DNA of 64,000 bases, taken from Candidatus Babeliales bacterium. Lineage in GTDB: Bacteria; Babelota; Babeliae; Babelales; Vermiphilaceae. The notes under the pieces are model-generated. The model saw only the letters and a program-made list of their open reading frames with translations. It did not search any database and was not told the DNA's origin. This document shows, one piece after another, positions 1 through 64,000 of this stretch. Position 1 is the stretch's first letter; the number at the start of each line of letters is the position of its first letter. A program made the translations under genes and the position numbers. Location of the stretch: assembly GCA_035944115.1 (NCBI GenBank), contig DASZBJ010000058.1, positions 62,001 to 126,000 of the forward strand. The letters are read 5' to 3'.

Positions 1-1
1 T

Positions 2-1324
2 TGGGAAACTATTACAACATTTCCTGCCTTAGAAGGTGCATTGCGAAAAATGACTAAACGGGTTGGTGATAAAAAGAAAGATAGTATAGATAAGCTTGCT
101 AAACTCATTAAAAGTAATCCGGACAATAAGGATGAAATTGTAAGGCAATATGACTTATTATTTAAGAATAATCGAAACAAGTTAGCTGCTTTATATGATA
201 CGCATGCAAAAGAGATGGCTGTACTACGACTATTGCGTGCAGCGCGAGCAACATCTAAAAAAATAGATGGGCAGGCAGAAGTACAAAAGCAGGCTGAACT
301 AAAAGGAGTCCAAAAAGGTAAAAAGGGTACTTCGGCAAAATCATTACGTCTTCAGTCGTACCAAGGAGCACAATTGTACAAAGAGTTGCATAGAATATAC
401 GGGGACGCTCTTGCTCATAAGGTGCAAGCACGATTTACCGCATTATTTAGACGAGGTGAAGATATATATAAACTGTTTGATATGTTACTAAAAAATAGCG
501 TTGGTTCTTTAGTAGCGCTTGGATTTTCAAAAGAAGATTTTGTTAAAATGATTGAGCCATATGGTCTTTTATTAATGACGCTTGAAGAATTTAATATAAC
601 AAAAAATTATAAGAAATTAATGAATGGCCTTGTTGCATTAGATACAGGAGTCAAAAAGGCGGATCAAGAGTCATTCGATGATGTGATTAATAACAAAGAG
701 TATATCAATGATATCACTACCTACGCATTATATAAAAATCGGCTAAAAGGGGTGATTTCAGCACTTGAACATAATGACCTATCGGGGGTTTGCAATGGTA
801 TAGTCGCCATTGTCAAACAGGCAGGCGTCGGGGCTGAAACAACAGAAGATTTTCGTAATTTTATGGTAGAGTTCAGACATTCTCTGTTGTCTGTTTTGTA
901 TACAAACATAGTTAATCGCATACAGGCATTATCTAATGGCTCTATTACAAAACAAGAACATGGGTTCGAGTTTCCAGCTCCAATTAACGCAGGATGGCAG
1001 CAAAGAAAGCGAGATGCATATTTGCTTGTGGCTATCGCACGCGCTCAGATTTTTAAGCCGTTGCGGCGGTTATTTGTCAATAAACTGATTGCCGAAGTTG
1101 CTATAGATGCATTGGATGCAATGCTTGCAGCGCTTAATAATTCAGTAGCATTAAAAGAAGTTGTTAAGAAAACATTAAACGATACATGGTCTCATGCGAG
1201 CAAGCCAGAGAATTATCAACAGTTGCTTGATAGGCAAGCGGCGTCAGTCATTGAGTATTTGCAGCGGTATTTGCAAGACCAGCGCGATCAATTAAAAGTG
1301 CTGCAGCGCGTTGCGGCAAAATAA
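2..1324 (+). CDS. Partial hypothetical helical protein, 5' end outside window
   Basis: The reading frame is open from base 2 to the stop at 1322-1324, so the gene almost certainly begins upstream. Internal TTG and ATG codons at 41 and 50 have no convincing ribosome binding site. The visible 440 residues are strongly charged, predicted mostly alpha-helical, with a Lys/Gln-rich segment about a quarter of the way in and a helical C-terminal half ending in a Gln/Arg-rich helix. I recognise no family or catalytic motif. Its neighbour is convergent, and a long hairpin separates the two. By context (many secreted helical proteins nearby) it may be another exported protein, but the N-terminus that would show this is missing. 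Confidence 0.75.
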   Translation, partial: WETITTFPALEGALRKMTKRVGDKKKDSIDKLAKLIKSNPDNKDEIVRQYDLLFKNNRNKLAALYDTHAKEMAVLRLLRAARATSKKIDGQAEVQKQAELKGVQKGKKGTSAKSLRLQSYQGAQLYKELHRIYGDALAHKVQARFTALFRRGEDIYKLFDMLLKNSVGSLVALGFSKEDFVKMIEPYGLLLMTLEEFNITKNYKKLMNGLVALDTGVKKADQESFDDVINNKEYINDITTYALYKNRLKGVISALEHNDLSGVCNGIVAIVKQAGVGAETTEDFRNFMVEFRHSLLSVLYTNIVNRIQALSNGSITKQEHGFEFPAPINAGWQQRKRDAYLLVAIARAQIFKPLRRLFVNKLIAEVAIDALDAMLAALNNSVALKEVVKKTLNDTWSHASKPENYQQLLDRQAASVIEYLQRYLQDQRDQLKVLQRVAAK

Positions 1325-1346
1325 GAAGCTTTTTGGTAGGTATGAA

Positions 1347-1390
1347 ATATCGGCGGATGCATGTGATGATGCATTCGCCGATATATTTTT
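1347..1390. terminator. Hairpin terminator between convergent genes
   Basis: Arms at 1347-1362 and 1369-1384 pair over 16 bp with one G-U, followed by five T on the plus strand. On the minus strand the same hairpin lies just beyond the nagZ stop but is followed by only three T, so it is mainly a plus-strand terminator and may work both ways. Confidence 0.8.
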
Positions 1391-2657
1391 ACTTTTGAGT
1401 TGGTGTAAACTCTTGGAACTGACCAGCCGTTATAGCGTCAGCTTTTAGGGTGAGTTTTTTCTGCAGATCATATGCATGTGCTGTATGAAGCTGTTCATAA
1501 TCATATACAGGATGTAGTGATGCAGGATGTTGTGAAAAAGCCCATTGTTTTGCTTTCAAAATTTTTATAACACGTGCATCTAATTCTTGTTCTGAAACTG
1601 TATCATTGATGATGGCTTGCTCAATGAGTGCGACTGCTTTTGGCATATCAACGGGGCAGAGCAACATATCGCTGCCAGCAAGGAATGCCTGGAGCTCAAT
1701 ATCTCCTGGTGCATATTGTTGTGTTACCCCTTTCATACCAAGACCGTCGGTGATCACCAAACCAGTAAACCCGAGTTCATTTTTGAGTACATCAGTGACA
1801 ACAGTATGAGAAAGACTGGTCGGTATTCGTGTCGGCTCAAGTGCCGGTACGCACAGGTGTGCAGTCATAATTGCAGGGGTCCCCGCTTTTATAAGCTCTT
1901 TAAATGGATATAATTCAATGGTATCTAAACGGCTTCTTGTGTGTTCAATGACGGGCAAATCATGATGCGAATCGGTTGTGGTATCTCCGTGACCCGGAAA
2001 ATGTTTTGCGCAAGATAGTATACCAGCATCATGAAGCCCACGCATGTAGGCGATGCTGTGTTGGGCAACCAGTTCAGGGTTGTCACCAAACGATCGTGTG
2101 GCAATTATGGGATTGAGTGGATTATTATTAACATCCACAACCGGTGCAAGATTACAGTGAACGCCAATGAGCGTAAGTTGTCGACCAATTTCTTGTGCCA
2201 TTTGATAGGTGAGGTCGACATCATTAATTTCGCCTACTATTGTATTGCGAGGGAATACTACCGCATCTTGCAGTCGCATACTAAGTCCCCATTCCGCATC
2301 AAGTGCAATTAAAAGGGGGGATGTGCTTAATGTTTGGTACATGTTGGTGGCATCGACAATATGTTTTGTTGTTCCTTTCCCTAAAAAAATGATGCCGCCG
2401 GGGCGATAGGTAGTGATGATATGTTTTATGTAATCAGTTGTTATATTATATGGTGCGGTTACCATAAAATCTTTGTGGCGAGATTCATCAGCAACTGCTG
2501 CAAGGATAAATAATTGTCCGATTTTTTCGCGCAAGGACATGTTTTTAAGGGAGGTGTTGACCCAGTCATCATTGTAGTGCGTAGTGTTGATAGATGTCAC
2601 AACAAGCACGGGGCACAGAAAAGTGGTACATAATAAAAATAGAGTAATCCTATTCAT
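1389..2657 (-). CDS. nagZ: Secreted glycoside hydrolase family 3, beta-N-acetylhexosaminidase (NagZ type)
   Basis: 422 residues, one GH3 N-terminal TIM-barrel domain, the length usual for NagZ-type enzymes without the second GH3 domain. Residues 1-22 form a signal peptide, so it acts outside the cytoplasm. The family signature KHFPGHGDT is at 218-226, followed by D229-S230-H231, the Asp-His pair that serves as acid/base in NagZ. The nucleophile is expected to be D304 in VITDGLGM. Known enzymes remove terminal N-acetylglucosamine from muropeptides or chitin-like sugars. The ATG at 2657 has AAGGAA six bases upstream. It is transcribed alone. Whether the substrate is its own wall or host glycans cannot be read from sequence; the signal peptide makes a cytoplasmic recycling role unlikely. 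Confidence 0.9.
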   Translation of the reverse strand: MNRITLFLLCTTFLCPVLVVTSINTTHYNDDWVNTSLKNMSLREKIGQLFILAAVADESRHKDFMVTAPYNITTDYIKHIITTYRPGGIIFLGKGTTKHIVDATNMYQTLSTSPLLIALDAEWGLSMRLQDAVVFPRNTIVGEINDVDLTYQMAQEIGRQLTLIGVHCNLAPVVDVNNNPLNPIIATRSFGDNPELVAQHSIAYMRGLHDAGILSCAKHFPGHGDTTTDSHHDLPVIEHTRSRLDTIELYPFKELIKAGTPAIMTAHLCVPALEPTRIPTSLSHTVVTDVLKNELGFTGLVITDGLGMKGVTQQYAPGDIELQAFLAGSDMLLCPVDMPKAVALIEQAIINDTVSEQELDARVIKILKAKQWAFSQHPASLHPVYDYEQLHTAHAYDLQKKLTLKADAITAGQFQEFTPTQK

Positions 2658-2695
2658 ACAAATTCCTTCTTTAGGGGAGTGAGAAAGATTGCTTG

Positions 2696-2725
2696 AATAT
2701 AATTAATGCTCTTATTGTTTGTCAA
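2696..2725 (-). promoter_or_regulatory. Sigma70-type promoter for nagZ
   Basis: On the minus strand TTGACA (2725-2720), 18 nt, TATATT (2701-2696), about 40 bases upstream of the nagZ start. Confidence 0.65.
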
Positions 2726-2832
2726 TGCATGGTAGCAGCGGTTGATGCATGTCGGATGAAGCCAAAGTTCCCTAGTCATTTCTTTTTAGGTGCTGGCAAA
2801 ATTCAGTTAGAACAAGGCATGCATATTAGATA

Positions 2833-2862
2833 TTGCTTCTGGCATGTCGATTTTGCTACACT
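2833..2862 (+). promoter_or_regulatory. Extended -10 promoter for the 2908 gene
   Basis: TTGCTT (2833-2838), 18 nt, TACACT (2857-2862) preceded by TGC, the extended -10 element seen in several promoters of this window. Confidence 0.6.
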
Positions 2863-2907
2863 GCAATGAGTGAATCCAAGTATTAACTGATTAAAGGGGA
2901 AAGAGAT

Positions 2908-4128
2908 ATGAAAGTTTTATGTATATATGTATTGGCAGGGATAATACTGATAAGCAGTAGCGTGCAGACAGTGGCAATGCAATCACAGCAAAGCCGATCG
3001 CGAGAATTGGCACGCATGTTGGAACGACAGCGCGAGCAGCAACGGAGAAACCAAGAGCTGGAACGTAGGGATGCAGCAGCGCTTGAGCGTCTCGTTCGAA
3101 GAGCTACTGGGCCGACAGAAGCGGCCCCTCGTAGAGAACCGTTGGAACAACCAAGACGAGTTGAGCGAGTGCCGGCAGTAGCGGCGCAACCGATGCCGTC
3201 TGCAGAGGAAGTTGCTGCACAAGAGGAGCATCGTCGGCATGCAGAAGTATTACGAGAAAGAAAAAGAAGAGAAGAAGAGCAGGTGAAGGCACGCATTGAG
3301 CAGTTGCAAAAAGGGGTGCTTACAGGTCAAAATCGCAAGCAGGAATTAACAGAACAAGAAAAAGAACAAGCTTTACGTTTGCAAAAACTTGAACAGAATT
3401 TGGCTAAACAAAAAACAGAAACAGAACAGCGCCAAGCAGAAAACACTCGTGCTTTGCAAATCAAACAGCAGAGTGTCGAAGCACAGAAGGCAGAATTACA
3501 AAAACGTGTGTCGTTTGCGAACTTAAAAGAACAGCAGAAAGAACGGTTACCGGATTTAATAAAAAATCTCATGGAGCCATTATTGACAGCGCTCATTATA
3601 ACCGATGATAAAGGAGCGCGTAGAAATGTGCGTTATATGATACAAAGAATGATACAAGGGATCAATAAGGGACGGCCCGCGTATGAAGGGCATATCCCAC
3701 AAGACAATCCGGATAATAAGGACATTACCGCGTTGCTCATACCATCGATCGGTCGTCAGCTGGCAGCAGATCGGCAGTTGGTTGCGCCAGCGGATTCAGC
3801 GTTTATAGATTTATTGAGAGCTTTGCATGCAGGTGATTTGCAACAAGCGATATATATTGCCCGAACTGCATATCGAGGAAGTTCGTCATTTGGTAATGAT
3901 TTTAAAATCGAAAACTTTGAGCACGAATATAAAAATACGGTGGCAGGGATTGCATTGATAGGAATGTTCGATCACGGAAAGCCATTTGAATTTTTATTAC
4001 AGCTTCCACAGGGGGACCTTGCGGAGCAATTGGAAACTATTAGGGTCGGACGTGAGAAAGTGAGAGACGCAATGCTGAGAGATTTGGACATATCAGCGCG
4101 CGATGTAGCGCAGGATGTGCGTTATTAA
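2908..4128 (+). CDS. Secreted coiled-coil protein of unknown function
   Basis: 406 residues. Residues 1-24 are a signal peptide ending near TVAMQ. Residues 27-215 are an Arg/Glu/Gln-rich segment with heptad-like spacing, predicted to be a long coiled coil interrupted by a Pro/Ala-rich stretch around residues 65-100. Residues 215-406 form a less charged, predicted globular helical domain. The start follows a purine-rich site (AAAGGGGAAAG). The gene has its own promoter and terminator, so it is a single-gene unit. I do not recognise the family. A secreted coiled coil could be a cell-surface spacer or adhesin, but nothing in the sequence decides this. Confidence 0.85.
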   Translation: MKVLCIYVLAGIILISSSVQTVAMQSQQSRSRELARMLERQREQQRRNQELERRDAAALERLVRRATGPTEAAPRREPLEQPRRVERVPAVAAQPMPSAEEVAAQEEHRRHAEVLRERKRREEEQVKARIEQLQKGVLTGQNRKQELTEQEKEQALRLQKLEQNLAKQKTETEQRQAENTRALQIKQQSVEAQKAELQKRVSFANLKEQQKERLPDLIKNLMEPLLTALIITDDKGARRNVRYMIQRMIQGINKGRPAYEGHIPQDNPDNKDITALLIPSIGRQLAADRQLVAPADSAFIDLLRALHAGDLQQAIYIARTAYRGSSSFGNDFKIENFEHEYKNTVAGIALIGMFDHGKPFEFLLQLPQGDLAEQLETIRVGREKVRDAMLRDLDISARDVAQDVRY

Positions 4129-4180
4129 AATCGAATTATACGATATATACTTGGCAGGCTTTTGTATAAGAATGTGATGT

Positions 4181-4226
4181 AAAGATCCCAGAAAGTTGTA
4201 ATGCAGCGATTTGGGATCTTTTTTTA
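4181..4226 (+). terminator. Rho-independent terminator after the 2908 gene
   Basis: AAAGATCCCA at 4181-4190 pairs with TGGGATCTTT at 4212-4221 and runs into a T tract to about 4225. Confidence 0.85.
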
Positions 4227-4241
4227 TGAGTTGTATGTATA

Positions 4242-4267
4242 CAAAAAGAGATGCATGGTGATGCATC
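4242..4267 (-). terminator. Terminator of the GH1-like gene
   Basis: Read on the minus strand, GATGCAT (4267-4261), loop CACC, ATGCATC (4256-4250), then TCTTTTT. It lies about 27 bases beyond the stop of the minus-strand GH1-like gene. Confidence 0.65.
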
Positions 4268-4293
4268 CCTTTGATAAGATATCTAAAAAATAA

Positions 4294-5988
4294 TTAGCTC
4301 AATTTAGGTGTATATCGACGGCCAAATTTTGGTTTTTTTTCTTGTTCTTTGTTTGTTGTAGTGAACTGCAATCTATCTTTTTTTTGAGTAAAAGGCGCAA
4401 TGAGTCTTGCGTAATGGAGTCCGCTTTCTTTTATATTGCGATATTTATCAGCAAGGCCGAAAGAATATATATCATAACCATCTGCCCATTCGGCGTTGTC
4501 ATATAAAGTCCAATGAGAATATCCAGCTATGTTATATCCTTCTTTGTATAATCTTGATACTGCATAAAGACTTCGGTTGAGCAATAATGCTCTCAGGTTA
4601 TCGTCCCCAGCAACACCATTTTCAACGATATATATTGGGATATCGCCTAATGGTTTTGTTACTAAATTCGATACTTCTTTAACTGCACGATAGAGCCCTT
4701 CAGCATATATGGTGTATCGTGGCAAATCAGTTTTGATTTCATTTGGGTACGGGAATGGATCTTTAGAGCTATCCATACCATTATGACTGTAATAATTTAA
4801 GCAGATGAAATCGATTGTTCTTTCGTCAGGGTTTACGGTGTTTCGATTGTATAATGCTTTTAGTAATCGGTCTGGGCGCATATTTTTTGATGCCACAAAT
4901 GGGATGAGCATAGTCAGTTGCTTGTCAGTAAAGAATCGGCATCCAGCGCTATTTGAAAGCCAGTTACCGAACCATGATTTTAGATATCCAATTCCCCATG
5001 ATGCATATGCAGAGAGTATAAATTTGTTCTCATCAAAGAAAGGATCAAGTTGGAAGATATTGTGTGATATGCCGATTTGTGCATTCGTATCACTATTTTT
5101 AATTGCTCGATATACGGCGCCATGCGCATTGAGGATGTTTTCGTATACGTCCAATGCCCGTTGCATGTTGGTTGCTTGTGGTGGACGCTCTCCACGAAAA
5201 TAGCCGTTGAGGGCATATGCATTTGGAGAATTCATGGTAATCCATCGAGGCATTAATTGTTCTTTTTCTGCTCGTGAACGGTTTTTAACCGCTTTTTTAC
5301 ATTCTTTATCTATGTATTCAAAAGCCGTGCAGCAGTATTCTACAAATTTTTTGCTATTTTCTTCGGTTTCAAAACCAACAGGGGTTTCTCCGTCTGGATA
5401 CATGAACCATGCCGGATCGCTATAGTGATGGAAGGTGATAAAAGGAGTTACGCCGTTCTTTATCAGCTGTATACATCGTGAAGCATATTCTTTTAATACA
5501 TCCATATCAAATGTATCGGGCGTTGGTTGTATACGGCTCCATTCAATAGAAAATTTATATTGATTAAGCCCAAGCTTTTTAATAAGTTCTAAATCTTCCT
5601 GCCAACGCAACCATGATTGGTTAGCGTCTCCCTGTAATGCTGGATATTTTGCGCGGTGGCGAGAGTGGTTGTAGGTACTGTCTATAATACCCCCCTCTGA
5701 TTGTATTGCAGCATTACTTGCGCCAAAATACATTCCTTCAGGTAGATCATCGGGGTGTAACGTAAAGTCTGGGTTGTAATTTTCTCCATCATCAGTGCCA
5801 ATAGCCTTCCAATCCCAGTAGGCGAAATCTTTTTTGAACTCTTGATATTGTTTTGCTTTTTGATACACAAGGGCGGTGGCAGCAGTGAGCGCGGCTATTC
5901 TTTTGGGATGATTGATGAGCGGTATACCGCTTATTTGAAAGGTTAGAGTTAAGAGTAAAAGTGACCCGATCGATCGATTTTCATTCAT
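4294..5988 (-). CDS. Secreted glycoside hydrolase family 1-like protein, acid/base Glu missing
   Basis: 564 residues covering a full GH1 barrel. Visible GH1 landmarks are the substrate-pocket Gln in IQSEGG (96-100), FSIEWSRI (146-153), HH at 187-188, the nucleophile motif VENG (455-458, Glu456) and YSHWTLYDNAEWADGY (490-505). The acid/base motif, normally TxNEP, reads TMNSP at 251-255, so the catalytic Glu is Ser254; the codon (5229-5227, TCT on the minus strand) confirms it. Residues 1-21 are signal-peptide-like. The C-terminus ends in a basic tail. GH1 enzymes are beta-glucosidases or beta-galactosidases; loss of the acid/base residue is known in plant myrosinases, which cleave substrates with good leaving groups. 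This protein may be such a variant, a glycan-binding protein, or inactive. Confidence 0.88.
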   Translation of the reverse strand: MNENRSIGSLLLLTLTFQISGIPLINHPKRIAALTAATALVYQKAKQYQEFKKDFAYWDWKAIGTDDGENYNPDFTLHPDDLPEGMYFGASNAAIQSEGGIIDSTYNHSRHRAKYPALQGDANQSWLRWQEDLELIKKLGLNQYKFSIEWSRIQPTPDTFDMDVLKEYASRCIQLIKNGVTPFITFHHYSDPAWFMYPDGETPVGFETEENSKKFVEYCCTAFEYIDKECKKAVKNRSRAEKEQLMPRWITMNSPNAYALNGYFRGERPPQATNMQRALDVYENILNAHGAVYRAIKNSDTNAQIGISHNIFQLDPFFDENKFILSAYASWGIGYLKSWFGNWLSNSAGCRFFTDKQLTMLIPFVASKNMRPDRLLKALYNRNTVNPDERTIDFICLNYYSHNGMDSSKDPFPYPNEIKTDLPRYTIYAEGLYRAVKEVSNLVTKPLGDIPIYIVENGVAGDDNLRALLLNRSLYAVSRLYKEGYNIAGYSHWTLYDNAEWADGYDIYSFGLADKYRNIKESGLHYARLIAPFTQKKDRLQFTTTNKEQEKKPKFGRRYTPKLS

Positions 5989-6276
5989 GATATATGCCTC
6001 ATCTGTGCTAACACTGCGTACAAACTATTTTTATTCTATTATAAATAGGGTAGTACGGGGGGTGATAGCTGTCAACAGCTTGGTGGCAAGCATGGGTTTT
6101 ACCGCTGTTGATCATAGCGTGTAGGCGTATTTCTTTGTTTTTATCGGCTTTTAAACAGCCATTTGCCGCCTTTCGTTTTGTTTATTATATTTTTTTTGTA
6201 TTCTTACTATATGTCTGTATGAAATTGCTGGAGTGTGGGAATGGCATGAGATGGGTAACATGTAATAGGGGTTTGT

Positions 6277-7155
6277 ATGTTTGTGCCGCGTATATGTATC
6301 GCAATAATAGTAGCCTTTTTTCTAGCAAATAACGTTTCTGTTGAAAAAAAGGTAGATAATCTGACAGAGCAGGTCGTGCGACAGAAAAAAGTGCGTGGCG
6401 GGTATGTTCTGGCAGATTTGCTGACATATGGTGTTTCTGCATATCTTAAAGATAAAACAGAGCAGGAACATTTAGAAGATATCTGTTCGTTGATTTGGTA
6501 CCTGGATGCGATTGCATCTATTTCCGGTCAGCAGGTGGCAGAAGGTATGTATGTGCTGCAAGATGCTAATAGCGTTGTTTTTAATTTTTTGTTTCGGTAT
6601 AGCAAGGTGTATCAGCGGATTTCTTCTCATTTTAAAGAGTATTACACGCCCCATTATGGTATTGATATACCAAAGGAGCTGCGTGAGCGGTTACTGTTGC
6701 CGCATAATAATCATCATATTTTATTTGGGTTGCTTCCAAACGGGTACATGTTTATTGAGCCAGAAGGATATGGGTTGCGGTATTTATCGGATCGCTTTGC
6801 GCATTTAAGGGATTATCTGCGGTATGTTATAAAAAAAAGATATAAGCCATCATTATTAGATGCTGCAACTGCTCGCCATGAAGTGATTCCGCATGCTGTG
6901 GCGATGAGGTGGCGTGAAGTAATAGCGCAGTTATGTCGTGATACCAGTTGCATGCGGCAGTATGAAAATTTGGGGTTAACATTTGGTATTAAAAAGATGC
7001 GTGAAATTGTGCATGATTTGAGTAAAAAGAAGAAACTCAATAACCTCCAACAACAAGCCATACAGCGGTTTGACGCGGCATTAGTAGGATATAATTATTT
7101 AGATGTTCGCCGCGGGCGTGAAGTTATTTTTATGCAACATGATTTGGTTGATTGA
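6277..7155 (+). CDS. Secreted protein of unknown family, paralogue of the 14.1-kb gene
   Basis: 292 residues with an N-terminal hydrophobic segment (about 3-22) that looks like a signal peptide. ATG at 6277 follows AGGGG. The remainder matches the C-terminal half of the protein at 14096-15535 in two blocks: an early block with WYL, AEGM-VL, KVYQR-S-HF and GID-P, and a C-terminal block with KMREIV and D-R-GREVI. The two together define an unrecognised domain of about 230 residues. The gene ends three bases before the convergent WD40 gene. No catalytic motif of a known family is visible. Confidence 0.8.
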   Translation: MFVPRICIAIIVAFFLANNVSVEKKVDNLTEQVVRQKKVRGGYVLADLLTYGVSAYLKDKTEQEHLEDICSLIWYLDAIASISGQQVAEGMYVLQDANSVVFNFLFRYSKVYQRISSHFKEYYTPHYGIDIPKELRERLLLPHNNHHILFGLLPNGYMFIEPEGYGLRYLSDRFAHLRDYLRYVIKKRYKPSLLDAATARHEVIPHAVAMRWREVIAQLCRDTSCMRQYENLGLTFGIKKMREIVHDLSKKKKLNNLQQQAIQRFDAALVGYNYLDVRRGREVIFMQHDLVD

Positions 7156-7157
7156 GG

Positions 7158-9590
7158 CTACTGTATTCCCATGCCCCCTAAATCAGCTGCTGGGCCAACC
7201 ATGCTTTGTTTTATATGTTCTTGTTTTCCTTGTTCAAACGCGGTGTCGATTTCTGCTGTTGCATCGCGAATAAAAGTTTGAAAATCAAAGTCGGCTTGTA
7301 GTGCAAGTGCAGAAGTGCCATCAATAATATTTGTCAGACGGTCAACCCATTCCTGTATTTTTTCTCTCAGTATCTGGGGGAAGTTGGGCATCTGATCGGC
7401 GTGTTGTAGTAGCTGACGTGCGTGTGACAAGGTAGGAGATAGCATTGCCTCACTGGCTATTTTCGTAATATGCTCTTTAGTGTTGGTGACCAAAGTACTG
7501 AGATGCTTTCCTCCTCTTACCATGCCGATGTCGGACTCGATTCTTGCCTTTAATCCCTTAGTAGCACCTAACATTCGGTCTTTTTCCTTTTGGGGGAAAT
7601 CAGGCATTTTGTTCGCTTGTTCAAGTAACCGCTGGGTGTAGATAATGACGGGAGTGATCAATTGTGCTGCGGCTTGACCTTCATTAAAAAGCTTTGTAAG
7701 GTCTTCTTCCTGTTTTGCGTACAATTTTTCTGATTCCTCTGCTGCAGGATCATACGTTTTTATGGTACGAATGATAGATTGCATGTTCAAGATGGAATAC
7801 GGCGGGAAATTAGGTATTGCCGTTGCCTGAGTCATAAGTGCCAGATTTCGTATATCATTGTTTCCCCTATTAAAAAGACGTTTAATGGTTTGTTGCGTTA
7901 TATAGATATGATTAGATTCGTCTGCGGCAGGATCAAGTCTGGTCAGATATTGTAATTCGTATTCCATTTGCTTGATAATCTCGGGAGAAAAATTTTGGAT
8001 CGCTTGCGCTTGTGCTATAAGTTCCTGCATATTTTTGATTATTTCAGGCATGAATGTTTGTTCACGTGCAAGCTGAGCGATGGGAGGGAGCGAGGGTTTG
8101 GGTTTCCATATATCTATTTCGTTGTCTTTATTGCTATAAGTAACAATAAATTGATCATCAGGACTAATGATCAATGGTATAGACGGCCATGACCATTCCG
8201 GAGAGGATTTTGCTTTTTGTAAGAGCTTCCCAGTTTCGAGATCCCATATACTTAGAAGAAGGGGGGCTGCACCGATAATAGCAATGAACTTGTTGTTACC
8301 CACCGCAATAGTCTCTATTCTGCTGAATGTCAACAGTTGTTTTCCCGGTGCTATTTTTTTATATAAGGTGCCACTGCTGATTTGCCACACGTTTATCGTT
8401 TGGCCTCCTCCCGTAACAAGGAATTTGTTATTTGGGCTGAAGGCCAATGCTGTGATTGCATTATCGTGGTCTAAGCTATACAGCAATTTTCCTGAGGTAG
8501 CGCTCCACAGGTAGGCAGTTGCATTGATCGTTGCGGCGATGAAATTTCCATTTGGACTGATAGCTAACGATGTTACCGCTCCCCATTTTTTATATTCTAA
8601 TTGTGGTCCTATAGGAAATCCTGTTTCATTGCTATATAAAATATTTCCATTGGTGGCGTTCCAAATCCGTATAGGCTCATTAAGGTCGGATGTTGCGGTT
8701 ACGATAAACATATTTTTAGGGTCTATAGCAACAAACTTTACTGGTGCGGTGTGACCGGTGAGAGTAAAGAGTAATTCTCCGGTGCGTATGCTCCAAACAT
8801 ATGCATTATGGTCGGTGCATCCGGTGACAATGAATGCGTTATTCTTACTTACAGCAATAGATATTATGCGTGAGGGAGAAGTGAAGGCGGGTAACAGTGT
8901 TCTTGTCTTTCTATCATAGATATATATCTTGTCATCGCTATCCTGAGTAACTATGAGTTGCGTGTTATTGCAGATCAGGATTTTCACGATCTCTCGCTCT
9001 GATACACGAAACTTATCGAATATTTTACCTTCGCTTGGCTCCCGTAGATATACATGCCCATCTGTAGATCCCGTTGCAATGAATGTGCCGTCGGGGCTAA
9101 TATCGGCGACAGCTTCCTGAAGTCCTGCGATTTTTATGTGTTTGAGTGCTTTGGGTGCATTAGGGTCACCAAATTGGCTTGGTGTTGCAAGTGATTCAAT
9201 ATGTTCTCCGATAGCTCTTGGAACGTTGCCGAGCACCGTTCTGAGTTTGGGATCGGAATATGGTGTATATAATTTTATTGTTTCAGGTTCTTGAGCATCT
9301 TTCTCTTCTTCCTCTTTTGTATCTTCCTGAGTTGCTATTGGCCCAGCGGCCTCTTTCTGGCGATGAAGAGTCCCTTGTTTTTTCTCTTTTCCAGCGCGTA
9401 TACGCACTTCCTCTTGCTTTCGAAAGGCTTCAAGCCTCCGCTCGCGTTCTAACTGTGCCCGGATTGCCGCAGGATCTTCTAATGACGCTTGTATTGCAGC
9501 GTGAGTCTCTACATCTCCTGGTGCAGCTGACGGATATAAAGGGGATATAATAGTGAGGCCATATACAAGAACTATTTTTATCATTTTCAT
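7158..9590 (-). CDS. Secreted WD40-repeat protein with helical-repeat C-terminus
   Basis: 810 residues from the ATG at 9590, which has AAGGAG six bases upstream and opens directly onto a signal peptide (MKMIKIVLVYGL...). An in-frame ATG at 9725 would place 45 unlikely residues before it. After a charged Glu/Lys/Arg linker (about 25-115), residues about 150-505 hold roughly eight WD40 blades (recurring motifs such as S-N-FI-TG, VWS, IWNA, LWSATSGK, IWDLETGKLL). Residues about 510-795 contain four copies of a helical unit opened by A-x-x-[IM]-x-[ND]-F-[SP]. WD40 propellers are protein-interaction platforms and are rare as exported proteins in free-living bacteria. A role in contacting host proteins is an inference from the signal peptide and the ankyrin-rich neighbourhood. 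Confidence 0.88.
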   Translation of the reverse strand: MKMIKIVLVYGLTIISPLYPSAAPGDVETHAAIQASLEDPAAIRAQLERERRLEAFRKQEEVRIRAGKEKKQGTLHRQKEAAGPIATQEDTKEEEEKDAQEPETIKLYTPYSDPKLRTVLGNVPRAIGEHIESLATPSQFGDPNAPKALKHIKIAGLQEAVADISPDGTFIATGSTDGHVYLREPSEGKIFDKFRVSEREIVKILICNNTQLIVTQDSDDKIYIYDRKTRTLLPAFTSPSRIISIAVSKNNAFIVTGCTDHNAYVWSIRTGELLFTLTGHTAPVKFVAIDPKNMFIVTATSDLNEPIRIWNATNGNILYSNETGFPIGPQLEYKKWGAVTSLAISPNGNFIAATINATAYLWSATSGKLLYSLDHDNAITALAFSPNNKFLVTGGGQTINVWQISSGTLYKKIAPGKQLLTFSRIETIAVGNNKFIAIIGAAPLLLSIWDLETGKLLQKAKSSPEWSWPSIPLIISPDDQFIVTYSNKDNEIDIWKPKPSLPPIAQLAREQTFMPEIIKNMQELIAQAQAIQNFSPEIIKQMEYELQYLTRLDPAADESNHIYITQQTIKRLFNRGNNDIRNLALMTQATAIPNFPPYSILNMQSIIRTIKTYDPAAEESEKLYAKQEEDLTKLFNEGQAAAQLITPVIIYTQRLLEQANKMPDFPQKEKDRMLGATKGLKARIESDIGMVRGGKHLSTLVTNTKEHITKIASEAMLSPTLSHARQLLQHADQMPNFPQILREKIQEWVDRLTNIIDGTSALALQADFDFQTFIRDATAEIDTAFEQGKQEHIKQSMVGPAADLGGMGIQ

Positions 9591-9623
9591 GGAAATCTCC
9601 TTATTTGTGCTCCATTCAATGCT

Positions 9624-9653
9624 ATTGTACACAATCCTCTTGTTGAAAATCAA
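9624..9653 (-). promoter_or_regulatory. Promoter for the WD40 gene
   Basis: On the minus strand TTGATT (9653-9648), 18 nt, TACAAT (9629-9624), about 34 bases upstream of the chosen ATG. This supports the start at 9590, since the longer frame would begin upstream of the promoter. Confidence 0.6.
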
Positions 9654-9815
9654 CAGATTGATTCTCGGTGAATAAGACGAATGACACGCATCGGCGGCCG
9701 TTTGGGATGAGCGGGTGGATAACAAATAAAGGGGATTTAGTCTAAGACGCTAATCATCAATGTATTTAAGCGGTATATTATGATGCATTGCAAAAAGATA
9801 AAGGATGTTGCCTTT

Positions 9816-9925
9816 GCGTCATCACGAACGGAGCGCAGCTTCTGTGCGCAGTGTGGTGATCCAGCCTGTGATTTCTTATGGTGTCACTTTATGAGGCTAG
9901 ATTGCTTCGCTAGCTCGCAACGACT
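9816..9925. repeat. Dispersed non-coding repeat copy with imperfect inverted ends
   Basis: The 488-base gap between the WD40 gene and ychF holds this element plus the WD40 promoter; I see nothing else there. The left 50 bases (9817-9866) recur in inverted orientation at 38109-38156 with few differences, and the core GTCRTCRCGAACGG appears a third time near 47067. The ends (GTCATCACGAACGG and, reversed, GTCGTTGCGAGCTAGCG) are imperfect inverted repeats. A 60-codon open frame across it has no ribosome binding site. Confidence 0.6.
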
Positions 9926-10078
9926 ATGTTCGAATATCAATAATTCTGTAAAAAGTTTTTAATTTCGCATAATTTTTACAACAATAAATACGACAAAATA
10001 TAAGAACTCGTTAGGTCGAACTCATGCGAGATTAGCTTCCGAATAGGCTATAATGGGCATTTCTGGAAAAGGTCTTAG

Positions 10079-11191
10079 CTACACATTAAACTTGATATTC
10101 AACAGATCCCCATCACGTACCAAGTAATCCTGTCCTTCTTTGCGGAGTTTACCTTTTTCTTTGAGCGCGGTTTCACTGCCAAATTCAAAAAGATCGGCAC
10201 AGTTAAAAATATCAGCGCAGATAAAACCTCGTTGTAGATCAGAATGAATTTCTCCTGCTGCAGCGCGTACGGTCATACCTGATTTGATCGGCCATGCGTG
10301 GGCTTCTTTTGGACCGCAGGTGAAAAAAGTGATGAGATCAAGATTTGCATAGGTTTTTTTGATGATACTGTTCAGGCTACGTTCTTCTATGCCTGCAAGA
10401 TCCATAATTTCTCGTGCTTCATCCGGCTCAAGCTGTGATAGCTCACATTCAAGGCGGGCGCATACTGGGATAACCTTATCCGCACCAAATTTTTTAATGA
10501 GCGCTTGGTAATGTTTATTATTTTCGTATGCATTATTTTCCATCTCGTGCTCAGCGGTATTAGCGATGATAAGAAATTTTTTTGGTGCAAGAAGTGGAAC
10601 AGTAACAGCATCGGAGGTCTTTAGGAGCTCCTGTGCGCCATGCAGGTTGCTAGCATCAAGAAGTGTGTGTAGTTTTTGCAGCAACGCTAGTTCAGCAGTA
10701 AACTCTTTCAGCTCTTTAGGTTTGGTTTGATGTAGTTTGATTTCTTTTTCTACACGAGGGATTCGTTTAGAGATAGATTCTAAATCTTTTAAAATAAGTT
10801 CGGAGATAATAATATCATAATCTTCTACGGGATCGATAGTGGCACCAGAATGGGTAATATTAGGATCTTCAAAGCAGCGGAGGACATGTAAAATTAAATC
10901 CACTTCTCTGATGTGGCTTAAAAACTGGTTGCCGAGTCCTTCACCAGATGCGGCTCCTTTGACCAGCCCTGCGATATCTACAAATGTTACCGTTGCAGGA
11001 ATTAGTTTTTGTGATTTAAAGATTTCTGCAAGTTTTGCAAGGCGTTCATCGGGGACTTCAGTGATGGCCACATGGGGGTCGATCGTACAAAATGGGTAAT
11101 TTTCCGCTGGTACTGATGATTTGGTCAGTGCGTTAAAGAGTGTTGATTTTCCGACGTTTGGTAATCCAACAAGACCTGCCTGAATGCCCAT
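10079..11191 (-). CDS. ychF: YchF/OLA1-family ATPase (Obg-related P-loop protein)
   Basis: 370 residues, the usual YchF length. The P-loop GLPNVGKST is at 8-16, the G2/G3 region reads FVDIAGLVKGAASGEGLGN, and the nucleotide-specificity loop reads ANTAE, the non-canonical form that gives YchF its preference for ATP over GTP. A helical insert follows, and a C-terminal TGS domain ends at the conserved GD-L-I-FNV. The family binds ribosomes and is linked to stress responses and translation fidelity. The gene is transcribed alone from the promoter at 11236-11264. Confidence 0.97.
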   Translation of the reverse strand: MGIQAGLVGLPNVGKSTLFNALTKSSVPAENYPFCTIDPHVAITEVPDERLAKLAEIFKSQKLIPATVTFVDIAGLVKGAASGEGLGNQFLSHIREVDLILHVLRCFEDPNITHSGATIDPVEDYDIIISELILKDLESISKRIPRVEKEIKLHQTKPKELKEFTAELALLQKLHTLLDASNLHGAQELLKTSDAVTVPLLAPKKFLIIANTAEHEMENNAYENNKHYQALIKKFGADKVIPVCARLECELSQLEPDEAREIMDLAGIEERSLNSIIKKTYANLDLITFFTCGPKEAHAWPIKSGMTVRAAAGEIHSDLQRGFICADIFNCADLFEFGSETALKEKGKLRKEGQDYLVRDGDLLNIKFNV

Positions 11192-11235
11192 AATATAAGT
11201 ATCCCTTTATTAATCTGTTATCTGCTATTTTGCTT

Positions 11236-11264
11236 ATCATAGCAAAATGGTTGTGTATGCGCAA
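11236..11264 (-). promoter_or_regulatory. Extended -10 promoter for ychF
   Basis: On the minus strand TTGCGC (11264-11259), 17 nt ending TGC, TATGAT (11241-11236). The TGC-TATGAT block recurs at 11815 and 17835. Confidence 0.7.
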
Positions 11265-11310
11265 AAGATCTCTTTTGATGACGTAGCTTTATGCACGGAT
11301 TATAGCCGTA

Positions 11311-11769
11311 TTATTTTTGTAATAACAAATACCAAGACACTACACAACAAAACCAAACTTGTATATGTATGAGTATATGTAATGTATTAGGAACGGTATT
11401 ATCACCGCGAGCGGGCAAAAAGGTATGTGTGTGTTTATATTCGCTCAATCCCTCTTTACGTGCCGGTGAACTCCCAAAAATATAGGGAAGCCACCATGCG
11501 CAGATTGTGCCAACCGTAAGGAGCGTATAGATAATTATCCAATTTATTTTTACCCAGCATGGGTATGGTCCTGGATAGTAAGTACGTAAGATTATTAGGC
11601 ACCACGCGATTGTTCCGGCATTCACCAATGTGGAAAGAATTAACTCATTTAAGGAATGTTTCTCACGTAATGCTTTGATATTGGTAAATGGTGGAATATC
11701 AAGCCAATCATGTAATAACATGAAAATCATGAGTGTGATTTGAGCGATTAAAAATAAAAGGAATAGCAT
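11311..11769 (-). CDS. Small integral membrane protein, unknown function
   Basis: 152 residues with about four hydrophobic helices (near 3-21, 45-62, 75-96 and 128-148), the second and third separated by a short loop with tyrosine and proline. The loop between helices 3 and 4 is hydrophilic, with Lys-Glu and His/Thr residues. There is no charged residue pattern typical of a known transporter and I do not recognise the family. The ATG at 11769 lacks a clear ribosome binding site, but a promoter lies about 46 bases upstream. It is a single-gene unit next to ychF. Confidence 0.7.
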   Translation of the reverse strand: MLFLLFLIAQITLMIFMLLHDWLDIPPFTNIKALREKHSLNELILSTLVNAGTIAWCLIILRTYYPGPYPCWVKINWIIIYTLLTVGTICAWWLPYIFGSSPARKEGLSEYKHTHTFLPARGDNTVPNTLHILIHIQVWFCCVVSWYLLLQK

Positions 11770-11814
11770 ATGGATTATTTACCGTTTTTATACTTTGTAT
11801 TAATACATTGCTGT

Positions 11815-11843
11815 AGCATAGCAAAATAATAGTATATGCGTAA
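11815..11843 (-). promoter_or_regulatory. Extended -10 promoter for the membrane protein gene
   Basis: On the minus strand TTACGC (11843-11838), 17 nt ending TGC, TATGCT (11820-11815). It resembles the ychF promoter over about 30 bases, including CGCATA after the -35 and ATTTTGC before the -10. Confidence 0.65.
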
Positions 11844-12006
11844 AGGTGCGTTTTTCGACCGTGAGTGTTATGTTTTCATTGCAATGAATGTGACAACATC
11901 ATCTATTTAAAAAGATTTTGTTTTTATGACTTTAAATTCTTATTGTTAAGCGTTAAGCTGTGTGGCACAGGTATAATCACAGCGTAACTAAACAGAAAGG
12001 TTTTTT

Positions 12007-13167
12007 ATGAATATGGCAGAAGCTCTATTGACAGCAGGGTTGGCGTTGTTGGGGGTAGGGTCTCCTCAAGATGGTGCTATAGCATTACAACAACAAGTAC
12101 CGCAACAAGAAATGCGCCCAGCAGTTGATGAAGAAAGCCGCGATCCGGTAGTTGTGGCAAAGAAAGATGTTAGTCATTCAGTCTTTAATGCGGCTTGTGT
12201 TGCTGAGTATGAAGTAGCGAAACAATTGCTCGGTGAAGTTCGAAAGGGTAAGGCGACTATTAATCCAGGCTATGTTGATCCAAAATCGGGAAGAGCGTTG
12301 CTTGAAGTTGCTTGTAAATATTGTAGAGATTTAGCGAAAGACTTACGTTTCTTACCAGGTTTTAACCGAGCTCAAATTGACGACTTGTTACTTGAGGAAT
12401 TACTACAGAACAATGCTGAAGAGAGAAAAGAACTGGCTGTTGAGCAAAAGGGGGAATCACTTCTGCAAGCGACCAGATTGCAGCAAGAAGCATTGCAGGC
12501 TATTCAAGAAGAACACGTGCAGGTTAAGCAAGATGCAAGCCGGGTGTTATTTGATATAATGATCAAAGCTAGATATAAAGAAATAAATAAAAAATATGTA
12601 GATGTTAAACCTGAAGAGGTAAATGGTTGGTTGGGTCTAGCAGAGGCTGGTTATGTAACGATTAATCCAAATTATGCCCCTCTGAAACCAAAGAGCGATA
12701 CACCAGAGAGCGAGCAACCACTTTTTGACAGAAATTTGTTGGCCTTGGCTGCTCAGCGTAATTTGTTTGTTCAGAGATTTCTTGATTTAAACGCTGATCC
12801 TAATGCGGTATGTTCTGTAGACGGCCGCACACCACTCTTTTCTGCAATTGCCGCGGATCAAGTAGAGGCTACTCAGATATTACTTAATGGTAATGCAAAT
12901 GTTAATACTGTAACTAAGCCTGCTGCTGATACTCCTTTGCTATATGCACTATGTAGATCTAATGATAAGCAATGTAAAATTGGTCCTCAGATGGTCGAGT
13001 TATTGCTTAATAACAAAGCTGATGTAGAAGCAAAAACTAAAGTGGTGCGTCATAACGGTACAATCATTCGGCAATCATGTTCCGCATGGGATTATGCAAA
13101 GCCAGATCATCATCCAAAAGTGCATCAACTGCTTCTGGCTCATGCAAATAAACAACAACAACGGTGA
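12007..13167 (+). CDS. Ankyrin-repeat protein
   Basis: 386 residues. The N-terminus (about 3-17) is mildly hydrophobic and could be a short or weak signal peptide. Residues about 55-105 hold a degenerate ankyrin unit, then comes a Glu/Gln-rich helical stretch (about 125-180). Clear ankyrin repeats occupy roughly 245-380, with landmarks NLLALAAQRN, DGRTPLFSAIA, DTPLLYALC and VELLLNNKADVE. ATG follows AGAAAGG. Ankyrin repeats bind proteins and are common in effectors of host-associated bacteria. It is followed at 92 bases by a second ankyrin gene and the two may be co-transcribed up to the terminator at 13975. Confidence 0.85.
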   Translation: MNMAEALLTAGLALLGVGSPQDGAIALQQQVPQQEMRPAVDEESRDPVVVAKKDVSHSVFNAACVAEYEVAKQLLGEVRKGKATINPGYVDPKSGRALLEVACKYCRDLAKDLRFLPGFNRAQIDDLLLEELLQNNAEERKELAVEQKGESLLQATRLQQEALQAIQEEHVQVKQDASRVLFDIMIKARYKEINKKYVDVKPEEVNGWLGLAEAGYVTINPNYAPLKPKSDTPESEQPLFDRNLLALAAQRNLFVQRFLDLNADPNAVCSVDGRTPLFSAIAADQVEATQILLNGNANVNTVTKPAADTPLLYALCRSNDKQCKIGPQMVELLLNNKADVEAKTKVVRHNGTIIRQSCSAWDYAKPDHHPKVHQLLLAHANKQQQR

Positions 13168-13258
13168 TTTGCAGTAGTATGTTTTTCTTATTTGCTTGGT
13201 CATCATAAGATGCTTATGTACTATATATGTATGGATTAATTATATTTGGAGAATGTGT

Positions 13259-13921
13259 ATGGATATCGTTAAAACTATGATTATTTCTAACTTAATAATG
13301 GGTGTTTTTGGCATTCCTCGGGGCGATGCACCTCAACAGCAAAACGCACCGCATGCTGTGGTGCAAGAAATGGCTGATCAAGAGGAAGTTAAAGAAGCCG
13401 CGCAGGAACCAAGTCCTCTATTTTCTGCAATCAGTCAGGGACAATACGAGCAAGCGCATCAATTAATTCGTGAGGGTGCGGACGTTCGCTATATTGACCC
13501 GCGTTCTAAAAAAAGCGTGCTGGCTTTGGCTGCTGAAAAGGGTGTGGGAAATTTGGTTTATAAGCTCATACTTGCAGGCGCTGACCCTGATCAGTCATGC
13601 CCCGGATGGTTCAATTGGACGCCCCTATTTTTTGCAGTTAATAGCAATCAGCTTGGTACCACGCGTGTATTGCTCAATGACGGAGCCAGTGTCGACGCGC
13701 GTGACAGTCGTGGGTTTACGCCGCTCATGCATCGTGTGCAGGTTCATTATAAGGCAGAAGATAAACAACGTAGTATTGAGGTTATTAAAAGATTATTGAA
13801 AGGAAAGGCTGATCCAGCTGCAATTAATAAAAAAGGTTATCCGGTATCATTTTATACGCAGAATGAAAAAGTGAAATCTTTGCTTGATGAGGCTCAGCGT
13901 TTGCGTGAGCCAGGTCAATAA
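13259..13921 (+). CDS. Small ankyrin-repeat protein
   Basis: 220 residues from the ATG at 13259, which is spaced correctly from GGAG; the upstream in-frame start at 13196 would precede the ribosome site. The N-terminus (MDIVKTMIISNLIMG) resembles the signal-peptide starts of the small secreted proteins at 16-18 kb, which begin MNIVKK. About four ankyrin units follow a Glu/Gln-rich linker, from residue about 47 to 205, with SPLFSAISQGQYEQA, LALAAEKG, WTPLFFAVNSNQ and RGFTPLMH as landmarks. Probably exported and protein-binding. No catalytic domain is present. Confidence 0.85.
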   Translation: MDIVKTMIISNLIMGVFGIPRGDAPQQQNAPHAVVQEMADQEEVKEAAQEPSPLFSAISQGQYEQAHQLIREGADVRYIDPRSKKSVLALAAEKGVGNLVYKLILAGADPDQSCPGWFNWTPLFFAVNSNQLGTTRVLLNDGASVDARDSRGFTPLMHRVQVHYKAEDKQRSIEVIKRLLKGKADPAAINKKGYPVSFYTQNEKVKSLLDEAQRLREPGQ

Positions 13922-13974
13922 GGGCGATATTGAGATACATTTGCCGGAATAACTATTGAATTTTTGTTTCTTAT

Positions 13975-14007
13975 GCCGCTATCTGGGTCCAGATGGCGGT
14001 TTTTTAT
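13975..14007 (+). terminator. Rho-independent terminator after the ankyrin pair
   Basis: CCGCTATCTGG (13976-13986) pairs with CCAGATGGCGG (13989-13999), followed by a T-rich run. Confidence 0.85.
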
Positions 14008-14017
14008 TTTATAAGTG

Positions 14018-14062
14018 TTGCGGTTTGCGTGGTCAAAATGCTATTATGTTTTCATATAGAAT
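14018..14062 (+). promoter_or_regulatory. Promoter with CATATAGAAT initial segment (copy 1 of 4)
   Basis: TTGCGG (14018-14023), 18 nt ending TGC, TATTAT (14042-14047), 5 nt, CATATAGAAT (14053-14062). The same geometry precedes the genes at 16114, 17389 and 17895. Confidence 0.75.
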
Positions 14063-14095
14063 ATATTGTGGGGGTTTAAAATTAAGGAGTTTTAT

Positions 14096-15535
14096 ATGAA
14101 AGTAATGAAAAAAATAATGGTTTTGATTGGTATGACTGCTTTTTTTGTGCCTATATCACCAGCTGCTGAAAGAGAGCGACGTCTTTCTGAATGGCAGCGA
14201 TATAATCAAGAGATGGGCGCGCAGCAGCAACAAGAGGTGGCAGATCAGGCGCGGCGTAAGGAACTTACTAAGCAGATACGTGCCGAACGTAAAGCGGCTA
14301 AAGATAAAGCAACAAGAGAAGGTGAGAGTTGGTTTGCTGGTCCCAAGACATCCGTGGAGCAAGAGGTTGAAAATAGAATACAGCAAGAACAACGTGAACG
14401 AGGGATCGCACAACTTGGAGGTCAAGATGTTTTGCAGAATGTTGGGGAAGATCGTACTGTAAAAGGTTTGGTAAGTGAAGTTGATACAATTTATAAGGGA
14501 ATGGAAGGTGGGGCATCTGCGGCTCAAGAAGAAGATTGGGAGCTGGCGGAACGGGTGGTCACTATGGATGATCAAGTGAAGGCTTGGACAAAATTACTGC
14601 AAGATGGTACTGCGTTAAAAAATCAACTTACTGCATTGAAAAAATTAAAAGGTGATGCAGGGGTTTTGGTTGATAATGCGTTACAAAAATTGGATATTCT
14701 TTTAGAGCGTGCTCCATGGTCTGATGGAAAAAAAATCATGCTAAAGGTGCTTAATGGCTCAGTTCCAAAGATATCCGAAGATTTGATTCGCGACTTTATC
14801 TGGTATTTATATAAGCTTTCATACGATAAAGGACAAGGGTTTGAAGAAGGCATGTGGGTGCTTGCAGATCATCAAGAAAAAATCTTTAATTGGTTAAAAT
14901 CATATCCAAAGGTATATCAGCGGCAATCAACCCATTTTTATGAGTATCGAAAAGATAGATCTAAGAAGAATTTAGGTATTGATGTGCCAGGACTACCGAC
15001 TAATAAGCAGACGATATTATTTGATATATTTACTCATTGGGGTCAACATGCTGGCGATAAAAAGTATCTTTTTATTAAGCCAGAATCGCATGGAGTGCAG
15101 CATCTAGATTTAGAAGCGGTAAGTCATGCGGGAGAGTTAGCTATTGCTCGTGCAAGAAAATATGTACCTGGTGCGGATGATAGGCCTGAGTGGCGGAAAG
15201 AACGGGTGCCCTATGCAGTTTCGTCAGTCTTTAGTAGCATTGTAGAAAAAGCGAATGAATATTCCGCTCTTGGTTCTTGGGCGCGATGGGCAACTACGCA
15301 GGTGCCATTGGTGAGCAACAAGCTTGACCAACGAGATCCGCTCATTATCTCAGGTGAGCAATTGGGTATTTGGAAAATGAAAGAAATTGTAGATAGTTTG
15401 ATAAATCAGAACAAAATTGAATTAAACGATCCGTTGATTGCTCGATTCAATAAAGCTTGTGCTGAATACGATAACATTGATATTAGAAAAGGACGTGAGG
15501 TTATTTTAACTGAGCAAGAATTAGGTAGTAGGTAG
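14096..15535 (+). CDS. Secreted protein with coiled coil and a domain shared with the 6.3-kb gene
   Basis: 479 residues from the ATG at 14096, placed 7 bases after AAGGAG; the frame upstream to 14066 is not used. Residues 1-22 are a signal peptide. Residues about 25-105 are Arg/Glu/Gln-rich and probably coiled coil. The C-terminal half, about 225 to 479, matches the whole mature protein at 6277-7155 in order: FIWYL, EEGM-VLAD, KVYQRQSTHFYEY, GIDVP, then WKMKEIVDSL and IDIRKGREVI. The extra segment (about 120-225) is absent from the shorter paralogue. Function unknown. Its promoter belongs to the class shared with the small secreted proteins that follow. Confidence 0.85.
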   Translation: MKVMKKIMVLIGMTAFFVPISPAAERERRLSEWQRYNQEMGAQQQQEVADQARRKELTKQIRAERKAAKDKATREGESWFAGPKTSVEQEVENRIQQEQRERGIAQLGGQDVLQNVGEDRTVKGLVSEVDTIYKGMEGGASAAQEEDWELAERVVTMDDQVKAWTKLLQDGTALKNQLTALKKLKGDAGVLVDNALQKLDILLERAPWSDGKKIMLKVLNGSVPKISEDLIRDFIWYLYKLSYDKGQGFEEGMWVLADHQEKIFNWLKSYPKVYQRQSTHFYEYRKDRSKKNLGIDVPGLPTNKQTILFDIFTHWGQHAGDKKYLFIKPESHGVQHLDLEAVSHAGELAIARARKYVPGADDRPEWRKERVPYAVSSVFSSIVEKANEYSALGSWARWATTQVPLVSNKLDQRDPLIISGEQLGIWKMKEIVDSLINQNKIELNDPLIARFNKACAEYDNIDIRKGREVILTEQELGSR

Positions 15536-15671
15536 TTAGATATAAGTACGAATATCATTGCTGATATTGGATCTAATAAAGTTTCTGAATCAGTAAAACA
15601 TTGCGTATGAAATGCTTTTATGGTATTTCAAGAAGATAGACATTTTTAAACATTTTTTTTAAGGAGAAGTC

Positions 15672-15905
15672 ATGAAATCATTGGTTCATTGTTGTGGAAA
15701 AGTGGCGTGGGTTTTAACGGCATTAGCTGCAATCATGGTTGGTCTTTACCCGTTTGGTTTTGATTTATTTTTAACTAAATTTATGATTGATACGCCAGCT
15801 CTTGCATTAACACTACGGTATGTATGTTTGGCTGCAGGTGTGTTAAGTCTCGCTATGTTTGCAATGACGTGCAATTCTAATTGTTGCGCTTCATGCAATA
15901 AATAA
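15672..15905 (+). CDS. Two-TM miniprotein with a cysteine-cluster tail
   Basis: 77 residues, ATG after AAGGAG with a 6-base gap. Two hydrophobic helices (about 9-31 and 43-66) are joined by a short loop. The C-terminal tail carries CNSNCCASC, four cysteines in nine residues, plus two cysteines near the N-terminus (CC at 7-8). The tail could bind a metal or form disulfides, depending on topology. Family not recognised. A terminator follows directly, so the gene is either alone or the end of the 14.1-kb unit. Confidence 0.75.
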   Translation: MKSLVHCCGKVAWVLTALAAIMVGLYPFGFDLFLTKFMIDTPALALTLRYVCLAAGVLSLAMFAMTCNSNCCASCNK

Positions 15906-15930
15906 CGTCAAAGTAATTGATTTTGTAAGG

Positions 15931-15957
15931 CTCGGGATCTATTCCCGGGTCTTTTTT
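15931..15957 (+). terminator. Rho-independent terminator
   Basis: CTCGGGA (15931-15937), loop, TCCCGGG (15943-15949), then CTTTTTT. Confidence 0.85.
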
Positions 15958-16017
15958 ATGGCAAAAAATGGTTGCGTTATACAATTGGCTATAAATGGGG
16001 AAAAAGCCTTTAAACTA

Positions 16018-16063
16018 TTGCTTTTTCTATTCTTAACTTGGTATCTTTATTACATATAGAATT
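16018..16063 (+). promoter_or_regulatory. Promoter with CATATAGAAT initial segment (copy 2 of 4)
   Basis: TTGCTT (16018-16023), 18 nt ending TGG, TATCTT (16042-16047), 5 nt, CATATAGAAT (16053-16062). Confidence 0.7.
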
Positions 16064-16113
16064 TTTTGTTTTTAAAATGGATTATTGCCTTTATTTCAAA
16101 AAGGAGGATTTTT

Positions 16114-16416
16114 ATGAATACAATTAAAAAATTGTTCTTAGCATTATTTGCTCTTGCGGGTCTTGTGCAGGTGGGATCTGCAGAAGCGCTGTTCGGGTAT
16201 CACCGAAGATATGATCGACGTTATTATCGCCCATCATATTATTACGATGATTATGATGATTATGATTACTATGGGTATCCATATCGTTACGGTTATTACG
16301 GTCGCCCTTACTATAGCCGTGGTGAAGCGATTGCCGATACCGTAGGTGGTGTTGTAGGGAGTATTGGCGATGCAATTGCAGATCGTCATTATCGACGGCA
16401 TCATTATTGGAGATAG
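16114..16416 (+). CDS. Small secreted Tyr/Asp/Arg-rich protein
   Basis: 100 residues from the ATG at 16114, six bases after AAGGAGG; the in-frame ATG at 16066 is too far upstream of that site. Residues 1-22 are a signal peptide (MNTIKKLFLALFALAGL). The mature part opens with a Tyr/Asp/Arg tract of alternating residues (DDYDDYDYYGY type) and ends with a small Gly/Ala/Asp segment (IADTVGGVVGSIGDAIAD) and a His/Arg tail. It is too low in complexity for family assignment. First of three genes up to the terminator at 17213. Confidence 0.8.
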   Translation: MNTIKKLFLALFALAGLVQVGSAEALFGYHRRYDRRYYRPSYYYDDYDDYDYYGYPYRYGYYGRPYYSRGEAIADTVGGVVGSIGDAIADRHYRRHHYWR

Positions 16417-16445
16417 TAGGCCATTGATAATGGAAAGGAAACGTT

Positions 16446-16748
16446 ATGAATATAGTTAAAAAAATGTTCTTAGCATTGTTTGCTCTCGTTGGCCTTGCCC
16501 AGGTGGGATCGGCAGATGCCGGCGGTTATTGGCGAGATGGATATTGCTATGGTAATTGTTCATACGCTTGTGATGAGGAACCTATCGATGGAGCGGCAAG
16601 AATAGTTGTTCGTAGAGAAGGTGCTATTGCAGGTGCGCGTCGGCGAGCCAGTCGAGAAGATGCACGTGAACAAAGGGAAAATGAGGCAGAGGTACGAGAA
16701 GAAAGACGTGAACGCATTATAGAAGCATTAGATGCGACTCGAGATTAA
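16446..16748 (+). CDS. Small secreted Arg/Glu-rich protein with Cys-containing N-terminus
   Basis: 100 residues. The signal peptide (1-24) is nearly the same as in the preceding gene at both protein and DNA level. The mature protein starts with a short Tyr/Cys segment containing YCYGNCSYAC, then becomes a highly charged Arg/Glu helix (about 50-100) with REDAREQREN-like repeats. Three cysteines close together may form disulfides after export. ATG is preceded by GGAAAGGAAACGTT. It is 29 bases downstream of the previous gene, so probably in the same transcript. Confidence 0.78.
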   Translation: MNIVKKMFLALFALVGLAQVGSADAGGYWRDGYCYGNCSYACDEEPIDGAARIVVRREGAIAGARRRASREDAREQRENEAEVREERRERIIEALDATRD

Positions 16749-16802
16749 ATAGAACCTTATAAATAAATGATCGTTTATGCAATGTAATAAAGGGGGACTA
16801 TA

Positions 16803-17180
16803 ATGAATGTAGTTAAAATTTTATTGTTATCTATGCTTGTTATGGCAAGCGTGGTTCAGGCAGCTCCATTACCTAGGGATCATCATGGGAATCATGTTTA
16901 TTATCATGATGGGAGATATTTTTATGGTAGGAAAGGCTATTATAGAGATTATGACCGTCCCTATGGTGTAGATGAGGTAGGTTATAAGGACTATTACGGA
17001 GATTATCAGAGTCCCAATAGTGTAGTTAACAGAGCGGCTGATACGACCGTTGGTCCAACGGCTAATGTTGCTGGAGTTGTTAGTGGTGCCCATGAGGATC
17101 GTCGCCTTCGTAGATCAAATAAGCAAGCAGAAGAACGCGGATATCAACAAGGCCACTCCGATGCTTATCATGGTGAGTAA
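16803..17180 (+). CDS. Small secreted Tyr/His/Asp-rich protein
   Basis: 125 residues. Signal peptide 1-21 (MNVVKILLLSMLVMASVVQA). The mature part carries His/Tyr/Asp-rich sequence (YYHDGRYFYGRKGYYRDYDRPYG), then a segment with AADTTVG-ANVAGVVSGA similar to the tail of the 16114 protein, and a charged C-terminus. ATG follows AAGGGGG. Last gene of its transcript, followed by a strong terminator. No recognised fold. Confidence 0.78.
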   Translation: MNVVKILLLSMLVMASVVQAAPLPRDHHGNHVYYHDGRYFYGRKGYYRDYDRPYGVDEVGYKDYYGDYQSPNSVVNRAADTTVGPTANVAGVVSGAHEDRRLRRSNKQAEERGYQQGHSDAYHGE

Positions 17181-17212
17181 ACAAATAGAGTATATATAAA
17201 TACGATGAAACG

Positions 17213-17239
17213 GCCCGGGTCTATTCCCGGGCTTTTTTT
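17213..17239 (+). terminator. Rho-independent terminator
   Basis: GCCCGGG (17213-17219), six-base loop, CCCGGGC (17226-17232), then seven T. Confidence 0.9.
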
Positions 17240-17305
17240 GTGACTGGATGGTATTGCCTTGCTTGCCCGGTTGATTCTTGTTGAAACAAAGCTTGCTCAA
17301 AACCA

Positions 17306-17354
17306 TTGATTTTATATGTTTTAAATTGCTATGCTTGTTTCATATAGAATTAAT
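17306..17354 (+). promoter_or_regulatory. Promoter with CATATAGAAT initial segment (copy 3 of 4)
   Basis: TTGATT (17306-17311), 18 nt ending TGC, TATGCT (17330-17335), 5 nt, CATATAGAATTAAT (17341-17354). TTTTAAA 17 nt before TATAGA offers an alternative reading of the same block. Confidence 0.75.
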
Positions 17355-17388
17355 TAATGTTTGTACAATGTAACACAGGAGAACTATT

Positions 17389-17682
17389 ATGAATATAGTT
17401 AAGAAATTATTGTTATCTGCAATCGTTATTGCAGGGGCAACTCAGACAGGGGTAACAGTTGGTAATCATGGCTACGACTATGATGGTAGAGAGTATTCTG
17501 GCGATAGAGGATACTACAGAGGCGATTATGATCGTCCATACGCAACTGATGTAGCAGCTGATGTGGCTGTTGATACCGTTGATGCAGCGGCTGATGTGAC
17601 TGGCGATGTTGTAGGCGGTGTTCTTTCGGGTCGTAGAGGCCGTGGTTATGAACGTAGACGTGATGGTGGGTATCGCCGATAA
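17389..17682 (+). CDS. Small secreted Tyr/Asp/Gly-rich protein
   Basis: 97 residues. Signal peptide 1-24; the first 30 bases of the gene are identical to those of the 17895 gene. The mature protein has a Tyr/Asp/Gly/Arg half and a middle made of Ala/Asp/Val units (VAADVAVDTVDAAADVTGDVVGG type), which resembles the Ala/Asp/Val segments of the 16114 and 16803 proteins. It ends in Gly/Arg. ATG is preceded by CAGGAGAACTATT. Single-gene unit between its own promoter and terminator. Confidence 0.78.
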   Translation: MNIVKKLLLSAIVIAGATQTGVTVGNHGYDYDGREYSGDRGYYRGDYDRPYATDVAADVAVDTVDAAADVTGDVVGGVLSGRRGRGYERRRDGGYRR

Positions 17683-17711
17683 ACGGCTAGCGCCATATAT
17701 TTGAGAACTAT

Positions 17712-17742
17712 AAAAAGGCTCGGGATTTTCCTGGGCCTTTTT
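17712..17742 (+). terminator. Rho-independent terminator
   Basis: AAAAAGGCTCGGGA pairs with TCCTGGGCCTTTTT over about 14 positions, with two G-U type pairs, and ends in T5. Confidence 0.85.
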
Positions 17743-17810
17743 CAGTATAATTAGGATCATTTCCTACATGGCCTGCCAATTCTATAAGAAATCATGCATG
17801 TTGAAAACCC

Positions 17811-17860
17811 TTGATTTTGGCCATTTAAAACTGCTATGATTGTTTCATATAGAATTAATA
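17811..17860 (+). promoter_or_regulatory. Promoter with CATATAGAAT initial segment (copy 4 of 4)
   Basis: TTGATT (17811-17816), 18 nt ending TGC, TATGAT (17835-17840), 5 nt, CATATAGAATTAAT (17846-17859). Nearly the same as copy 3 over about 45 bases. Confidence 0.78.
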
Positions 17861-17894
17861 TATGAGGTTAAAGTCTTATTTTAAGGAGAACTAT

Positions 17895-18287
17895 ATGAAT
17901 ATAGTTAAGAAATTATTGTTATCTATGCTTGTGATCGCAAGTGTAGCGCAGACAGGATTATTGTATGCTCCACACGGTGGCGGCGGTGGTGGCGGAGGTC
18001 ACGGCGGTGGAGGCCATGGTGGCGGTGGCGGTGGACGTGCTGCTGTATCAGGTGGTGGTGGCGGTGGACGTGCTGCTGTATCACATGGCGGCGAAGGTCG
18101 TGATGGTGGACGACGTGGTGGCGAAGGTCGCAGAGGCCATTTCCATGATGGTGGCCGTCGAGGTGGTGGCTATTGGAGTGGCGGTGTATGGATTGGTGAT
18201 GGCCCGTATTGGGATGATTATGATGATTATGATGATTATGGTTATTATACGCCAGTTGATGCAGCCCTTGATGTAGTTGGCTATTAA
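17895..18287 (+). CDS. Secreted glycine-rich protein
   Basis: 130 residues from the ATG at 17895, six bases after AAGGAG. Signal peptide 1-24 of the shared MNIVKKLLLSML type. The mature part is a Gly/His/Arg tract with two copies of GGGGRAAVS encoded by a 33-base direct repeat (near 18026 and 18059), then an Arg/Gly segment, a WSGGVWIGDGPYW motif and a DDYDDYDDYGYY tail like that of the 16114 protein. Composition resembles glycine-rich structural or matrix proteins. No known domain. Fifteen bases separate it from the next gene, so the two are co-transcribed. Confidence 0.8.
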   Translation: MNIVKKLLLSMLVIASVAQTGLLYAPHGGGGGGGGHGGGGHGGGGGGRAAVSGGGGGGRAAVSHGGEGRDGGRRGGEGRRGHFHDGGRRGGGYWSGGVWIGDGPYWDDYDDYDDYGYYTPVDAALDVVGY

Positions 18288-18302
18288 AAATAAGGAGAGG
18301 TT

Positions 18303-18758
18303 ATGTTGAATAAAATAAAAACAAAACTGTTTTTCCTGCTTGCTATCATTGGTGTAGGGTGTATCACCCCGTCACTTAATGCATGGCGAGGTCGTTGGGG
18401 AGGCGGCTATGGATGGGGTGGTCGTCGATGGGGAGTTGGTCTTGGATATCGACGTCCTTATGGATATTGGGGTGGTTATTACGGTCGCCCATATTATTAT
18501 GATGATTATGCACCTTCTCGTACCGTCGTTGTTGAAAAATCTACAACAACAAAAGAAACTACCGTGAAGAATGATACTAAGCAAACGTTGTATGTAGAAT
18601 CAAATCAGGAATCTCGTAATGTTGCGCCGGGTGAACGAATTGTTATTCGTGGTCGTCGGGTGGCAATTGAAGGTGATAATGGTACATTGCCCCAACGTGA
18701 TTATGGATCGTCTGTACAGGTAACTGAAGATACGCAAGGACGGTTGCAAGCGCGATAA
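18303..18758 (+). CDS. Secreted Gly/Tyr-rich protein with small C-terminal domain
   Basis: 151 residues. Signal peptide 1-27. Residues about 28-75 are Arg/Gly/Trp/Tyr-rich, ending in RPYYYDDYAP, which links it to the preceding small proteins. Residues about 78-151 are different: normal complexity, predicted beta-rich, with VKNDTKQTLYVES and VAPGERIVIRGRRVAIEG, which look like a small beta domain. ATG follows AAGGAGAGGTT. Last gene before the terminator at 18784. Function unknown; the beta domain could carry or anchor the low-complexity part. Confidence 0.82.
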   Translation: MLNKIKTKLFFLLAIIGVGCITPSLNAWRGRWGGGYGWGGRRWGVGLGYRRPYGYWGGYYGRPYYYDDYAPSRTVVVEKSTTTKETTVKNDTKQTLYVESNQESRNVAPGERIVIRGRRVAIEGDNGTLPQRDYGSSVQVTEDTQGRLQAR

Positions 18759-18783
18759 CGCAATCATGAAATTGATACAAGAT

Positions 18784-18816
18784 AAGGCTCAATGATGTTC
18801 TCATTGGGCCTTTTTC
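18784..18816 (+). terminator. Rho-independent terminator
   Basis: AAGGCTCAATGA pairs with TCATTGGGCCTT over 12 positions and runs into T5. It separates the small-protein cluster from the ten-gene array. Confidence 0.88.
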
Positions 18817-18826
18817 ATTGCGATTA

Positions 18827-18856
18827 TTGTTTTGAAGGATGGCTCTTATGTATGAT
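18827..18856 (+). promoter_or_regulatory. Candidate promoter of the ten-gene array
   Basis: TTGTTT (18827-18832), 18 nt, TATGAT (18851-18856), 65 bases upstream of A1 and after the preceding terminator. It lacks the CATATAGAAT segment. No comparably good promoter is evident in the short gaps between later array genes. Confidence 0.5.
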
Positions 18857-18921
18857 GGCAAAGGGGTAGGAGATTCGCCTCCATTCATAGTACGGCGGAT
18901 AAGAAAGAAGGGGTGTAGGGG

Positions 18922-21900
18922 ATGCTATCAAAAAATAGTTTTATTAATTCATTATTATGTGCTTTTTTATTGAGCGGCTTTATGCCGCTCTTTGCAATGC
19001 AACGTATTCAAAAGATGGTGCAGGGTAAAACAAAAAACATTTTTGATGCGATTGAAAAAGGACGTATTGAATCGGTAAAATATTGGTTGGATCGGGGAGT
19101 AGATATTGAATCGGCGAACGCATTGGGACGTACGCCACTCATGAAAGCGGTTGAGTCTGTTGATGATGCTGGTTTAGCGATAGTGCAATTATTGCTGGAC
19201 CGGGGTGCAAATATTCAAGCGACTGATCGTGCTGGGTTGACGCCATTATTGTTAGCAGTCGAGTACAATAGAATTAAAGTAGTTAAAGAACTTCTTGCTC
19301 GGAATGCACGTCTCGATGTGGTGAGTAAGAGGGGCTTTACTCCTCTGAAAATTCTCCTTATAAAGAGTCATAAAGAAAGTATTTTGCCCTTACTGCAACT
19401 GCTCTTAGATCACGGCGCCAAGATCGATGAACGTTATGAATCAGGTGACACTCCATTATCACAGGCGATTAAAAATAATCGTTTTGATGCAGTAAAGTTT
19501 TTCTTGGATCGGCATGCTGACATTGAGGCGAGTAATCAAGGAGGCAAGACACCGCTGATGGAGGCTGTGCTATGGGGTAATACGGATATCGCAGAATTAC
19601 TGCTACAGCGGGGCGCAAATATTGAAGCGCAAGATATGGAAGGTAATACTCCACTACTCTTGGCAGCTAAGCAGGGGATCCTTAAAAGTCTGCAGTTACT
19701 TCTTGATAAAAAGGCAAATATCGAAGCTTTTAATAAACAAGGCGAGACTGCGCTTGCGAGTGCGGTAATGTGGGGCAGGCAGGAGTCGACTGCATTGTTA
19801 TTAGCACGCGGAGCAAACCCGAAGGTCAAAACCGCGGACGGAGACAGCTTGCTGATTTCAGCAATTCGAGGTGATAGTCCGGCAATAGCGAAACAGTTAT
19901 TAGAAGTTGGTGTGGATATTCAAGCGCAAGATGCAAAAGGTTTGACTGCTCTACAGCTTGCTATTTTAGGAAAATCTCAAAATATAATTCCCATGCTTCT
20001 TGAACGAGGAGCTTTTATCACCGAAAAGGACGTTCGAGATATACTTGATTTGGCTTTGTTTTATTCCAATGAGAATTTGTTGCATGCGCTGCAGATGAGG
20101 GGTTTTAAAGATGTTATCAATACCCCGGATGCTCGGGGCGAGTTATTGTTAACACAATCTATCATGAAGAATGACAGCAACCGTGTTGTATTTTTAATAA
20201 AACAGGGCGCTAATCCGTATGCACAAGATGCTACAGGATTTGATGCTTTTGATTATGTGCAAGCGCAAAACAGAAAAACAGAAATTTTTAAGTTTTTTAA
20301 AGAACAATTTCCCCAAGAGATGGTCCACAGAGAACAAGCTGACGGAAGTCGTGCACAGTTTGTATCGATCGAAGGGGGAGTAACACCAACAGAGATTCAT
20401 TATGCACAGTTTCGTGAAATCATAGAAAAAAAATATGAAAATGTTTTAGAGGATTTCGTGGTGCAGGAATGTATTGCAAAAGAACGCATTGCGTATGCGC
20501 AAGATAACTATGTTTTTTATCGTGCAGAGCCAGGAAAATATAGAATATATCAGTATGTGATACAAGAGTTTGATGATTTATTGAGATCATTTGGTAAAAA
20601 TAAAGATTCATTTGTTTTCACTCGTTTTTTTAAAGATGCGGCGCTAGAGCAAACGATCAATGAGTATATAGATACAAAGCCATGGGCGGCGCACAAAATA
20701 GATCCAACTAAAAATGTTCTTTTATCAACCAACATACCATTATTTGGCAATGTTGGAACTCCGGGTAGCTGCACGTGGGAATATTTTAAAAATAATCATG
20801 AAGCGGAAACGTGGATAGAATTGGATACACTTTTTAAGCGAGTATTTAATCTTTATGGCTTTGATACACGCTACATTGATCAAGAGCTTATGCCATTGCA
20901 AGAGGGAGGGCTTGAGCGTATGGCGTCGCTGCAGCAAATTATTATTCCGAAAAAAATTGTCGATGATGTGGCAATGTTAGCGGCGGTTGGTTATTGCGTG
21001 CCATGGCCTACCGTCGTTGATCCATCGTGCTGGGATCCAGAGGCTCTTAGTGCAGATCGATACGGAAATGGCACCCGAGGGCGCCACACGCGTATAGGAT
21101 CGATTATAGATAACTATAGAATAAAACAAATTCCAATAGATGATGCATATCAGGCGCGGATTTTTATGAATGCAGCCTATGGTTTAAATCCTGCCAGTGG
21201 CATTACCTTTAATGTATATACACGTTTGCCTAAATCAGATACGCGCATTGAAAAACTGAAAGCGCAGGTGCGTGCAATTACCGATAAGATGTTCGGCGAG
21301 TGGTTTGCCGATCAAGTGATGCGCGATGATCGGCCGCTTACTATGACGGGTGAAGAGTTACGAGCGGTGCTAAAAAATTATGGTAATGGTAATGTCGATA
21401 GGCAAAACGCTTTTTTTGATGCCTTCAGGAAGCGTAAAGAGCAATCGGGTGAGGATCGTAAATATGAAGCTGATATATCAGAACAAGAAAAGGGACAAGC
21501 GGTTGCGCAGGTGGCGGCGCGCATAGCACGGGAAGATATTCGATCAGGGGCGCGAGAGGCGCACGTGAAAGAAATAGAAAAAACGGCGACCGCAGCATCA
21601 TTAAAAGAATATGTGCCAGCGAGTATTTGGCAAGAATATGCACAGGGTCACGAGCTTGCGAAGGAGGGCATGGCAGTATTATATAGTAACGATTGTGTAA
21701 GGGATGCCTTTTATAATGCACGTATTGCTAAAAAAACATCGCGTGTTGCCCGTATCGCCACATATAATGTTCATCTTTGGAAAGATGCCATTGGAGTTGA
21801 TGCATACCAAGATATTCTTAATGTAATTGCCCAGATTCAAGCAGATATTCTTGTACTGCAAGAGGTATTAATGTTTGATGAAGCGCAAATAAAGAAAGAC

Positions 21901-22779
21901 CTTGCTGCGTTAGGGTATGTCTATCCACCAACATTTGCACCAATGGATCGGATTGGTGGGGTGCAATTTGGCAATATGATTGTTTCAAAATATCCGTTTG
22001 TTAAGCCGCCGTTTCGAACAACATATGCGGCTAATGCTCGAGATGATCAGCGCAACTTTATTAATGCACACATACAATTACCAAATGGTTCTATTATATC
22101 ACTGTATGGCACGCACTTAGATGTGTGGGATGAAACAGGCGCAGTGCGTGAAAAACAGGTGCGTGAATTACTTGAGCACGTGCAAAAAGATCCGCACGAA
22201 AATATAGTTCTTGCAGGTGACTGCAATGCAGTGCGGCGTTCTGATTACGAGTATGAAGTTGCGGGAAAATCGGTATGGGATATGCAGACGGAGCAATTTT
22301 TAAAGCGCGTTCCGGCGCGGTTAAGATTACAAGAAGTGCCGACGCAGGCTTTGCAGAATATAGAGCGCGCCGGCTTTAAAGATTGTTTTACCGCTGCGGG
22401 TATTGCTGGTCCAAAATATACCGTGTGGACGGGAACGATCGTTGATTTTATTTTCTGTGCACAAAAGTGGAATCTTCCTATTGATGGGTGCTACATATAT
22501 TTTACTGCCGCGAGTGATCACCTACCGGTTATCATGGATGTGCGCATTGTAAAAACGAAATTTGCAAAGGAATTAGAACGCCTTGCGCGGCAAAAAGCAG
22601 AGCAGGTTGCGCGCAGCGAAGAATTAGTTCATCGAGAAAAAAAGAGACAAATGCAAGAAGCAACTGAGGGCGAGCACGAAGAAAAGAAATGGCCACAGGA
22701 AGGGGGGAGAGAGCAACAAGAAACGCAACGTGCTATTGAGCAAGATATTGAATGGAATGCAGCACTTATGGGATTTTAA
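18922..22779 (+). CDS. Array protein A1: secreted ankyrin + MID + EEP (DNase I-like)
   Basis: 1285 residues, the longest array member. Signal peptide 1-26. About 12 ankyrin repeats span 38-445, ending in the array-wide cap GANPYAQDATGFDAFDY. MID domain about 488-800, with VFYRAEPGKYR (531-541), IPLFGN (605-610), GSCTW, SLQQIIIPKKIVD and GLNPASG. A charged helical linker with SIWQEY (901-906) leads to the EEP domain at about 942-1211. Its catalytic set is complete: N949 (TYNVH), E981 (LQEV), H1065 and D1067 (GTHLD), D1100 and N1102 (GDCN), D1175, and D1199-H1200 (SDHLP). The linker and tail after it are Glu/Lys/Gln-rich and end in EWNAALMGF, shared only with A10. EEP enzymes are nucleases or phosphoesterases; the substrate here is unknown. 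Confidence 0.92.
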   Translation: MLSKNSFINSLLCAFLLSGFMPLFAMQRIQKMVQGKTKNIFDAIEKGRIESVKYWLDRGVDIESANALGRTPLMKAVESVDDAGLAIVQLLLDRGANIQATDRAGLTPLLLAVEYNRIKVVKELLARNARLDVVSKRGFTPLKILLIKSHKESILPLLQLLLDHGAKIDERYESGDTPLSQAIKNNRFDAVKFFLDRHADIEASNQGGKTPLMEAVLWGNTDIAELLLQRGANIEAQDMEGNTPLLLAAKQGILKSLQLLLDKKANIEAFNKQGETALASAVMWGRQESTALLLARGANPKVKTADGDSLLISAIRGDSPAIAKQLLEVGVDIQAQDAKGLTALQLAILGKSQNIIPMLLERGAFITEKDVRDILDLALFYSNENLLHALQMRGFKDVINTPDARGELLLTQSIMKNDSNRVVFLIKQGANPYAQDATGFDAFDYVQAQNRKTEIFKFFKEQFPQEMVHREQADGSRAQFVSIEGGVTPTEIHYAQFREIIEKKYENVLEDFVVQECIAKERIAYAQDNYVFYRAEPGKYRIYQYVIQEFDDLLRSFGKNKDSFVFTRFFKDAALEQTINEYIDTKPWAAHKIDPTKNVLLSTNIPLFGNVGTPGSCTWEYFKNNHEAETWIELDTLFKRVFNLYGFDTRYIDQELMPLQEGGLERMASLQQIIIPKKIVDDVAMLAAVGYCVPWPTVVDPSCWDPEALSADRYGNGTRGRHTRIGSIIDNYRIKQIPIDDAYQARIFMNAAYGLNPASGITFNVYTRLPKSDTRIEKLKAQVRAITDKMFGEWFADQVMRDDRPLTMTGEELRAVLKNYGNGNVDRQNAFFDAFRKRKEQSGEDRKYEADISEQEKGQAVAQVAARIAREDIRSGAREAHVKEIEKTATAASLKEYVPASIWQEYAQGHELAKEGMAVLYSNDCVRDAFYNARIAKKTSRVARIATYNVHLWKDAIGVDAYQDILNVIAQIQADILVLQEVLMFDEAQIKKDLAALGYVYPPTFAPMDRIGGVQFGNMIVSKYPFVKPPFRTTYAANARDDQRNFINAHIQLPNGSIISLYGTHLDVWDETGAVREKQVRELLEHVQKDPHENIVLAGDCNAVRRSDYEYEVAGKSVWDMQTEQFLKRVPARLRLQEVPTQALQNIERAGFKDCFTAAGIAGPKYTVWTGTIVDFIFCAQKWNLPIDGCYIYFTAASDHLPVIMDVRIVKTKFAKELERLARQKAEQVARSEELVHREKKRQMQEATEGEHEEKKWPQEGGREQQETQRAIEQDIEWNAALMGF

Positions 22780-22845
22780 TGACATGAGCATAATGACGAT
22801 GTTGAGGTGCCAAAAGGATTTATAAATACTATAAAGGGGTAAGGG

Positions 22846-25800
22846 ATGTTGGGATCGATACGTATCAAGTTTTTTATAATGATGACAGTGTTATGTGGTG
22901 CGTCACCGCTGTTTGCGGCGTACATCAGCGGCCGAGGCAATACAGTCGATTTTCCTGATGCTATTGCACGGGAAAACGTAGGTGCTATTGCTCATTGGCT
23001 TGGGACGAGGCAATCGGTGAGTCGTAACACATTGACACGTGCATTGCTGGCTACCATTAAAGCAGCTGTTGTGCCAAATGAAGAAACGCGTTTAGAGGTT
23101 GTGAAGCGTTTACTTAATGAAGGCGCACCGATTGAAGAAGTTGATGAATTGGGGCGCACGCCGCTCATGCTTGCTATAAACGGAGGACATATTGACATCG
23201 CGAAGCTGTTACTAGAGCGGGGTGCAAGTATGAAGGCTCGCTCCAGTCAGGGTACCAGTATCTTTGAATTTGTTCCAAGGGGCAATGTGGCACTTATGCA
23301 ATTGTTGCTCGATAACAAATTGGCTATTGAAGCTCAAGATAAATGGGGTGGGACAATATTACAATGGGCGGTATCGGGTGATGACGTGCCAATGGTAGCC
23401 CTCTTGCTTGAGCGCGGGGCCAAGACAGAAGTAAGAAATGGATATAGTGGCGAAACCTTGTTGCTTTTGGCAGTGAGCTATCGTTTTTTAGATGTTGTTA
23501 GGTTATTGCTTCAAGCAAACGCGGACATTGAGGCGGAAGATAAGCGTGGAAATCGTGCATTAACGATTGCTTTTGAGAAACGGAATGCTGATGCTGATAT
23601 GGTATCGTTGTTGCTTGAATATGGGGCGTCTTGTACGCCGCAGCAAATAGCCGATTTTGTTGATTTTGCAGTATCAAAAGGACATGAAAAGATGCTGCAA
23701 TCTTTGGAATTGCGAAAGTTTCCCGTTGCAGACCTTATTAATAAGCCTACGCAAAACGGGGAAACTTTGTTGATGCAATATGTTATCCGTAATAATTATT
23801 CTGTAGTGGCACTTTTACTTAATCATGGTGCGAATCCGTTTGTGCGAGATGCAGCAGGATTTACGGTATTTGATTATGTGCGGGGGCAGCAAAAAAACAG
23901 TAAGATGTTTTTATTATTTATTGAGAAATTCCCTGAGCAAATGAGGGAGTCGAAGGGTTCTGTATCGGTCTCGCCCGACGATATCCCGTTGGGCAAAGGC
24001 AATACTCCGACTGAAGTTCATTACAGACGTTTCAGTGCACAGATAGAGCTGGAAAAAAATTACGGAAAGGTCCTTGAGAATCCTATAGTGCAAGAATGCA
24101 TTGCGAAAGAGCGCGTTGCGTATGAGCAAGATAAATATGTTTTTTACCATGGAGAACCGGGAAAATATAGAATATACGAGTATCTTTTGCAGGAGCTTGA
24201 TGATCTGGTGAGATCGTTTGGCAAGACTACGCGTGATTTTATTTTTACTCGTTTTTTCAAAGATGCAGCGCAGGAAATGACTATTAATGAATATATAGAT
24301 ACAAGACCGTGGCGCGCAAATGAAGATCCTACCAAAAATGTTTTATTGTCGGCTAGTATGGCGTTGTTTGGCAATATATATAATAAAACAAGTTGTCCGT
24401 GGTATTATTTTTCACAGAATGCATCGGCCACCAAGATTGACTTAAATCCACTGTTTGAATCGATTTTTGAGCGTTATGGATTTGATAAAGCCTATATCAA
24501 GAGTGAGTTATTGCCATTGCAACAGGGAGCGCTTGATTCTGCTGGATCACTGCTACAAATCATTGTGCCGAAAAATATTGTAGATAAGGTGGTGATGCTT
24601 GCGGATGTTGGTTATTGTGTGCCATGGCCAGATATGGTTGATCCATCTTGCTGGGATCCACAAGCAATCAGTGCAGATAGATCTAGAGTGATTAAGCAAG
24701 GAAGGCATACGTGCATTGCTTCGATTATTGATAAATATCGGACGGGTGCGATTCCTGTTGATGATACGTTTCAAATGCGGATTTTCATGAATGCGGCCTA
24801 TGGTTTAAACCCTAACAGTGGGATTACTTTTAATCTTTACAGTACGTTGCCAGAAGCGCGCTTGTTACGCTTAAAAGAGCAAATACATGCAATTGCAGAC
24901 AAGATGTTTGGTCAGTGGCTAGCAGATCTGGTGATGAGTGCAGATCGACCACTGATTATGTCAAGCGAGGAACTGCGTGCAATGCTTAAACATTATGGTA
25001 AGGGCGATGTAGCAAGACAAACAGCGTTCTTTGAAGCATTTAAGAAGAAGTTGCACGTGGAAAGTGAAGAGCGTAAGTACGAGGCTGATAAGAATCCAGT
25101 GCAGGAAATGGGACACGCAGTTGCCCAAGTAGCAGCACGAGTTGCTCACGAGGAAATTATCTCTGATGCAAGAAAAGGGGTAGGAGTAAGGTCTGATGCA
25201 GCACGACTAAAAGAGTATCGTCCCGCAACTATTTGGCAAGAATATGGAGATGGTAAAACAGTTACAAAACAAGATATGCGAGCATTATATTTTAAAGATT
25301 GTGCGCGAGATGCCATATATAATGCGCGTATTCCAGAAAAAACAGCGCGCGTTGTGCGGATTGCTACCTATAATGTTCATCTTTGGAAGGATCTGTCTGG
25401 GAATCATGCATACCAAGACATTCTTGAGGTGATTGCCCAGATTCAAGCAGATGTTCTTGTACTGCAAGAGGTGTTAATGTTTGATGAAGCGCAAATAAAG
25501 AAAGACCTTGCTGGGTTAGGATATGTCTATCCACCAACATTTGCGCCAATGGATCAGATTGGCGGGGTGCAATTTGGCACTATGATTGTTTCAAAATATC
25601 CATTTGTTCAACCGCCGTCGCGGATAGTATATGCGGCTAATAATCAAAGAGAAAAGCGCAATTTTATCAATGCCAAAATACGCGTGTCCGGTGATTCTAT
25701 AGTATCGGTGTATGGCACGCATTTGGATGTCCGGGATGAGACGGGTAAAACGCGTGAATTGCAGGTGCGTGAATTACTTGAGCATGTGCAAAAAGATGAA

Positions 25801-26268
25801 CATGACAATATAGTTCTTGCAGGTGACTGGAATGCAGTGCGGCGTTCTGATTACGAGTATGAAGTTGCGGGGAAATCGGTATGGGATATGCAGACGGAGC
25901 AATTTTTAAAACGAGTGGAAGGGCGGTTTGAGTTGCATGAAATACCAACCAATGCATTGCAGGATATAGAACGTAATAATTTTAAAGATTGTTTTACCGC
26001 TGCAGGTATTGCAGGTCCAAAATATACCGTATGGTCTGGCACGGAGGTGGATTTTATTTTCTGTGCGCAAAAATGGAATCTTTCTATTGATGGATGCTAT
26101 CTCTATTTTAGTGCAGCCAGTGACCACCTGCCGGTGATCATGGATGTGCGGATTGCAAAAACGAAATTCGCAAAAGAACGAGATCGTGCGCCGCAAGGAG
26201 AAAAGGGACAGGTCCAGCAAGCGGCTGAGCGTGAAGAAGAAGAAAAAAAATCGGCACAGCAAGAGTAA
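22846..26268 (+). CDS. Array protein A2: secreted ankyrin + MID + EEP
   Basis: 1140 residues. Signal peptide 1-24. Ankyrin region about 34-350, fewer units than A1. MID about 387-690; here the VFYRAE motif reads VFYHGE (432-437, His435), the second motif LSASMALFGN and the third SLLQIIVPKNIVD, which sets A2 and A3 apart as a subtype. EEP about 837-1104 with N843, E875, H959, D961, D994, N996 and D1093-H1094 intact. The Glu-rich tail is shorter than that of A1 and lacks the EWNAALMGF end. The 5' leader (GGTGCCAAAAGGATT through AAAGGGGTAAG) is nearly the same as that of A3, so the two arose by a duplication that included the leader. Confidence 0.92.
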   Translation: MLGSIRIKFFIMMTVLCGASPLFAAYISGRGNTVDFPDAIARENVGAIAHWLGTRQSVSRNTLTRALLATIKAAVVPNEETRLEVVKRLLNEGAPIEEVDELGRTPLMLAINGGHIDIAKLLLERGASMKARSSQGTSIFEFVPRGNVALMQLLLDNKLAIEAQDKWGGTILQWAVSGDDVPMVALLLERGAKTEVRNGYSGETLLLLAVSYRFLDVVRLLLQANADIEAEDKRGNRALTIAFEKRNADADMVSLLLEYGASCTPQQIADFVDFAVSKGHEKMLQSLELRKFPVADLINKPTQNGETLLMQYVIRNNYSVVALLLNHGANPFVRDAAGFTVFDYVRGQQKNSKMFLLFIEKFPEQMRESKGSVSVSPDDIPLGKGNTPTEVHYRRFSAQIELEKNYGKVLENPIVQECIAKERVAYEQDKYVFYHGEPGKYRIYEYLLQELDDLVRSFGKTTRDFIFTRFFKDAAQEMTINEYIDTRPWRANEDPTKNVLLSASMALFGNIYNKTSCPWYYFSQNASATKIDLNPLFESIFERYGFDKAYIKSELLPLQQGALDSAGSLLQIIVPKNIVDKVVMLADVGYCVPWPDMVDPSCWDPQAISADRSRVIKQGRHTCIASIIDKYRTGAIPVDDTFQMRIFMNAAYGLNPNSGITFNLYSTLPEARLLRLKEQIHAIADKMFGQWLADLVMSADRPLIMSSEELRAMLKHYGKGDVARQTAFFEAFKKKLHVESEERKYEADKNPVQEMGHAVAQVAARVAHEEIISDARKGVGVRSDAARLKEYRPATIWQEYGDGKTVTKQDMRALYFKDCARDAIYNARIPEKTARVVRIATYNVHLWKDLSGNHAYQDILEVIAQIQADVLVLQEVLMFDEAQIKKDLAGLGYVYPPTFAPMDQIGGVQFGTMIVSKYPFVQPPSRIVYAANNQREKRNFINAKIRVSGDSIVSVYGTHLDVRDETGKTRELQVRELLEHVQKDEHDNIVLAGDWNAVRRSDYEYEVAGKSVWDMQTEQFLKRVEGRFELHEIPTNALQDIERNNFKDCFTAAGIAGPKYTVWSGTEVDFIFCAQKWNLSIDGCYLYFSAASDHLPVIMDVRIAKTKFAKERDRAPQGEKGQVQQAAEREEEEKKSAQQE

Positions 26269-26330
26269 AGCATACGTGACAAGGTTGGAGGGTGCCAAAA
26301 GGATTGATAAGTAATATAAAGGGGTAAGAG

Positions 26331-29300
26331 ATGTTGGGGATGCTACGTATTAAATCTTTTTTTATATCTATGATGTTGTGTAGTATGTCGCTCTTGTTTG
26401 GAGCACAGGCTGGTGACCGAGGCAATACACGCAATCTTTCTGATGCAGTTACGCGGGGCAATTTAGATGCTGTTGCCTATTGGGTTGATAATCCGCAACC
26501 TGTGGGTAGTAATGCATTGGCAAGCGCATTGTTATCTGCCGTTGGAGCATCTTTTATGGGGGACGAAGATACGCGTTTAAAAGTTGTGCAGCTTTTGCTT
26601 GATAGAGGTGCGCCCATTGAATCGTCTGATAATGGGGGACGCACGCCACTCATGCTTGCTGTAGCCGGAGGGCATCTTGATGCTGCGAAAATATTATTAG
26701 AACGGGGTGCAGATATTACTGTTCGATCTAGGCAGGGTGGTAATATTCTCTCATCTGTTCCAATGGGCAATGTGGCATTCATGCGATTCTTGCTTGATAA
26801 CAAGTTCGATATTGAAACTAAAGATCTACAAAATCGCACAATATTAATGCATGCAGTTAGATATAACGATGTTCCAATGGTAGCTTTTTTGTTGGAACGC
26901 CAAGCGGATACAGAGGTAAAAGGTAGTGATGGTGATAGTCCCTTGCTTATGGCAGTGCGTTTTGGCTATGTAGATATCATTAAGCTATTGCTTGATGCCA
27001 AAGCGAATATAGAAATAAAAGATAAGCATGGCAATACTCCCTTGCTTATGGCAGTGCAGTTTGGCTATGTAGATATCGTTAAGCTCTTACTTGATGCCAA
27101 AGCGAATATAGAAGCAAGGAATAAGTCTGGGGATACAGCTTTGATGATAGCTTTCGAGGAGGGAAAGTATGACGATGTTATATCGCTATTGCTGGCGGCA
27201 GGGGCGTCATTTACTGCGAAAGAAATAACAGATTTTATTTATCGTGCGGTATCGGCAACTGATGAGAGGTTTCTACGCTCTCTTGAATCGCGCGGGTTTA
27301 ATGTTACCGATGTTCTTAATAGAACTATGGATAATGGAGAAATGTTGCTCACGCAATACGTGATAGCTAATAATTGTCCGGTGGTAGCAATGTTACTTGC
27401 TCATGGTGCGGATCCCCTTGCGCGAAATGCCGCAGGACTCACCGCATTTGATTATGTGCGAGCTCAGAAAAAGAATAGTAAGATGTTGGCATTGTTTAAC
27501 GAAAAATTTCCTGAAGAATTGGTGACGTTAGAGCCTGCTCTATCTATATCATCAAAAGATCTTCCCTTCGGCTCTGGTAATACTCCAACAGAAATTCATT
27601 ATAAACATTTTAGTGTAGCGATAGAGCAAGCACAGAAATATGGGAAGGTGCTTGAGGATCCAATAGTGCAAGAATGTATTGCCAAAGAGCGCATAGCATA
27701 CGAAGAGGATAAGTATGTTTTTTATCATGCAGAACCGGGAAAATATCGAGCATATCAGTATCTTTTGCAGGAGCTTGATGATCTGGTGAAATCGTTTGGT
27801 AAGACTACTCGTGATTTTATTTTTACTCGTTTTATTGGGAATGCAGCGCGTGAAATGACTATTAATGATTACATAGATACAGAACCGTGGCGTGAGGAAG
27901 GCATACGTTCTACTAAAAATGTTTTATTATCGGCGAGTATGGCATTGTTTGGGAATGTATACAATGATACAAGTTGTGCATGGCATTTTTTTTTGCGAAA
28001 TACATCAATTACGAGTGTTAGTCTACAGGCGCTTTTTGAATCCCTTTTTGATCATTATGGATTTGATAAACAGTATATAGAAGAGTTGCGGCTATTACAG
28101 GAGGGAGCGTTTAACGCTTCAGCATCATTGCTACAAATTATTGTACCTAAAAACATTGTAGATAACGTTGTGATGCTTGCTGATGTTGGGTATTGTGTGC
28201 CATGGCCTGATATAGTAGATCCATCTTGCTGGGCTCCACAGGCAATCAGTGCAGACGGTAAGCAAGGAAGGCATACGTGCATTGCTTCGATTATCGATAA
28301 ATATAGGGCTGAAGCAATTCCTATAAATGATAAGTTTCAAGTGCGGATTTTCATGAATGCGGCCTATGGTTTAAATCCTAATAGCGGCATTACCTTTAAC
28401 CTGTACAGCCGTTTGCCAAAAGCATCAATTGTGCAATTAAAAGAGCGGATACATGCAATCGCAGATAAGATATTTGGTCAATGGTTGGCCGATCTGGTGA
28501 TGCGTGCAGATCGACCGTTGCTTATTTCAAGTGAGGAACTGCGTGCAATGCTTAAGCATTATGGTAAGGGTGATGTAGCAAGGCAGGCCGTGTTTTTTGA
28601 AGCATTTAAGAAGAAATTGGAAGTGTTGGGCGAAGAGCGCAAAGATAAGGCTGATAAGACTCCAGTGCAGGAAATGGGACATGCAGTTGCCCAAGTAGCA
28701 GCACGGGTTGCCCACGAGGAAATTATCTCTGATGCAAGAAAAGGGGTAGGAGTAAGATCTGATGCCGCGCAGCTGAAGGCGTATGTTCCTGCAACTATTT
28801 TGCAAGAATATCGAGCTGGGAAAACGCTTGCAATAGCAGAGATGCTTCCTCTTTATGTAAAAGATTGTGCGCGCGATACAGTATATAATGCGCGTATTGC
28901 TAAAAAAACAGCGCGCGTTGCGCGGATTGCCACCTATAATGTTCATCTTTGGAAAGATGCCATTGGAGCTGATGCATACCAAGACATTCTTCATGTAATT
29001 GCCCAGATTCAAGCAGATATTCTTGTGTTGCAGGAAGTATTGTTATTTGATGAAGCGCAGGTAAAGAAAGACCTTGCTGCGCTAGGGTATGTTTATCCAC
29101 CAATATTTGAGCCAATGGGTCGGATTGGCGGGGTGCAATTTGGCACTATGATTGTTTCAAAATATCCATTTATTCAACCGCCATTATCGATGGTTTACGC
29201 TGCCAATAGTTCTGAAGAGAAGCGTAATTTTATTAACGCTAAAATACGCTTGCCCAACGGGTTGGTTATATCTTTGTATGGTACCCATTTAGATCCCTGG

Positions 29301-29834
29301 GATGAAACAGGCGCAGTGCGTGAGAAGCAGGTACGTGAATTACTTGAATACGTGCAAAAAAATCCGGATGATAACGTAATTCTGGCAGGTGACTGGAATG
29401 CAGTGCGTCGTTCTGATTATGAGTATACAGTCGGCGGAAAATCGGTATGGGATATGCAGACGGAGCAATTTTTAAAACGCGTTCCGACGCGGTTAAGATT
29501 ACGAGAAATACCAACACAGGCATTGCAGGATATAGAGCGTGCCGGCTTTAAAGATTGTTTTACCGCTGCGGGTATTGCTGGTCCAAAATATACGGTGTGG
29601 ACGGGAACCGTGGTTGATTTTATTTTCTGTGCGCAAAAATGGAATCTTCCTATTGATGGATGCTATCTCTATTTTAGTGCAGTCAGTGACCACCTGCCGG
29701 TGATCATGGATGTGCGGATTACAAAAACTAAATTTGCAAAAGAACAAGATAGTGCGCCGCAAGCAAAAAAGGGACAGGTTCAGAAAGCAGCAGAGGGTGA
29801 TGAAGAAGAAAAGAAATGGGCGCAGGAAGAGTAA
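26331..29834 (+). CDS. Array protein A3: secreted ankyrin + MID + EEP
   Basis: 1167 residues, the closest relative of A2. Signal peptide 1-25. Ankyrin region about 34-375 contains two consecutive, almost identical 33-residue repeats encoded by a 99-base direct repeat (26940-27038 and 27039-27137). MID about 418-715 with VFYHAE (His466), LSASMALFGN and SLLQIIVPKNIVD. EEP about 865-1131 with N870, E902, GTHLD (984-988), GDWN and SDHLP intact. The EEP coding region shares long blocks of DNA identity with A1 and A2, more than the ankyrin regions do. Only 15 bases separate it from A4, and an AAGGAGG site overlapping its stop serves A4. Confidence 0.92.
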   Translation: MLGMLRIKSFFISMMLCSMSLLFGAQAGDRGNTRNLSDAVTRGNLDAVAYWVDNPQPVGSNALASALLSAVGASFMGDEDTRLKVVQLLLDRGAPIESSDNGGRTPLMLAVAGGHLDAAKILLERGADITVRSRQGGNILSSVPMGNVAFMRFLLDNKFDIETKDLQNRTILMHAVRYNDVPMVAFLLERQADTEVKGSDGDSPLLMAVRFGYVDIIKLLLDAKANIEIKDKHGNTPLLMAVQFGYVDIVKLLLDAKANIEARNKSGDTALMIAFEEGKYDDVISLLLAAGASFTAKEITDFIYRAVSATDERFLRSLESRGFNVTDVLNRTMDNGEMLLTQYVIANNCPVVAMLLAHGADPLARNAAGLTAFDYVRAQKKNSKMLALFNEKFPEELVTLEPALSISSKDLPFGSGNTPTEIHYKHFSVAIEQAQKYGKVLEDPIVQECIAKERIAYEEDKYVFYHAEPGKYRAYQYLLQELDDLVKSFGKTTRDFIFTRFIGNAAREMTINDYIDTEPWREEGIRSTKNVLLSASMALFGNVYNDTSCAWHFFLRNTSITSVSLQALFESLFDHYGFDKQYIEELRLLQEGAFNASASLLQIIVPKNIVDNVVMLADVGYCVPWPDIVDPSCWAPQAISADGKQGRHTCIASIIDKYRAEAIPINDKFQVRIFMNAAYGLNPNSGITFNLYSRLPKASIVQLKERIHAIADKIFGQWLADLVMRADRPLLISSEELRAMLKHYGKGDVARQAVFFEAFKKKLEVLGEERKDKADKTPVQEMGHAVAQVAARVAHEEIISDARKGVGVRSDAAQLKAYVPATILQEYRAGKTLAIAEMLPLYVKDCARDTVYNARIAKKTARVARIATYNVHLWKDAIGADAYQDILHVIAQIQADILVLQEVLLFDEAQVKKDLAALGYVYPPIFEPMGRIGGVQFGTMIVSKYPFIQPPLSMVYAANSSEEKRNFINAKIRLPNGLVISLYGTHLDPWDETGAVREKQVRELLEYVQKNPDDNVILAGDWNAVRRSDYEYTVGGKSVWDMQTEQFLKRVPTRLRLREIPTQALQDIERAGFKDCFTAAGIAGPKYTVWTGTVVDFIFCAQKWNLPIDGCYLYFSAVSDHLPVIMDVRITKTKFAKEQDSAPQAKKGQVQKAAEGDEEEKKWAQEE

Positions 29835-29849
29835 AGGAGGGCAAGGAAA

Positions 29850-32800
29850 ATGAAGTTAAAAAAAATAATTATCCATGTTTTGATGTTTGTTATTTTGTGT
29901 GGCATGCGCCCTCTGATTGGTGCGCAATCTGATCCTGGCGGAACGCAAGATATTTTTCATGCCGTTCGCGAGGGAAGTCTTGATTCTGTTACGTATTGGT
30001 TGGATCGGGGAGTTGCTATTGATAGTACAGAGTACGGTGAGACACCACTGATTGCAGCAGTAAATAATGGCCTGTCAGAGATAGCGACAGAGTTGATTTT
30101 TAGGAGAGCCAATATCGAAGCAAGGGGCCATGGTTATACCGTATTGATGTTGGCTACTGCATCGAACCTTAAAGAAGTAGTGGGGTTGTTGCTTGATAAA
30201 GGAGCGCTTGTTGAAGCTCGGGATGATCAAGAAGATAGAACTGCATTAATGATGGCTGCCGAGTCGGGGTATAGTGCAATTGTGCAGTTGCTGCTTGATA
30301 GAGGGGCGGATATTAACGCTTGGGATCATCTGGGCAAAACTGCATTGATGCTGGCTTGCGCATCGCGTGAGTTGGCGATGGTGCAATTGTTGCTTGATAG
30401 AAAAGCGGTGATTGATGCTCGAGATCAAGAGGGTAAGACTCCATTGATGATTGCTGCAGAAAAAGGATGGATGGAGGGGGTGCAGCTATTTCTTGATCGA
30501 GGGATTACCATTGAATCTATGGGCAAAGCGAGCTTTATGATGTTGCTGATGCATGTGGTCAAAGTTGGTCCTTTAGCGTACGTAAGAGAGTTGCTCGATA
30601 AAGGCATGATTCTTGATTTTATAAATCAAGCTGATCTTGCATCATTATTAATACATGCGGTTCGATTTGGTTCTTTAGAGGTAGTAAGAGAGTTGCTGAG
30701 CGGGGCTAGTGTTGATGCAAAAGATAAAGATGGTAAGAGTGCTTTGAAAATAGCGGTGGAGAAAAATCGATTTGATATAGTCAGCGAGTTGCTTGCAAGA
30801 GGAGCGCGCATTGAAGATGCAGAAGCGAAAATTATTTTTGATAAAGCAGTCCAAGATTGCAACGCTTCATTAATGAGAGCCTTGCAATTGCAGGGGTTTG
30901 GAAGGTTGATTAATCAAGACGATCCCGGGAAAAAACCGTTATTAATAGCAAGCGTTAAAAGTAATAATTATAAAAGGGTTAAGTTTTTATTAGAATCTGG
31001 AGCAAACCCGCGCGTGAAAGACAAATTAGGATTTGATGCATTTGATTATCTATTTAAAAAGAAAAATAGTGAGCTGATTACTCTTTTTAATGATTTTTTC
31101 CCCGAAGATATGGGCAGGCGAGAGGGTGCTAAAGCGGAGTTCAGTGGTTATATACTGGGACAAGCGCTCTTAACGCCAACCGAACTGCATTATAAAAAAT
31201 TTGAGAAAGAAATAGAGCTTCGCTATGGTATGCAGCTTGATAATCCGATTGTGCGAGAGTGTATTGAAAAGGAGCGCATTGCATATCAGCAAGGTAACTA
31301 TGTCTTTTATCGAGCAGAGCCGGGTAAATATAGAGTATATCAATATTTTTTAAAAGAATTAGATGCGGTAGTGCGGTCATTTGGTAAAAAGAATTCATTT
31401 ATTTTTACCCGTTTTTTTAAAGATGCTGCGCAAGAAAGTACTATTAATGAGTATGTAGAAAAGCTGCAAAAGATGGATCAGGTTGGTGACATGCAGAATG
31501 TTCTACTGTCAGCCAATATACCGTTATTTGGTAATGTAAATAATCCTGGTAGTTGTACATGGGATTATTTTATAAAGAATAAAGAAGCGCTCAGGGGTGT
31601 CAACCTGTTCAAGATGTTTGAGCATATTTTTGATGTATATGGATTTGATCAGAAGTATATAGGTGCATTATTGAAGCTAAATGAAACCACACCGATAGAA
31701 AAGGGATCTTTGCAGCAGATCATAATTCCTAAAAATATTGTTGATGATGTCGCAATGTTAGCATCGGTTGGGTATGCTGCGCCGTGGCGAAGTGTTGTGG
31801 ATGAATCCTGCTGGAAGCAACAAGTAGATAAGATAGACAACAATAAGACAATAGGTCGTCATACGTGCATTGCTTCGATTATAGATAAGTATAGAAGCGG
31901 TGAGATTGCTATAGATGATGCATTTCAGGCTCGAATATTAATGAATGCGCGTTATGGCCTTAATCCCAATAGTGGTATTGAATTTAATATGTACGCGGAC
32001 ATTCCGCAGGAAGATCTTGCTGCTTTTGGGGAGCAGGTTAAAAAAGTGGTAGATGCGATATTTGGTACATGGCTTGCCCATCAGATAGGAAGAGAAGGTC
32101 AGCTGATGGGTGTGGAGCGTCAAGCATTTCGTTATATTTTAAAAAATTATGGAAAAGGTGATCCGGACAGACAAAAAGTGTTTTTTAATGCATTTAAAGC
32201 AGTTCAAGCGAATAAGAAACAGGAAGTTCCCGCAGAGCCGAAAAAAAATGAAGAAGAAGAAAAAGATGATGCAAGTCAGGTGCGGGAAATGGGGCAAGTG
32301 GTAGCCCATGTGGCGGCGCAGGTAGCACGAGAAGAAATAGACTCGGAAGTAAGAAAGGGAGTGCAGTATGAGGCTGCGCGCGAAGCATCGCTGTTAGAAG
32401 GAGACTCGCCGGCAACTATCTGGCAAGAGTATGCGGCTAGGGGGGATGTAACTCCTGCTCGTAAGGAGTCACTATTTATGGAAGATTGTGCTCGCAATGC
32501 GGTACGTAACATGCGTATTCCAAAGAAACATTCTAATGTTATTCGTATTGCAACCTATAACGTTCATTTTTGGACCAACCTTCTTAAGCGAGGAAGCTAT
32601 AATCAGATTCTGGAAACCATTAAAGCAATAAACGCAGATGTTCTACTACTACAAGAAGTTCGATTATTTGATGAGCAAAAAATTCATCGTGATTTCAGTA
32701 GTATGGATTATAAGTACCCGGCATTTATGCCTATGCAACTATTGGGGAATGATCCATTCGGTAATATGATTTTTTCAAAATATCCATTTGTGGGTGAGCC

Positions 32801-33446
32801 GTTTAAAAAGGTATATGCATCAAATAAAAATGTAGGGGGAGTGCGTAATTTCATTAATGCGATAATACAGCTGCCCGACGGCGATATGCTATCGGTATAT
32901 GATACGCATTTGGATGTGCACGACGCAACGGGCGTCACGCGCATGCAGCAAGTGCGAGAGCTTGTGGAGCATGCACAGCGGGATAGTAATAACCCGAATG
33001 TTTTATTGGCAGGGGATTGGAATGCGGTGAGAGAAAAAGATTATCAGTATGAAGTTGCGGGAAAGTCAGTTTGGCAGATGCAAACGGAACAGTTTTTAAA
33101 AAGGGCAGGAGCAAAATTGGGATTAAAGAAAATACCAACAGATGCGCTTGAATATGTTGAAGGTAATGGATTTAACGATTGCTTTACTTTGGCTAATGCT
33201 ACGGCTCCTTGGTACACCGTTTGGGCCGGAACAGTAGTTGACTTTATTTTTTGTGCCAAGACATGGAATCTGCCTATTGTAGGTAGTTATGTGTATTTTA
33301 GCGCAGCAAGTGATCATCTGCCGGTTATCATGGATGTACGCATGGCAAAAACAAAATCTGCAGAACGGGGAAAAGCCGCTCAGGAGGAAAGCGCTGCAGT
33401 GGCTGAGCGTAAAGACCAACAGAAGGAACAAGCGATAGAGGGATGA
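29850..33446 (+). CDS. Array protein A4: secreted ankyrin + MID + EEP (divergent EEP)
   Basis: 1198 residues. Signal peptide 1-25, then the DPGGT-DIF start motif shared with A5 and A9. Ankyrin repeats span about 34-400. MID about 442-755 with VFYRAEPGKYR, SANIPLFGN, GSCTW, SLQQIIIPKNIVD and GRHTCIASIIDKYR. Charged linker with PATIWQEY. EEP about 897-1165 is the most divergent of the four: GTHLD becomes DTHLD (His1020 and Asp1022 kept), while N904, E936, D1056, N1058 and D1155-H1156 remain. It is therefore probably still active. It is the last array member carrying EEP. The tail is short and Glu/Lys/Gln-rich. Confidence 0.92.
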   Translation: MKLKKIIIHVLMFVILCGMRPLIGAQSDPGGTQDIFHAVREGSLDSVTYWLDRGVAIDSTEYGETPLIAAVNNGLSEIATELIFRRANIEARGHGYTVLMLATASNLKEVVGLLLDKGALVEARDDQEDRTALMMAAESGYSAIVQLLLDRGADINAWDHLGKTALMLACASRELAMVQLLLDRKAVIDARDQEGKTPLMIAAEKGWMEGVQLFLDRGITIESMGKASFMMLLMHVVKVGPLAYVRELLDKGMILDFINQADLASLLIHAVRFGSLEVVRELLSGASVDAKDKDGKSALKIAVEKNRFDIVSELLARGARIEDAEAKIIFDKAVQDCNASLMRALQLQGFGRLINQDDPGKKPLLIASVKSNNYKRVKFLLESGANPRVKDKLGFDAFDYLFKKKNSELITLFNDFFPEDMGRREGAKAEFSGYILGQALLTPTELHYKKFEKEIELRYGMQLDNPIVRECIEKERIAYQQGNYVFYRAEPGKYRVYQYFLKELDAVVRSFGKKNSFIFTRFFKDAAQESTINEYVEKLQKMDQVGDMQNVLLSANIPLFGNVNNPGSCTWDYFIKNKEALRGVNLFKMFEHIFDVYGFDQKYIGALLKLNETTPIEKGSLQQIIIPKNIVDDVAMLASVGYAAPWRSVVDESCWKQQVDKIDNNKTIGRHTCIASIIDKYRSGEIAIDDAFQARILMNARYGLNPNSGIEFNMYADIPQEDLAAFGEQVKKVVDAIFGTWLAHQIGREGQLMGVERQAFRYILKNYGKGDPDRQKVFFNAFKAVQANKKQEVPAEPKKNEEEEKDDASQVREMGQVVAHVAAQVAREEIDSEVRKGVQYEAAREASLLEGDSPATIWQEYAARGDVTPARKESLFMEDCARNAVRNMRIPKKHSNVIRIATYNVHFWTNLLKRGSYNQILETIKAINADVLLLQEVRLFDEQKIHRDFSSMDYKYPAFMPMQLLGNDPFGNMIFSKYPFVGEPFKKVYASNKNVGGVRNFINAIIQLPDGDMLSVYDTHLDVHDATGVTRMQQVRELVEHAQRDSNNPNVLLAGDWNAVREKDYQYEVAGKSVWQMQTEQFLKRAGAKLGLKKIPTDALEYVEGNGFNDCFTLANATAPWYTVWAGTVVDFIFCAKTWNLPIVGSYVYFSAASDHLPVIMDVRMAKTKSAERGKAAQEESAAVAERKDQQKEQAIEG

Positions 33447-33492
33447 AGCAGAAGCGACACTGTAAATTGTATTTTGGGCAGAAGGAGTAGGG

Positions 33493-35580
33493 ATGAATTT
33501 TATAAATAGTGGTATCAAAATAGTAACGCTCATTTTTTTGTGCAGTGTAGTGCCAGTAGTTGCTGCGCAAAAAGATCCTGGCGGCACAAAAGATATTTTC
33601 GAAGCGGTTCGCAAAGGGCTTGTTGGCTCTGTCAATTATTGGCTGGATAATGGCGCCAACATTGAAGCGAGAAATCAATATGGCTTTACACCGTTAATGC
33701 TAGCAGTTGATCTTAATAAATTGGAAGCGATGCGTACTTTGCTTGATAGGGGAGCCAATATTGAAGCGACAGATAACCGCGGATTTACCGCTTTGACGAT
33801 TGCAGCTGTTCGTGCGGAATTGGACATGGTTCGCGAGTTGCTTGATAGAAAGGCAAATGTTGAGGTTGTAAATCAGCGTGGATTTACCATTTTGATGGAG
33901 GCTGTTGATGCGGATCATGTTGATGTAGCCGAAATGCTCCTTGAAAGGGGTGCTAATATAATGGCTATCAACAAAGAGGGGCAGACTGCGTTCACGATTG
34001 CGCTCAAAGCGCGTCAATTGGATATGATTGAGCTTTTGTTACAGCATGGTGCAAAGCTTGTTCCGTATAACATTGTGGAAAGACAAGATATACCCATAAT
34101 ATTATTTTTGATGCAAAAAGGATTTCACATTGATTTGAATGGGGTCTATACACAAGGGGAAACATTTCTAATACAGAGCGTTATGAAATCTGATTATAGA
34201 GTGATTGATTTTCTCATTGAGCAAGGAGCGGATCCATACATTAAGGATGCAGCGGGCTTGGATGCGTTTGACTATGCGTGGGCGGTGGGTGATAAAAAAG
34301 TGATTGATGCATTGCAAAAAACAAAACATGGTTCTTCATTACACGAGGCTATGCGTGATGAGGCGGTTGAGGTCTTTAATTCTGCGAAACTAATGACACA
34401 AACAGAGCTTCATTTTAATCAATTTAGAGATCAAATTGTGGCTTCGTATGGAGAGGTTATGCAAGATGCTCTTGTGCAAAAATGTATTGCAAAGGAACGT
34501 GCTGTAATTCAAGAAGGAAATTGCGTATTTTACAGAGCGGAGGCGGGAGCGTTTAGAATATATCAATATTTTTTGAAAGAATTATATCGATTATTTCGAC
34601 AGGCTTCCGACAAGGGTTCCTTTATTTTTACTCGTTTTTTCAAAGATGGTGCGCAGCAGCAGACGATTGACGAGTACATGAAGTCAAATCAAGATAGTGA
34701 TTACAGGGCGCGTAGTAAGGATTTATTATCATTAAATATTCCCTTGTTTGGTAATGTGACACGGCGGGGAAGTTGTACGTGGAATTATTTCGTAAAGAAT
34801 CAGCCTGCAGAGAATATTATTCTGGAACCATTTTTTAAAGCCATTTTTGATAGATACGGTTTCTCTCAAAAATATTTAAAGAGGTTGTTGCATCTGAACC
34901 AAAGTGCATCAGCGGGCTTATCATCATTGCAGCAGATTATTATTCCAAAAAATATTGTAGATAATGTAGTAATGCTTTCCAGTGGTTTTTATGTGCCGTT
35001 GGACGAAGAGCATTCAATGTCTGCTTTCTTGGATCAGTATAATCAAGGATCGCTTGTTATTGACGATAGCTATGAGGCTATGATGCTCATCAATGCGCTG
35101 TATGGGCTTAATCCTGAAAGTGGTATTCAATTTAATTTGTATAGCCGCTTACCAGAAAAAAAGCTTACTTCTTTAAAAGATAGTGTTAAAAAAATTACCG
35201 ATGAGATGTTTAGCGAGTGGCTCGCAGGGTATATAGCATGTGAGCATGTGCCACAGGGTGTAGAGAATGAGGAATTTTGCCATGCAGTCAAAACGTTTGG
35301 CAAGGGCGATGTTGATCGACAAGAAGCGTATTTTAGAGCGGTTAAAGAGCGCGGGCAGGAAGAAATAAAGGAAGATGAGGCAAGTCTTGCGCTTACTATT
35401 GAAGATAAGAAAAAAGCGACAGCTCAACAAGCGGGGCGGTTGGCGCGAGAGAGGCAAAAAAAGCCGGCGTATCTAGGACTGGTAGAGCAGGCAAGAGAGA
35501 GAAAAGAGCAGCACGAAAAAGAGCGGGCAGAGGTGCACAGGCAACGACTGGGAAAAGCAAAACTATTGGAGGGGAGATAG
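33493..35580 (+). CDS. Array protein A5: secreted ankyrin + MID, EEP lost
   Basis: 695 residues. Signal peptide 1-24, DPGGTKDIF start, five to six ankyrin repeats to about 275. MID about 300-590 of the second subtype: CVFYRAEAGAFR, LSLNIPLFGN, SLQQIIIPKNIVD, then GFYVPL and FLDQYNQGSL instead of the GYC-PWP/CW/GRHTC block. After MID it still has the linker opening GKGDVDRQEAYF and a degenerate ATAQQAGRLARER segment that matches VAQVAARVAREE of A1-A4. The EEP domain is absent; a Lys/Arg/Glu-rich tail follows. It therefore looks like an EEP-carrying protein that lost its last domain. Confidence 0.9.
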   Translation: MNFINSGIKIVTLIFLCSVVPVVAAQKDPGGTKDIFEAVRKGLVGSVNYWLDNGANIEARNQYGFTPLMLAVDLNKLEAMRTLLDRGANIEATDNRGFTALTIAAVRAELDMVRELLDRKANVEVVNQRGFTILMEAVDADHVDVAEMLLERGANIMAINKEGQTAFTIALKARQLDMIELLLQHGAKLVPYNIVERQDIPIILFLMQKGFHIDLNGVYTQGETFLIQSVMKSDYRVIDFLIEQGADPYIKDAAGLDAFDYAWAVGDKKVIDALQKTKHGSSLHEAMRDEAVEVFNSAKLMTQTELHFNQFRDQIVASYGEVMQDALVQKCIAKERAVIQEGNCVFYRAEAGAFRIYQYFLKELYRLFRQASDKGSFIFTRFFKDGAQQQTIDEYMKSNQDSDYRARSKDLLSLNIPLFGNVTRRGSCTWNYFVKNQPAENIILEPFFKAIFDRYGFSQKYLKRLLHLNQSASAGLSSLQQIIIPKNIVDNVVMLSSGFYVPLDEEHSMSAFLDQYNQGSLVIDDSYEAMMLINALYGLNPESGIQFNLYSRLPEKKLTSLKDSVKKITDEMFSEWLAGYIACEHVPQGVENEEFCHAVKTFGKGDVDRQEAYFRAVKERGQEEIKEDEASLALTIEDKKKATAQQAGRLARERQKKPAYLGLVEQARERKEQHEKERAEVHRQRLGKAKLLEGR

Positions 35581-35647
35581 TGAAAGGAAGCGGCATGAAC
35601 GGGATTTTAAGAAATTATATTGTAGATGCTTAAGAAGGGGCAGAGCG

Positions 35648-38098
35648 ATGAAAAGTGTTCTTAAAAAAATTGTTGTTTTAACGATTTTGTGTAGCGCGTT
35701 ACCGCTTTGTGCAATGGAGCGGGTGAAAAAAATCGTAGGGCAATTGCAGGGCAAGCCTGAATATACAAAAGATATTTTTGATGCAGCGGAACAAGGCAAC
35801 GCTGCTGGAGTTGTCTATTGGTTAGATAAAGGAGTTGATGTTAATAGTATTGGCTACAATAGCGTTGGCAATAAAAAAGGCACACCGTTAATGCATGCTA
35901 TTGAGTCTGGCAATATAGCAACCATCACGGTATTACTTGATAGAGGAGCGGCTATTAATGCGCAAGACGAGGAAGGGAGCACGGCATTGGCCTGGGAGGT
36001 TGGTAAGTCGTACTCGCGTGTACCGAGTTTGCCGATTGTACAATTGCTGCTTGATCGGGGAGCTGATACTGAATTGAAAGATAGATTTGGAGTTACGGCT
36101 CTTGAAAGAGCGGTGAGGTATAATAGAGAAAGTATAGTGAGGCTATTGCTCGATCGAGGAGCGCATCTAGAAGCTGCTGATAAGCAGGGTAAGACGGCAT
36201 TGATGATCGCTGCTTGGGGAGGGCTAGTAACTATGGTTTCATTGTTGCTTGATCGACAAGCAAATATTGAAGCGAAAGATACATTGGGTAGGACGGCATT
36301 GATATGGGCGATGCTTAGCGCATCTGGATTAAAAGTTATATCGTTGTTGCTTGCACGAGGCGCCAATATTGAAGCGAAGGATAAGGATGGAAACACCCCA
36401 TTGTTATGGATGGCTGGTGGAGAATACAAAGAACATGTGGCGGGAGTAGAGTTATTGCTTAATCGTGGCGCTAGCATGCTAGCGCGAAATGTAGATGGTC
36501 AAACACCATTGATGCGTGCTGTGGATAAGTGGCGATCAAAAATAATCTCATTGTTATTACGCAAAGAAGTGCATGTTGATAAAGGGCTTGCCCAAATCAT
36601 TTTAGATAAAGCGCTTGATCAAGGGGATAGTGAGGTGCTGCAGGCATTGGTTGCAACACCATTTACCACTCTTGATTTAAATAGGATCGTTGATGGTGGT
36701 GAGACCTTGTTGATACAGAATATTGTGAAAGGGAATGTTTTTGCTGTTGATTTTCTTATTAAAAATGGAGCAAATCCATATCATAAAGATTTTGCGGGTC
36801 TTGATGCATTTGCTTATGCACGTAAAGATGAAAAAATGCTTGCTCTATTACAGAAAACAAAATTTTCAGCGCCAATTGAGCAGGTAGAAGAAGTTGAAAC
36901 GGATACACAAAAAGCAATGCGCCGACTGGGGCAGATAGATAGAGCTTTGCGTCCGCAGGAACGGGTACATGCGCGTCCGAGTAAAAGTAAAGCGCGTGGT
37001 TTTTCGCTTTGGACTCCATCAACACCAACAGAGGTTCACTACAAGAAATTTAAGAAAGACATAGAAGCGCAGTATGGCAAAGAGAGTAAGCATGGTAATA
37101 AAAAACAAGAGCTACTAGGAAATCCTATTGTAAAAGAGTGTATGGCAAAAGAGCAGGCAGCATACAAGCAGGGTAATTATGTGTTTTATCGATCAGAGCC
37201 AGGAAGATATCGGGTTTATGAGTATTTTCTGCAGGAGCTGTATAATTTGGTTAATTTAGTTCCTGAGCGCTATTCATTTATATTTACTCGATATTTCAAA
37301 GATGTAGCAAAAGAACAAACGATTAACCAGTACATCGATACAAAACAATGGCAAGCGCATAAAATGGATCCTGCTAAAAATGTGCTCTTATCAGCCAACA
37401 TAGCGCTATTTGGTAATGTGCATAACGAAGGAAGTTGTACGTGGGATTATTTCCTCAAGAATTTTGAAGCAACGGGTGGAGTTCAGTTAGAAGGGATGTT
37501 TGAGCGCATTTTTGATAAATATGGTTTTGATAAAGCATATATTGAAGAGTTGTTGGAGTTGGATGCGGGTTTGCCGAAACAAACAGCATCGTTACAGCAG
37601 ATTATAATTCCAAAAGAGATTGTAGATGATGTCGTTATGTTTGCAACACATGGGTACTGTTTTCCATGGCCAGAAATGGTTGATTCATCGTGTTGGGATC
37701 CACAAGCAGTGAGTGTTGAGCCAATAGCTACACTTGGTGAGAAGCCGAAAGAAAAGTTGGGTCGGCATACGTGTATTTCTTCTATTATAGACAAATATAG
37801 AGCAGGTAAGATTAACATTGATGATGCGTTTCAGGTGCGAATACTTATGAATGCGGTGTATGGAGGAAATCCAAAAAGCGGCATTAAGTTTAATTTGTAT
37901 ACGGCGCTGGCAGAACCGCGACTTGATGCGTTCAAGAAAGCTGTGGTGAAAATAACTGACAAAATGTTTAGTGAGTGGTTAAAGCAGCAGTTGCAGAGCA
38001 AAGACGTGCAAGCGGAGATTGCAGATGAGCCGCTTGGTGGCGTGCTGAAACATCTGGGCAAAGGGAAGAGGCAAGAGAAGGTAAAGGCGAAGTTGTAG
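35648..38098 (+). CDS. Array protein A6: secreted ankyrin + MID
   Basis: 816 residues. Signal peptide 1-22, then a basic KPEYTKDIFDA segment shared with A7 and A8. About nine ankyrin repeats cover 40-395. A short helix with TDTQKAMRRLGQIDRAL (about 418-434), found only in A6-A10, precedes MID (about 458-775): VFYRSEPGRYR, SANIALFGN, GSCTW, SLQQIIIPKEIVD, GYCFPWP, CWDP, GRHTCISSIIDKYR. The protein ends shortly after MID with EPLGGVLKHLGKG and a Lys-rich tail. No EEP. One MID landmark differs: YGGNP replaces the usual YGLNP. Confidence 0.9.
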   Translation: MKSVLKKIVVLTILCSALPLCAMERVKKIVGQLQGKPEYTKDIFDAAEQGNAAGVVYWLDKGVDVNSIGYNSVGNKKGTPLMHAIESGNIATITVLLDRGAAINAQDEEGSTALAWEVGKSYSRVPSLPIVQLLLDRGADTELKDRFGVTALERAVRYNRESIVRLLLDRGAHLEAADKQGKTALMIAAWGGLVTMVSLLLDRQANIEAKDTLGRTALIWAMLSASGLKVISLLLARGANIEAKDKDGNTPLLWMAGGEYKEHVAGVELLLNRGASMLARNVDGQTPLMRAVDKWRSKIISLLLRKEVHVDKGLAQIILDKALDQGDSEVLQALVATPFTTLDLNRIVDGGETLLIQNIVKGNVFAVDFLIKNGANPYHKDFAGLDAFAYARKDEKMLALLQKTKFSAPIEQVEEVETDTQKAMRRLGQIDRALRPQERVHARPSKSKARGFSLWTPSTPTEVHYKKFKKDIEAQYGKESKHGNKKQELLGNPIVKECMAKEQAAYKQGNYVFYRSEPGRYRVYEYFLQELYNLVNLVPERYSFIFTRYFKDVAKEQTINQYIDTKQWQAHKMDPAKNVLLSANIALFGNVHNEGSCTWDYFLKNFEATGGVQLEGMFERIFDKYGFDKAYIEELLELDAGLPKQTASLQQIIIPKEIVDDVVMFATHGYCFPWPEMVDSSCWDPQAVSVEPIATLGEKPKEKLGRHTCISSIIDKYRAGKINIDDAFQVRILMNAVYGGNPKSGIKFNLYTALAEPRLDAFKKAVVKITDKMFSEWLKQQLQSKDVQAEIADEPLGGVLKHLGKGKRQEKVKAKL

Positions 38099-38108
38099 GA
38101 AGAAAGAA

Positions 38109-38156
38109 GGCTGGATCGCCACACTGCGCCTAGAAGCTAAGCCCGTTCGCGACGAC
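38109..38156 (-). repeat. Second copy of the dispersed repeat (A6-A7 gap)
   Basis: Matches the reverse complement of 9817-9866 over about 49 positions with few differences, from GGCTGGATCRCCACACTGCGC to the CCGTTCGYGAYGAC core. It sits entirely between A6 and A7. Confidence 0.65.
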
Positions 38157-38197
38157 TGTCTGCGGAGGTTGTATTTTCTTAGATAAGAGGGGATAAG

Positions 38198-40501
38198 ATG
38201 AAGTTGCAAAAAATAGTTGTGAGTTTTTTGATGATTGTAAGTCTGTGCAGTGCGATGCCGTTATCTGCAATGGAACGTGCGAAAAAGAATATGCGATATA
38301 TTCTAGGAAAGCCAAGATACACATTTTATATTTTTGATGCAATTGATCGTGGGCGTATTGATTCTGTGAAGTATTGGTTGGATCAGGGAGTGGATATTGA
38401 AACAAGGCAACCTATTGGCAGAGATACGCCATTAATTAAGGCAGCACGATCGGGGAATGCAGCGATAGTAAAATTATTGCTTGATAGAGGGGCTGATGTT
38501 GCAGTAGTGAATGAAAGGGGAGAAGGCCCGTTAACAGTAGCATGTCAGTTTTCATTTTCTTCTGCAGAACCAGAGTTGTTAGTGAAGTTGTTGCTTGATA
38601 AAGGGCCAGATATTGAAGCAAGAGGTGAGTATGGCAATACACCATTGATGCTTGTAGCATCAAGTGGCTTTTTATCTTTGGTTCAGGAGTTCATAAATAG
38701 GGGCGCTCATCTTGAAAGTGTTAATAAAGATGGGGAAACGGCGTTAACATTGGCGGCAAGAGCAGGTCGTTTAGATGTGGTGAAGGCATTGCTGGATAAG
38801 GGTGCAAATATTGAAGTGAGAGATAAATCGGGCGATACCCCATTGATGCAAGCAATTACTCGTCTGGAAATGGTGCAGTTGTTATCTGATAGAGGGGCAG
38901 ATATTGATGTCGTTAATAATACAGGCCTTACACCGTTAATGATGGCGACCCGGATAAATGAATGGGCAATTGTGAGTTTCTTGTTGAATAAAGGAGCGCG
39001 ATGTGTTCATGCGCTTGCGCAAGTGATTTTTGATAAAGCTATGAATGCTCCTGAAGCGCTGGATGCGATCAGATCGTTAGTGGCAAGAGGTTTTAAGTTT
39101 GACTTTGATCAACAGGATAGTAAAGGTGAGACATTGTTAATGCGAAGTATTGCTCAAGGCAAGGTGGCTCGCGTTTCATTTTTGATTGAGCATGGCGCAA
39201 ATCCGTATTTACAAGATAAAGCGGGGTTTGATGCGTTTGATTATGCGCAGCAGGATCAAGGCGTAATTGGCATTTTAAAACGGACGGCGCATGTTCCGGG
39301 ATTGGAGAAAATGATTGTAAGGGCAGGCGCAACGAGAGCAGAAAAAGCGATACGCCGGTTAAGGAAGGTGACGGGACATATAGATCCGCAGCAGCGTGAA
39401 AGTGTGAAGGAGGCAAATATATTGGTTGATGTTTTACGTACGCCAACGCCAACGGATGCTCATTATAACCAGTTTAAGGAAAAAATAGAAAACACCTTTG
39501 GGCAAAGCAGTAAGTACGAAAGAAAGGGACAAGCTTTGCGTGATGATCCTGTCGTAAAAGAATGTGCAGTCAAAGAACAAGCAGCATATGAGCAAGGTAA
39601 TTATGTATTTTATCGCTCAGAACCAGGAAGGTATCGAGTCTATGAATATTTTCTGCAAGAGTTGTATAGGTTAGTACGGTTGTTTGGAGAAAAAAATCCC
39701 ATTATTTTTACTCGCTTTTTCAAGGATGCGGCACAACAGCAGACGATTAATGAATATATTGATACAAAGCCATGGCGAGCCCATAAACTTGGTGCATCAC
39801 AGAATGTCTTGTTGTCAGCTAATATCCCGTTGTTTGGTAATGTAAATAATGCTGGCAGTTCTACGTGGTATTATTTTTTAAACAATTATGAAGCGACTGG
39901 AAAAGTTGAATTACAGGAGATGTTTGAACGTATTGTTGATAGATATGGTTTTGATAAAAAATATATAAATGACCTGCTGAGCTTGCATGAAGGGATGCTG
40001 GAAAAAGCATCATCGTTGCAACAGATAATAATTCCGAAAAAAATTGTAGATAAGGTAGTTATGTTTGCTGATCATGGCTACTGTTTTCCATGGCCCAAAA
40101 TGGTTGATCAATCGTGCTGGGATCCGAATGCGGTAAGTGTAGATCATGATGGTAATGAAAGGTTGGGGCGACATACCTGTATAGCACCCATTATCGATAA
40201 ATACAGAGCGGGTGAAATCGAGATCGATGATAATATGCAAGTGCGCATATTAATGAATGCAGTATATGGCCTGAATCCAACGAGCGGCATTGAATTTAAT
40301 TTGTATACACGGCTGCCGAAAGAAAGAATTGAATATTTCAAAAAACAGGTTACAGAAATCACCGACAAAATGTTCGGCGAATGGTTAAAAAAGCAGTTGC
40401 AAAGTAAAGAGGTTCCAGCGGAGATTGCAGATGAGCCGCTTGGTGATGTGCTGAAGTATCTGGGCAAGGGGCGAAAAGAAAAGGTGAAGGCGAAGCTGTA
40501 G
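38198..40501 (+). CDS. Array protein A7: secreted ankyrin + MID
   Basis: 767 residues. Signal peptide 1-24, basic KPRYTFYIFDA segment, about eight ankyrin repeats to residue about 360, helix TRAEKAIRRLRKV, then MID (about 415-720) with VFYRSEPGRYR, SANIPLFGN, SLQQIIIPKKIVD, GYCFPWP, CWDP and GRHTCIAPIIDKYR. The usually conserved Cys of GSCTW is Ser here (GSSTW), so that Cys is not essential for the fold. The C-terminal 50 codons are almost identical in DNA to those of A8. Ends in EPLGDVLKYLGKG plus a Lys-rich tail; no EEP. Confidence 0.9.
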   Translation: MKLQKIVVSFLMIVSLCSAMPLSAMERAKKNMRYILGKPRYTFYIFDAIDRGRIDSVKYWLDQGVDIETRQPIGRDTPLIKAARSGNAAIVKLLLDRGADVAVVNERGEGPLTVACQFSFSSAEPELLVKLLLDKGPDIEARGEYGNTPLMLVASSGFLSLVQEFINRGAHLESVNKDGETALTLAARAGRLDVVKALLDKGANIEVRDKSGDTPLMQAITRLEMVQLLSDRGADIDVVNNTGLTPLMMATRINEWAIVSFLLNKGARCVHALAQVIFDKAMNAPEALDAIRSLVARGFKFDFDQQDSKGETLLMRSIAQGKVARVSFLIEHGANPYLQDKAGFDAFDYAQQDQGVIGILKRTAHVPGLEKMIVRAGATRAEKAIRRLRKVTGHIDPQQRESVKEANILVDVLRTPTPTDAHYNQFKEKIENTFGQSSKYERKGQALRDDPVVKECAVKEQAAYEQGNYVFYRSEPGRYRVYEYFLQELYRLVRLFGEKNPIIFTRFFKDAAQQQTINEYIDTKPWRAHKLGASQNVLLSANIPLFGNVNNAGSSTWYYFLNNYEATGKVELQEMFERIVDRYGFDKKYINDLLSLHEGMLEKASSLQQIIIPKKIVDKVVMFADHGYCFPWPKMVDQSCWDPNAVSVDHDGNERLGRHTCIAPIIDKYRAGEIEIDDNMQVRILMNAVYGLNPTSGIEFNLYTRLPKERIEYFKKQVTEITDKMFGEWLKKQLQSKEVPAEIADEPLGDVLKYLGKGRKEKVKAKL

Positions 40502-40520
40502 TATGAGAAGAAAATTCTAA

Positions 40521-40568
40521 GGGCGTAAGCCCTACGAAGCTAAGCTCTCCATGCCAGGCTTCGTAAGG
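40521..40568. repeat. Palindromic intergenic element (A7-A8 gap)
   Basis: GGGCGTAAGCCC (40521-40532) is a small hairpin with a GTAA loop. CCCTACGAAGC (40530-40540) pairs with GCTTCGTAAGG (40558-40568) with a single mismatch. The GAAGCTAAGC string inside also occurs in the element at 38109-38156. There is no T run, so it is not an ordinary terminator. Confidence 0.55.
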
Positions 40569-40586
40569 CGTAGTAGGGGAGAGGGG

Positions 40587-42494
40587 ATGAAGTTGAAAAA
40601 TAATTTTATCAAAACGTTAATGGTCAGTTTTTTGCTGAGCGGTTTTGTGCCGCTTGTTGCAATGCAACGTGCAAAAAGAATTGTGCGGCAACTAAAAGGA
40701 AAACCCGAATATACAGAAGATATTTTTGATGCAATTGAACAAGGTCGCCTAGATTCTGTTAAGTATTGGTTAGATCAGGGAGTTGGTACTGAAAGTAAAT
40801 ATCAAGGCAGAACACTATTGATGGATGCCGTGCTTCGTGGTCAATCAGAGATAGCCAAGTTATTACTTGATCGAGGAGCGAATATTGAAGTTGTAGCTAA
40901 AAATGGTGAGACACCATTGATGATAGCGATTGGTATGAGTAATATAACATTGATAAAAATGTTACTTGATAGGGATGCTATAGTTGAAGGTGATGCAGCT
41001 TTAGAAGTTTTTGATTTAGCAATAACTAAAGATAGTAATGAATTAGTTGAATCTCTGTTACGGAATTTGATGCGGAAAGGGATTAAGTTTGATTTTGATA
41101 AACAGAATGGTCGAGGTGAGGCTCTTTTAATACAAAGTGTGATTAATGGTAGTGGTAAGATCGTTGAAATTTTAATAGCAAATGGGGCAAATCCTTACTT
41201 ACAAGATAAGACAGGATTAGATGCATTTGATTATGCACAGGAAGATGCAAAACTGCTTGCGGTCTTAGGAAAAACTAAATTTCAAGCACCTGTTAAACGA
41301 TTGGCAACGGAAAATGTAACTGATACACAAAAGGCAGTGCGTCGATTAAAGCGGTTGTCAGAGCATCTTTATGCTGAAGAGCAACAAGGAGAAATTTCTA
41401 CGAATTTACAGGAATTACCTATTGGGGCAATGTTAACACCAACGGAAGTTCATTATAAAAAGTTTAGCAAAGAAATAGAATCACAATTTGGTGAAAATAG
41501 CACGTATGGTAAAAAGGGGCGTGCATTATTAGATGACCCTCTTGTAAAAAAATGCATGGTAAAAGAGGGTGAGGCATATCAGCAGGGTAAATATGTCTTT
41601 TACCGGTCAGAACCGGGACGCTATCGTGTTTATGAATATTTTTTAGAAGAACTTTATAGATTAGTACGATTGTTTGGTGAAAAAAATCCGATCATCTTTA
41701 CTCGCTTTTTCAGAGATGCGGCGCAAGAGCGGGACATTAATGAGTATATTGATACAAAGCCATGGCAAGCGCATAAGCTTGGTGGAGAAAAAAACGTCTT
41801 GTTGTCAGCGAATATACCCTTGTTTGGTAATGTTGATAATTCAGGCAGTTGTACATGGTATTATTTCCTAAAAAATTATGAAGCGACCGGAAAAGTTGAA
41901 TTGCAAATAATGTTCGAACGTGTTTTTGACCAGTATGGCTTTGATAAAAAATTCATTGCGACTTTATTAAGTTTACATCAGGGAGCGCTCGAAAAAATAT
42001 CATCGTTGCAACAGATAATAATTCCGAAAAATATTGTTGATAAAGTGGTTATGTTTGCAACGCATGGGTATTGTTTCCCATGGCCCACAATGGTTGACCC
42101 ATCATGTTGGGATCCAAATGCGATGAGTGTAGATGGAAGTGGTAATGAGAAGCGAGGGCGGCATACTTGTATAGCATCTATCATCGATAAATATAGAAAT
42201 GGCGAGATTGAAATTGATGATAATATGCAGGTGCGCATATTAATGAATGCTGTGTATGGACTGAATCCGGAAAGCGGCATTGAATTTAATTTGTATACGC
42301 GACTGCCTAAAAAGAGAATTGAATATTTCAAAAAACAGGTTGCAGAAATCACCGACAAAATGTTCGGCGAATGGTTAAAAAAGCAGTTGCAAAGTAAAGA
42401 GGTTCCAGCGGATATTGCAGATGAGCCGCTTGGTGATGTGCTGAAGTATCTGGGTAAAGGAAGGAAGCAGGAGAAGATGAAGGCGAAGTTATAG
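40587..42494 (+). CDS. Array protein A8: secreted ankyrin + MID
   Basis: 635 residues from the ATG at 40587, which follows GGGGAGAGGGG and starts a clean signal peptide (MKLKNNFIKTLMVSFLL); the in-frame ATG at 40551 lies inside the palindromic element. It has the shortest ankyrin region of the A6-A8 group, about four to five repeats to residue about 225. Helix TDTQKAVRRLKRL, then MID (about 285-590) with VFYRSEPGRYR, SANIPLFGN, GSCTW, SLQQIIIPKNIVD, GYCFPWP, CWDP and GRHTCIASIIDKYR. Ends in EPLGDVLKYLGKG and a Lys-rich tail. No EEP. Confidence 0.9.
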   Translation: MKLKNNFIKTLMVSFLLSGFVPLVAMQRAKRIVRQLKGKPEYTEDIFDAIEQGRLDSVKYWLDQGVGTESKYQGRTLLMDAVLRGQSEIAKLLLDRGANIEVVAKNGETPLMIAIGMSNITLIKMLLDRDAIVEGDAALEVFDLAITKDSNELVESLLRNLMRKGIKFDFDKQNGRGEALLIQSVINGSGKIVEILIANGANPYLQDKTGLDAFDYAQEDAKLLAVLGKTKFQAPVKRLATENVTDTQKAVRRLKRLSEHLYAEEQQGEISTNLQELPIGAMLTPTEVHYKKFSKEIESQFGENSTYGKKGRALLDDPLVKKCMVKEGEAYQQGKYVFYRSEPGRYRVYEYFLEELYRLVRLFGEKNPIIFTRFFRDAAQERDINEYIDTKPWQAHKLGGEKNVLLSANIPLFGNVDNSGSCTWYYFLKNYEATGKVELQIMFERVFDQYGFDKKFIATLLSLHQGALEKISSLQQIIIPKNIVDKVVMFATHGYCFPWPTMVDPSCWDPNAMSVDGSGNEKRGRHTCIASIIDKYRNGEIEIDDNMQVRILMNAVYGLNPESGIEFNLYTRLPKKRIEYFKKQVAEITDKMFGEWLKKQLQSKEVPADIADEPLGDVLKYLGKGRKQEKMKAKL

Positions 42495-42521
42495 GTATTA
42501 ATTTTTGAAAAAAGGGATGGG

Positions 42522-44903
42522 ATGAAGTTAAAAAATAGTATTGTCCATACGGTGATGATTTATATGTTTTGTAATGTAGGTTCAATATTTGGAATGCAAG
42601 CAGATCCTGGTGGAACGAAAGATATCTTTCGTGCAGTTGATGACGGGCGTGTTGAGTCAGTAAAGCATTGGTTAAATCACGGGGTTGATATCAATGCAGT
42701 TGGCGGTTTCTTTCAGTCGACTCCATTAATGATGGCATTGAGTTCTAGTAAGAGATTAGGGGTGCTAAAATTATTGCTTGCTAGGGGTGCTTCACTTGAT
42801 GAGGAGATCGTTCAAACGATTATCCAACAAGCTGTATTTACCCAAGATGATGAGCTGCTTGAATTATTGAGAGCAAGGGGGGTTGTTGTTACTTTTGATC
42901 AATTGACTTCTGAAGGTACGACTGTTTTGATGGAGAATATTTCTGATGAAAAGATCGTTTCTTTTTTAATTAAGCAGGGGGCGAATCCTTATGTGCAAAG
43001 TAGATATGGATCAGATGCTTTTGATATGGCACGGTACAATCAAAATCAAAAGATCCTTCAAATTTTAAAAATGACGAAGCATGATCCCAGAACTATTTTT
43101 CAAGCGATTGCGGCAGGTAGAACAGATTTTATCGTACATTGGTTGGCAGAGGGGAGTGATGTTAATGCTGTTCAGTTGCATGACACAGTGTTGATGGCTG
43201 CAATCAAATATGGTTCGCTTGATTTGATTAAACTACTTCTTAATCACAAAGATATTGATGTGAATTTTGCCAATGCATTCGGGGAAACCGCGTTATTTCT
43301 TGCGATTCAAAGGAGGAGTCTTGCTGTATTAGAATTGCTTCTTGAGTACGGAGCTCGCATTGATAGTGTGAGTAAGTCTGGTCACACTCCTTTTCTTATG
43401 GCATTTGAAGGTATGAGGGATTGCTTGAAGGATGAAAATTATGTTGGCGCGGAAGAACTTAAAAAAATCATTGATGTATTGATTAAAAAAGGGGTAGATA
43501 TTGAGCAACAAAATGATCAGGGAGAGACTTTTTTGATTCGATTGGTGGTCCAACGAAAGAAGGGTGAGGTTTTAAGGTTGCTAGCATTGGGAGCTAACCC
43601 CTATTTAAAGGATGTTTCAGGATCGGATGCTTTTGATTATGCACGCGCGCAAAATGATGGAGTTATACTTAAATTTTTACAAAACAAGTCAAAAGAAAAA
43701 CTCGGGGCTCAAGAAGAGCTCAAGGAAGAAGAATCAAAATATGCAGAAAACGCTGGAGATGAGCAAGGGTTGAAAATGCCAAAAGCGATTCGTCGCATGC
43801 AGCATATTCACCGGGCGATGCATCCTGAGCAGCAGCCTGAGCCGAATAAAAGGGCTCAAATAAATGAAGATGCGGTTGCTGCTCAGATAGAGACGCAGAC
43901 TGATTACCATTTGAAGAAATATGATGAAGGTGTTAAGCGATTGTATGGCGATGTTACACAGGATCCTGTAGTCCAGCATTGTATCCAAAAGGAGCATGCA
44001 GCGATTCAGGAGGGAAAATGCGTATTTTATAGAGCAGAGCCTGGAATGTTTAGAGTGTATCAATATTTCGTAGAAGAGGTGCATCGATTAGTGAAGCTCT
44101 ATAGCACGCAACATCCATTTATTTTTACTCGTTTTTTTGCGCATGGAGCTCCAGAAGAGACGATTACTGAGTATATGGAGAAAAGAAAAGAAGAGTTTGG
44201 TGGTTATGATCAGTTCCCTGTCCCTAGTAATTATAATATTAACAAAAAATATTTGATTTCATCGAATATGCCATTATTTGGTAATTTTTCTGATACAGGG
44301 CGTTGCACATGGTATTATTTTTTAAATAATTTTGCTGCAGGAGCGCCTATTGAATTAAGGCCATTTATTGAATCTATTTTTGATATGTATGGATTTAATA
44401 AAATATTTATTGACCAATTATTGGCTTTAAATACGGGCGTTGCAATTGAACTATCATCATTGCAACAAATTACTATTCCAAAAAACATTGTAGATAAAAT
44501 AGTTTTGCTTTCAAGTGGGTTTTATGTCCCCTTGTTAGCAGGGGATCAATTTGTAAAGGTTTCTGATTTTTTAGATCAATATAATGCGGGCACGCTTGAT
44601 ATTCAAGATACAGAGGAAGCTATAATGCTGATAAATTCTGTATATGGATTAAATCCAGAGAGCGGTATTGAGTTTGATTTATACAGTCGATTACCGGACA
44701 AAAAACTTGAATATATAAAAAAACGGGTACAAAAGATTACTGATGAAATGTTTAGTGAGTGGCTGGTAAAACAATTGCATAGTGAGCGGGTTCCGGCAGA
44801 GGTTGCAGGAGAAAAGTTGGGGGATGTTTTGAAACATCTTGGCAAGGGTGGGCGGAGAAATTATTCTTTGCCTGTTGTGGATGAAAAAGCAGTTGTAAAG
44901 TAA
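42522..44903 (+). CDS. Array protein A9: secreted, duplicated ankyrin module + MID
   Basis: 793 residues. Signal peptide 1-25, DPGGTKDIF start. The ankyrin part is two consecutive copies of a whole module: the first ends in GANPYVQSRYGSDAFDMAR, the second starts afresh at IFQAIAAGRTDFIVHWL and ends in GANPYLKDVSGSDAFDYAR. Helix KAIRRMQHIHRAM precedes MID (about 450-755), second subtype: CVFYRAEPGMFR, SSNMPLFGN, GRCTW, SLQQITIPKNIVD, GFYVPL, FLDQYNAGTL. The last residues (PVVDEKAVVK) arise from reading into a relic gene in another frame, so the original C-terminus was replaced. Confidence 0.9.
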   Translation: MKLKNSIVHTVMIYMFCNVGSIFGMQADPGGTKDIFRAVDDGRVESVKHWLNHGVDINAVGGFFQSTPLMMALSSSKRLGVLKLLLARGASLDEEIVQTIIQQAVFTQDDELLELLRARGVVVTFDQLTSEGTTVLMENISDEKIVSFLIKQGANPYVQSRYGSDAFDMARYNQNQKILQILKMTKHDPRTIFQAIAAGRTDFIVHWLAEGSDVNAVQLHDTVLMAAIKYGSLDLIKLLLNHKDIDVNFANAFGETALFLAIQRRSLAVLELLLEYGARIDSVSKSGHTPFLMAFEGMRDCLKDENYVGAEELKKIIDVLIKKGVDIEQQNDQGETFLIRLVVQRKKGEVLRLLALGANPYLKDVSGSDAFDYARAQNDGVILKFLQNKSKEKLGAQEELKEEESKYAENAGDEQGLKMPKAIRRMQHIHRAMHPEQQPEPNKRAQINEDAVAAQIETQTDYHLKKYDEGVKRLYGDVTQDPVVQHCIQKEHAAIQEGKCVFYRAEPGMFRVYQYFVEEVHRLVKLYSTQHPFIFTRFFAHGAPEETITEYMEKRKEEFGGYDQFPVPSNYNINKKYLISSNMPLFGNFSDTGRCTWYYFLNNFAAGAPIELRPFIESIFDMYGFNKIFIDQLLALNTGVAIELSSLQQITIPKNIVDKIVLLSSGFYVPLLAGDQFVKVSDFLDQYNAGTLDIQDTEEAIMLINSVYGLNPESGIEFDLYSRLPDKKLEYIKKRVQKITDEMFSEWLVKQLHSERVPAEVAGEKLGDVLKHLGKGGRRNYSLPVVDEKAVVK

Positions 44904-45000
44904 AGAGGTACCATCGGGGGTTGCAGGTGAGCCGCTTGGTGATGTGTTGAAACGTCTGGGCAAAGGGAAAAAGCAAGAGAAGGTCAAATCGAAGTTATAA
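44878..45000 (+). pseudogene. Relic C-terminus of an eleventh array gene
   Basis: In the +1 frame relative to A9, bases 44878-45000 read WMKKQL-stop-SKEVPSGVAGEPLGDVLKRLGKGKK and on to a terminal KL and TAA. This matches the C-terminus of A6-A8 (WLKKQLQSKEVPAEIADEPLGDVLKYLGKG in A7). A CAA-to-TAA change broke the frame inside the relic, and A9 reads over its first 26 bases in another frame. The rest of the gene is gone. Confidence 0.8.
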
Positions 45001-45020
45001 AAAAGAGGATGGGGTGGTAA

Positions 45021-47042
45021 ATGAAGTTAAAAAAGATAGTTGTAAGTTTTTTGATGATTGCTGTTTTATGTAGTTCCTGGTCAATCTTTGGTGCACAGGA
45101 TGCTTCTCTTGGAACAACAAATATTTTTCAGGCAATTGCAAAATGGCAATTAGGAGCTATAGAATATTGGCTCAATGAGAACATTGACGTCAACGCTGTG
45201 GATGATAAAGGACGCACGCCGTTGGCATGTGTAATTGAGGACGTGCGGTGGCAAACAGAGAGCGCTATAGTATTACTGATGAATCACGGCGCCCGTATAG
45301 ATGGCGTTATTAAAAGTTCTGATGGTTCGACGGCATTAATGCTTGCGGTTGCTTCGGAAGATTTGAATCTAATTAAATTTCTCGTTGATAAAGGAGTTGT
45401 GGTCGCTGGCGATGAAGGTGCAATGAGGGTGGCCTGGAGTAAATATAAAAATGCCGTTGAGGATTATGAATTTAAAGGATCATCTGATTGTGAAGCGCGC
45501 GTTGCCCTCGTGAAGAATATCATTCTATTTTTGCTTGCAAGGGGGGCGAATGTTGATGCGCCAAATGATTTAGGGGAGTCGGTCTTGATCGATGCGGTCA
45601 TGCGACGCGACTATGCTTTTATTTCATGGTTGCTTTCTTTAGGGGCTAATCCATACGTGAAGGATTATTCGCGGTCGGATAGTTTTGATTATGCGCGAGC
45701 GCAAAATAATGGGCGTCTTATTGACCTTTTAAAAACAACAAAACACAAAGCCCCAGAAGGGGGCCATGCTGAACATGTATTGCAGGAAGAAGAAAAAGAA
45801 CATGCAGTTGGCGAGATTTTGCAGGAAGGAGTGGCTCCTGAAGATGCAACGTCATTTAAGGCTACTCAGGCGGTTCGTCGGATGCAGCACATTCATCGGG
45901 CTCTCTATCCAGAGCAACAGGAGGTTGACCAGGCTCAAGTGCAACTGGCTGAGCGCTCACAAGAGGGTGTTCCTGTGCAATTGACTCAAACCGAACTGCA
46001 TTTTAATAAATTTAAAGGCATTATAACTGCTTTCTTTGGCGACGTTATGAAAGATCCTATAGTGGAGCGGTGTGTGTCAAAAGAACATGCATTTATTCGA
46101 GCCGGCAAATGCGTATTCTATAGAGCAGAGCCGGGACGATTTAGGGTATATGAGTACTTGATAGAAGAGCTGCACCGGCTGATTCGATTGTATAGCAAGC
46201 AACAGCAATATCAGTTTGTTTTTAATCGCTTTTTCGCAAATGCGGCACAAGAGGAAACCATTGCTCAGTATATGCGTAACAAAAAACGGAAGTTTGGTGG
46301 GTATAACACGTTTAAAAAAGAGGTTAATTACACTATTAACAGTGCTCATTTGCTGGCATTAAACATACCGCTCTTTGGTAATGTAACTAAGAGTGGTAGT
46401 TGCACATGGGAGTTTTTCTTGGGTAGTGGTGCAGCGGCGGCAATAGACGTGGGGGTAGAAGACTTGATTTGGAAGATTTTTGATACCTATGGTTTTGACA
46501 AAAAATACCGGAAAAAGTTGTTTGATTTAGGCAAGTCTGCTTCGTCGGTTTGGACAACATTGCAGCAAATTGTTATTCCAAAAAATATAGTTGATGATGT
46601 TGTTTTGCTTTCAAGGGGCTATTATATTCCGTTAGAAGAGGGGAAATATGCAAAAGTTTCCCGCTTTTTGGATCAATATAATTCGGGAAAGCTTGATATA
46701 GAAGATACTATTGAAGGAATGATGCTCATGAATGATCTCTATGGATTAAATCCCGATAGTGGGATTGAATTTCATCTCTATAGTCGTTTGCCAGAGAAGA
46801 AATTGGCATATTTGAAGCATCGGGTGCGTCAAATTGCTGATGAGATGTTTGGTGAATGGCTTATAAAGCAGCTGAGTGGTGAGCGAGTTCCGGAAAGTGT
46901 TGAAAAGGAAAAGTTGGGTGATGTGTTGCGTCATGTTGGGCGTAGAGGCGGAGTGAGTGCGCGTGAAAGAGTAAAAGAAGAAGCTAGGCGACGTGCTAAG
47001 CGTGAAGATGTCGAATGGAATGCCGCGTTAATGGGATTTTAA
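45021..47042 (+). CDS. Array protein A10: secreted ankyrin + MID, A1-like C-terminal tail
   Basis: 673 residues. Signal peptide 1-25. Few, degenerate ankyrin repeats to about 245. An acidic insert, then helix ATQAVRRMQHIHRAL. MID about 325-625, second subtype: CVFYRAEPGRFR, LALNIPLFGN (the Ser of LLSAN is lost), GSCTW, TLQQIVIPKNIVD, GYYIPL, FLDQYNSGKL, YGLNPDSG. After GDVLRHVGRRGG comes an Arg/Glu-rich tail ending EDVEWNAALMGF, which repeats the final residues of A1 at the other end of the array. No EEP domain. It is the last gene on this strand before dnaK, which converges on it. Confidence 0.9.
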   Translation: MKLKKIVVSFLMIAVLCSSWSIFGAQDASLGTTNIFQAIAKWQLGAIEYWLNENIDVNAVDDKGRTPLACVIEDVRWQTESAIVLLMNHGARIDGVIKSSDGSTALMLAVASEDLNLIKFLVDKGVVVAGDEGAMRVAWSKYKNAVEDYEFKGSSDCEARVALVKNIILFLLARGANVDAPNDLGESVLIDAVMRRDYAFISWLLSLGANPYVKDYSRSDSFDYARAQNNGRLIDLLKTTKHKAPEGGHAEHVLQEEEKEHAVGEILQEGVAPEDATSFKATQAVRRMQHIHRALYPEQQEVDQAQVQLAERSQEGVPVQLTQTELHFNKFKGIITAFFGDVMKDPIVERCVSKEHAFIRAGKCVFYRAEPGRFRVYEYLIEELHRLIRLYSKQQQYQFVFNRFFANAAQEETIAQYMRNKKRKFGGYNTFKKEVNYTINSAHLLALNIPLFGNVTKSGSCTWEFFLGSGAAAAIDVGVEDLIWKIFDTYGFDKKYRKKLFDLGKSASSVWTTLQQIVIPKNIVDDVVLLSRGYYIPLEEGKYAKVSRFLDQYNSGKLDIEDTIEGMMLMNDLYGLNPDSGIEFHLYSRLPEKKLAYLKHRVRQIADEMFGEWLIKQLSGERVPESVEKEKLGDVLRHVGRRGGVSARERVKEEARRRAKREDVEWNAALMGF

Positions 47043-47065
47043 GCAAAGGCTATGTGCCCCGCAAG

Positions 47066-47080
47066 CCGTTCGCGACGACG
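47066..47080 (-). repeat. Short third copy of the dispersed repeat core
   Basis: GCCGTTCGCGACGAC matches the core of the copies at 9816 and 38109. Only this core is recognisable here; it lies just after A10. Confidence 0.4.
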
Positions 47081-47155
47081 GCAAGCAATTTTTTCGTTGC
47101 TGTAGGGCGGTGACGAGGATTTCTGGGCAGGTTTAATTGATATGTTGAGATGAAA

Positions 47156-47189
47156 AAGGGCGTACGAAAGAATCGTACGCCCTTCAAAA
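47156..47189 (-). terminator. Terminator of dnaK
   Basis: AAGGGCGTACGA (47156-47167) and TCGTACGCCCTT (47173-47184) pair perfectly over 12 bp. The minus strand continues into TTTTTC, so it ends dnaK; the plus side lacks a T run, though the hairpin may also stop transcripts from A10. Confidence 0.85.
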
Positions 47190-47205
47190 ATATCACAGAT
47201 ATATC

Positions 47206-49104
47206 TTAGCTGATTTCAGCATCGATTGTTTCATCATTTGATTGCGTGTTGTGTGCGCTTGCAGTGTCCTGAGTTTGGTTTTCAGGAGCTTGTTGTTCAG
47301 CAGATTTATACAATTGTTCAGCTATTTTGTATGAAGCTTGCATCAATTCATCATGTGCTTTTTCTAGCTCATCGCCATTATCAGCATGCTCTGTGAGTGC
47401 CGTTTTTGCTTTTTCAATTGCAGCTTCGACTGTTACCACATCTGCTTCTGCGAGCTTCGCTTTGTTTTCTTTTACTGTTTTTTCTACTTGCAGAATCATG
47501 CCATCTAGCTTGTTGCGTTTTTCGATCGTTTCACGATTCTTTTTGTCTTCAGATTCATGCTCTTTTGCATCAGCAACCATCTTTTCGATTTCTTCTTTTG
47601 ATAAGCTGCTATTGCCTTGGATCGTAATCTTATGTTCTTTTCCAGAACCTTTATCTTTTGCAGATACGCTTACAATACCATTGGCATCGATATCAAATGA
47701 TACTTCGATTTGTGGAACGCCACGAGGTGCCGTTGGAATACCTTCCAATCTGAACATGCCCAGTTGTTTATTGTCTTTTGCAAATTCCCGCTCACCTTGT
47801 ACAACACGAATGTCTACTGCAGTTTGATTATCTTCTGCTGTTGAGAACACCTGAGATTTCTTTGTTGGGATCGTGGTGTTGCGTTCGATCAACTTAGTTG
47901 CGATTCCACCCATGGTTTCGATACCAAGAGATAATGGTGTTACGTCGAGAAGCAATACGTCAGTTACATCTCCAGATAGTACGCCACCTTGGATTGCCGC
48001 TCCGGCTGCTACCACTTCATCAGGATTTACTGATTTATTTGGCTCTTTGCCGAAGAACTCTTTTACCAGCTGCTGTACTTTTGGAATACGGGTTGATCCA
48101 CCGACGAGTAACACTTCTTCGATCTCGTTAACCGTTAGTTTTGCATCACTCACTGCTTTTCTGCATGGTGTCATGAGGCGTTCGAAAATGCTTGCGCACA
48201 ATGATTCTAATTTAGCGCGACTGATCTTCATATTGAAGTGCTTAGGCCCTGATGCATCGGCAGTGATGTAAGGCAAGTTGATTTCAGTCTCTTGTAGAGC
48301 AGATAGCTCTCTTTTTGCTTTCTCAGCGGCTTCTTTTAGGCGCTGCAAAGCGATCTTGTCAGATTGTAAATTTATGCCATTTGTTTTTTTGAACTCTTCG
48401 ATGAGGTAGTTGATCAATTGGTGGTCAACGTCATCACCACCCAGATGGGTATCTCCATTGGTTGATTTAACCTCTACGAGGCCATCGCTTACTTCTAGTA
48501 TTGAGATGTCAAATGTACCGCCACCGAAATCAAATACGGCGATGATGCCATTTTTCTTTTTGTCTGCTCCGTATGCTAGGGCTGCGGCCGTTGGTTCGTT
48601 TATGATGCGTTTTACGTTCAATCCAGCGATTTGTCCAGCATCTTTAGTCGCTTGTCGTTGTGCATCGTTGAAGTATGCAGGGACCGTGATAACCGCTTCG
48701 GTTACTGTTTCACCTAGATACTCTTCTGCCACTTGTTTTAAGTTACTGAGGATGGCTGCTGAGATTTCTTGTGCTGTGTATTCTTTTCCTTGTGCAACGA
48801 TACCAACTTCTCCATTGGCTTTTTTTGCTATTTTATAAGGGAGTGATTGTGCTTCCTGTGCTACTGATTCATAGTTTTGACCAATGAATCTCTTTGCAGA
48901 GAAGATAGTGTTTTCTGGGTTTGTCACCGCCTGGCGTTTCGCCACGGTTCCTACTAGGCGTTTGCCTTCTTTATCAAATGCTACCATTGACGGGGTCGTG
49001 TTATCACCTTCTTTGTTAGGGATGATTTTTGCAGACCCTGCTTCCATGAATGCAACGACTGAGTTTGTGGTACCAAGATCGATACCGATTATTTTTCTAG
49101 CCAT
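47206..49104 (-). CDS. dnaK: Hsp70 chaperone DnaK
   Basis: 632 residues, normal DnaK length. ATPase motifs visible: [10 protein letters not shown] at the N-terminus, [47 protein letters not shown] and [14 protein letters not shown]. The linker [16 protein letters not shown] leads to the substrate-binding domain, followed by a helical lid and a polar C-terminal tail. It folds nascent and stress-denatured proteins together with DnaJ and GrpE, neither of which is adjacent. ATG follows GAGGG. It is a single-gene unit with a strong housekeeping promoter. Confidence 0.99.
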
Positions 49105-49168
49105 TAATTTGCCCTCATTTATTATTAAATTACTTAATTATTCATATTTAGTCTTTATACTTGGGTTT

Positions 49169-49197
49169 ATTGTATATTATGAGCCCTCCCTTGTCAA
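49169..49197 (-). promoter_or_regulatory. Sigma70 promoter of dnaK
   Basis: On the minus strand consensus TTGACA (49197-49192), 17 nt, TACAAT (49174-49169), about 65 bases upstream of the start codon. I see no complete CIRCE operator around it. Confidence 0.8.
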
Positions 49198-49419
49198 CAC
49201 CGGGCTAATATTATCTTAGTCTTCTGTGCTAACATTTTCTTAACGTCGGGCCATTAGTATTTCTGAGTGCGTCGCCTCTATGTTGCGACTTCTCCTGATA
49301 TAGCCCCTCCCCCCTTATTGACCGCGCGCCCCCCCCAGACCCCCCGGGCACTCCGTCCTCCGCTTCCACCCTTATCTTCGGGGGTATTACTATGGGGGGT
49401 GGAATCCTCGACTCCGTTT

Positions 49420-49614
49420 AAAAAGGGGCGATCCGGGAGATTTGGGAAATGGGGAACAGGGAATAAGGAATAAAGAGCAAGGAATAAAGAGCAGGGAAAA
49501 GAAACAAGGAGGGGAAAGGAAAAGAAAAAGGGAGTAAAGATAAAGAATAGAGGATAAAGAATGAGAATAAAGAATAAAGAAAAGAATAAAGAAAAGAATA
49601 AAGAAATAATGAGG
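49420..49614 (+). repeat. Long purine-rich tract with AATAAAGA-type repeats
   Basis: Nearly all G or A on the plus strand for about 190 bases, with irregular units such as GGAATAAAGAGCA and AAAGAATAAAGA. No coding potential on either strand. Confidence 0.85.
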
Positions 49615-49757
49615 ATTTATATATTACTTACTATTTCATATATGAGGCCCTATCTATCTCTCTACATGTGTGCGTGTGTGTTGTTTGTAAGGAAAAAGAG
49701 ATAAAGATTAAAAAGAAATAAAGATTAAAAGGAATAAAGGAATACTGAATAATGAAT

Positions 49758-49867
49758 ACTGAATAATGAATAGGGGAGTAATAATTTTAAGGATTTTTTA
49801 AAAGGATTTTAAACTGAATAATGAATAGGGGAGTAATAATTTTAAGGATTTTTTAAAAGGATTTTAA
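49758..49867 (+). repeat. Exact 55-bp tandem duplication
   Basis: Bases 49758-49812 repeat without change at 49813-49867, starting ACTGAATAATGAATAGGGG. Shorter repeats (GAATACTGAATAATG, AAAAGGATTTT) lie on both sides. Confidence 0.9.
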
Positions 49868-50045
49868 AAGGATTTTTTAGATGTGCATGTATATCGTATG
49901 ACTATGTGATGCGTTGTGTGATATGTGTGATATGTGATGTGAGTGGTTATGTATGTATTCTTCACATGTCATCATGTCATTATGAGGAACTCGCATAGCC
50001 GTGCGAAAGAAAACTGAAGAAATAATAGGTGTGTCTGCGTGGGTG

Positions 50046-50085
50046 TTCCGTCTTCGCTAAAACTTCGCCGGACAAGCTTGCATCA
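50046..50085. repeat. Possible dispersed-repeat fragment
   Basis: TTCCGTCTTCGCTAAAACTT followed by CGCCGGACAAGCTTGC is of higher GC than its surroundings and resembles short intergenic repeat sequences seen in other bacterial genomes. Only one copy is evident in this window, so the call is tentative. Confidence 0.3.
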
Positions 50086-50519
50086 ATAGAACTGTTATGC
50101 GTATGTTATACGTGCATACCTTATATTATAACACACGCGTACACCTACACGAACCAATCGTACGTACTGTGTATTATTGCAGAGATTACTAACCATTGTA
50201 CGCTCTTGGTTTTTCTGCTTCTTGTTCTTGAAAGTTTTTATATGAAGAATGTTCTTTTGGGGGTGTTGAAACTCACCTATGATTTCAATTCATACCATAT
50301 AATTATTTCTCCTTAAACGGGAAAGCAGGGGGTGGTGATTGCTGCCGTATCATTTTTTAAGGGAGAATGGCCCCTGTTCTTTTTTTTCAATAAGAATCCT
50401 TATTTTTGTTTTAATTTTATGGTTTTGCATTAAATGAAAATAAGCCACCCCTTTTTCATAGCACTGTCTGTAATAATCTCTTGCGTAAATTACATATTAG
50501 AGTTTTTTGCAACATTGTG

Positions 50520-50549
50520 TTGATGTTTATGGTTTCAGTGTGATATTGT
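50520..50549 (+). promoter_or_regulatory. Candidate promoter for the 50602 ankyrin gene
   Basis: TTGATG (50520-50525), 18 nt, TATTGT (50544-50549), about 50 bases upstream of the ATG. Confidence 0.5.
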
Positions 50550-50601
50550 TTTCATGAGGTTTATCGTTGGTTTTCTATAGTATGTAGAGGGGGTAAGGGC
50601 G

Positions 50602-51522
50602 ATGGTATATAAGATGATATATAAAAGGTTGGTGTTTTCTGTTGCGCAGATTATTGTCTGCGGACTATTGTTTTTTGGTGGTTCCCTGTTGAGTGAGGAT
50701 GATTTGGGAGTCTCATCTGAAAATGCGGGATCTTCGACGGGACGTGAGGTGGTTATTGCTAATCAGGTTGCATCGGAGGTGCCTGCGCAAGAACGAGCGT
50801 CGGACGAATTTTTATTTAATCCTGCTGCGACGATAAAAGAATTAGAGAAAAAAATGATAGATGCTCCGGGATTAGTTAATAAAAAAAATCAATTTGGGGT
50901 AACGGCGTTGATGGGGGCGGCAAGGGATGGGAATTTGGATAAGGTGGAGTTGTTCTTGCGGTATAATGCTGATGTGAATGTAGTGTCGAGTGATCATATA
51001 TGGACAGACATGACCATAGATAAGGGAGGGAATGTGGCATTACACTACGCATTGTATTATGGTAATAATCCTCATGTATATAGGATAGTAGAAGCGTTAT
51101 TGCGGAAAGGTGCGGATCCAGAAAAAAGAAATAACATGCAGGAGATGCCAATACATTATCTGCGAGAGGTCCAGAATATGGAGGTGAAGCGGATGCTGCT
51201 GAGACTGCTGGTTGATGAGTACGAGGTGGATATAAATGCACGCGGGTATAATGGCGACACTATATTGCATCAGACGGTAGCAAGAAATGACTTGCCGTTC
51301 GCTGGGGTACTGAATGAGTTTAGGGGGAAGTTGCAGTTCGGGATAAAAAACTATGCGCAGTTGACGCCGCTTGAGTATGCACAAAGTATGAGTAGAGATG
51401 GAGTGGCGAGCGCACTCATTGGTCTTGCTTCACCGGGTGGTCTAAAGCAAGAAGATGGTAATTATATGGTGAACGCACCAGAGGAAAACAAAGTGGGAGC
51501 GCCAGATGGGTTAAACATGTAG
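50602..51522 (+). CDS. Secreted ankyrin-repeat protein
   Basis: 306 residues. Hydrophobic segment at about 10-31 is a signal peptide or membrane anchor. A polar Ser/Gly/Glu linker follows, then about five ankyrin units (about 75-275), with FGVTALMGAARDGNLDKVELFL, NVALHYALYYG, EALLRKGADPEKRN and GDTILHQTVARND as landmarks. Unlike the ten array genes it has no MID domain. ATG is preceded by GGGGGTAAGGG. Its sequence is not close to the array ankyrin repeats, so it is probably an independent family member. Confidence 0.85.
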   Translation: MVYKMIYKRLVFSVAQIIVCGLLFFGGSLLSEDDLGVSSENAGSSTGREVVIANQVASEVPAQERASDEFLFNPAATIKELEKKMIDAPGLVNKKNQFGVTALMGAARDGNLDKVELFLRYNADVNVVSSDHIWTDMTIDKGGNVALHYALYYGNNPHVYRIVEALLRKGADPEKRNNMQEMPIHYLREVQNMEVKRMLLRLLVDEYEVDINARGYNGDTILHQTVARNDLPFAGVLNEFRGKLQFGIKNYAQLTPLEYAQSMSRDGVASALIGLASPGGLKQEDGNYMVNAPEENKVGAPDGLNM

Positions 51523-51590
51523 GCATAAGAGTGGAAAATAGATCGTGGGAGAATTGCAGATAGAGTAGATGGAGGGGTATAAGGAGAAAT

Positions 51591-51680
51591 ATGTTCGAGG
51601 ATCTGTTTGGTGTAGGGAAATGTTTTTGCGGTGCAATCTATTGGGTTGCGATTGAAAGATTTGCTGTTGGTCGAATTTGA
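51591..51680 (+). CDS. Possible 29-residue small protein
   Basis: ATG at 51591 follows a textbook AAGGAG with a 6-base gap, and the frame runs 29 codons (MFEDLFGVGKCFCGAIYWVA...) to TGA. No domain. The rest of the 340-base gap (51523-51862) shows nothing else I can support. The ribosome site could also be chance in AG-rich sequence. Confidence 0.3.
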   Translation: MFEDLFGVGKCFCGAIYWVAIERFAVGRI

Positions 51681-51862
51681 ACACGAATTTTTTCGGGAGA
51701 AAAATTTTTTTACAGGGTCGTGTGCTATAGGGGTGTATGTAATGTCAGTGCTGTGAAGAACAAGAATAAGTTATTGTAGGAATCTGGTAATAGGTGCCCT
51801 GATCGTGGTACTGTATCAAATGCGATATGAAGATGCAAAAAAGATACAGACGTGGAGATGGT

Positions 51863-53155
51863 ATGGCATATGTATGGTATGTGGTGTTCAGTATGATGAT
51901 CGGTATGCAATGTTGCGTGATGACAGGTCACGAGGAGATACAAAGTAATGCGGGCGATATGATGGAGGTGATACAGCAGCGGGCGTATCTGATTAGGCGT
52001 CTTGCAGCCCCGGTGCAGACGTTATTTGCTTCGTACAAAAAGTTAAAATCAGAAAATAGTTTTGATGGGTTTTGTATTAGTGCTGATGAGATCGATAGTT
52101 TTTGTGATCCGATGGTGAGATGCTGTATACAAAAAATTTGCTCGGTAAAGTCTATAGAGCCATTTTATAAGGTGTGGGAATCTTTTTTATCATACAAATA
52201 TATTAATCGAGAGTTTTTTACGCAGGAAGCATTAGTGGTACTTATGATGCTATATAGGGAATTGTTAACGAAAAATAACAATCGAGGTGCTGTGCACCAA
52301 CTGCTGCTACGGGTGGAAAACTGTTTGCAGCAATATTATCAAGGTAAAAGTTATGCAAATGCTATTATATCTAATGGGGTAGCAACATTGTATGAATATA
52401 AAAAAATGGCTACCCAATATCAACACGAGCTGTCACATTTGTTGGTGCAGCACCATATAACTGCTGATCTATATTATGATGAGGTGCAAGCGCAGGATAT
52501 ACAAGGTGGCTTGAGCGCGGTTATAGAGGTTTTTGAATCATCGGCTATTATTCCTAACTTAGCGATAAATAATAATATTCGCTTTTATTATATACAGCGG
52601 GTTCTTCGTTCTATATTTATTTTATCGCGATACTCATATACCATACAACCATTTAATGATGTATGTAATGCTTTCAAACATCCGTTGATAAAAGAGTGTG
52701 CGGCGCAGATAGAGGAAACAAATAATTTAAAATCATTGTTTAAACTGTGGAAGTGCTTGGCTTCATATAACCATATTGAAGATGAATTGTTATTGCAGGA
52801 CTTTATCTGTTTGGTTATCTGCGTTTTTGGGCATTTAGAAATTCAGGGTAAAAATGGTATTAAGGTGCCATTTTTTAAAACAGCAAGAGTCACAAGAAAA
52901 GAGCTAACCTTAGAACAGATTTTGCATGCATATCAAGATGCCCTTACCCCTTTAGCCGATCTTATGGATCTATTGGATGAAGTGGTAGATCAATTTGATG
53001 TTTTTTCGAGAGAATATGAACTAGATAATCAATCGTTAAGTTGGTTTGATTGGTTTGCACAATATTGGTGGTCGGTGCCGATTATGTTTAATAAGTTTAT
53101 GCTGATTTTGGTAAAGCATGCATCATCAATCGGGTCAGTAGTGCGTCTGGTGTAG
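51863..53155 (+). CDS. Secreted helical protein of unknown function
   Basis: 430 residues from the ATG at 51863, five bases after GGAG and opening a signal peptide (MAYVWYVVFSMMIGMQCCVM); the in-frame ATG at 51827 would put a charged stretch before it. The rest is predicted alpha-helical, rich in Tyr, Leu and Ile, with an apparent internal duplication: FCDPMVRCCIQKICSVKSI...FYKVWESFLSYKYI (about 78-110) matches FKHPLIKECAAQIEETNNL...LFKLWKCLASYNHI (about 274-310). Each is followed by a long helical stretch. I recognise no family. Terminated at 53202. Confidence 0.8.
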   Translation: MAYVWYVVFSMMIGMQCCVMTGHEEIQSNAGDMMEVIQQRAYLIRRLAAPVQTLFASYKKLKSENSFDGFCISADEIDSFCDPMVRCCIQKICSVKSIEPFYKVWESFLSYKYINREFFTQEALVVLMMLYRELLTKNNNRGAVHQLLLRVENCLQQYYQGKSYANAIISNGVATLYEYKKMATQYQHELSHLLVQHHITADLYYDEVQAQDIQGGLSAVIEVFESSAIIPNLAINNNIRFYYIQRVLRSIFILSRYSYTIQPFNDVCNAFKHPLIKECAAQIEETNNLKSLFKLWKCLASYNHIEDELLLQDFICLVICVFGHLEIQGKNGIKVPFFKTARVTRKELTLEQILHAYQDALTPLADLMDLLDEVVDQFDVFSREYELDNQSLSWFDWFAQYWWSVPIMFNKFMLILVKHASSIGSVVRLV

Positions 53156-53201
53156 CAGAGATTGTAATTGCGGAATCTGTCTGGTTGTGGTAATGTGATA
53201 G

Positions 53202-53221
53202 AAGCAAGCAATTGCTTTTTT
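53202..53221 (+). terminator. Short terminator with GCAA tetraloop
   Basis: AAGCAA (53202-53207), loop GCAA, TTGCTT (53212-53217) and further T. The stem is short and GC-poor, but the loop is a stable GNRA type. Confidence 0.55.
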
Positions 53222-53257
53222 GGTTGAGATTTTTTCTTACCAGAAGGGGCATAGATT

Positions 53258-53803
53258 ATGTTTGCTCTTAATGAAAATGTTGTATACCCAGGTCATGGGG
53301 TCGCGTGCATCAATCGAATAATTGATAAGCGAGTAAGTGGAAATATTATCCGCTTTTACGAATTAAAATTTCTGAATAATGAAATGACGGTTTTGGTACC
53401 GATGAATTCATTTGAAACCGTTGGGCTTCGTCCATTAAGTTCTAGCCAAAATATCAGTGAGATTCTTGAGATGTTGTCGCAGTCAGCCGACTATCACGAG
53501 ATAACTGCTGGAAACTGGAATAAGCGCAATAAAGAGTATCAATGTAAAATCCGTACAGGAAACTTACATGATATCTGCGAAATATATCGAGATTTGCAGG
53601 TTCTATCGACGCATAAAGAGCTTTCATTCGGTGAAAAGTCTTTATTGTTGCAAGCAGAGATGTTATTGGCGGAAGAGATATCAATCGTTACTAGTGTAAC
53701 TGAGGATAAGGCGATAGAGCGGTTGCGCCTATTGTTTAAGGGATTTAAGACCGCGCGTGTATCAATAAAAAGTAGTACTGAATCTGAATTTGCTTTGCAA
53801 TAA
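53258..53803 (+). CDS. carD: CarD/CdnL-family transcription regulator
   Basis: 181 residues, a typical CarD/CdnL length. The N-terminal RNA-polymerase interaction domain starts FALNENVVYPGHGVACINRI and contains FYELKFLNNEMTVLVPMNS; the C-terminal part is helical, with the family-like W in GNWNKRNKEY and a final helical segment with LLLQAEMLLAEEIS. CarD proteins bind the RNAP beta subunit and stabilise open complexes at promoters, notably rRNA promoters. ATG follows AGAAGGGG. A strong hairpin follows the gene directly. Confidence 0.92.
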   Translation: MFALNENVVYPGHGVACINRIIDKRVSGNIIRFYELKFLNNEMTVLVPMNSFETVGLRPLSSSQNISEILEMLSQSADYHEITAGNWNKRNKEYQCKIRTGNLHDICEIYRDLQVLSTHKELSFGEKSLLLQAEMLLAEEISIVTSVTEDKAIERLRLLFKGFKTARVSIKSSTESEFALQ

Positions 53804-53825
53804 CCATTTTTTAGAGTGTGTGTAT

Positions 53826-53856
53826 AAATAGCCTGTTTTTAAACGGGCTATTTTTT
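53826..53856 (+). terminator. Rho-independent terminator after carD
   Basis: AAATAGCCTGTTT pairs with AAACGGGCTATTT over 13 positions (one G-U) and ends in T6. Confidence 0.88.
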
Positions 53857-53871
53857 GTTACTATGGTTAGC

Positions 53872-54840
53872 ATGAAAAAACAGATAATTATTATTTTTGG
53901 ACAGACCGGTGTTGGGAAAACTGATTTCGCTGACTTATTAGCGCAACAGATTCCATCAGAAATTATTAATATGGATGTTGGACAGTTTTATACGCCACTT
54001 ACCATTGGGACGGCAAAGCCAGATTGGAAACATGCATCCGTACCCTATCATATGTTTGATATTCTTGATAGCCCAACTGATTATACAGTAATGATGTATC
54101 GCAAGCGGCTTTTAGAACTAATGCACACAATCTGGCAAGCGGGAAAAGTGCCAATTATTGTCGGTGGATCCGGGTTTTATTTAAAATCTATTTTCTTTCC
54201 GCCACATGCCCCTTCGGGTGCGACCATGCGTGAAGTTGTACCAGAGTGGTTTGAAAATAAGTCATTACAAGAGCTATGGCAAGAGCTTTTTATGATAGAT
54301 CCGGTGCGAGCCGAAACGATTGAAAAACATGATAGGTATAGGATTGAACGCGCACTTACTATTTGGAAAACAAGCAATATAAAACCATCTGAATACCGAA
54401 CTCCATACCAACCACCAGCTGATTTTACTCTGCTCTTTTTAACGCGTGATCGATCGGAACTGTATACTCGTATTGATAACCGGGTAATTGGTATGATGGA
54501 GCAAGGGTTCTTGGATGAGGTACGCTCATTACGTGGAACGGCGTGGGAGCAATTTTTGTTGCAGAAAAAGTTGATTGGGTACAATGAGCTTCTTGACTAT
54601 TTCTCTGGAGATGAGACTGAAGAGCGATTGCGTCAGGCGATTGTTCGAATGCAAAGTCGATCGAGACAATATGCAAAACGACAACACACGTTTTGGAATA
54701 TGTTACAACGGCAATTTGATATGGTAAAAACAGAAAATCAAGAGCATCAGGTGGCAGCGCATATCGAATCGGTCAACTTAACTTTGTTAAACATTAATTT
54801 ATATATTACACTGCTGAGACGTAGGGTGTTACATTCTTAA
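53872..54840 (+). CDS. miaA: tRNA dimethylallyltransferase MiaA
   Basis: 322 residues from the ATG at 53872 (an in-frame ATG three codons upstream is equally possible; neither has a clear ribosome site, and the longer frame at 53818 overlaps the carD terminator). P-loop GQTGVGKTD, the active-site Asp in NMDVGQFY (usual SADSRQIY), GTAKPDW, HMFDILD, VGGSGFYLKS, then the family core down to KKLIGYNEL. The enzyme adds a dimethylallyl group to A37 of tRNAs reading UNN codons. The C-terminus has RQYAKRQHTFW, the conserved tRNA-binding end. The proximity of the carD terminator suggests weak or separate expression. Confidence 0.95.
   Translation: MKKQIIIIFGQTGVGKTDFADLLAQQIPSEIINMDVGQFYTPLTIGTAKPDWKHASVPYHMFDILDSPTDYTVMMYRKRLLELMHTIWQAGKVPIIVGGSGFYLKSIFFPPHAPSGATMREVVPEWFENKSLQELWQELFMIDPVRAETIEKHDRYRIERALTIWKTSNIKPSEYRTPYQPPADFTLLFLTRDRSELYTRIDNRVIGMMEQGFLDEVRSLRGTAWEQFLLQKKLIGYNELLDYFSGDETEERLRQAIVRMQSRSRQYAKRQHTFWNMLQRQFDMVKTENQEHQVAAHIESVNLTLLNINLYITLLRRRVLHS
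54784..54812 (+). promoter_or_regulatory. Candidate promoter inside the miaA 3' end
   Basis: TTGTTA (54784-54789), 17 nt, TACACT (54807-54812), about 65 bases before the SPOR-domain gene. Confidence 0.4.
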
Positions 54841-54877
54841 AAGTGTAATAAAAAATTCTAGGCATTAAGGAATGTAT

Positions 54878-55552
54878 ATGAAGATGGTTGATGAAAATAA
54901 AAATAATGAAGAAGGTGTACAACAAGGAACAATTACTTTGACCTATCGCCAAGCAAGTTGGGGTATGGCTGTTTTGGTAGTTTTGTTTTTTTTCGTTTTT
55001 ATTACCGGCTATTTTTTAGGTAAACAAAAAGAGGTCGAAGATTTTTCTAATAAAGTGGAAAGAGACTCTTTGGCTGATATGATATCAGCGTCACTGTATT
55101 CTCGATATGATGAAAAGGGACCAAGTGCAGATGAGGGAGATGATGTTCTGGAGTTGCTTGAAAAAGTAGAATTGACTGAAGGAGTAGAAAGTGATACTGC
55201 TGATGCAGCGCTAGCTACTCATGAACAGTTGGTGGCTAGTGCGTTGTCGTCTGATGCAGAAAAAAGTATGATAGCGCCGTGTGAAACTAAAGAAAATATG
55301 GTACAGTATTACGCGGAGTTAGTAGGGTTTGGTACAGAAAAATCAGCTATGGCGTTTGTAAATAGACTTGCAAAAGAAAATATTACTACTATTGTAAAGG
55401 CAAAAACAAGCAAGACAGCTAAGGGTAAGAAAATTGTTTGGTACCAAGTGGTGACTGAACCATTTGTAGACCATACATTGTTATTAGATTTAGTTAAAAA
55501 ATTGGAAAAAAAGGAACATTTAAAAGGTGTTTCGATTCAAGTGTATGCGTGA
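54878..55552 (+). CDS. Membrane-anchored SPOR-domain protein
   Basis: 224 residues from the ATG at 54878, five bases after AAGGA; in-frame starts at 54872 and 54884 are alternatives. A cytoplasmic N-terminus of about 28 residues, one transmembrane helix (about 29-50), an acidic linker, and a C-terminal SPOR-like domain (about 140-224: YYAELVGFGTEKSAMAFVNRLAKE ... VWYQVVTEPF, ending with SIQVYA) facing the periplasm. SPOR domains bind denuded septal peptidoglycan, so a role in cell division or wall remodelling is likely. The downstream gene is a periplasmic foldase, 35 bases away. Confidence 0.82.
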   Translation: MKMVDENKNNEEGVQQGTITLTYRQASWGMAVLVVLFFFVFITGYFLGKQKEVEDFSNKVERDSLADMISASLYSRYDEKGPSADEGDDVLELLEKVELTEGVESDTADAALATHEQLVASALSSDAEKSMIAPCETKENMVQYYAELVGFGTEKSAMAFVNRLAKENITTIVKAKTSKTAKGKKIVWYQVVTEPFVDHTLLLDLVKKLEKKEHLKGVSIQVYA

Positions 55553-55587
55553 TAAATAAGTCAAAATAGATAAGAAAGGATTGTTAC

Positions 55588-57567
55588 ATGATTACTAGTA
55601 TTCGCGATCAGTTTTTCAAAACAAAACTGTTTAAAGGAATTGCAATTACTATTGTGGTAGTAATGAGTGGTATATTTACGTTACCTGGATTGTTGCGTCT
55701 TGGAGGTGGCGGTGGAAATGGTTGGATTGTGCAGGTAAATGGCCAAGAGGTTAGCAATAATGAATTTATGTATGTTGCCATGGGGCAGCAAGAGTATATT
55801 AATTTGTTTTATCAACATTATGGCAACTATGCAAAAATGTTTTTGCAGCAACTTGGATTAGATAAAGATCCGAAAGCGCTTGCATTAGATATGGTTATTA
55901 ATAATGAGTTATTGCGTCAGCAAGCAAACGCATTAGATTTATACATAGATGATCAGTACGTTGCAGACAAATTGCAGGATTTTGAATTTGTACAACAAGA
56001 GCTGTCTGATATAATTCCCCATGGCGCATTTGATCAGGCCCGTGGCATTAATGAGCGGCAATTACAAATTGCTTTGCGCGAACGTAATATGCCAGGTACT
56101 GAGTTTGATCTTTTATTAAAAGAGGCATTTAAACGCAGATTATTACTGGGCTTGATAGAGGGTGCGGCATATACACCACAGTTTGAGTTGCGCGAGCAAT
56201 ATATTATAAAAAACCTGCGTAAAAAGTTTTCGATAGTGACATTTGACTTCGATCGTTTTTTGAAAAAAGCTCAGGAAACGCCGGTAACTGATGAGCAGTT
56301 GCAGGAATTCTTCCAAATTCAAACAACTAAAATGAAGAAGTATGCGATAGCAGAAAAACGAACTGGTACTGCGTGGAAGTTTGATGCGCGCTCATACGGC
56401 ATTACGGTATCGCAAACAGAAGTTGCGGATTATTATAATGAGAATAAAACGAAAAAGTTTGTTGAAACGCCAGCCCGTATGCAGGTGCGTACCATGGTAT
56501 TTTCGGCAAAAGACGATGCGCAACAAGCAGCTGCTTTAGAAAAAGCAAAAGCGGTGCATGCAGAGTTGGTAAAACAACCAGAGTTGTTCGCAAATAAGGC
56601 AAAAGAGCATTCACAAGATGAAAAAACTGCATCAAAAGGTGGATTGTTGCCTACATTTGCCCGAGGGGAACAAGATGCAACATTGGAGCGTACGGCGTTT
56701 TTACTCAAAAAAGATGGGGACATCTCTGAAGTTATTACTACTAAGAATGGTTTAGAAATTATACAGCGGGTAAGCAGAGAGCCCGTTGTGTATAAAACAT
56801 TAGCAGCGGTTACTCCTGAGATTGAGGCGGAGCTTATTAAACAAAAGTTTGCTCAAACATTTGTTAAAGATGTTGAGCGTATTTTGAAAAAAGAGAATGC
56901 TGTCGATGGCATAGCAACATTAATAAAAGAGAAGAAGGGCCAACAAGAGCGTTATGCAGATTTAGAAAAAGGTGCATCGCGTGTTGCTAATGAGTTATTT
57001 GAGCTACAGAATGATCAGTATGGTGTCTATATCGACAAAAACGTTGGAATGCTCGTGCAATTAACGGGTATCAAACCAAAGCATATTGCAACGTTAGAAT
57101 CGATCAAAGAAGAAGTTACCAAAGATTGGTATGCGCAAAAGGCAAGCCAAGCGATATCAAAAGCAGTGGCTGATATGCGCGATGCAGTAAGCAAAAAATC
57201 GCTCAAAGAACTTTCAAATAGCGCATTTGGCACAGCGTATATGGTTACAGATTTCTTAAAGTCTGATGACAAGAACGCGTTAGAGTCATTCAAGGCTGAT
57301 GGGTTATCGCTTGAGAAGTTGTTTCAAATTGAAAAGGCTGGTATGGTGCAGGTGCAAACTGGTAAAAAAAATAGCTATTTCACCCGGTTGGATGAGCTGA
57401 GCCCTATTGATGAGCAAGATTGGTTGGCTCAAGCAGATAAGCTTGAAAAAGACCTTGAGAAAGAGCGAAACAGCTATCAACCTGGCTACAGACGCAACGG
57501 TTTTGTTGCTTCTTTACATAGAAATGCTACAATAAATTCAAACGAATCATTGGTTAATCGATCATAA
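55588..57567 (+). CDS. ppiD: PpiD-like peptidyl-prolyl isomerase / SurA-type foldase
   Basis: 659 residues, similar in length and layout to PpiD. A cytoplasmic start (ITSIRDQFFKTKLFKG), one transmembrane helix (about 16-38), then a SurA-N-like helical domain with VQVNGQEVSNNEF and DMVINNELLRQQANAL. The parvulin domain is at about 291-398, with PARMQVRTMVF, HSQDEKTASKGGLLPTFARG and GLEIIQRVSR. A second helical region follows to the end. PpiD helps outer-membrane and secreted proteins fold as they leave the translocon, which fits a genome with many exported proteins. It ends 10 bases before recA and the two may share a transcript. Confidence 0.88.
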   Translation: MITSIRDQFFKTKLFKGIAITIVVVMSGIFTLPGLLRLGGGGGNGWIVQVNGQEVSNNEFMYVAMGQQEYINLFYQHYGNYAKMFLQQLGLDKDPKALALDMVINNELLRQQANALDLYIDDQYVADKLQDFEFVQQELSDIIPHGAFDQARGINERQLQIALRERNMPGTEFDLLLKEAFKRRLLLGLIEGAAYTPQFELREQYIIKNLRKKFSIVTFDFDRFLKKAQETPVTDEQLQEFFQIQTTKMKKYAIAEKRTGTAWKFDARSYGITVSQTEVADYYNENKTKKFVETPARMQVRTMVFSAKDDAQQAAALEKAKAVHAELVKQPELFANKAKEHSQDEKTASKGGLLPTFARGEQDATLERTAFLLKKDGDISEVITTKNGLEIIQRVSREPVVYKTLAAVTPEIEAELIKQKFAQTFVKDVERILKKENAVDGIATLIKEKKGQQERYADLEKGASRVANELFELQNDQYGVYIDKNVGMLVQLTGIKPKHIATLESIKEEVTKDWYAQKASQAISKAVADMRDAVSKKSLKELSNSAFGTAYMVTDFLKSDDKNALESFKADGLSLEKLFQIEKAGMVQVQTGKKNSYFTRLDELSPIDEQDWLAQADKLEKDLEKERNSYQPGYRRNGFVASLHRNATINSNESLVNRS

Positions 57568-57577
57568 ATGAAAAATA

Positions 57578-58669
57578 ATGGCACAAAAAAAATCAACACA
57601 GATAGCTTTTGCGACTACTGAATCGACTGATACGCAACAGGCATTTAAACGTAAAGCGCTAGAGGTTACCTTCTCGCAGATAGATAAGCAGTATGGTAAT
57701 GGTGCGGTCATGATGTTGGGGCAAACGCTGCAGGGTGGCATAGAGGCCATTTCTACAGGCTCTATACTCATTGACCAGGCAATTGGCGTTGGCGGACTAC
57801 CATTAGGGCGGATCATAGAAATCTTTGGTCCTGAATCTTCAGGTAAGTCGACCCTTGCTCTGCACGTTATCGCTCAGTCACAAAAAAAAGGCGGAATCTG
57901 CGCATATATTGATGCAGAACACGCTATGGATCCATCATACGCAACCAAATTAGGGGTTAAGATAGATGATCTTATTATCTCTCAACCTGATTATGGTGAG
58001 CAAGCTTTGGATATTGCTGAAATGCTTATCCGTTCTGGTGCGGTAGATGTTATTGTAATTGATTCCGTTGCAGCTCTTGTCCCTAAGGCAGAGTTGGAAG
58101 GTGACATGGGCGACACCCATGTTGGATTGCAAGCTCGTCTTATGTCTCAGGCATTACGAAAATTAACGCCAGTAGTTCACAAATCTAAAACAGTTTTGAT
58201 CTTTATCAATCAAATACGTCAAACTATTGGTGGTTTACCATTTTCAAAAAAAGAGACTACAACTGGTGGAAATGCGCTTAAATTCTATGCATCGGTGCGA
58301 TTAGATGTACGCCGAATAGCAAGTTTAAAGAAAAATGAAGTGCATTTTGGTAATCGTGTTGCAGTAAAAGTTGTTAAAAATAAGGTTGCCCCTCCATTTA
58401 AAAAAGTTGAACTTGATTTGCTCTTTAATGAAGGGATCAGCATGGAGCTTGATCTGCTCGATGCGGCATTACATTTTTCTGTTGTAATTAAAGCAGGTGC
58501 GTGGTTCTCATTCAAAGGTGAGCATATCGCCCAAGGTCGTGATCAAGCGCTTCGGTTCTTTAAAGATAATAAATCGGTCACGGAAGAGGTGATGGGTTTA
58601 GTACGAGAAAAACTATTGGCCAACGAAATAATTACTACGGTTCAAGAAGAGACAGAAACAGAAGATTAA
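57578..58669 (+). CDS. recA: Recombinase RecA
   Basis: 363 residues, usual RecA length. Walker [10 protein letters not shown], the catalytic Glu in YIDAEHA, Walker [13 protein letters not shown], the ATP-sensing FINQIR, the L1 loop ([28 protein letters not shown] region) and [20 protein letters not shown] are all present. The L2 loop reads [15 protein letters not shown] where the common form is IGVMFGNPETTTGG: one residue longer and changed in the stretch that intercalates DNA bases. C-terminal domain normal, with a short acidic tail. The start has no strong ribosome site and lies 10 bases after ppiD. Confidence 0.98.
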
Positions 58670-58713
58670 TGTATTATGCAAATTTTATTGCTTAACAAAG
58701 GATTATTGTAACA

Positions 58714-59265
58714 TTGAAGGGTAATAACAAAGAGGCTTTACAGCCGGTAAATGAACGCATTCGTGCGCTTAAGGTGCAACTTATTACGCATGATGGTGAG
58801 AATATAGGGATTGTTTCCAAAGCTCAGGCGTTACAAATTGCTCAAGATGCAGGTCTTGACTTGGTGGTCATTGCAGAACAGGGAAAAGATGGGGTTCCTG
58901 TCGCAAAAGTGATGGATTTTGGTAAATCGTTGTATGAAAAGAAAAAGAAACAAACGGAAGCCAAGAAACATCAATCGGTTATTCAAGTTAAAGAAATTAA
59001 GTTGCGACCAAAAATTGGAGAGCATGATTATCAGACAAAAATGAAGCAATGCATTGAGTTCCTGAAAGAAGGAAAGCGGGTTAAAATAACGCTTTTTTTC
59101 CGTGGGCGCGAAAATGTGACTCGTGAAGAACGGGGTAAAGAGTTGTTTGATAAAGTGAATGCGACTCTTGAAGAGCATGGTATGTTAAAGCAGGTTATTC
59201 AAGAAAAAGATGCTACACTTGGGCATATTTGGTCGCGTATTTATTATTTAAAGAGTTCTAAATAA
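58714..59265 (+). CDS. infC: Translation initiation factor IF-3
   Basis: 183 residues from TTG 58714. N-domain PVNERIRALKVQLITHDGENIGIV, linker, C-domain KEIKLRPKIGEHDYQTKMK and VKITLFFRGRENV. IF-3 prevents premature subunit joining and checks start codons. No ATG is available near the start. The visible AAAGG site (58697-58701) is 12 bases from the TTG; in-frame ATT codons at 58702 and 58705 lie closer. A rare start codon, as in the autoregulated infC of E. coli (AUU), is therefore likely, and the exact codon is uncertain. First gene of infC-rpmI-rplT. Confidence 0.96.
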   Translation: MKGNNKEALQPVNERIRALKVQLITHDGENIGIVSKAQALQIAQDAGLDLVVIAEQGKDGVPVAKVMDFGKSLYEKKKKQTEAKKHQSVIQVKEIKLRPKIGEHDYQTKMKQCIEFLKEGKRVKITLFFRGRENVTREERGKELFDKVNATLEEHGMLKQVIQEKDATLGHIWSRIYYLKSSK

Positions 59266-59288
59266 ATTGTATTAAGTGATGGATTATT

Positions 59289-59486
59289 ATGCCGAAAATG
59301 AGATCTAAATCAGCTGTAAAAAAGCGATTTAAAAAAGTTGGAAACAAGAAAGCGATTAAGTGTGCAAGCGCATTTAGAAGACACCTTCTTACAAAAAAAT
59401 CGCGTAAAACAAAGCGACAATTGCGCAAAACAGCATATATTGATCCATCAGACTTGGGTAGAATACTTAAGTTAATGCCTTATTAA
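59289..59486 (+). CDS. rpmI: Ribosomal protein L35
   Basis: 65 residues, the usual L35 length. PKMRSKSAVKKRFK start, highly basic middle, HLLTKKSRKTKRQLRK and a C-terminal RILKLMPY typical of the family. It binds 23S rRNA in the large subunit. It is 23 bases after infC and 31 before rplT, the standard bacterial order for this operon. Confidence 0.98.
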   Translation: MPKMRSKSAVKKRFKKVGNKKAIKCASAFRRHLLTKKSRKTKRQLRKTAYIDPSDLGRILKLMPY

Positions 59487-59517
59487 AGTGGTTATTTTAG
59501 TTATTTGAGGTTGAACA

Positions 59518-59862
59518 ATGACAAGAGTTAAACGCGGTATAGCGACAAAAAAACGTCACAAACGTCTTTTAAAAAAAACAAAAGGTTTTTGGGGACAACG
59601 TAAAAATATTTTTAAGCGTGCACATGAAACATTGATGCGTGCGATGGCATATGCTTTTAAAGGGCGTAAATTGCTCAAAAGAGATATGCGTGCTCTATTT
59701 ATTGCTCGTATTAGCGCAGCGGTAAAACAAGAAGGTCTTTCATATAGCAAGTTTATTCATAAATTGAATACTGCTAATGTTAAATTGAATCGCAAGATGT
59801 TAAGTCAGCTTTCTGTTTTTGATGCGCCTGCATTTAGTGCAGTAGTAACCGCTGTTAGATAA
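59518..59862 (+). CDS. rplT: Ribosomal protein L20
   Basis: 114 residues, full-length L20. TRVKRGIATKKRHKRLLKKTKGF start, RRAxE-type core as FKRAHETLMRAMAYAF, RDMRALFIARISAA and the C-terminal globular part ending VVTAVR. It is needed early in 50S assembly and represses its own operon in E. coli and Bacillus. I see no obvious L20 autoregulatory pseudoknot in the short leader here, but I cannot fold it. Confidence 0.98.
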   Translation: MTRVKRGIATKKRHKRLLKKTKGFWGQRKNIFKRAHETLMRAMAYAFKGRKLLKRDMRALFIARISAAVKQEGLSYSKFIHKLNTANVKLNRKMLSQLSVFDAPAFSAVVTAVR

Positions 59863-59886
59863 ATAATCAAGTAAGTTGCTATTTTC

Positions 59887-59916
59887 TTGACATGGCTTAA
59901 TTCCCCTTAATAGACT
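59887..59916 (+). promoter_or_regulatory. Candidate promoter for the zapB-like/zapA pair
   Basis: Consensus TTGACA (59887-59892), 18 nt, TAGACT (59911-59916). The -10 lies inside the stem of the hairpin that follows, which weakens the call. Confidence 0.45.
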
Positions 59917-59945
59917 ATCTGCGGTGTTGAAATAGATAGTCTTTA
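59912..59945 (+). terminator. Hairpin after rplT
   Basis: AGACTATCT (59912-59920) pairs with AGATAGTCT (59934-59942), followed by only three T and AAA. A weak terminator or attenuator. Confidence 0.5.
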
Positions 59946-59964
59946 AATACAAGAGGGGGAGTAT

Positions 59965-60207
59965 ATGGATAGTTTGCGTATGCTTGAAGAAAAAGTTACT
60001 TTTTTAATCGACTCGATACGGGAATTAAAAAAAGAAAACAGTAAACTTATTGACGAAAATCTGCAATTGATGGCAAAAGTAGAAGTTTTGGAATCTTCTT
60101 TGATGAAAGAAGATAAGAACGTAGAACAGTTAGAGTTAACAAGAACAGTAGTTGATAATTTAATATACAGCATCGATTTACTAGTAAATAATGAAAAACA
60201 GCAATGA
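59965..60207 (+). CDS. Small coiled-coil protein, ZapB-like by context
   Basis: 80 residues, almost entirely a heptad coiled coil (LRMLEEKVTFLIDSIRELKKENSKL...), the size and character of the division factor ZapB. Its stop overlaps the zapA start by ATGA (60204-60207), so the two are translationally coupled. ATG follows AGAGGGGGAG. The pairing of a short coiled coil with zapA is common and suggests a Z-ring accessory role. Sequence alone would fit many coiled coils, so the name rests on the neighbour. Confidence 0.75.
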   Translation: MDSLRMLEEKVTFLIDSIRELKKENSKLIDENLQLMAKVEVLESSLMKEDKNVEQLELTRTVVDNLIYSIDLLVNNEKQQ

Positions 60208-60539
60208 TAGAGAAGAAAGCTCAAGGTTGTAAAGTACTCATTTTTGGACATGAGTACTCGTTAGTTACAACGGAATCTGAAGATCATATTGTTCAATCTG
60301 CGCGGCACGTTGATGCTATTATGCAAGAAATTGCATCGCATGCGGTTGTGACGGATGAGAGAAAGATTGCTGTACTGGCGGCTTTGCGCATAGCTAGTAA
60401 GGTGTTAAAACTAGAAGAAGATATAGCAAACAACGTAGCAAAACAGGATCTTATCTCTGCAAAGATAGATCATGAACTTCGGCTTGCGTTTGCCAAGAGT
60501 GGGCAAAAAGAGACATTGTACATTAAGTCCTTAGATTAA
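60204..60539 (+). CDS. zapA: Cell division protein ZapA
   Basis: 111 residues. The ZapA fold is visible: KVLIFGHEYSLVTTESEDHIVQSARHVDAIMQEI, then VTDERKIAVLAALRIASKVLKLEED and a helical C-terminus with KIDHELRLAFAK. ZapA binds FtsZ polymers and bundles them at the septum. It overlaps the upstream coiled-coil gene by four bases. Terminated by a hairpin whose 5' arm begins inside its last codons. Confidence 0.88.
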   Translation: MIEKKAQGCKVLIFGHEYSLVTTESEDHIVQSARHVDAIMQEIASHAVVTDERKIAVLAALRIASKVLKLEEDIANNVAKQDLISAKIDHELRLAFAKSGQKETLYIKSLD

Positions 60540-60560
60540 TTTCTAAGGACTTCCTTTTTT
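60525..60560 (+). terminator. Terminator overlapping the zapA stop
   Basis: AAGTCCTTAG (60525-60534) and CTAAGGACTT (60543-60552) pair perfectly over 10 bp; the zapA TAA is in the loop. CCTTTTTT follows. Confidence 0.88.
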
Positions 60561-60687
60561 CGTCTGAATCCTCCATCCTGCCGTTTTATTCGTTAATTGT
60601 ATCGATGCCGTTCATTTTTTTTGTGTTTTATAATATAAAAAGAGGTAATATACTGTATATATTACGTTATTGAAATTAAGGAATATA

Positions 60688-62247
60688 ATGATAGGGTTTC
60701 AGATACTGATTATGGTGGGAGCCGTCGCTAGCGCCGTATGCGTAGCATTGTTTTTGTATGCGCGCAAAAAGATAGCAGCTGCCAATGATTTATTAAACAA
60801 AGCTGATGATCGATGGAAAAATGTAAAGCGTGAAATCGATGCAGAAAGGCGAGAGTCTGCGCTTAAGATTAAAGATGAGATTTATAAAAAAAGGAACGAA
60901 TTTGAGCTGGAGATGAAAAAGGATCGCCTTGAGCTTGAACGGTTACAGAGTAAGTTAAATAGTAAATATGAAGCTATTGAAAAAAAAGAACAAAATATTG
61001 ATGAGTTGCGATGGGATTTGCAACAAAAAGAGCGTGCAATATCACGCACAGAAGATACGTTGCGCGCTAACTCTGCAAAGTTAAAAACCTTATATGATGA
61101 ATTGATTATTAAACTTGAGCGCATCAGTAATATGACGCAGGATGAGGCTCGGGTTGCATTATTTGATACATTGCAGGCAGAGGTTCGATTAGCAAATCAA
61201 AAATTAATTCAACGGACTGAAGAAGAAGCGCGGCACACAGCAAAAGACAAAGCAGTAGAGATTATTGTTACTGCAATGCAGCGGTATACAGCTGATCAGG
61301 TTGCTCCCCATTCATCGAGTGCAGTACATCTTCCTAATGATGAGATGAAAGGTCGTATTATTGGGAAAGAAGGGCGTAATATTAAGGCGCTTGAGATGGC
61401 GACTGGAATGGAGTTTGTTATTGGTGACACCCCTGAGCTCATAACTATTTCTGGTTTTAACCCAGTTCGTCGAGAAGTAGCTCGTCGGTCGTTAGAACGT
61501 TTGATTGCAGATGGCCGTATTAACCCTACTCGCATTGAAGAAACGGTCGAGCATATTGAAAAAGAGCTTGATGAGATTATTGAAGAATATGGTCGAGAAA
61601 CGATTTTAGAGTTTAACCTGCAAGGTGTACATTCAGAAATCGTTACTTTACTTGGTAAATTACATTTTCGTACCAGTTTTTCTCAGAATGTGTTGATGCA
61701 TAGCAAAGAAGTTGGTGTGTTTTCTCGCATGATTGCAGAAGAATTGGGCCTTGATGGCACAATAGCGTTTCGGTCTGGATTGCTCCATGATATTGGTAAA
61801 GCGGTTACCGCTGAGGTAGAAGGTCCGCATGCGATTATTGGTAGTGATATTGCAAAACGATGTGGCGAAGATGCCATTATTGTTAATGCGATTGCTGCCC
61901 ATCATGAAGAAGTTGCGTTTGCCTCTATTTATGCCCCAATTGTAGTAATAGCCGATACTATTTCAGCATCTCGTCCTGGTGCTCGTCGAGAAACGTTATC
62001 AACGTTTATTAAACGACTTGAAAAACTTGAAGAGATCGCGGTTTCATTTGAAGGTATTAAAAAGGCATATGCATTACAAGCAGGTCGTGAAGTACGTATT
62101 ATCGTTGAAGAACATAAGCTTGACGATGTACAATCGGCGACACTTGCTGCAGATATAGCACGTAAGATTGAAAAAGAGATGACATTCCCTGGGCAAATAA
62201 AAGTGAATGTAATTAGAGAACAACGAACCATTGAGTATGCAAAATAA
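60688..62247 (+). CDS. rny: Ribonuclease Y
   Basis: 519 residues from the ATG at 60688, six bases after AAGGA; a TTG six codons upstream is unlikely. One N-terminal transmembrane helix (about 4-25), a long charged coiled coil (about 28-165), a KH domain with the GKEGRN loop (GRIIGKEGRNIKALEMATG), and an HD domain with HSKEVGVFS and LLHDIGKA as metal-binding motifs. RNase Y is a membrane-bound endoribonuclease that starts mRNA decay. It is followed at 12 bases by ymdB, the same pairing as in Bacillus. Confidence 0.98.
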   Translation: MIGFQILIMVGAVASAVCVALFLYARKKIAAANDLLNKADDRWKNVKREIDAERRESALKIKDEIYKKRNEFELEMKKDRLELERLQSKLNSKYEAIEKKEQNIDELRWDLQQKERAISRTEDTLRANSAKLKTLYDELIIKLERISNMTQDEARVALFDTLQAEVRLANQKLIQRTEEEARHTAKDKAVEIIVTAMQRYTADQVAPHSSSAVHLPNDEMKGRIIGKEGRNIKALEMATGMEFVIGDTPELITISGFNPVRREVARRSLERLIADGRINPTRIEETVEHIEKELDEIIEEYGRETILEFNLQGVHSEIVTLLGKLHFRTSFSQNVLMHSKEVGVFSRMIAEELGLDGTIAFRSGLLHDIGKAVTAEVEGPHAIIGSDIAKRCGEDAIIVNAIAAHHEEVAFASIYAPIVVIADTISASRPGARRETLSTFIKRLEKLEEIAVSFEGIKKAYALQAGREVRIIVEEHKLDDVQSATLAADIARKIEKEMTFPGQIKVNVIREQRTIEYAK

Positions 62248-62259
62248 GGTTATAATTAC

Positions 62260-63084
62260 ATGAAACGTATGCGCATCTTATTTTTGGGAGATGTGGTCGG
62301 TGAAACCGGTCGTATGGTTTTTGAGAAGCATATACAGCAATTAAGACAAGAGCATCAGATTGATGCTCTTGTTGTTAATGGAGAAAATAGTGCTGGAAGC
62401 GGTAAGGGCATTACCCCTCAAGTGGTTGAATTTTTCAAAACGAATGGCGTGAATGTCATTACCACGGGTAATCATATCTGGCAAAAATCAGAGATCTATC
62501 CTTATTTGCAAGCAAATACCGATTTGCTACGGCCAGCGAACTTCCCCCGTGAAACACCGGGTGTGGGGGTTACCACATTCAACTGTGATGGGGTATTAAT
62601 TGGAGTGATCAACATTCAAGGTCGAGTGTTTATGCGCGAGTTGCTTGCCTGCCCGTTTCGTACCGTTGAATCTATTTTGATCTATTTAAAAGATAAAACT
62701 AATATTATCTTTGTTGATTTTCATGCTGAGACTACTTCTGAAAAGATGGCTATGGGTTTTTTCTTGGATGGAAAAGTTACTGGTATGGTCGGTACTCATA
62801 CGCATGTCCAAACGGCAGATGAGCGGATTTTACCCGGTGGCACAGCATACATAACTGATTTGGGAATGGCGGGATCGTTAAATTCTATGATTGGTATGAA
62901 AAAAGATCCGATTATTAAACAATTGATTTCGCAAATGCCAACGCGATATATGGTAGAAACAGAGCCTCCTTATTTTATGACTGGTGCATGGATTGAGTTT
63001 GATGTGCAAACGGGTAAGGCTTTGGCGATTTCTCGGGTCCGTGTAGATGATACAGATGAGATGCAAATTCCTGATTCTCAATAA
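62260..63084 (+). CDS. ymdB: YmdB-family metallophosphoesterase
   Basis: 274 residues, the normal length of this family. Metal-site motifs FLGDVVG, NGENSAGSGKGIT, TTGNHIW, VDFHAET and VGTHTHVQTADERILP are all present. In Bacillus YmdB is a phosphodiesterase affecting cyclic nucleotide signalling and biofilm formation and is encoded with RNase Y. Here it follows rny by 12 bases and is presumably in the same transcript. Confidence 0.95.
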   Translation: MKRMRILFLGDVVGETGRMVFEKHIQQLRQEHQIDALVVNGENSAGSGKGITPQVVEFFKTNGVNVITTGNHIWQKSEIYPYLQANTDLLRPANFPRETPGVGVTTFNCDGVLIGVINIQGRVFMRELLACPFRTVESILIYLKDKTNIIFVDFHAETTSEKMAMGFFLDGKVTGMVGTHTHVQTADERILPGGTAYITDLGMAGSLNSMIGMKKDPIIKQLISQMPTRYMVETEPPYFMTGAWIEFDVQTGKALAISRVRVDDTDEMQIPDSQ

Positions 63085-63098
63085 ATGATTTAAAACAT

Positions 63099-64000
63099 AT
63101 GATTTTGATTCTTATTTTATACATGTTGCTTGCTAGTACTTTTACGATTGGTAAAGCGGTATTACAGTATATTCAGCCAATTTTTTTTATAGCGGTGCGT
63201 ATGATCTTATCCGGGGGTCTATTGCTGGGATATGCCTACTTATTCGATCGAAGTCACTGGAGGTTTCGTAAGCAAGATCTCTGGGCGTTTTTAAAGCTGG
63301 CAACATTTCATATCTATTGCGCATTCATTTTTGAGTTTCTTGCACTCAGAACCATGCTTTCTGCAAAAGCGTGTTTATTATATAGTTTTTCTCCATTTAT
63401 AACGGCGCTATTCTCTTATCTGATCTTTCGAGAACAATTAAGGTTACGACAAATAATTGGATTGATTATAGGATTTATAGGGTTTATTCCCGTTTTGGCT
63501 TCTTGCGCAATGTCAGAAGGTACATCGTTTTTGTGTATATCATCAGCAGAATTGTTATTGCTACTGTCGGTTGTTTCATCGGTTTATGGCTGGATATTAT
63601 TAAAGGAAGCAATTGATATTGGTGGTTATTCTCCGGTAATGGCCAATGGCTGTAGCATGTTGTTGGGTGGAATTGCCGCTTTATGTACTTCGTTGTTGTA
63701 TGAAGGTATGCCGGTATTGTATCGTGATGTTACCGATACACAAGGGCCATTGGAATCATTGTTTCATGGGACAGTAGATGGGGCAATTATTGTTGGTATA
63801 TACACCATACTCTTGATATTGATCGCAAACGTCGTCTTTTATAATTTATATGGATATTTGCTCATGCAATATTCAATGACCTTATTATCATTTGCAGGGT
63901 TTACCTGTCCGTTGTTTGCCGCTTTTTATGGATGGCTGTTTCTAGGAGAGGTCATTTCATCCAGCTTTATTATCTCATTGATAAGCGTTATTGTCGGTCT
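63099..64000 (+). CDS. EamA/DMT-type membrane transporter, partial (3' end outside window)
   Basis: The frame opens at ATG 63099 and stays open to the window edge for 300 residues. It shows about nine to ten hydrophobic helices in two similar halves, the EamA (DMT superfamily) layout: GKAVLQYIQPIFFIAVRMILSG near the start and SMTLLSFAGFTCPLFAAFYGWLFLGE near the end, which are the typical first-helix and glutamate-containing last-repeat motifs. Substrate unknown; relatives export amino acids, nucleotides or metabolites. There is no obvious ribosome site. The start is 14 bases after ymdB, so it may be co-transcribed. Confidence 0.88.
   Translation, partial: MILILILYMLLASTFTIGKAVLQYIQPIFFIAVRMILSGGLLLGYAYLFDRSHWRFRKQDLWAFLKLATFHIYCAFIFEFLALRTMLSAKACLLYSFSPFITALFSYLIFREQLRLRQIIGLIIGFIGFIPVLASCAMSEGTSFLCISSAELLLLLSVVSSVYGWILLKEAIDIGGYSPVMANGCSMLLGGIAALCTSLLYEGMPVLYRDVTDTQGPLESLFHGTVDGAIIVGIYTILLILIANVVFYNLYGYLLMQYSMTLLSFAGFTCPLFAAFYGWLFLGEVISSSFIISLISVIVG

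What the first reader, a model, noticed from the sequence alone, without database searches (positions are those of the whole stretch)
20380..21325. Unrecognised 300-residue MID domain, possibly an ADP-ribosyltransferase-like fold
All ten proteins keep FY[RH]-E-G-[YF]R near the start, LFGN in the middle and LQ-I-[IV]PK-IVD about 70 residues later. The order (basic residue after an aromatic strand, small-residue motif, then Q-I-I-I-P) loosely recalls the three-motif layout of ADP-ribosyltransferases. The usual Glu is Gln here and the middle Ser is lost in A10, so this is a hypothesis only. Coordinates show A1.
Basis: inference. Interest (0 to 1): 0.8.

Follow-up and report, generated by a model that had tools for sequence, protein, structure and literature searches.

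The report
New secreted domain of protist parasites
The window encodes ten secreted ankyrin-repeat proteins of a bacterium that lives inside protists, all sharing a roughly 300-residue domain that matches no known family or solved structure; it is spread across that bacterial phylum, two giant-virus proteins share its predicted fold, and the guess that it is an ADP-ribosyltransferase is not supported, though not ruled out.

Summary
Ten tandem secreted ankyrin (ANK) proteins (18922-47042) share a ~310-residue domain (MID) with the reported motifs. MID has no Pfam, NCBIfam or PDB sequence match. It is a phylum-wide family: 28 copies in this genome, and hits in 38 of 101 genomes of the phylum Babelota/Dependentiae (parasites of protists). 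It occurs alone after a signal peptide, before ANK repeats, or after them.

Two confident AlphaFold2 models (pLDDT 92.7 and 87.7) match no solved structure and no ART in Foldseek. Two giant-virus proteins match with probability 1.0.

The ART reading is not supported. R534 is a derived state (His in 62 of 86 relatives); the position called the catalytic Glu never carries Glu in 88 sequences; the near-invariant residues are E521, R568, N604 and N610. It is not excluded: CopC, a proven ankyrin/ART-like enzyme, also had no clear structural relative, and a neighbouring family, X, shows R-G...S-x-S...E motifs.

Gene order gives a new clue. The EEP hydrolase fused to MID in A1-A4 sits beside MID as a separate gene in three other genera, and secreted NUDIX genes sit beside MID in two. 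I infer an effector domain, probably an enzyme working with phosphoester hydrolases.

The parts
20362..21348 (+). MID domain of A1 (residues 481-809), the finding itself
   Evidence: profile search; AF2 model pLDDT 92.7
23983..24957 (+). MID domain of A2
27561..28523 (+). MID domain of A3
31152..32117 (+). MID domain of A4
34375..35259 (+). MID domain of A5
37001..38026 (+). MID domain of A6
39425..40432 (+). MID domain of A7
41415..42422 (+). MID domain of A8
43872..44807 (+). MID domain of A9
45963..46904 (+). MID domain of A10
20482..20484 (+). E521: near-invariant Glu (84/86) on the helix before strand 1, 13 residues before R534
20521..20523 (+).
20623..20625 (+). R568: near-invariant Arg (79/86)
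20725..20751 (+). S602-N604-LFGN610: Ser variable, N604 (85/88) and N610 (83/88) near-invariant
20935..20937 (+).
21184..21204 (+).
19039..20286 (+). ankyrin repeats of A1 (limits approximate); all ten proteins have N-terminal ankyrin repeats
   Evidence: Pfam Ank families
21652..22581 (+). C-terminal endonuclease/exonuclease/phosphatase (EEP) domain of A1
   Evidence: PF03372 E 1.9e-14; subfamily profile
25258..26190 (+). EEP domain of A2
28824..29756 (+). EEP domain of A3
32445..33383 (+). EEP domain of A4

Best explanation
MID is a new domain family of secreted host-directed effectors of Babelota (Dependentiae). Shown: one homologous family, spread through the phylum, evolving under purifying selection, with a confident predicted fold that has no detectable solved relative but is shared with two giant-virus proteins; found alone behind a hydrophobic leader or joined to ankyrin repeats on either side; linked by fusion and gene order to one EEP hydrolase subfamily and to secreted NUDIX hydrolases. 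Inferred: the Sec signal exports the protein, the ankyrin repeats dock it on a host protein, and MID is the working part, most likely an enzyme or ligand-binding pocket built from E521, R568, N604 and N610 with R/H534 and Q672 nearby, acting on a nucleotide-like or other phosphorylated host substrate in the same pathway as the EEP and NUDIX partners. The exact reaction is not established.
For: No family or PDB sequence match. 28 copies in this genome, 38 of 101 genomes of the phylum. Stand-alone leader+MID proteins of 358-490 aa in many genomes mean MID itself is the functional unit; a hydrophobic N-terminal segment in 81 of 91 proteins (a heuristic). AF2 pLDDT 92.7 / pTM 0.92 and 87.7 / 0.88; no PDB match; two giant-virus proteins at prob 1.00, E 1.1e-9 and 1.2e-6. 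The strictest columns are mostly polar: E, N, N, R. EEP fused in A1-A4 and in two other proteins of this genome; EEP as a neighbour gene in G051, G097, G094; NUDIX neighbours in G045, G048, G081; 5 of 14 EEP and 5 of 17 NUDIX genes lie within 2 kb of MID against 0.14 and 0.11 expected. Ankyrin effectors and signal peptides are typical of the phylum (PMC6561590, PMC4378268).
Against: No biochemical evidence of any kind. Coordinates of the models were not available, so clustering of the conserved residues in a pocket was not tested. The neighbour statistics are biased: the EEP and NUDIX profiles were partly built from MID neighbours, and genomes of one genus are not independent. Secreted genes cluster in these genomes anyway, so linkage need not mean a shared pathway. 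The residue at 534 varies H/R/T/N, which is odd for a catalytic base.
Confidence: 0.45

Rival explanations
1. MID is a strongly diverged, non-canonical or inactive ADP-ribosyltransferase-like domain: strand 1 carries His/Arg, strand 2 the Ser, and the QxIP strand stands where the catalytic Glu would be. It would bind NAD+ and either use another acidic residue (E521) or be a pseudo-enzyme.
For: Strand order helix-strand1(FY[RH][AG])-helix-strand2(LLSxN)-helices-strand3(QIIIP) in both models resembles the ART layout; the commoner FYH[AG]Q looks like the YHGT of H-type ARTs and is the only stretch hhalign pairs with E. coli KptA (but probability 0.2%). Family X, which replaces MID next to EEP in G060 and G009, has E-x12-RG[TS], SISxGNSLFAG and GExFHSR; MID has the same E-x12-[RH] spacing and LLSxNxSLFGN....GECT. 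The MID/X profile score of 22.8 beats 150 of 150 column shuffles. NUDIX and EEP partners would fit nucleotide chemistry. CopC shows that a real ankyrin+ART enzyme can be almost invisible to structure searches (PMC9239266).
Against: No ART among the listed Foldseek hits of two confident models; Glu never occurs at the expected place (0 of 88); Arg is derived; the triad positions are less conserved than E521, N604, N610 and R568; MID vs X hhalign probability is only 1-2%, P 0.036, and block shuffles reach the score in 7 of 60.
Confidence: 0.2
2. MID is a non-catalytic binding or scaffold domain, for example a host-protein adaptor, and EEP or ankyrin parts do the work.
For: Variation at position 534 (H/R/T/N) and loss of Gln672 in about a fifth of the family; conserved Asn and Pro residues can be structural; many effector domains are adaptors.
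Against: Stand-alone leader+MID proteins are common, and the strictest positions are charged or amide side chains kept at 13-25% identity.
Confidence: 0.27
3. MID is related to 2-oxoglutarate/Fe(II) dioxygenases: many of the weak Foldseek hits of model 1 are such enzymes.
For: About 20 of the first 39 weak PDB hits of model 1 are FTO, AlkB, BcmB, T7H and similar.
Against: All have prob <=0.05 and TM about 0.1; the pattern almost vanishes with the second model; no conserved HxD...H metal triad.
Confidence: 0.03
4. The finding is an alignment accident among recent duplicates with no function of its own.
For: The ten genes are tandem duplicates in one clade.
Against: Relatives in 38 genomes, many at 13-28% identity, keep the same motifs; dN/dS 0.12-0.19.
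Confidence: 0.02

Closest known systems
Two uncharacterised giant-virus proteins: A0A481Z173 (Mimivirus LCMiAC02) and A0A1V0SG32 (Hokovirus HKV1)
   Same: Same predicted fold by Foldseek, probability 1.00; viruses of protists, as Babelota are parasites of protists
   Different: 10-16% identity; TM 0.37-0.56; their sequences and functions could not be inspected here
Ankyrin-repeat effectors of Dependentiae (Chromulinavorax destructans 98 copies, Babela massiliensis 126 copies)
   Same: Secreted ankyrin-repeat proteins, in part clustered, in the same phylum (PMC6561590, PMC4378268)
   Different: A shared domain like MID was not found described in the passages of those papers that I searched; here it is defined, and it also occurs without ankyrin repeats
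OspC/CopC ADP-riboxanases (ART-like domain + ankyrin repeats)
   Same: Ankyrin repeats joined to an alpha/beta domain with a His in the proposed active site; poor similarity to known structures (PMC9239266)
   Different: CopC needs Glu325; MID has no Glu at the expected place; no CopC or OspC match among the listed Foldseek hits
ADP-ribosyltransferase superfamily (R-S-E and H-Y-E classes)
   Same: Loose order of three motifs; [RH][AG] at the end of strand 1
   Different: No fold match, no catalytic Glu, other residues are the conserved ones
Endonuclease/exonuclease/phosphatase family (PF03372)
   Same: The C-terminal domain of A1-A4 is a member, with the N, QE, GDxNA and SDH residues kept
   Different: It is a separate domain, not MID

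Membership tests
ADP-ribosyltransferase superfamily | ART fold (split beta-sheet with NAD+ cleft) | tested here: inconclusive
   Two confident models, no ART among the listed Foldseek PDB hits; but a genuine ART-like enzyme (CopC) had Dali Z<4 to all structures (PMC9239266), and no coordinates were available to inspect topology
ADP-ribosyltransferase superfamily | Arg (R-S-E) or His (H-Y-E) at the end of strand 1 | tested here: inconclusive
   H 62, R 12, T 9, N 3 of 86; R only in one clade
ADP-ribosyltransferase superfamily | Ser (STS) or Tyr in the middle motif | tested here: not met
   Ser 56, Phe 14, Ala 13 of 88
ADP-ribosyltransferase superfamily | Catalytic Glu ([QE]xE) on the third strand | tested here: not met
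   Glu in 0 of 88 at the position and at -2
ADP-ribosyltransferase superfamily | NAD+ binding or transferase activity | not testable with these tools
   needs a bench assay
ADP-ribosyltransferase superfamily | Sequence-profile match to an ART family or structure | tested here: not met
   Pfam and PDB searches; KptA hhalign probability 0.2%
OspC/CopC ADP-riboxanases | Structural match to CopC/OspC and a catalytic Glu equivalent to E325 | tested here: not met
   No such hit among the listed Foldseek results; no conserved Glu C-terminal to the core
2OG/Fe(II) dioxygenases | HxD...H metal triad | tested here: not met
Secreted ankyrin-repeat effectors of Dependentiae | N-terminal signal peptide plus ankyrin repeats | tested here: met
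   Ankyrin families in all ten; hydrophobic leaders seen in the translations, no SignalP run
Exo_endo_phos (PF03372), C-terminal part of A1-A4 | Family profile above cut-off and catalytic residues kept | tested here: met
   53-59 bits against cut-off 24.5; NVH, QEV, GD[WC]NA, SDH conserved

The most novel reading that the evidence does not exclude
MID is the founding member of a new enzyme fold used by intracellular Babelota bacteria and by giant viruses to alter the same kind of protist host target, working together with EEP and NUDIX hydrolases; family X would be a sister family.
Probability: 0.25. Interest if true: 0.82.

Novelty: new variant of a known kind. Interest (0 to 1): 0.55.

Why it matters
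Babelota are widespread intracellular parasites of protists with huge, functionally unread sets of secreted proteins. A phylum-wide effector domain with a confident fold, a short list of near-invariant residues, natural fusions to a hydrolase and a fold shared with giant viruses gives a concrete handle on how these bacteria act on their hosts, and perhaps on a shared bacterial/viral strategy against protists. It also shows that the apparent ADP-ribosyltransferase motifs in one genome's paralogues are mostly lineage-specific.

Tried and rejected
ART by sequence: Pfam, NCBIfam, PDB sequences and KptA hhalign, all negative. ART by fold: two models, none listed. 2OG oxygenase hint from model 1: not reproduced. 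Phage and plasmid tblastn: no match. Searching other bacterial phyla was not possible (no genome handle), so restriction to Babelota is not shown. KptA as an in-phylum ART yardstick is absent.

Full report
WHAT IS THERE. The window lies in a 1.52 Mb genome (G000) of the phylum Babelota/Dependentiae: relatives of MID in two named records are 'Candidatus Dependentiae ... Vermiphilaceae' and 'Candidatus Babeliales', and contig lengths suggest that the first record is genome G079, which the tool places in the same family as G000. Ten ORFs in a row on the + strand (18922-47042) encode proteins with an N-terminal hydrophobic leader, ankyrin repeats, and then the domain in question; the first four continue into an EEP (endonuclease/exonuclease/phosphatase, PF03372) domain. 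A fourth motif, LNPxSGI, was not named.

THE FAMILY. Iterative profile searches find 28 copies in this genome and hits in 34 of 101 genomes of the phylum with the first profile and 38 of 101 with the wider one. I assembled 91 proteins. Three layouts occur: ankyrin-MID(-EEP), MID-ankyrin, and leader+MID alone in proteins of 358-490 aa. A tree of 87 domains puts the 15 ankyrin-MID copies and the 13 MID-ankyrin copies of this genome in two clades of their own, both with support 1.0. Window paralogues evolve with dN/dS 0.12-0.19. No Pfam, NCBIfam or PDB sequence match is credible. Phage and plasmid collections are negative; other bacterial phyla could not be searched, and the single genome-contig scan used one narrow pattern, so restriction to Babelota is not shown.

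WHAT IS CONSERVED. Over 88 sequences the strictest columns are Glu (84/86; E521 in A1), Asn (85/88; N604), Pro (81/85; P757), Asn (83/88; N610) and Arg (79/86; R568). Arg at 534 occurs only inside the ankyrin-MID clade of this genome (12 of 15), so it is a derived state and the common residue is His.

STRUCTURE. AF2 on A1 MID with 87 aligned sequences gives mean pLDDT 92.7 and pTM 0.92; on a compact distant member (L076) pLDDT 87.7 and pTM 0.88. Foldseek against 350,542 PDB chains finds nothing at E<=0.001 for either, and none of the 50 listed hits of either search (of 70 and 89 with E<=10) is an ART. Against viral predicted structures, two uncharacterised giant-virus proteins match with probability 1.00 (Mimivirus LCMiAC02 A0A481Z173, E 1.1e-9; Hokovirus A0A1V0SG32, E 1.2e-6; TM 0.37-0.56). 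Many weak PDB hits of model 1 are 2OG/Fe(II) oxygenases, but at probability <=0.05 and TM about 0.1, and hardly any with model 2, so I reject that lead.

THE ART QUESTION. Against: no fold match, no profile match, no Glu, derived Arg. For: the strand order is compatible, and the common FYH[AG]Q resembles the strand-1 motif of H-type ARTs (the only stretch hhalign pairs with E. coli KptA, probability 0.2%). A negative structure search is weak evidence here: CopC, an ankyrin+ART-like ADP-riboxanase, had only Dali Z<4 to known structures (PMC9239266). A further clue is family X, secreted proteins in 21 of 101 genomes, with E-x12-RG[TS], SISxGNSLFAG...ACA..YL and GExFHSR. X is fused to the same EEP subfamily in G060 and lies in an array of five next to it in G009. 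MID shares the E-x12-[RH] spacing and the SxNxSLFGN....GECT..YF stretch. The MID/X profile score (22.8) exceeds 150 of 150 column shuffles (maximum 20.6) but is reached by 7 of 60 block shuffles, and hhalign gives probability 1-2%, P 0.036. This is suggestive of a motif-level relation, not proof of homology, and X itself is not shown to be an ART. I put an ART-like nature at about 20%.

CONTEXT AND MECHANISM. Fused to MID in A1-A4 and in two other proteins of this genome is one EEP subfamily. In G051 (EEP-MID-MID-EEP), G097 and G094 (two loci; in one, MID and EEP proteins share the same leader) it is a separate secreted gene beside MID. In G045, G048 and G081 (two loci) secreted NUDIX genes sit beside MID. 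Counts within 2 kb are 5 of 14 EEP (0.14 expected) and 5 of 17 NUDIX (0.11 expected). This is biased because some of these neighbours seeded the profiles, and related genomes are not independent; the two G094 loci and G081:C14 did not seed them. EEP and NUDIX enzymes cleave phosphoester and pyrophosphate bonds (established family knowledge), so the most likely setting is nucleotide-like or phosphorylated substrates. My best explanation is a secreted effector: leader for export, ankyrin repeats for docking, MID as the working part, EEP/NUDIX in the same pathway. Export and linkage are supported by sequence; catalysis and substrate are inference.

NOVELTY. Secreted ankyrin proteins are a known hallmark of the phylum and have been likened to giant viruses (PMC6561590, PMC4378268). 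A shared domain of this kind was not found described in the passages I searched in those papers. It is best called a new variant of a known kind (ankyrin effectors) with a domain that is new by every search made here.

Noticed in passing
L064:507-1965, L065:896-1675, L058:778-1437, L059:774-1457: Secreted NUDIX hydrolase genes directly beside MID genes in three genomes (G045, G048, G081).
   Followed up: yes
L128:2638-5562 (residues 357-555) and 20 further genomes: Family X: secreted, no Pfam match, motifs LLFRG[TS] / SISxGNSLFAG / GExFHSR; shares the EEP partner of MID and may be a better ADP-ribosyltransferase candidate than MID.
   Followed up: partly
L056:3-896: EEP protein beside MID with lost catalytic motifs (GAQVE, AATLNA, SNH), next to an intact copy at L056:3683-4693.
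   Followed up: no
L130:1388-3469 and L130:3459-5072: Adjacent MID and EEP proteins of G094 share a similar N-terminal leader region, as if domains were swapped behind one export leader.
   Followed up: no
L062:360-1211: Protein with a leader and a C-terminal RING finger (PF13639) next to a MID pair in G005.
   Followed up: no
window 1389-2657, 4294-5988, 7158-9725: Glycosyl hydrolase families 3 and 1 and an 855-residue WD40 protein upstream of the array.
   Followed up: no
window 14066-15535 and 18303-18758: Two ORFs just upstream of the array without a convincing Pfam family.
   Followed up: no
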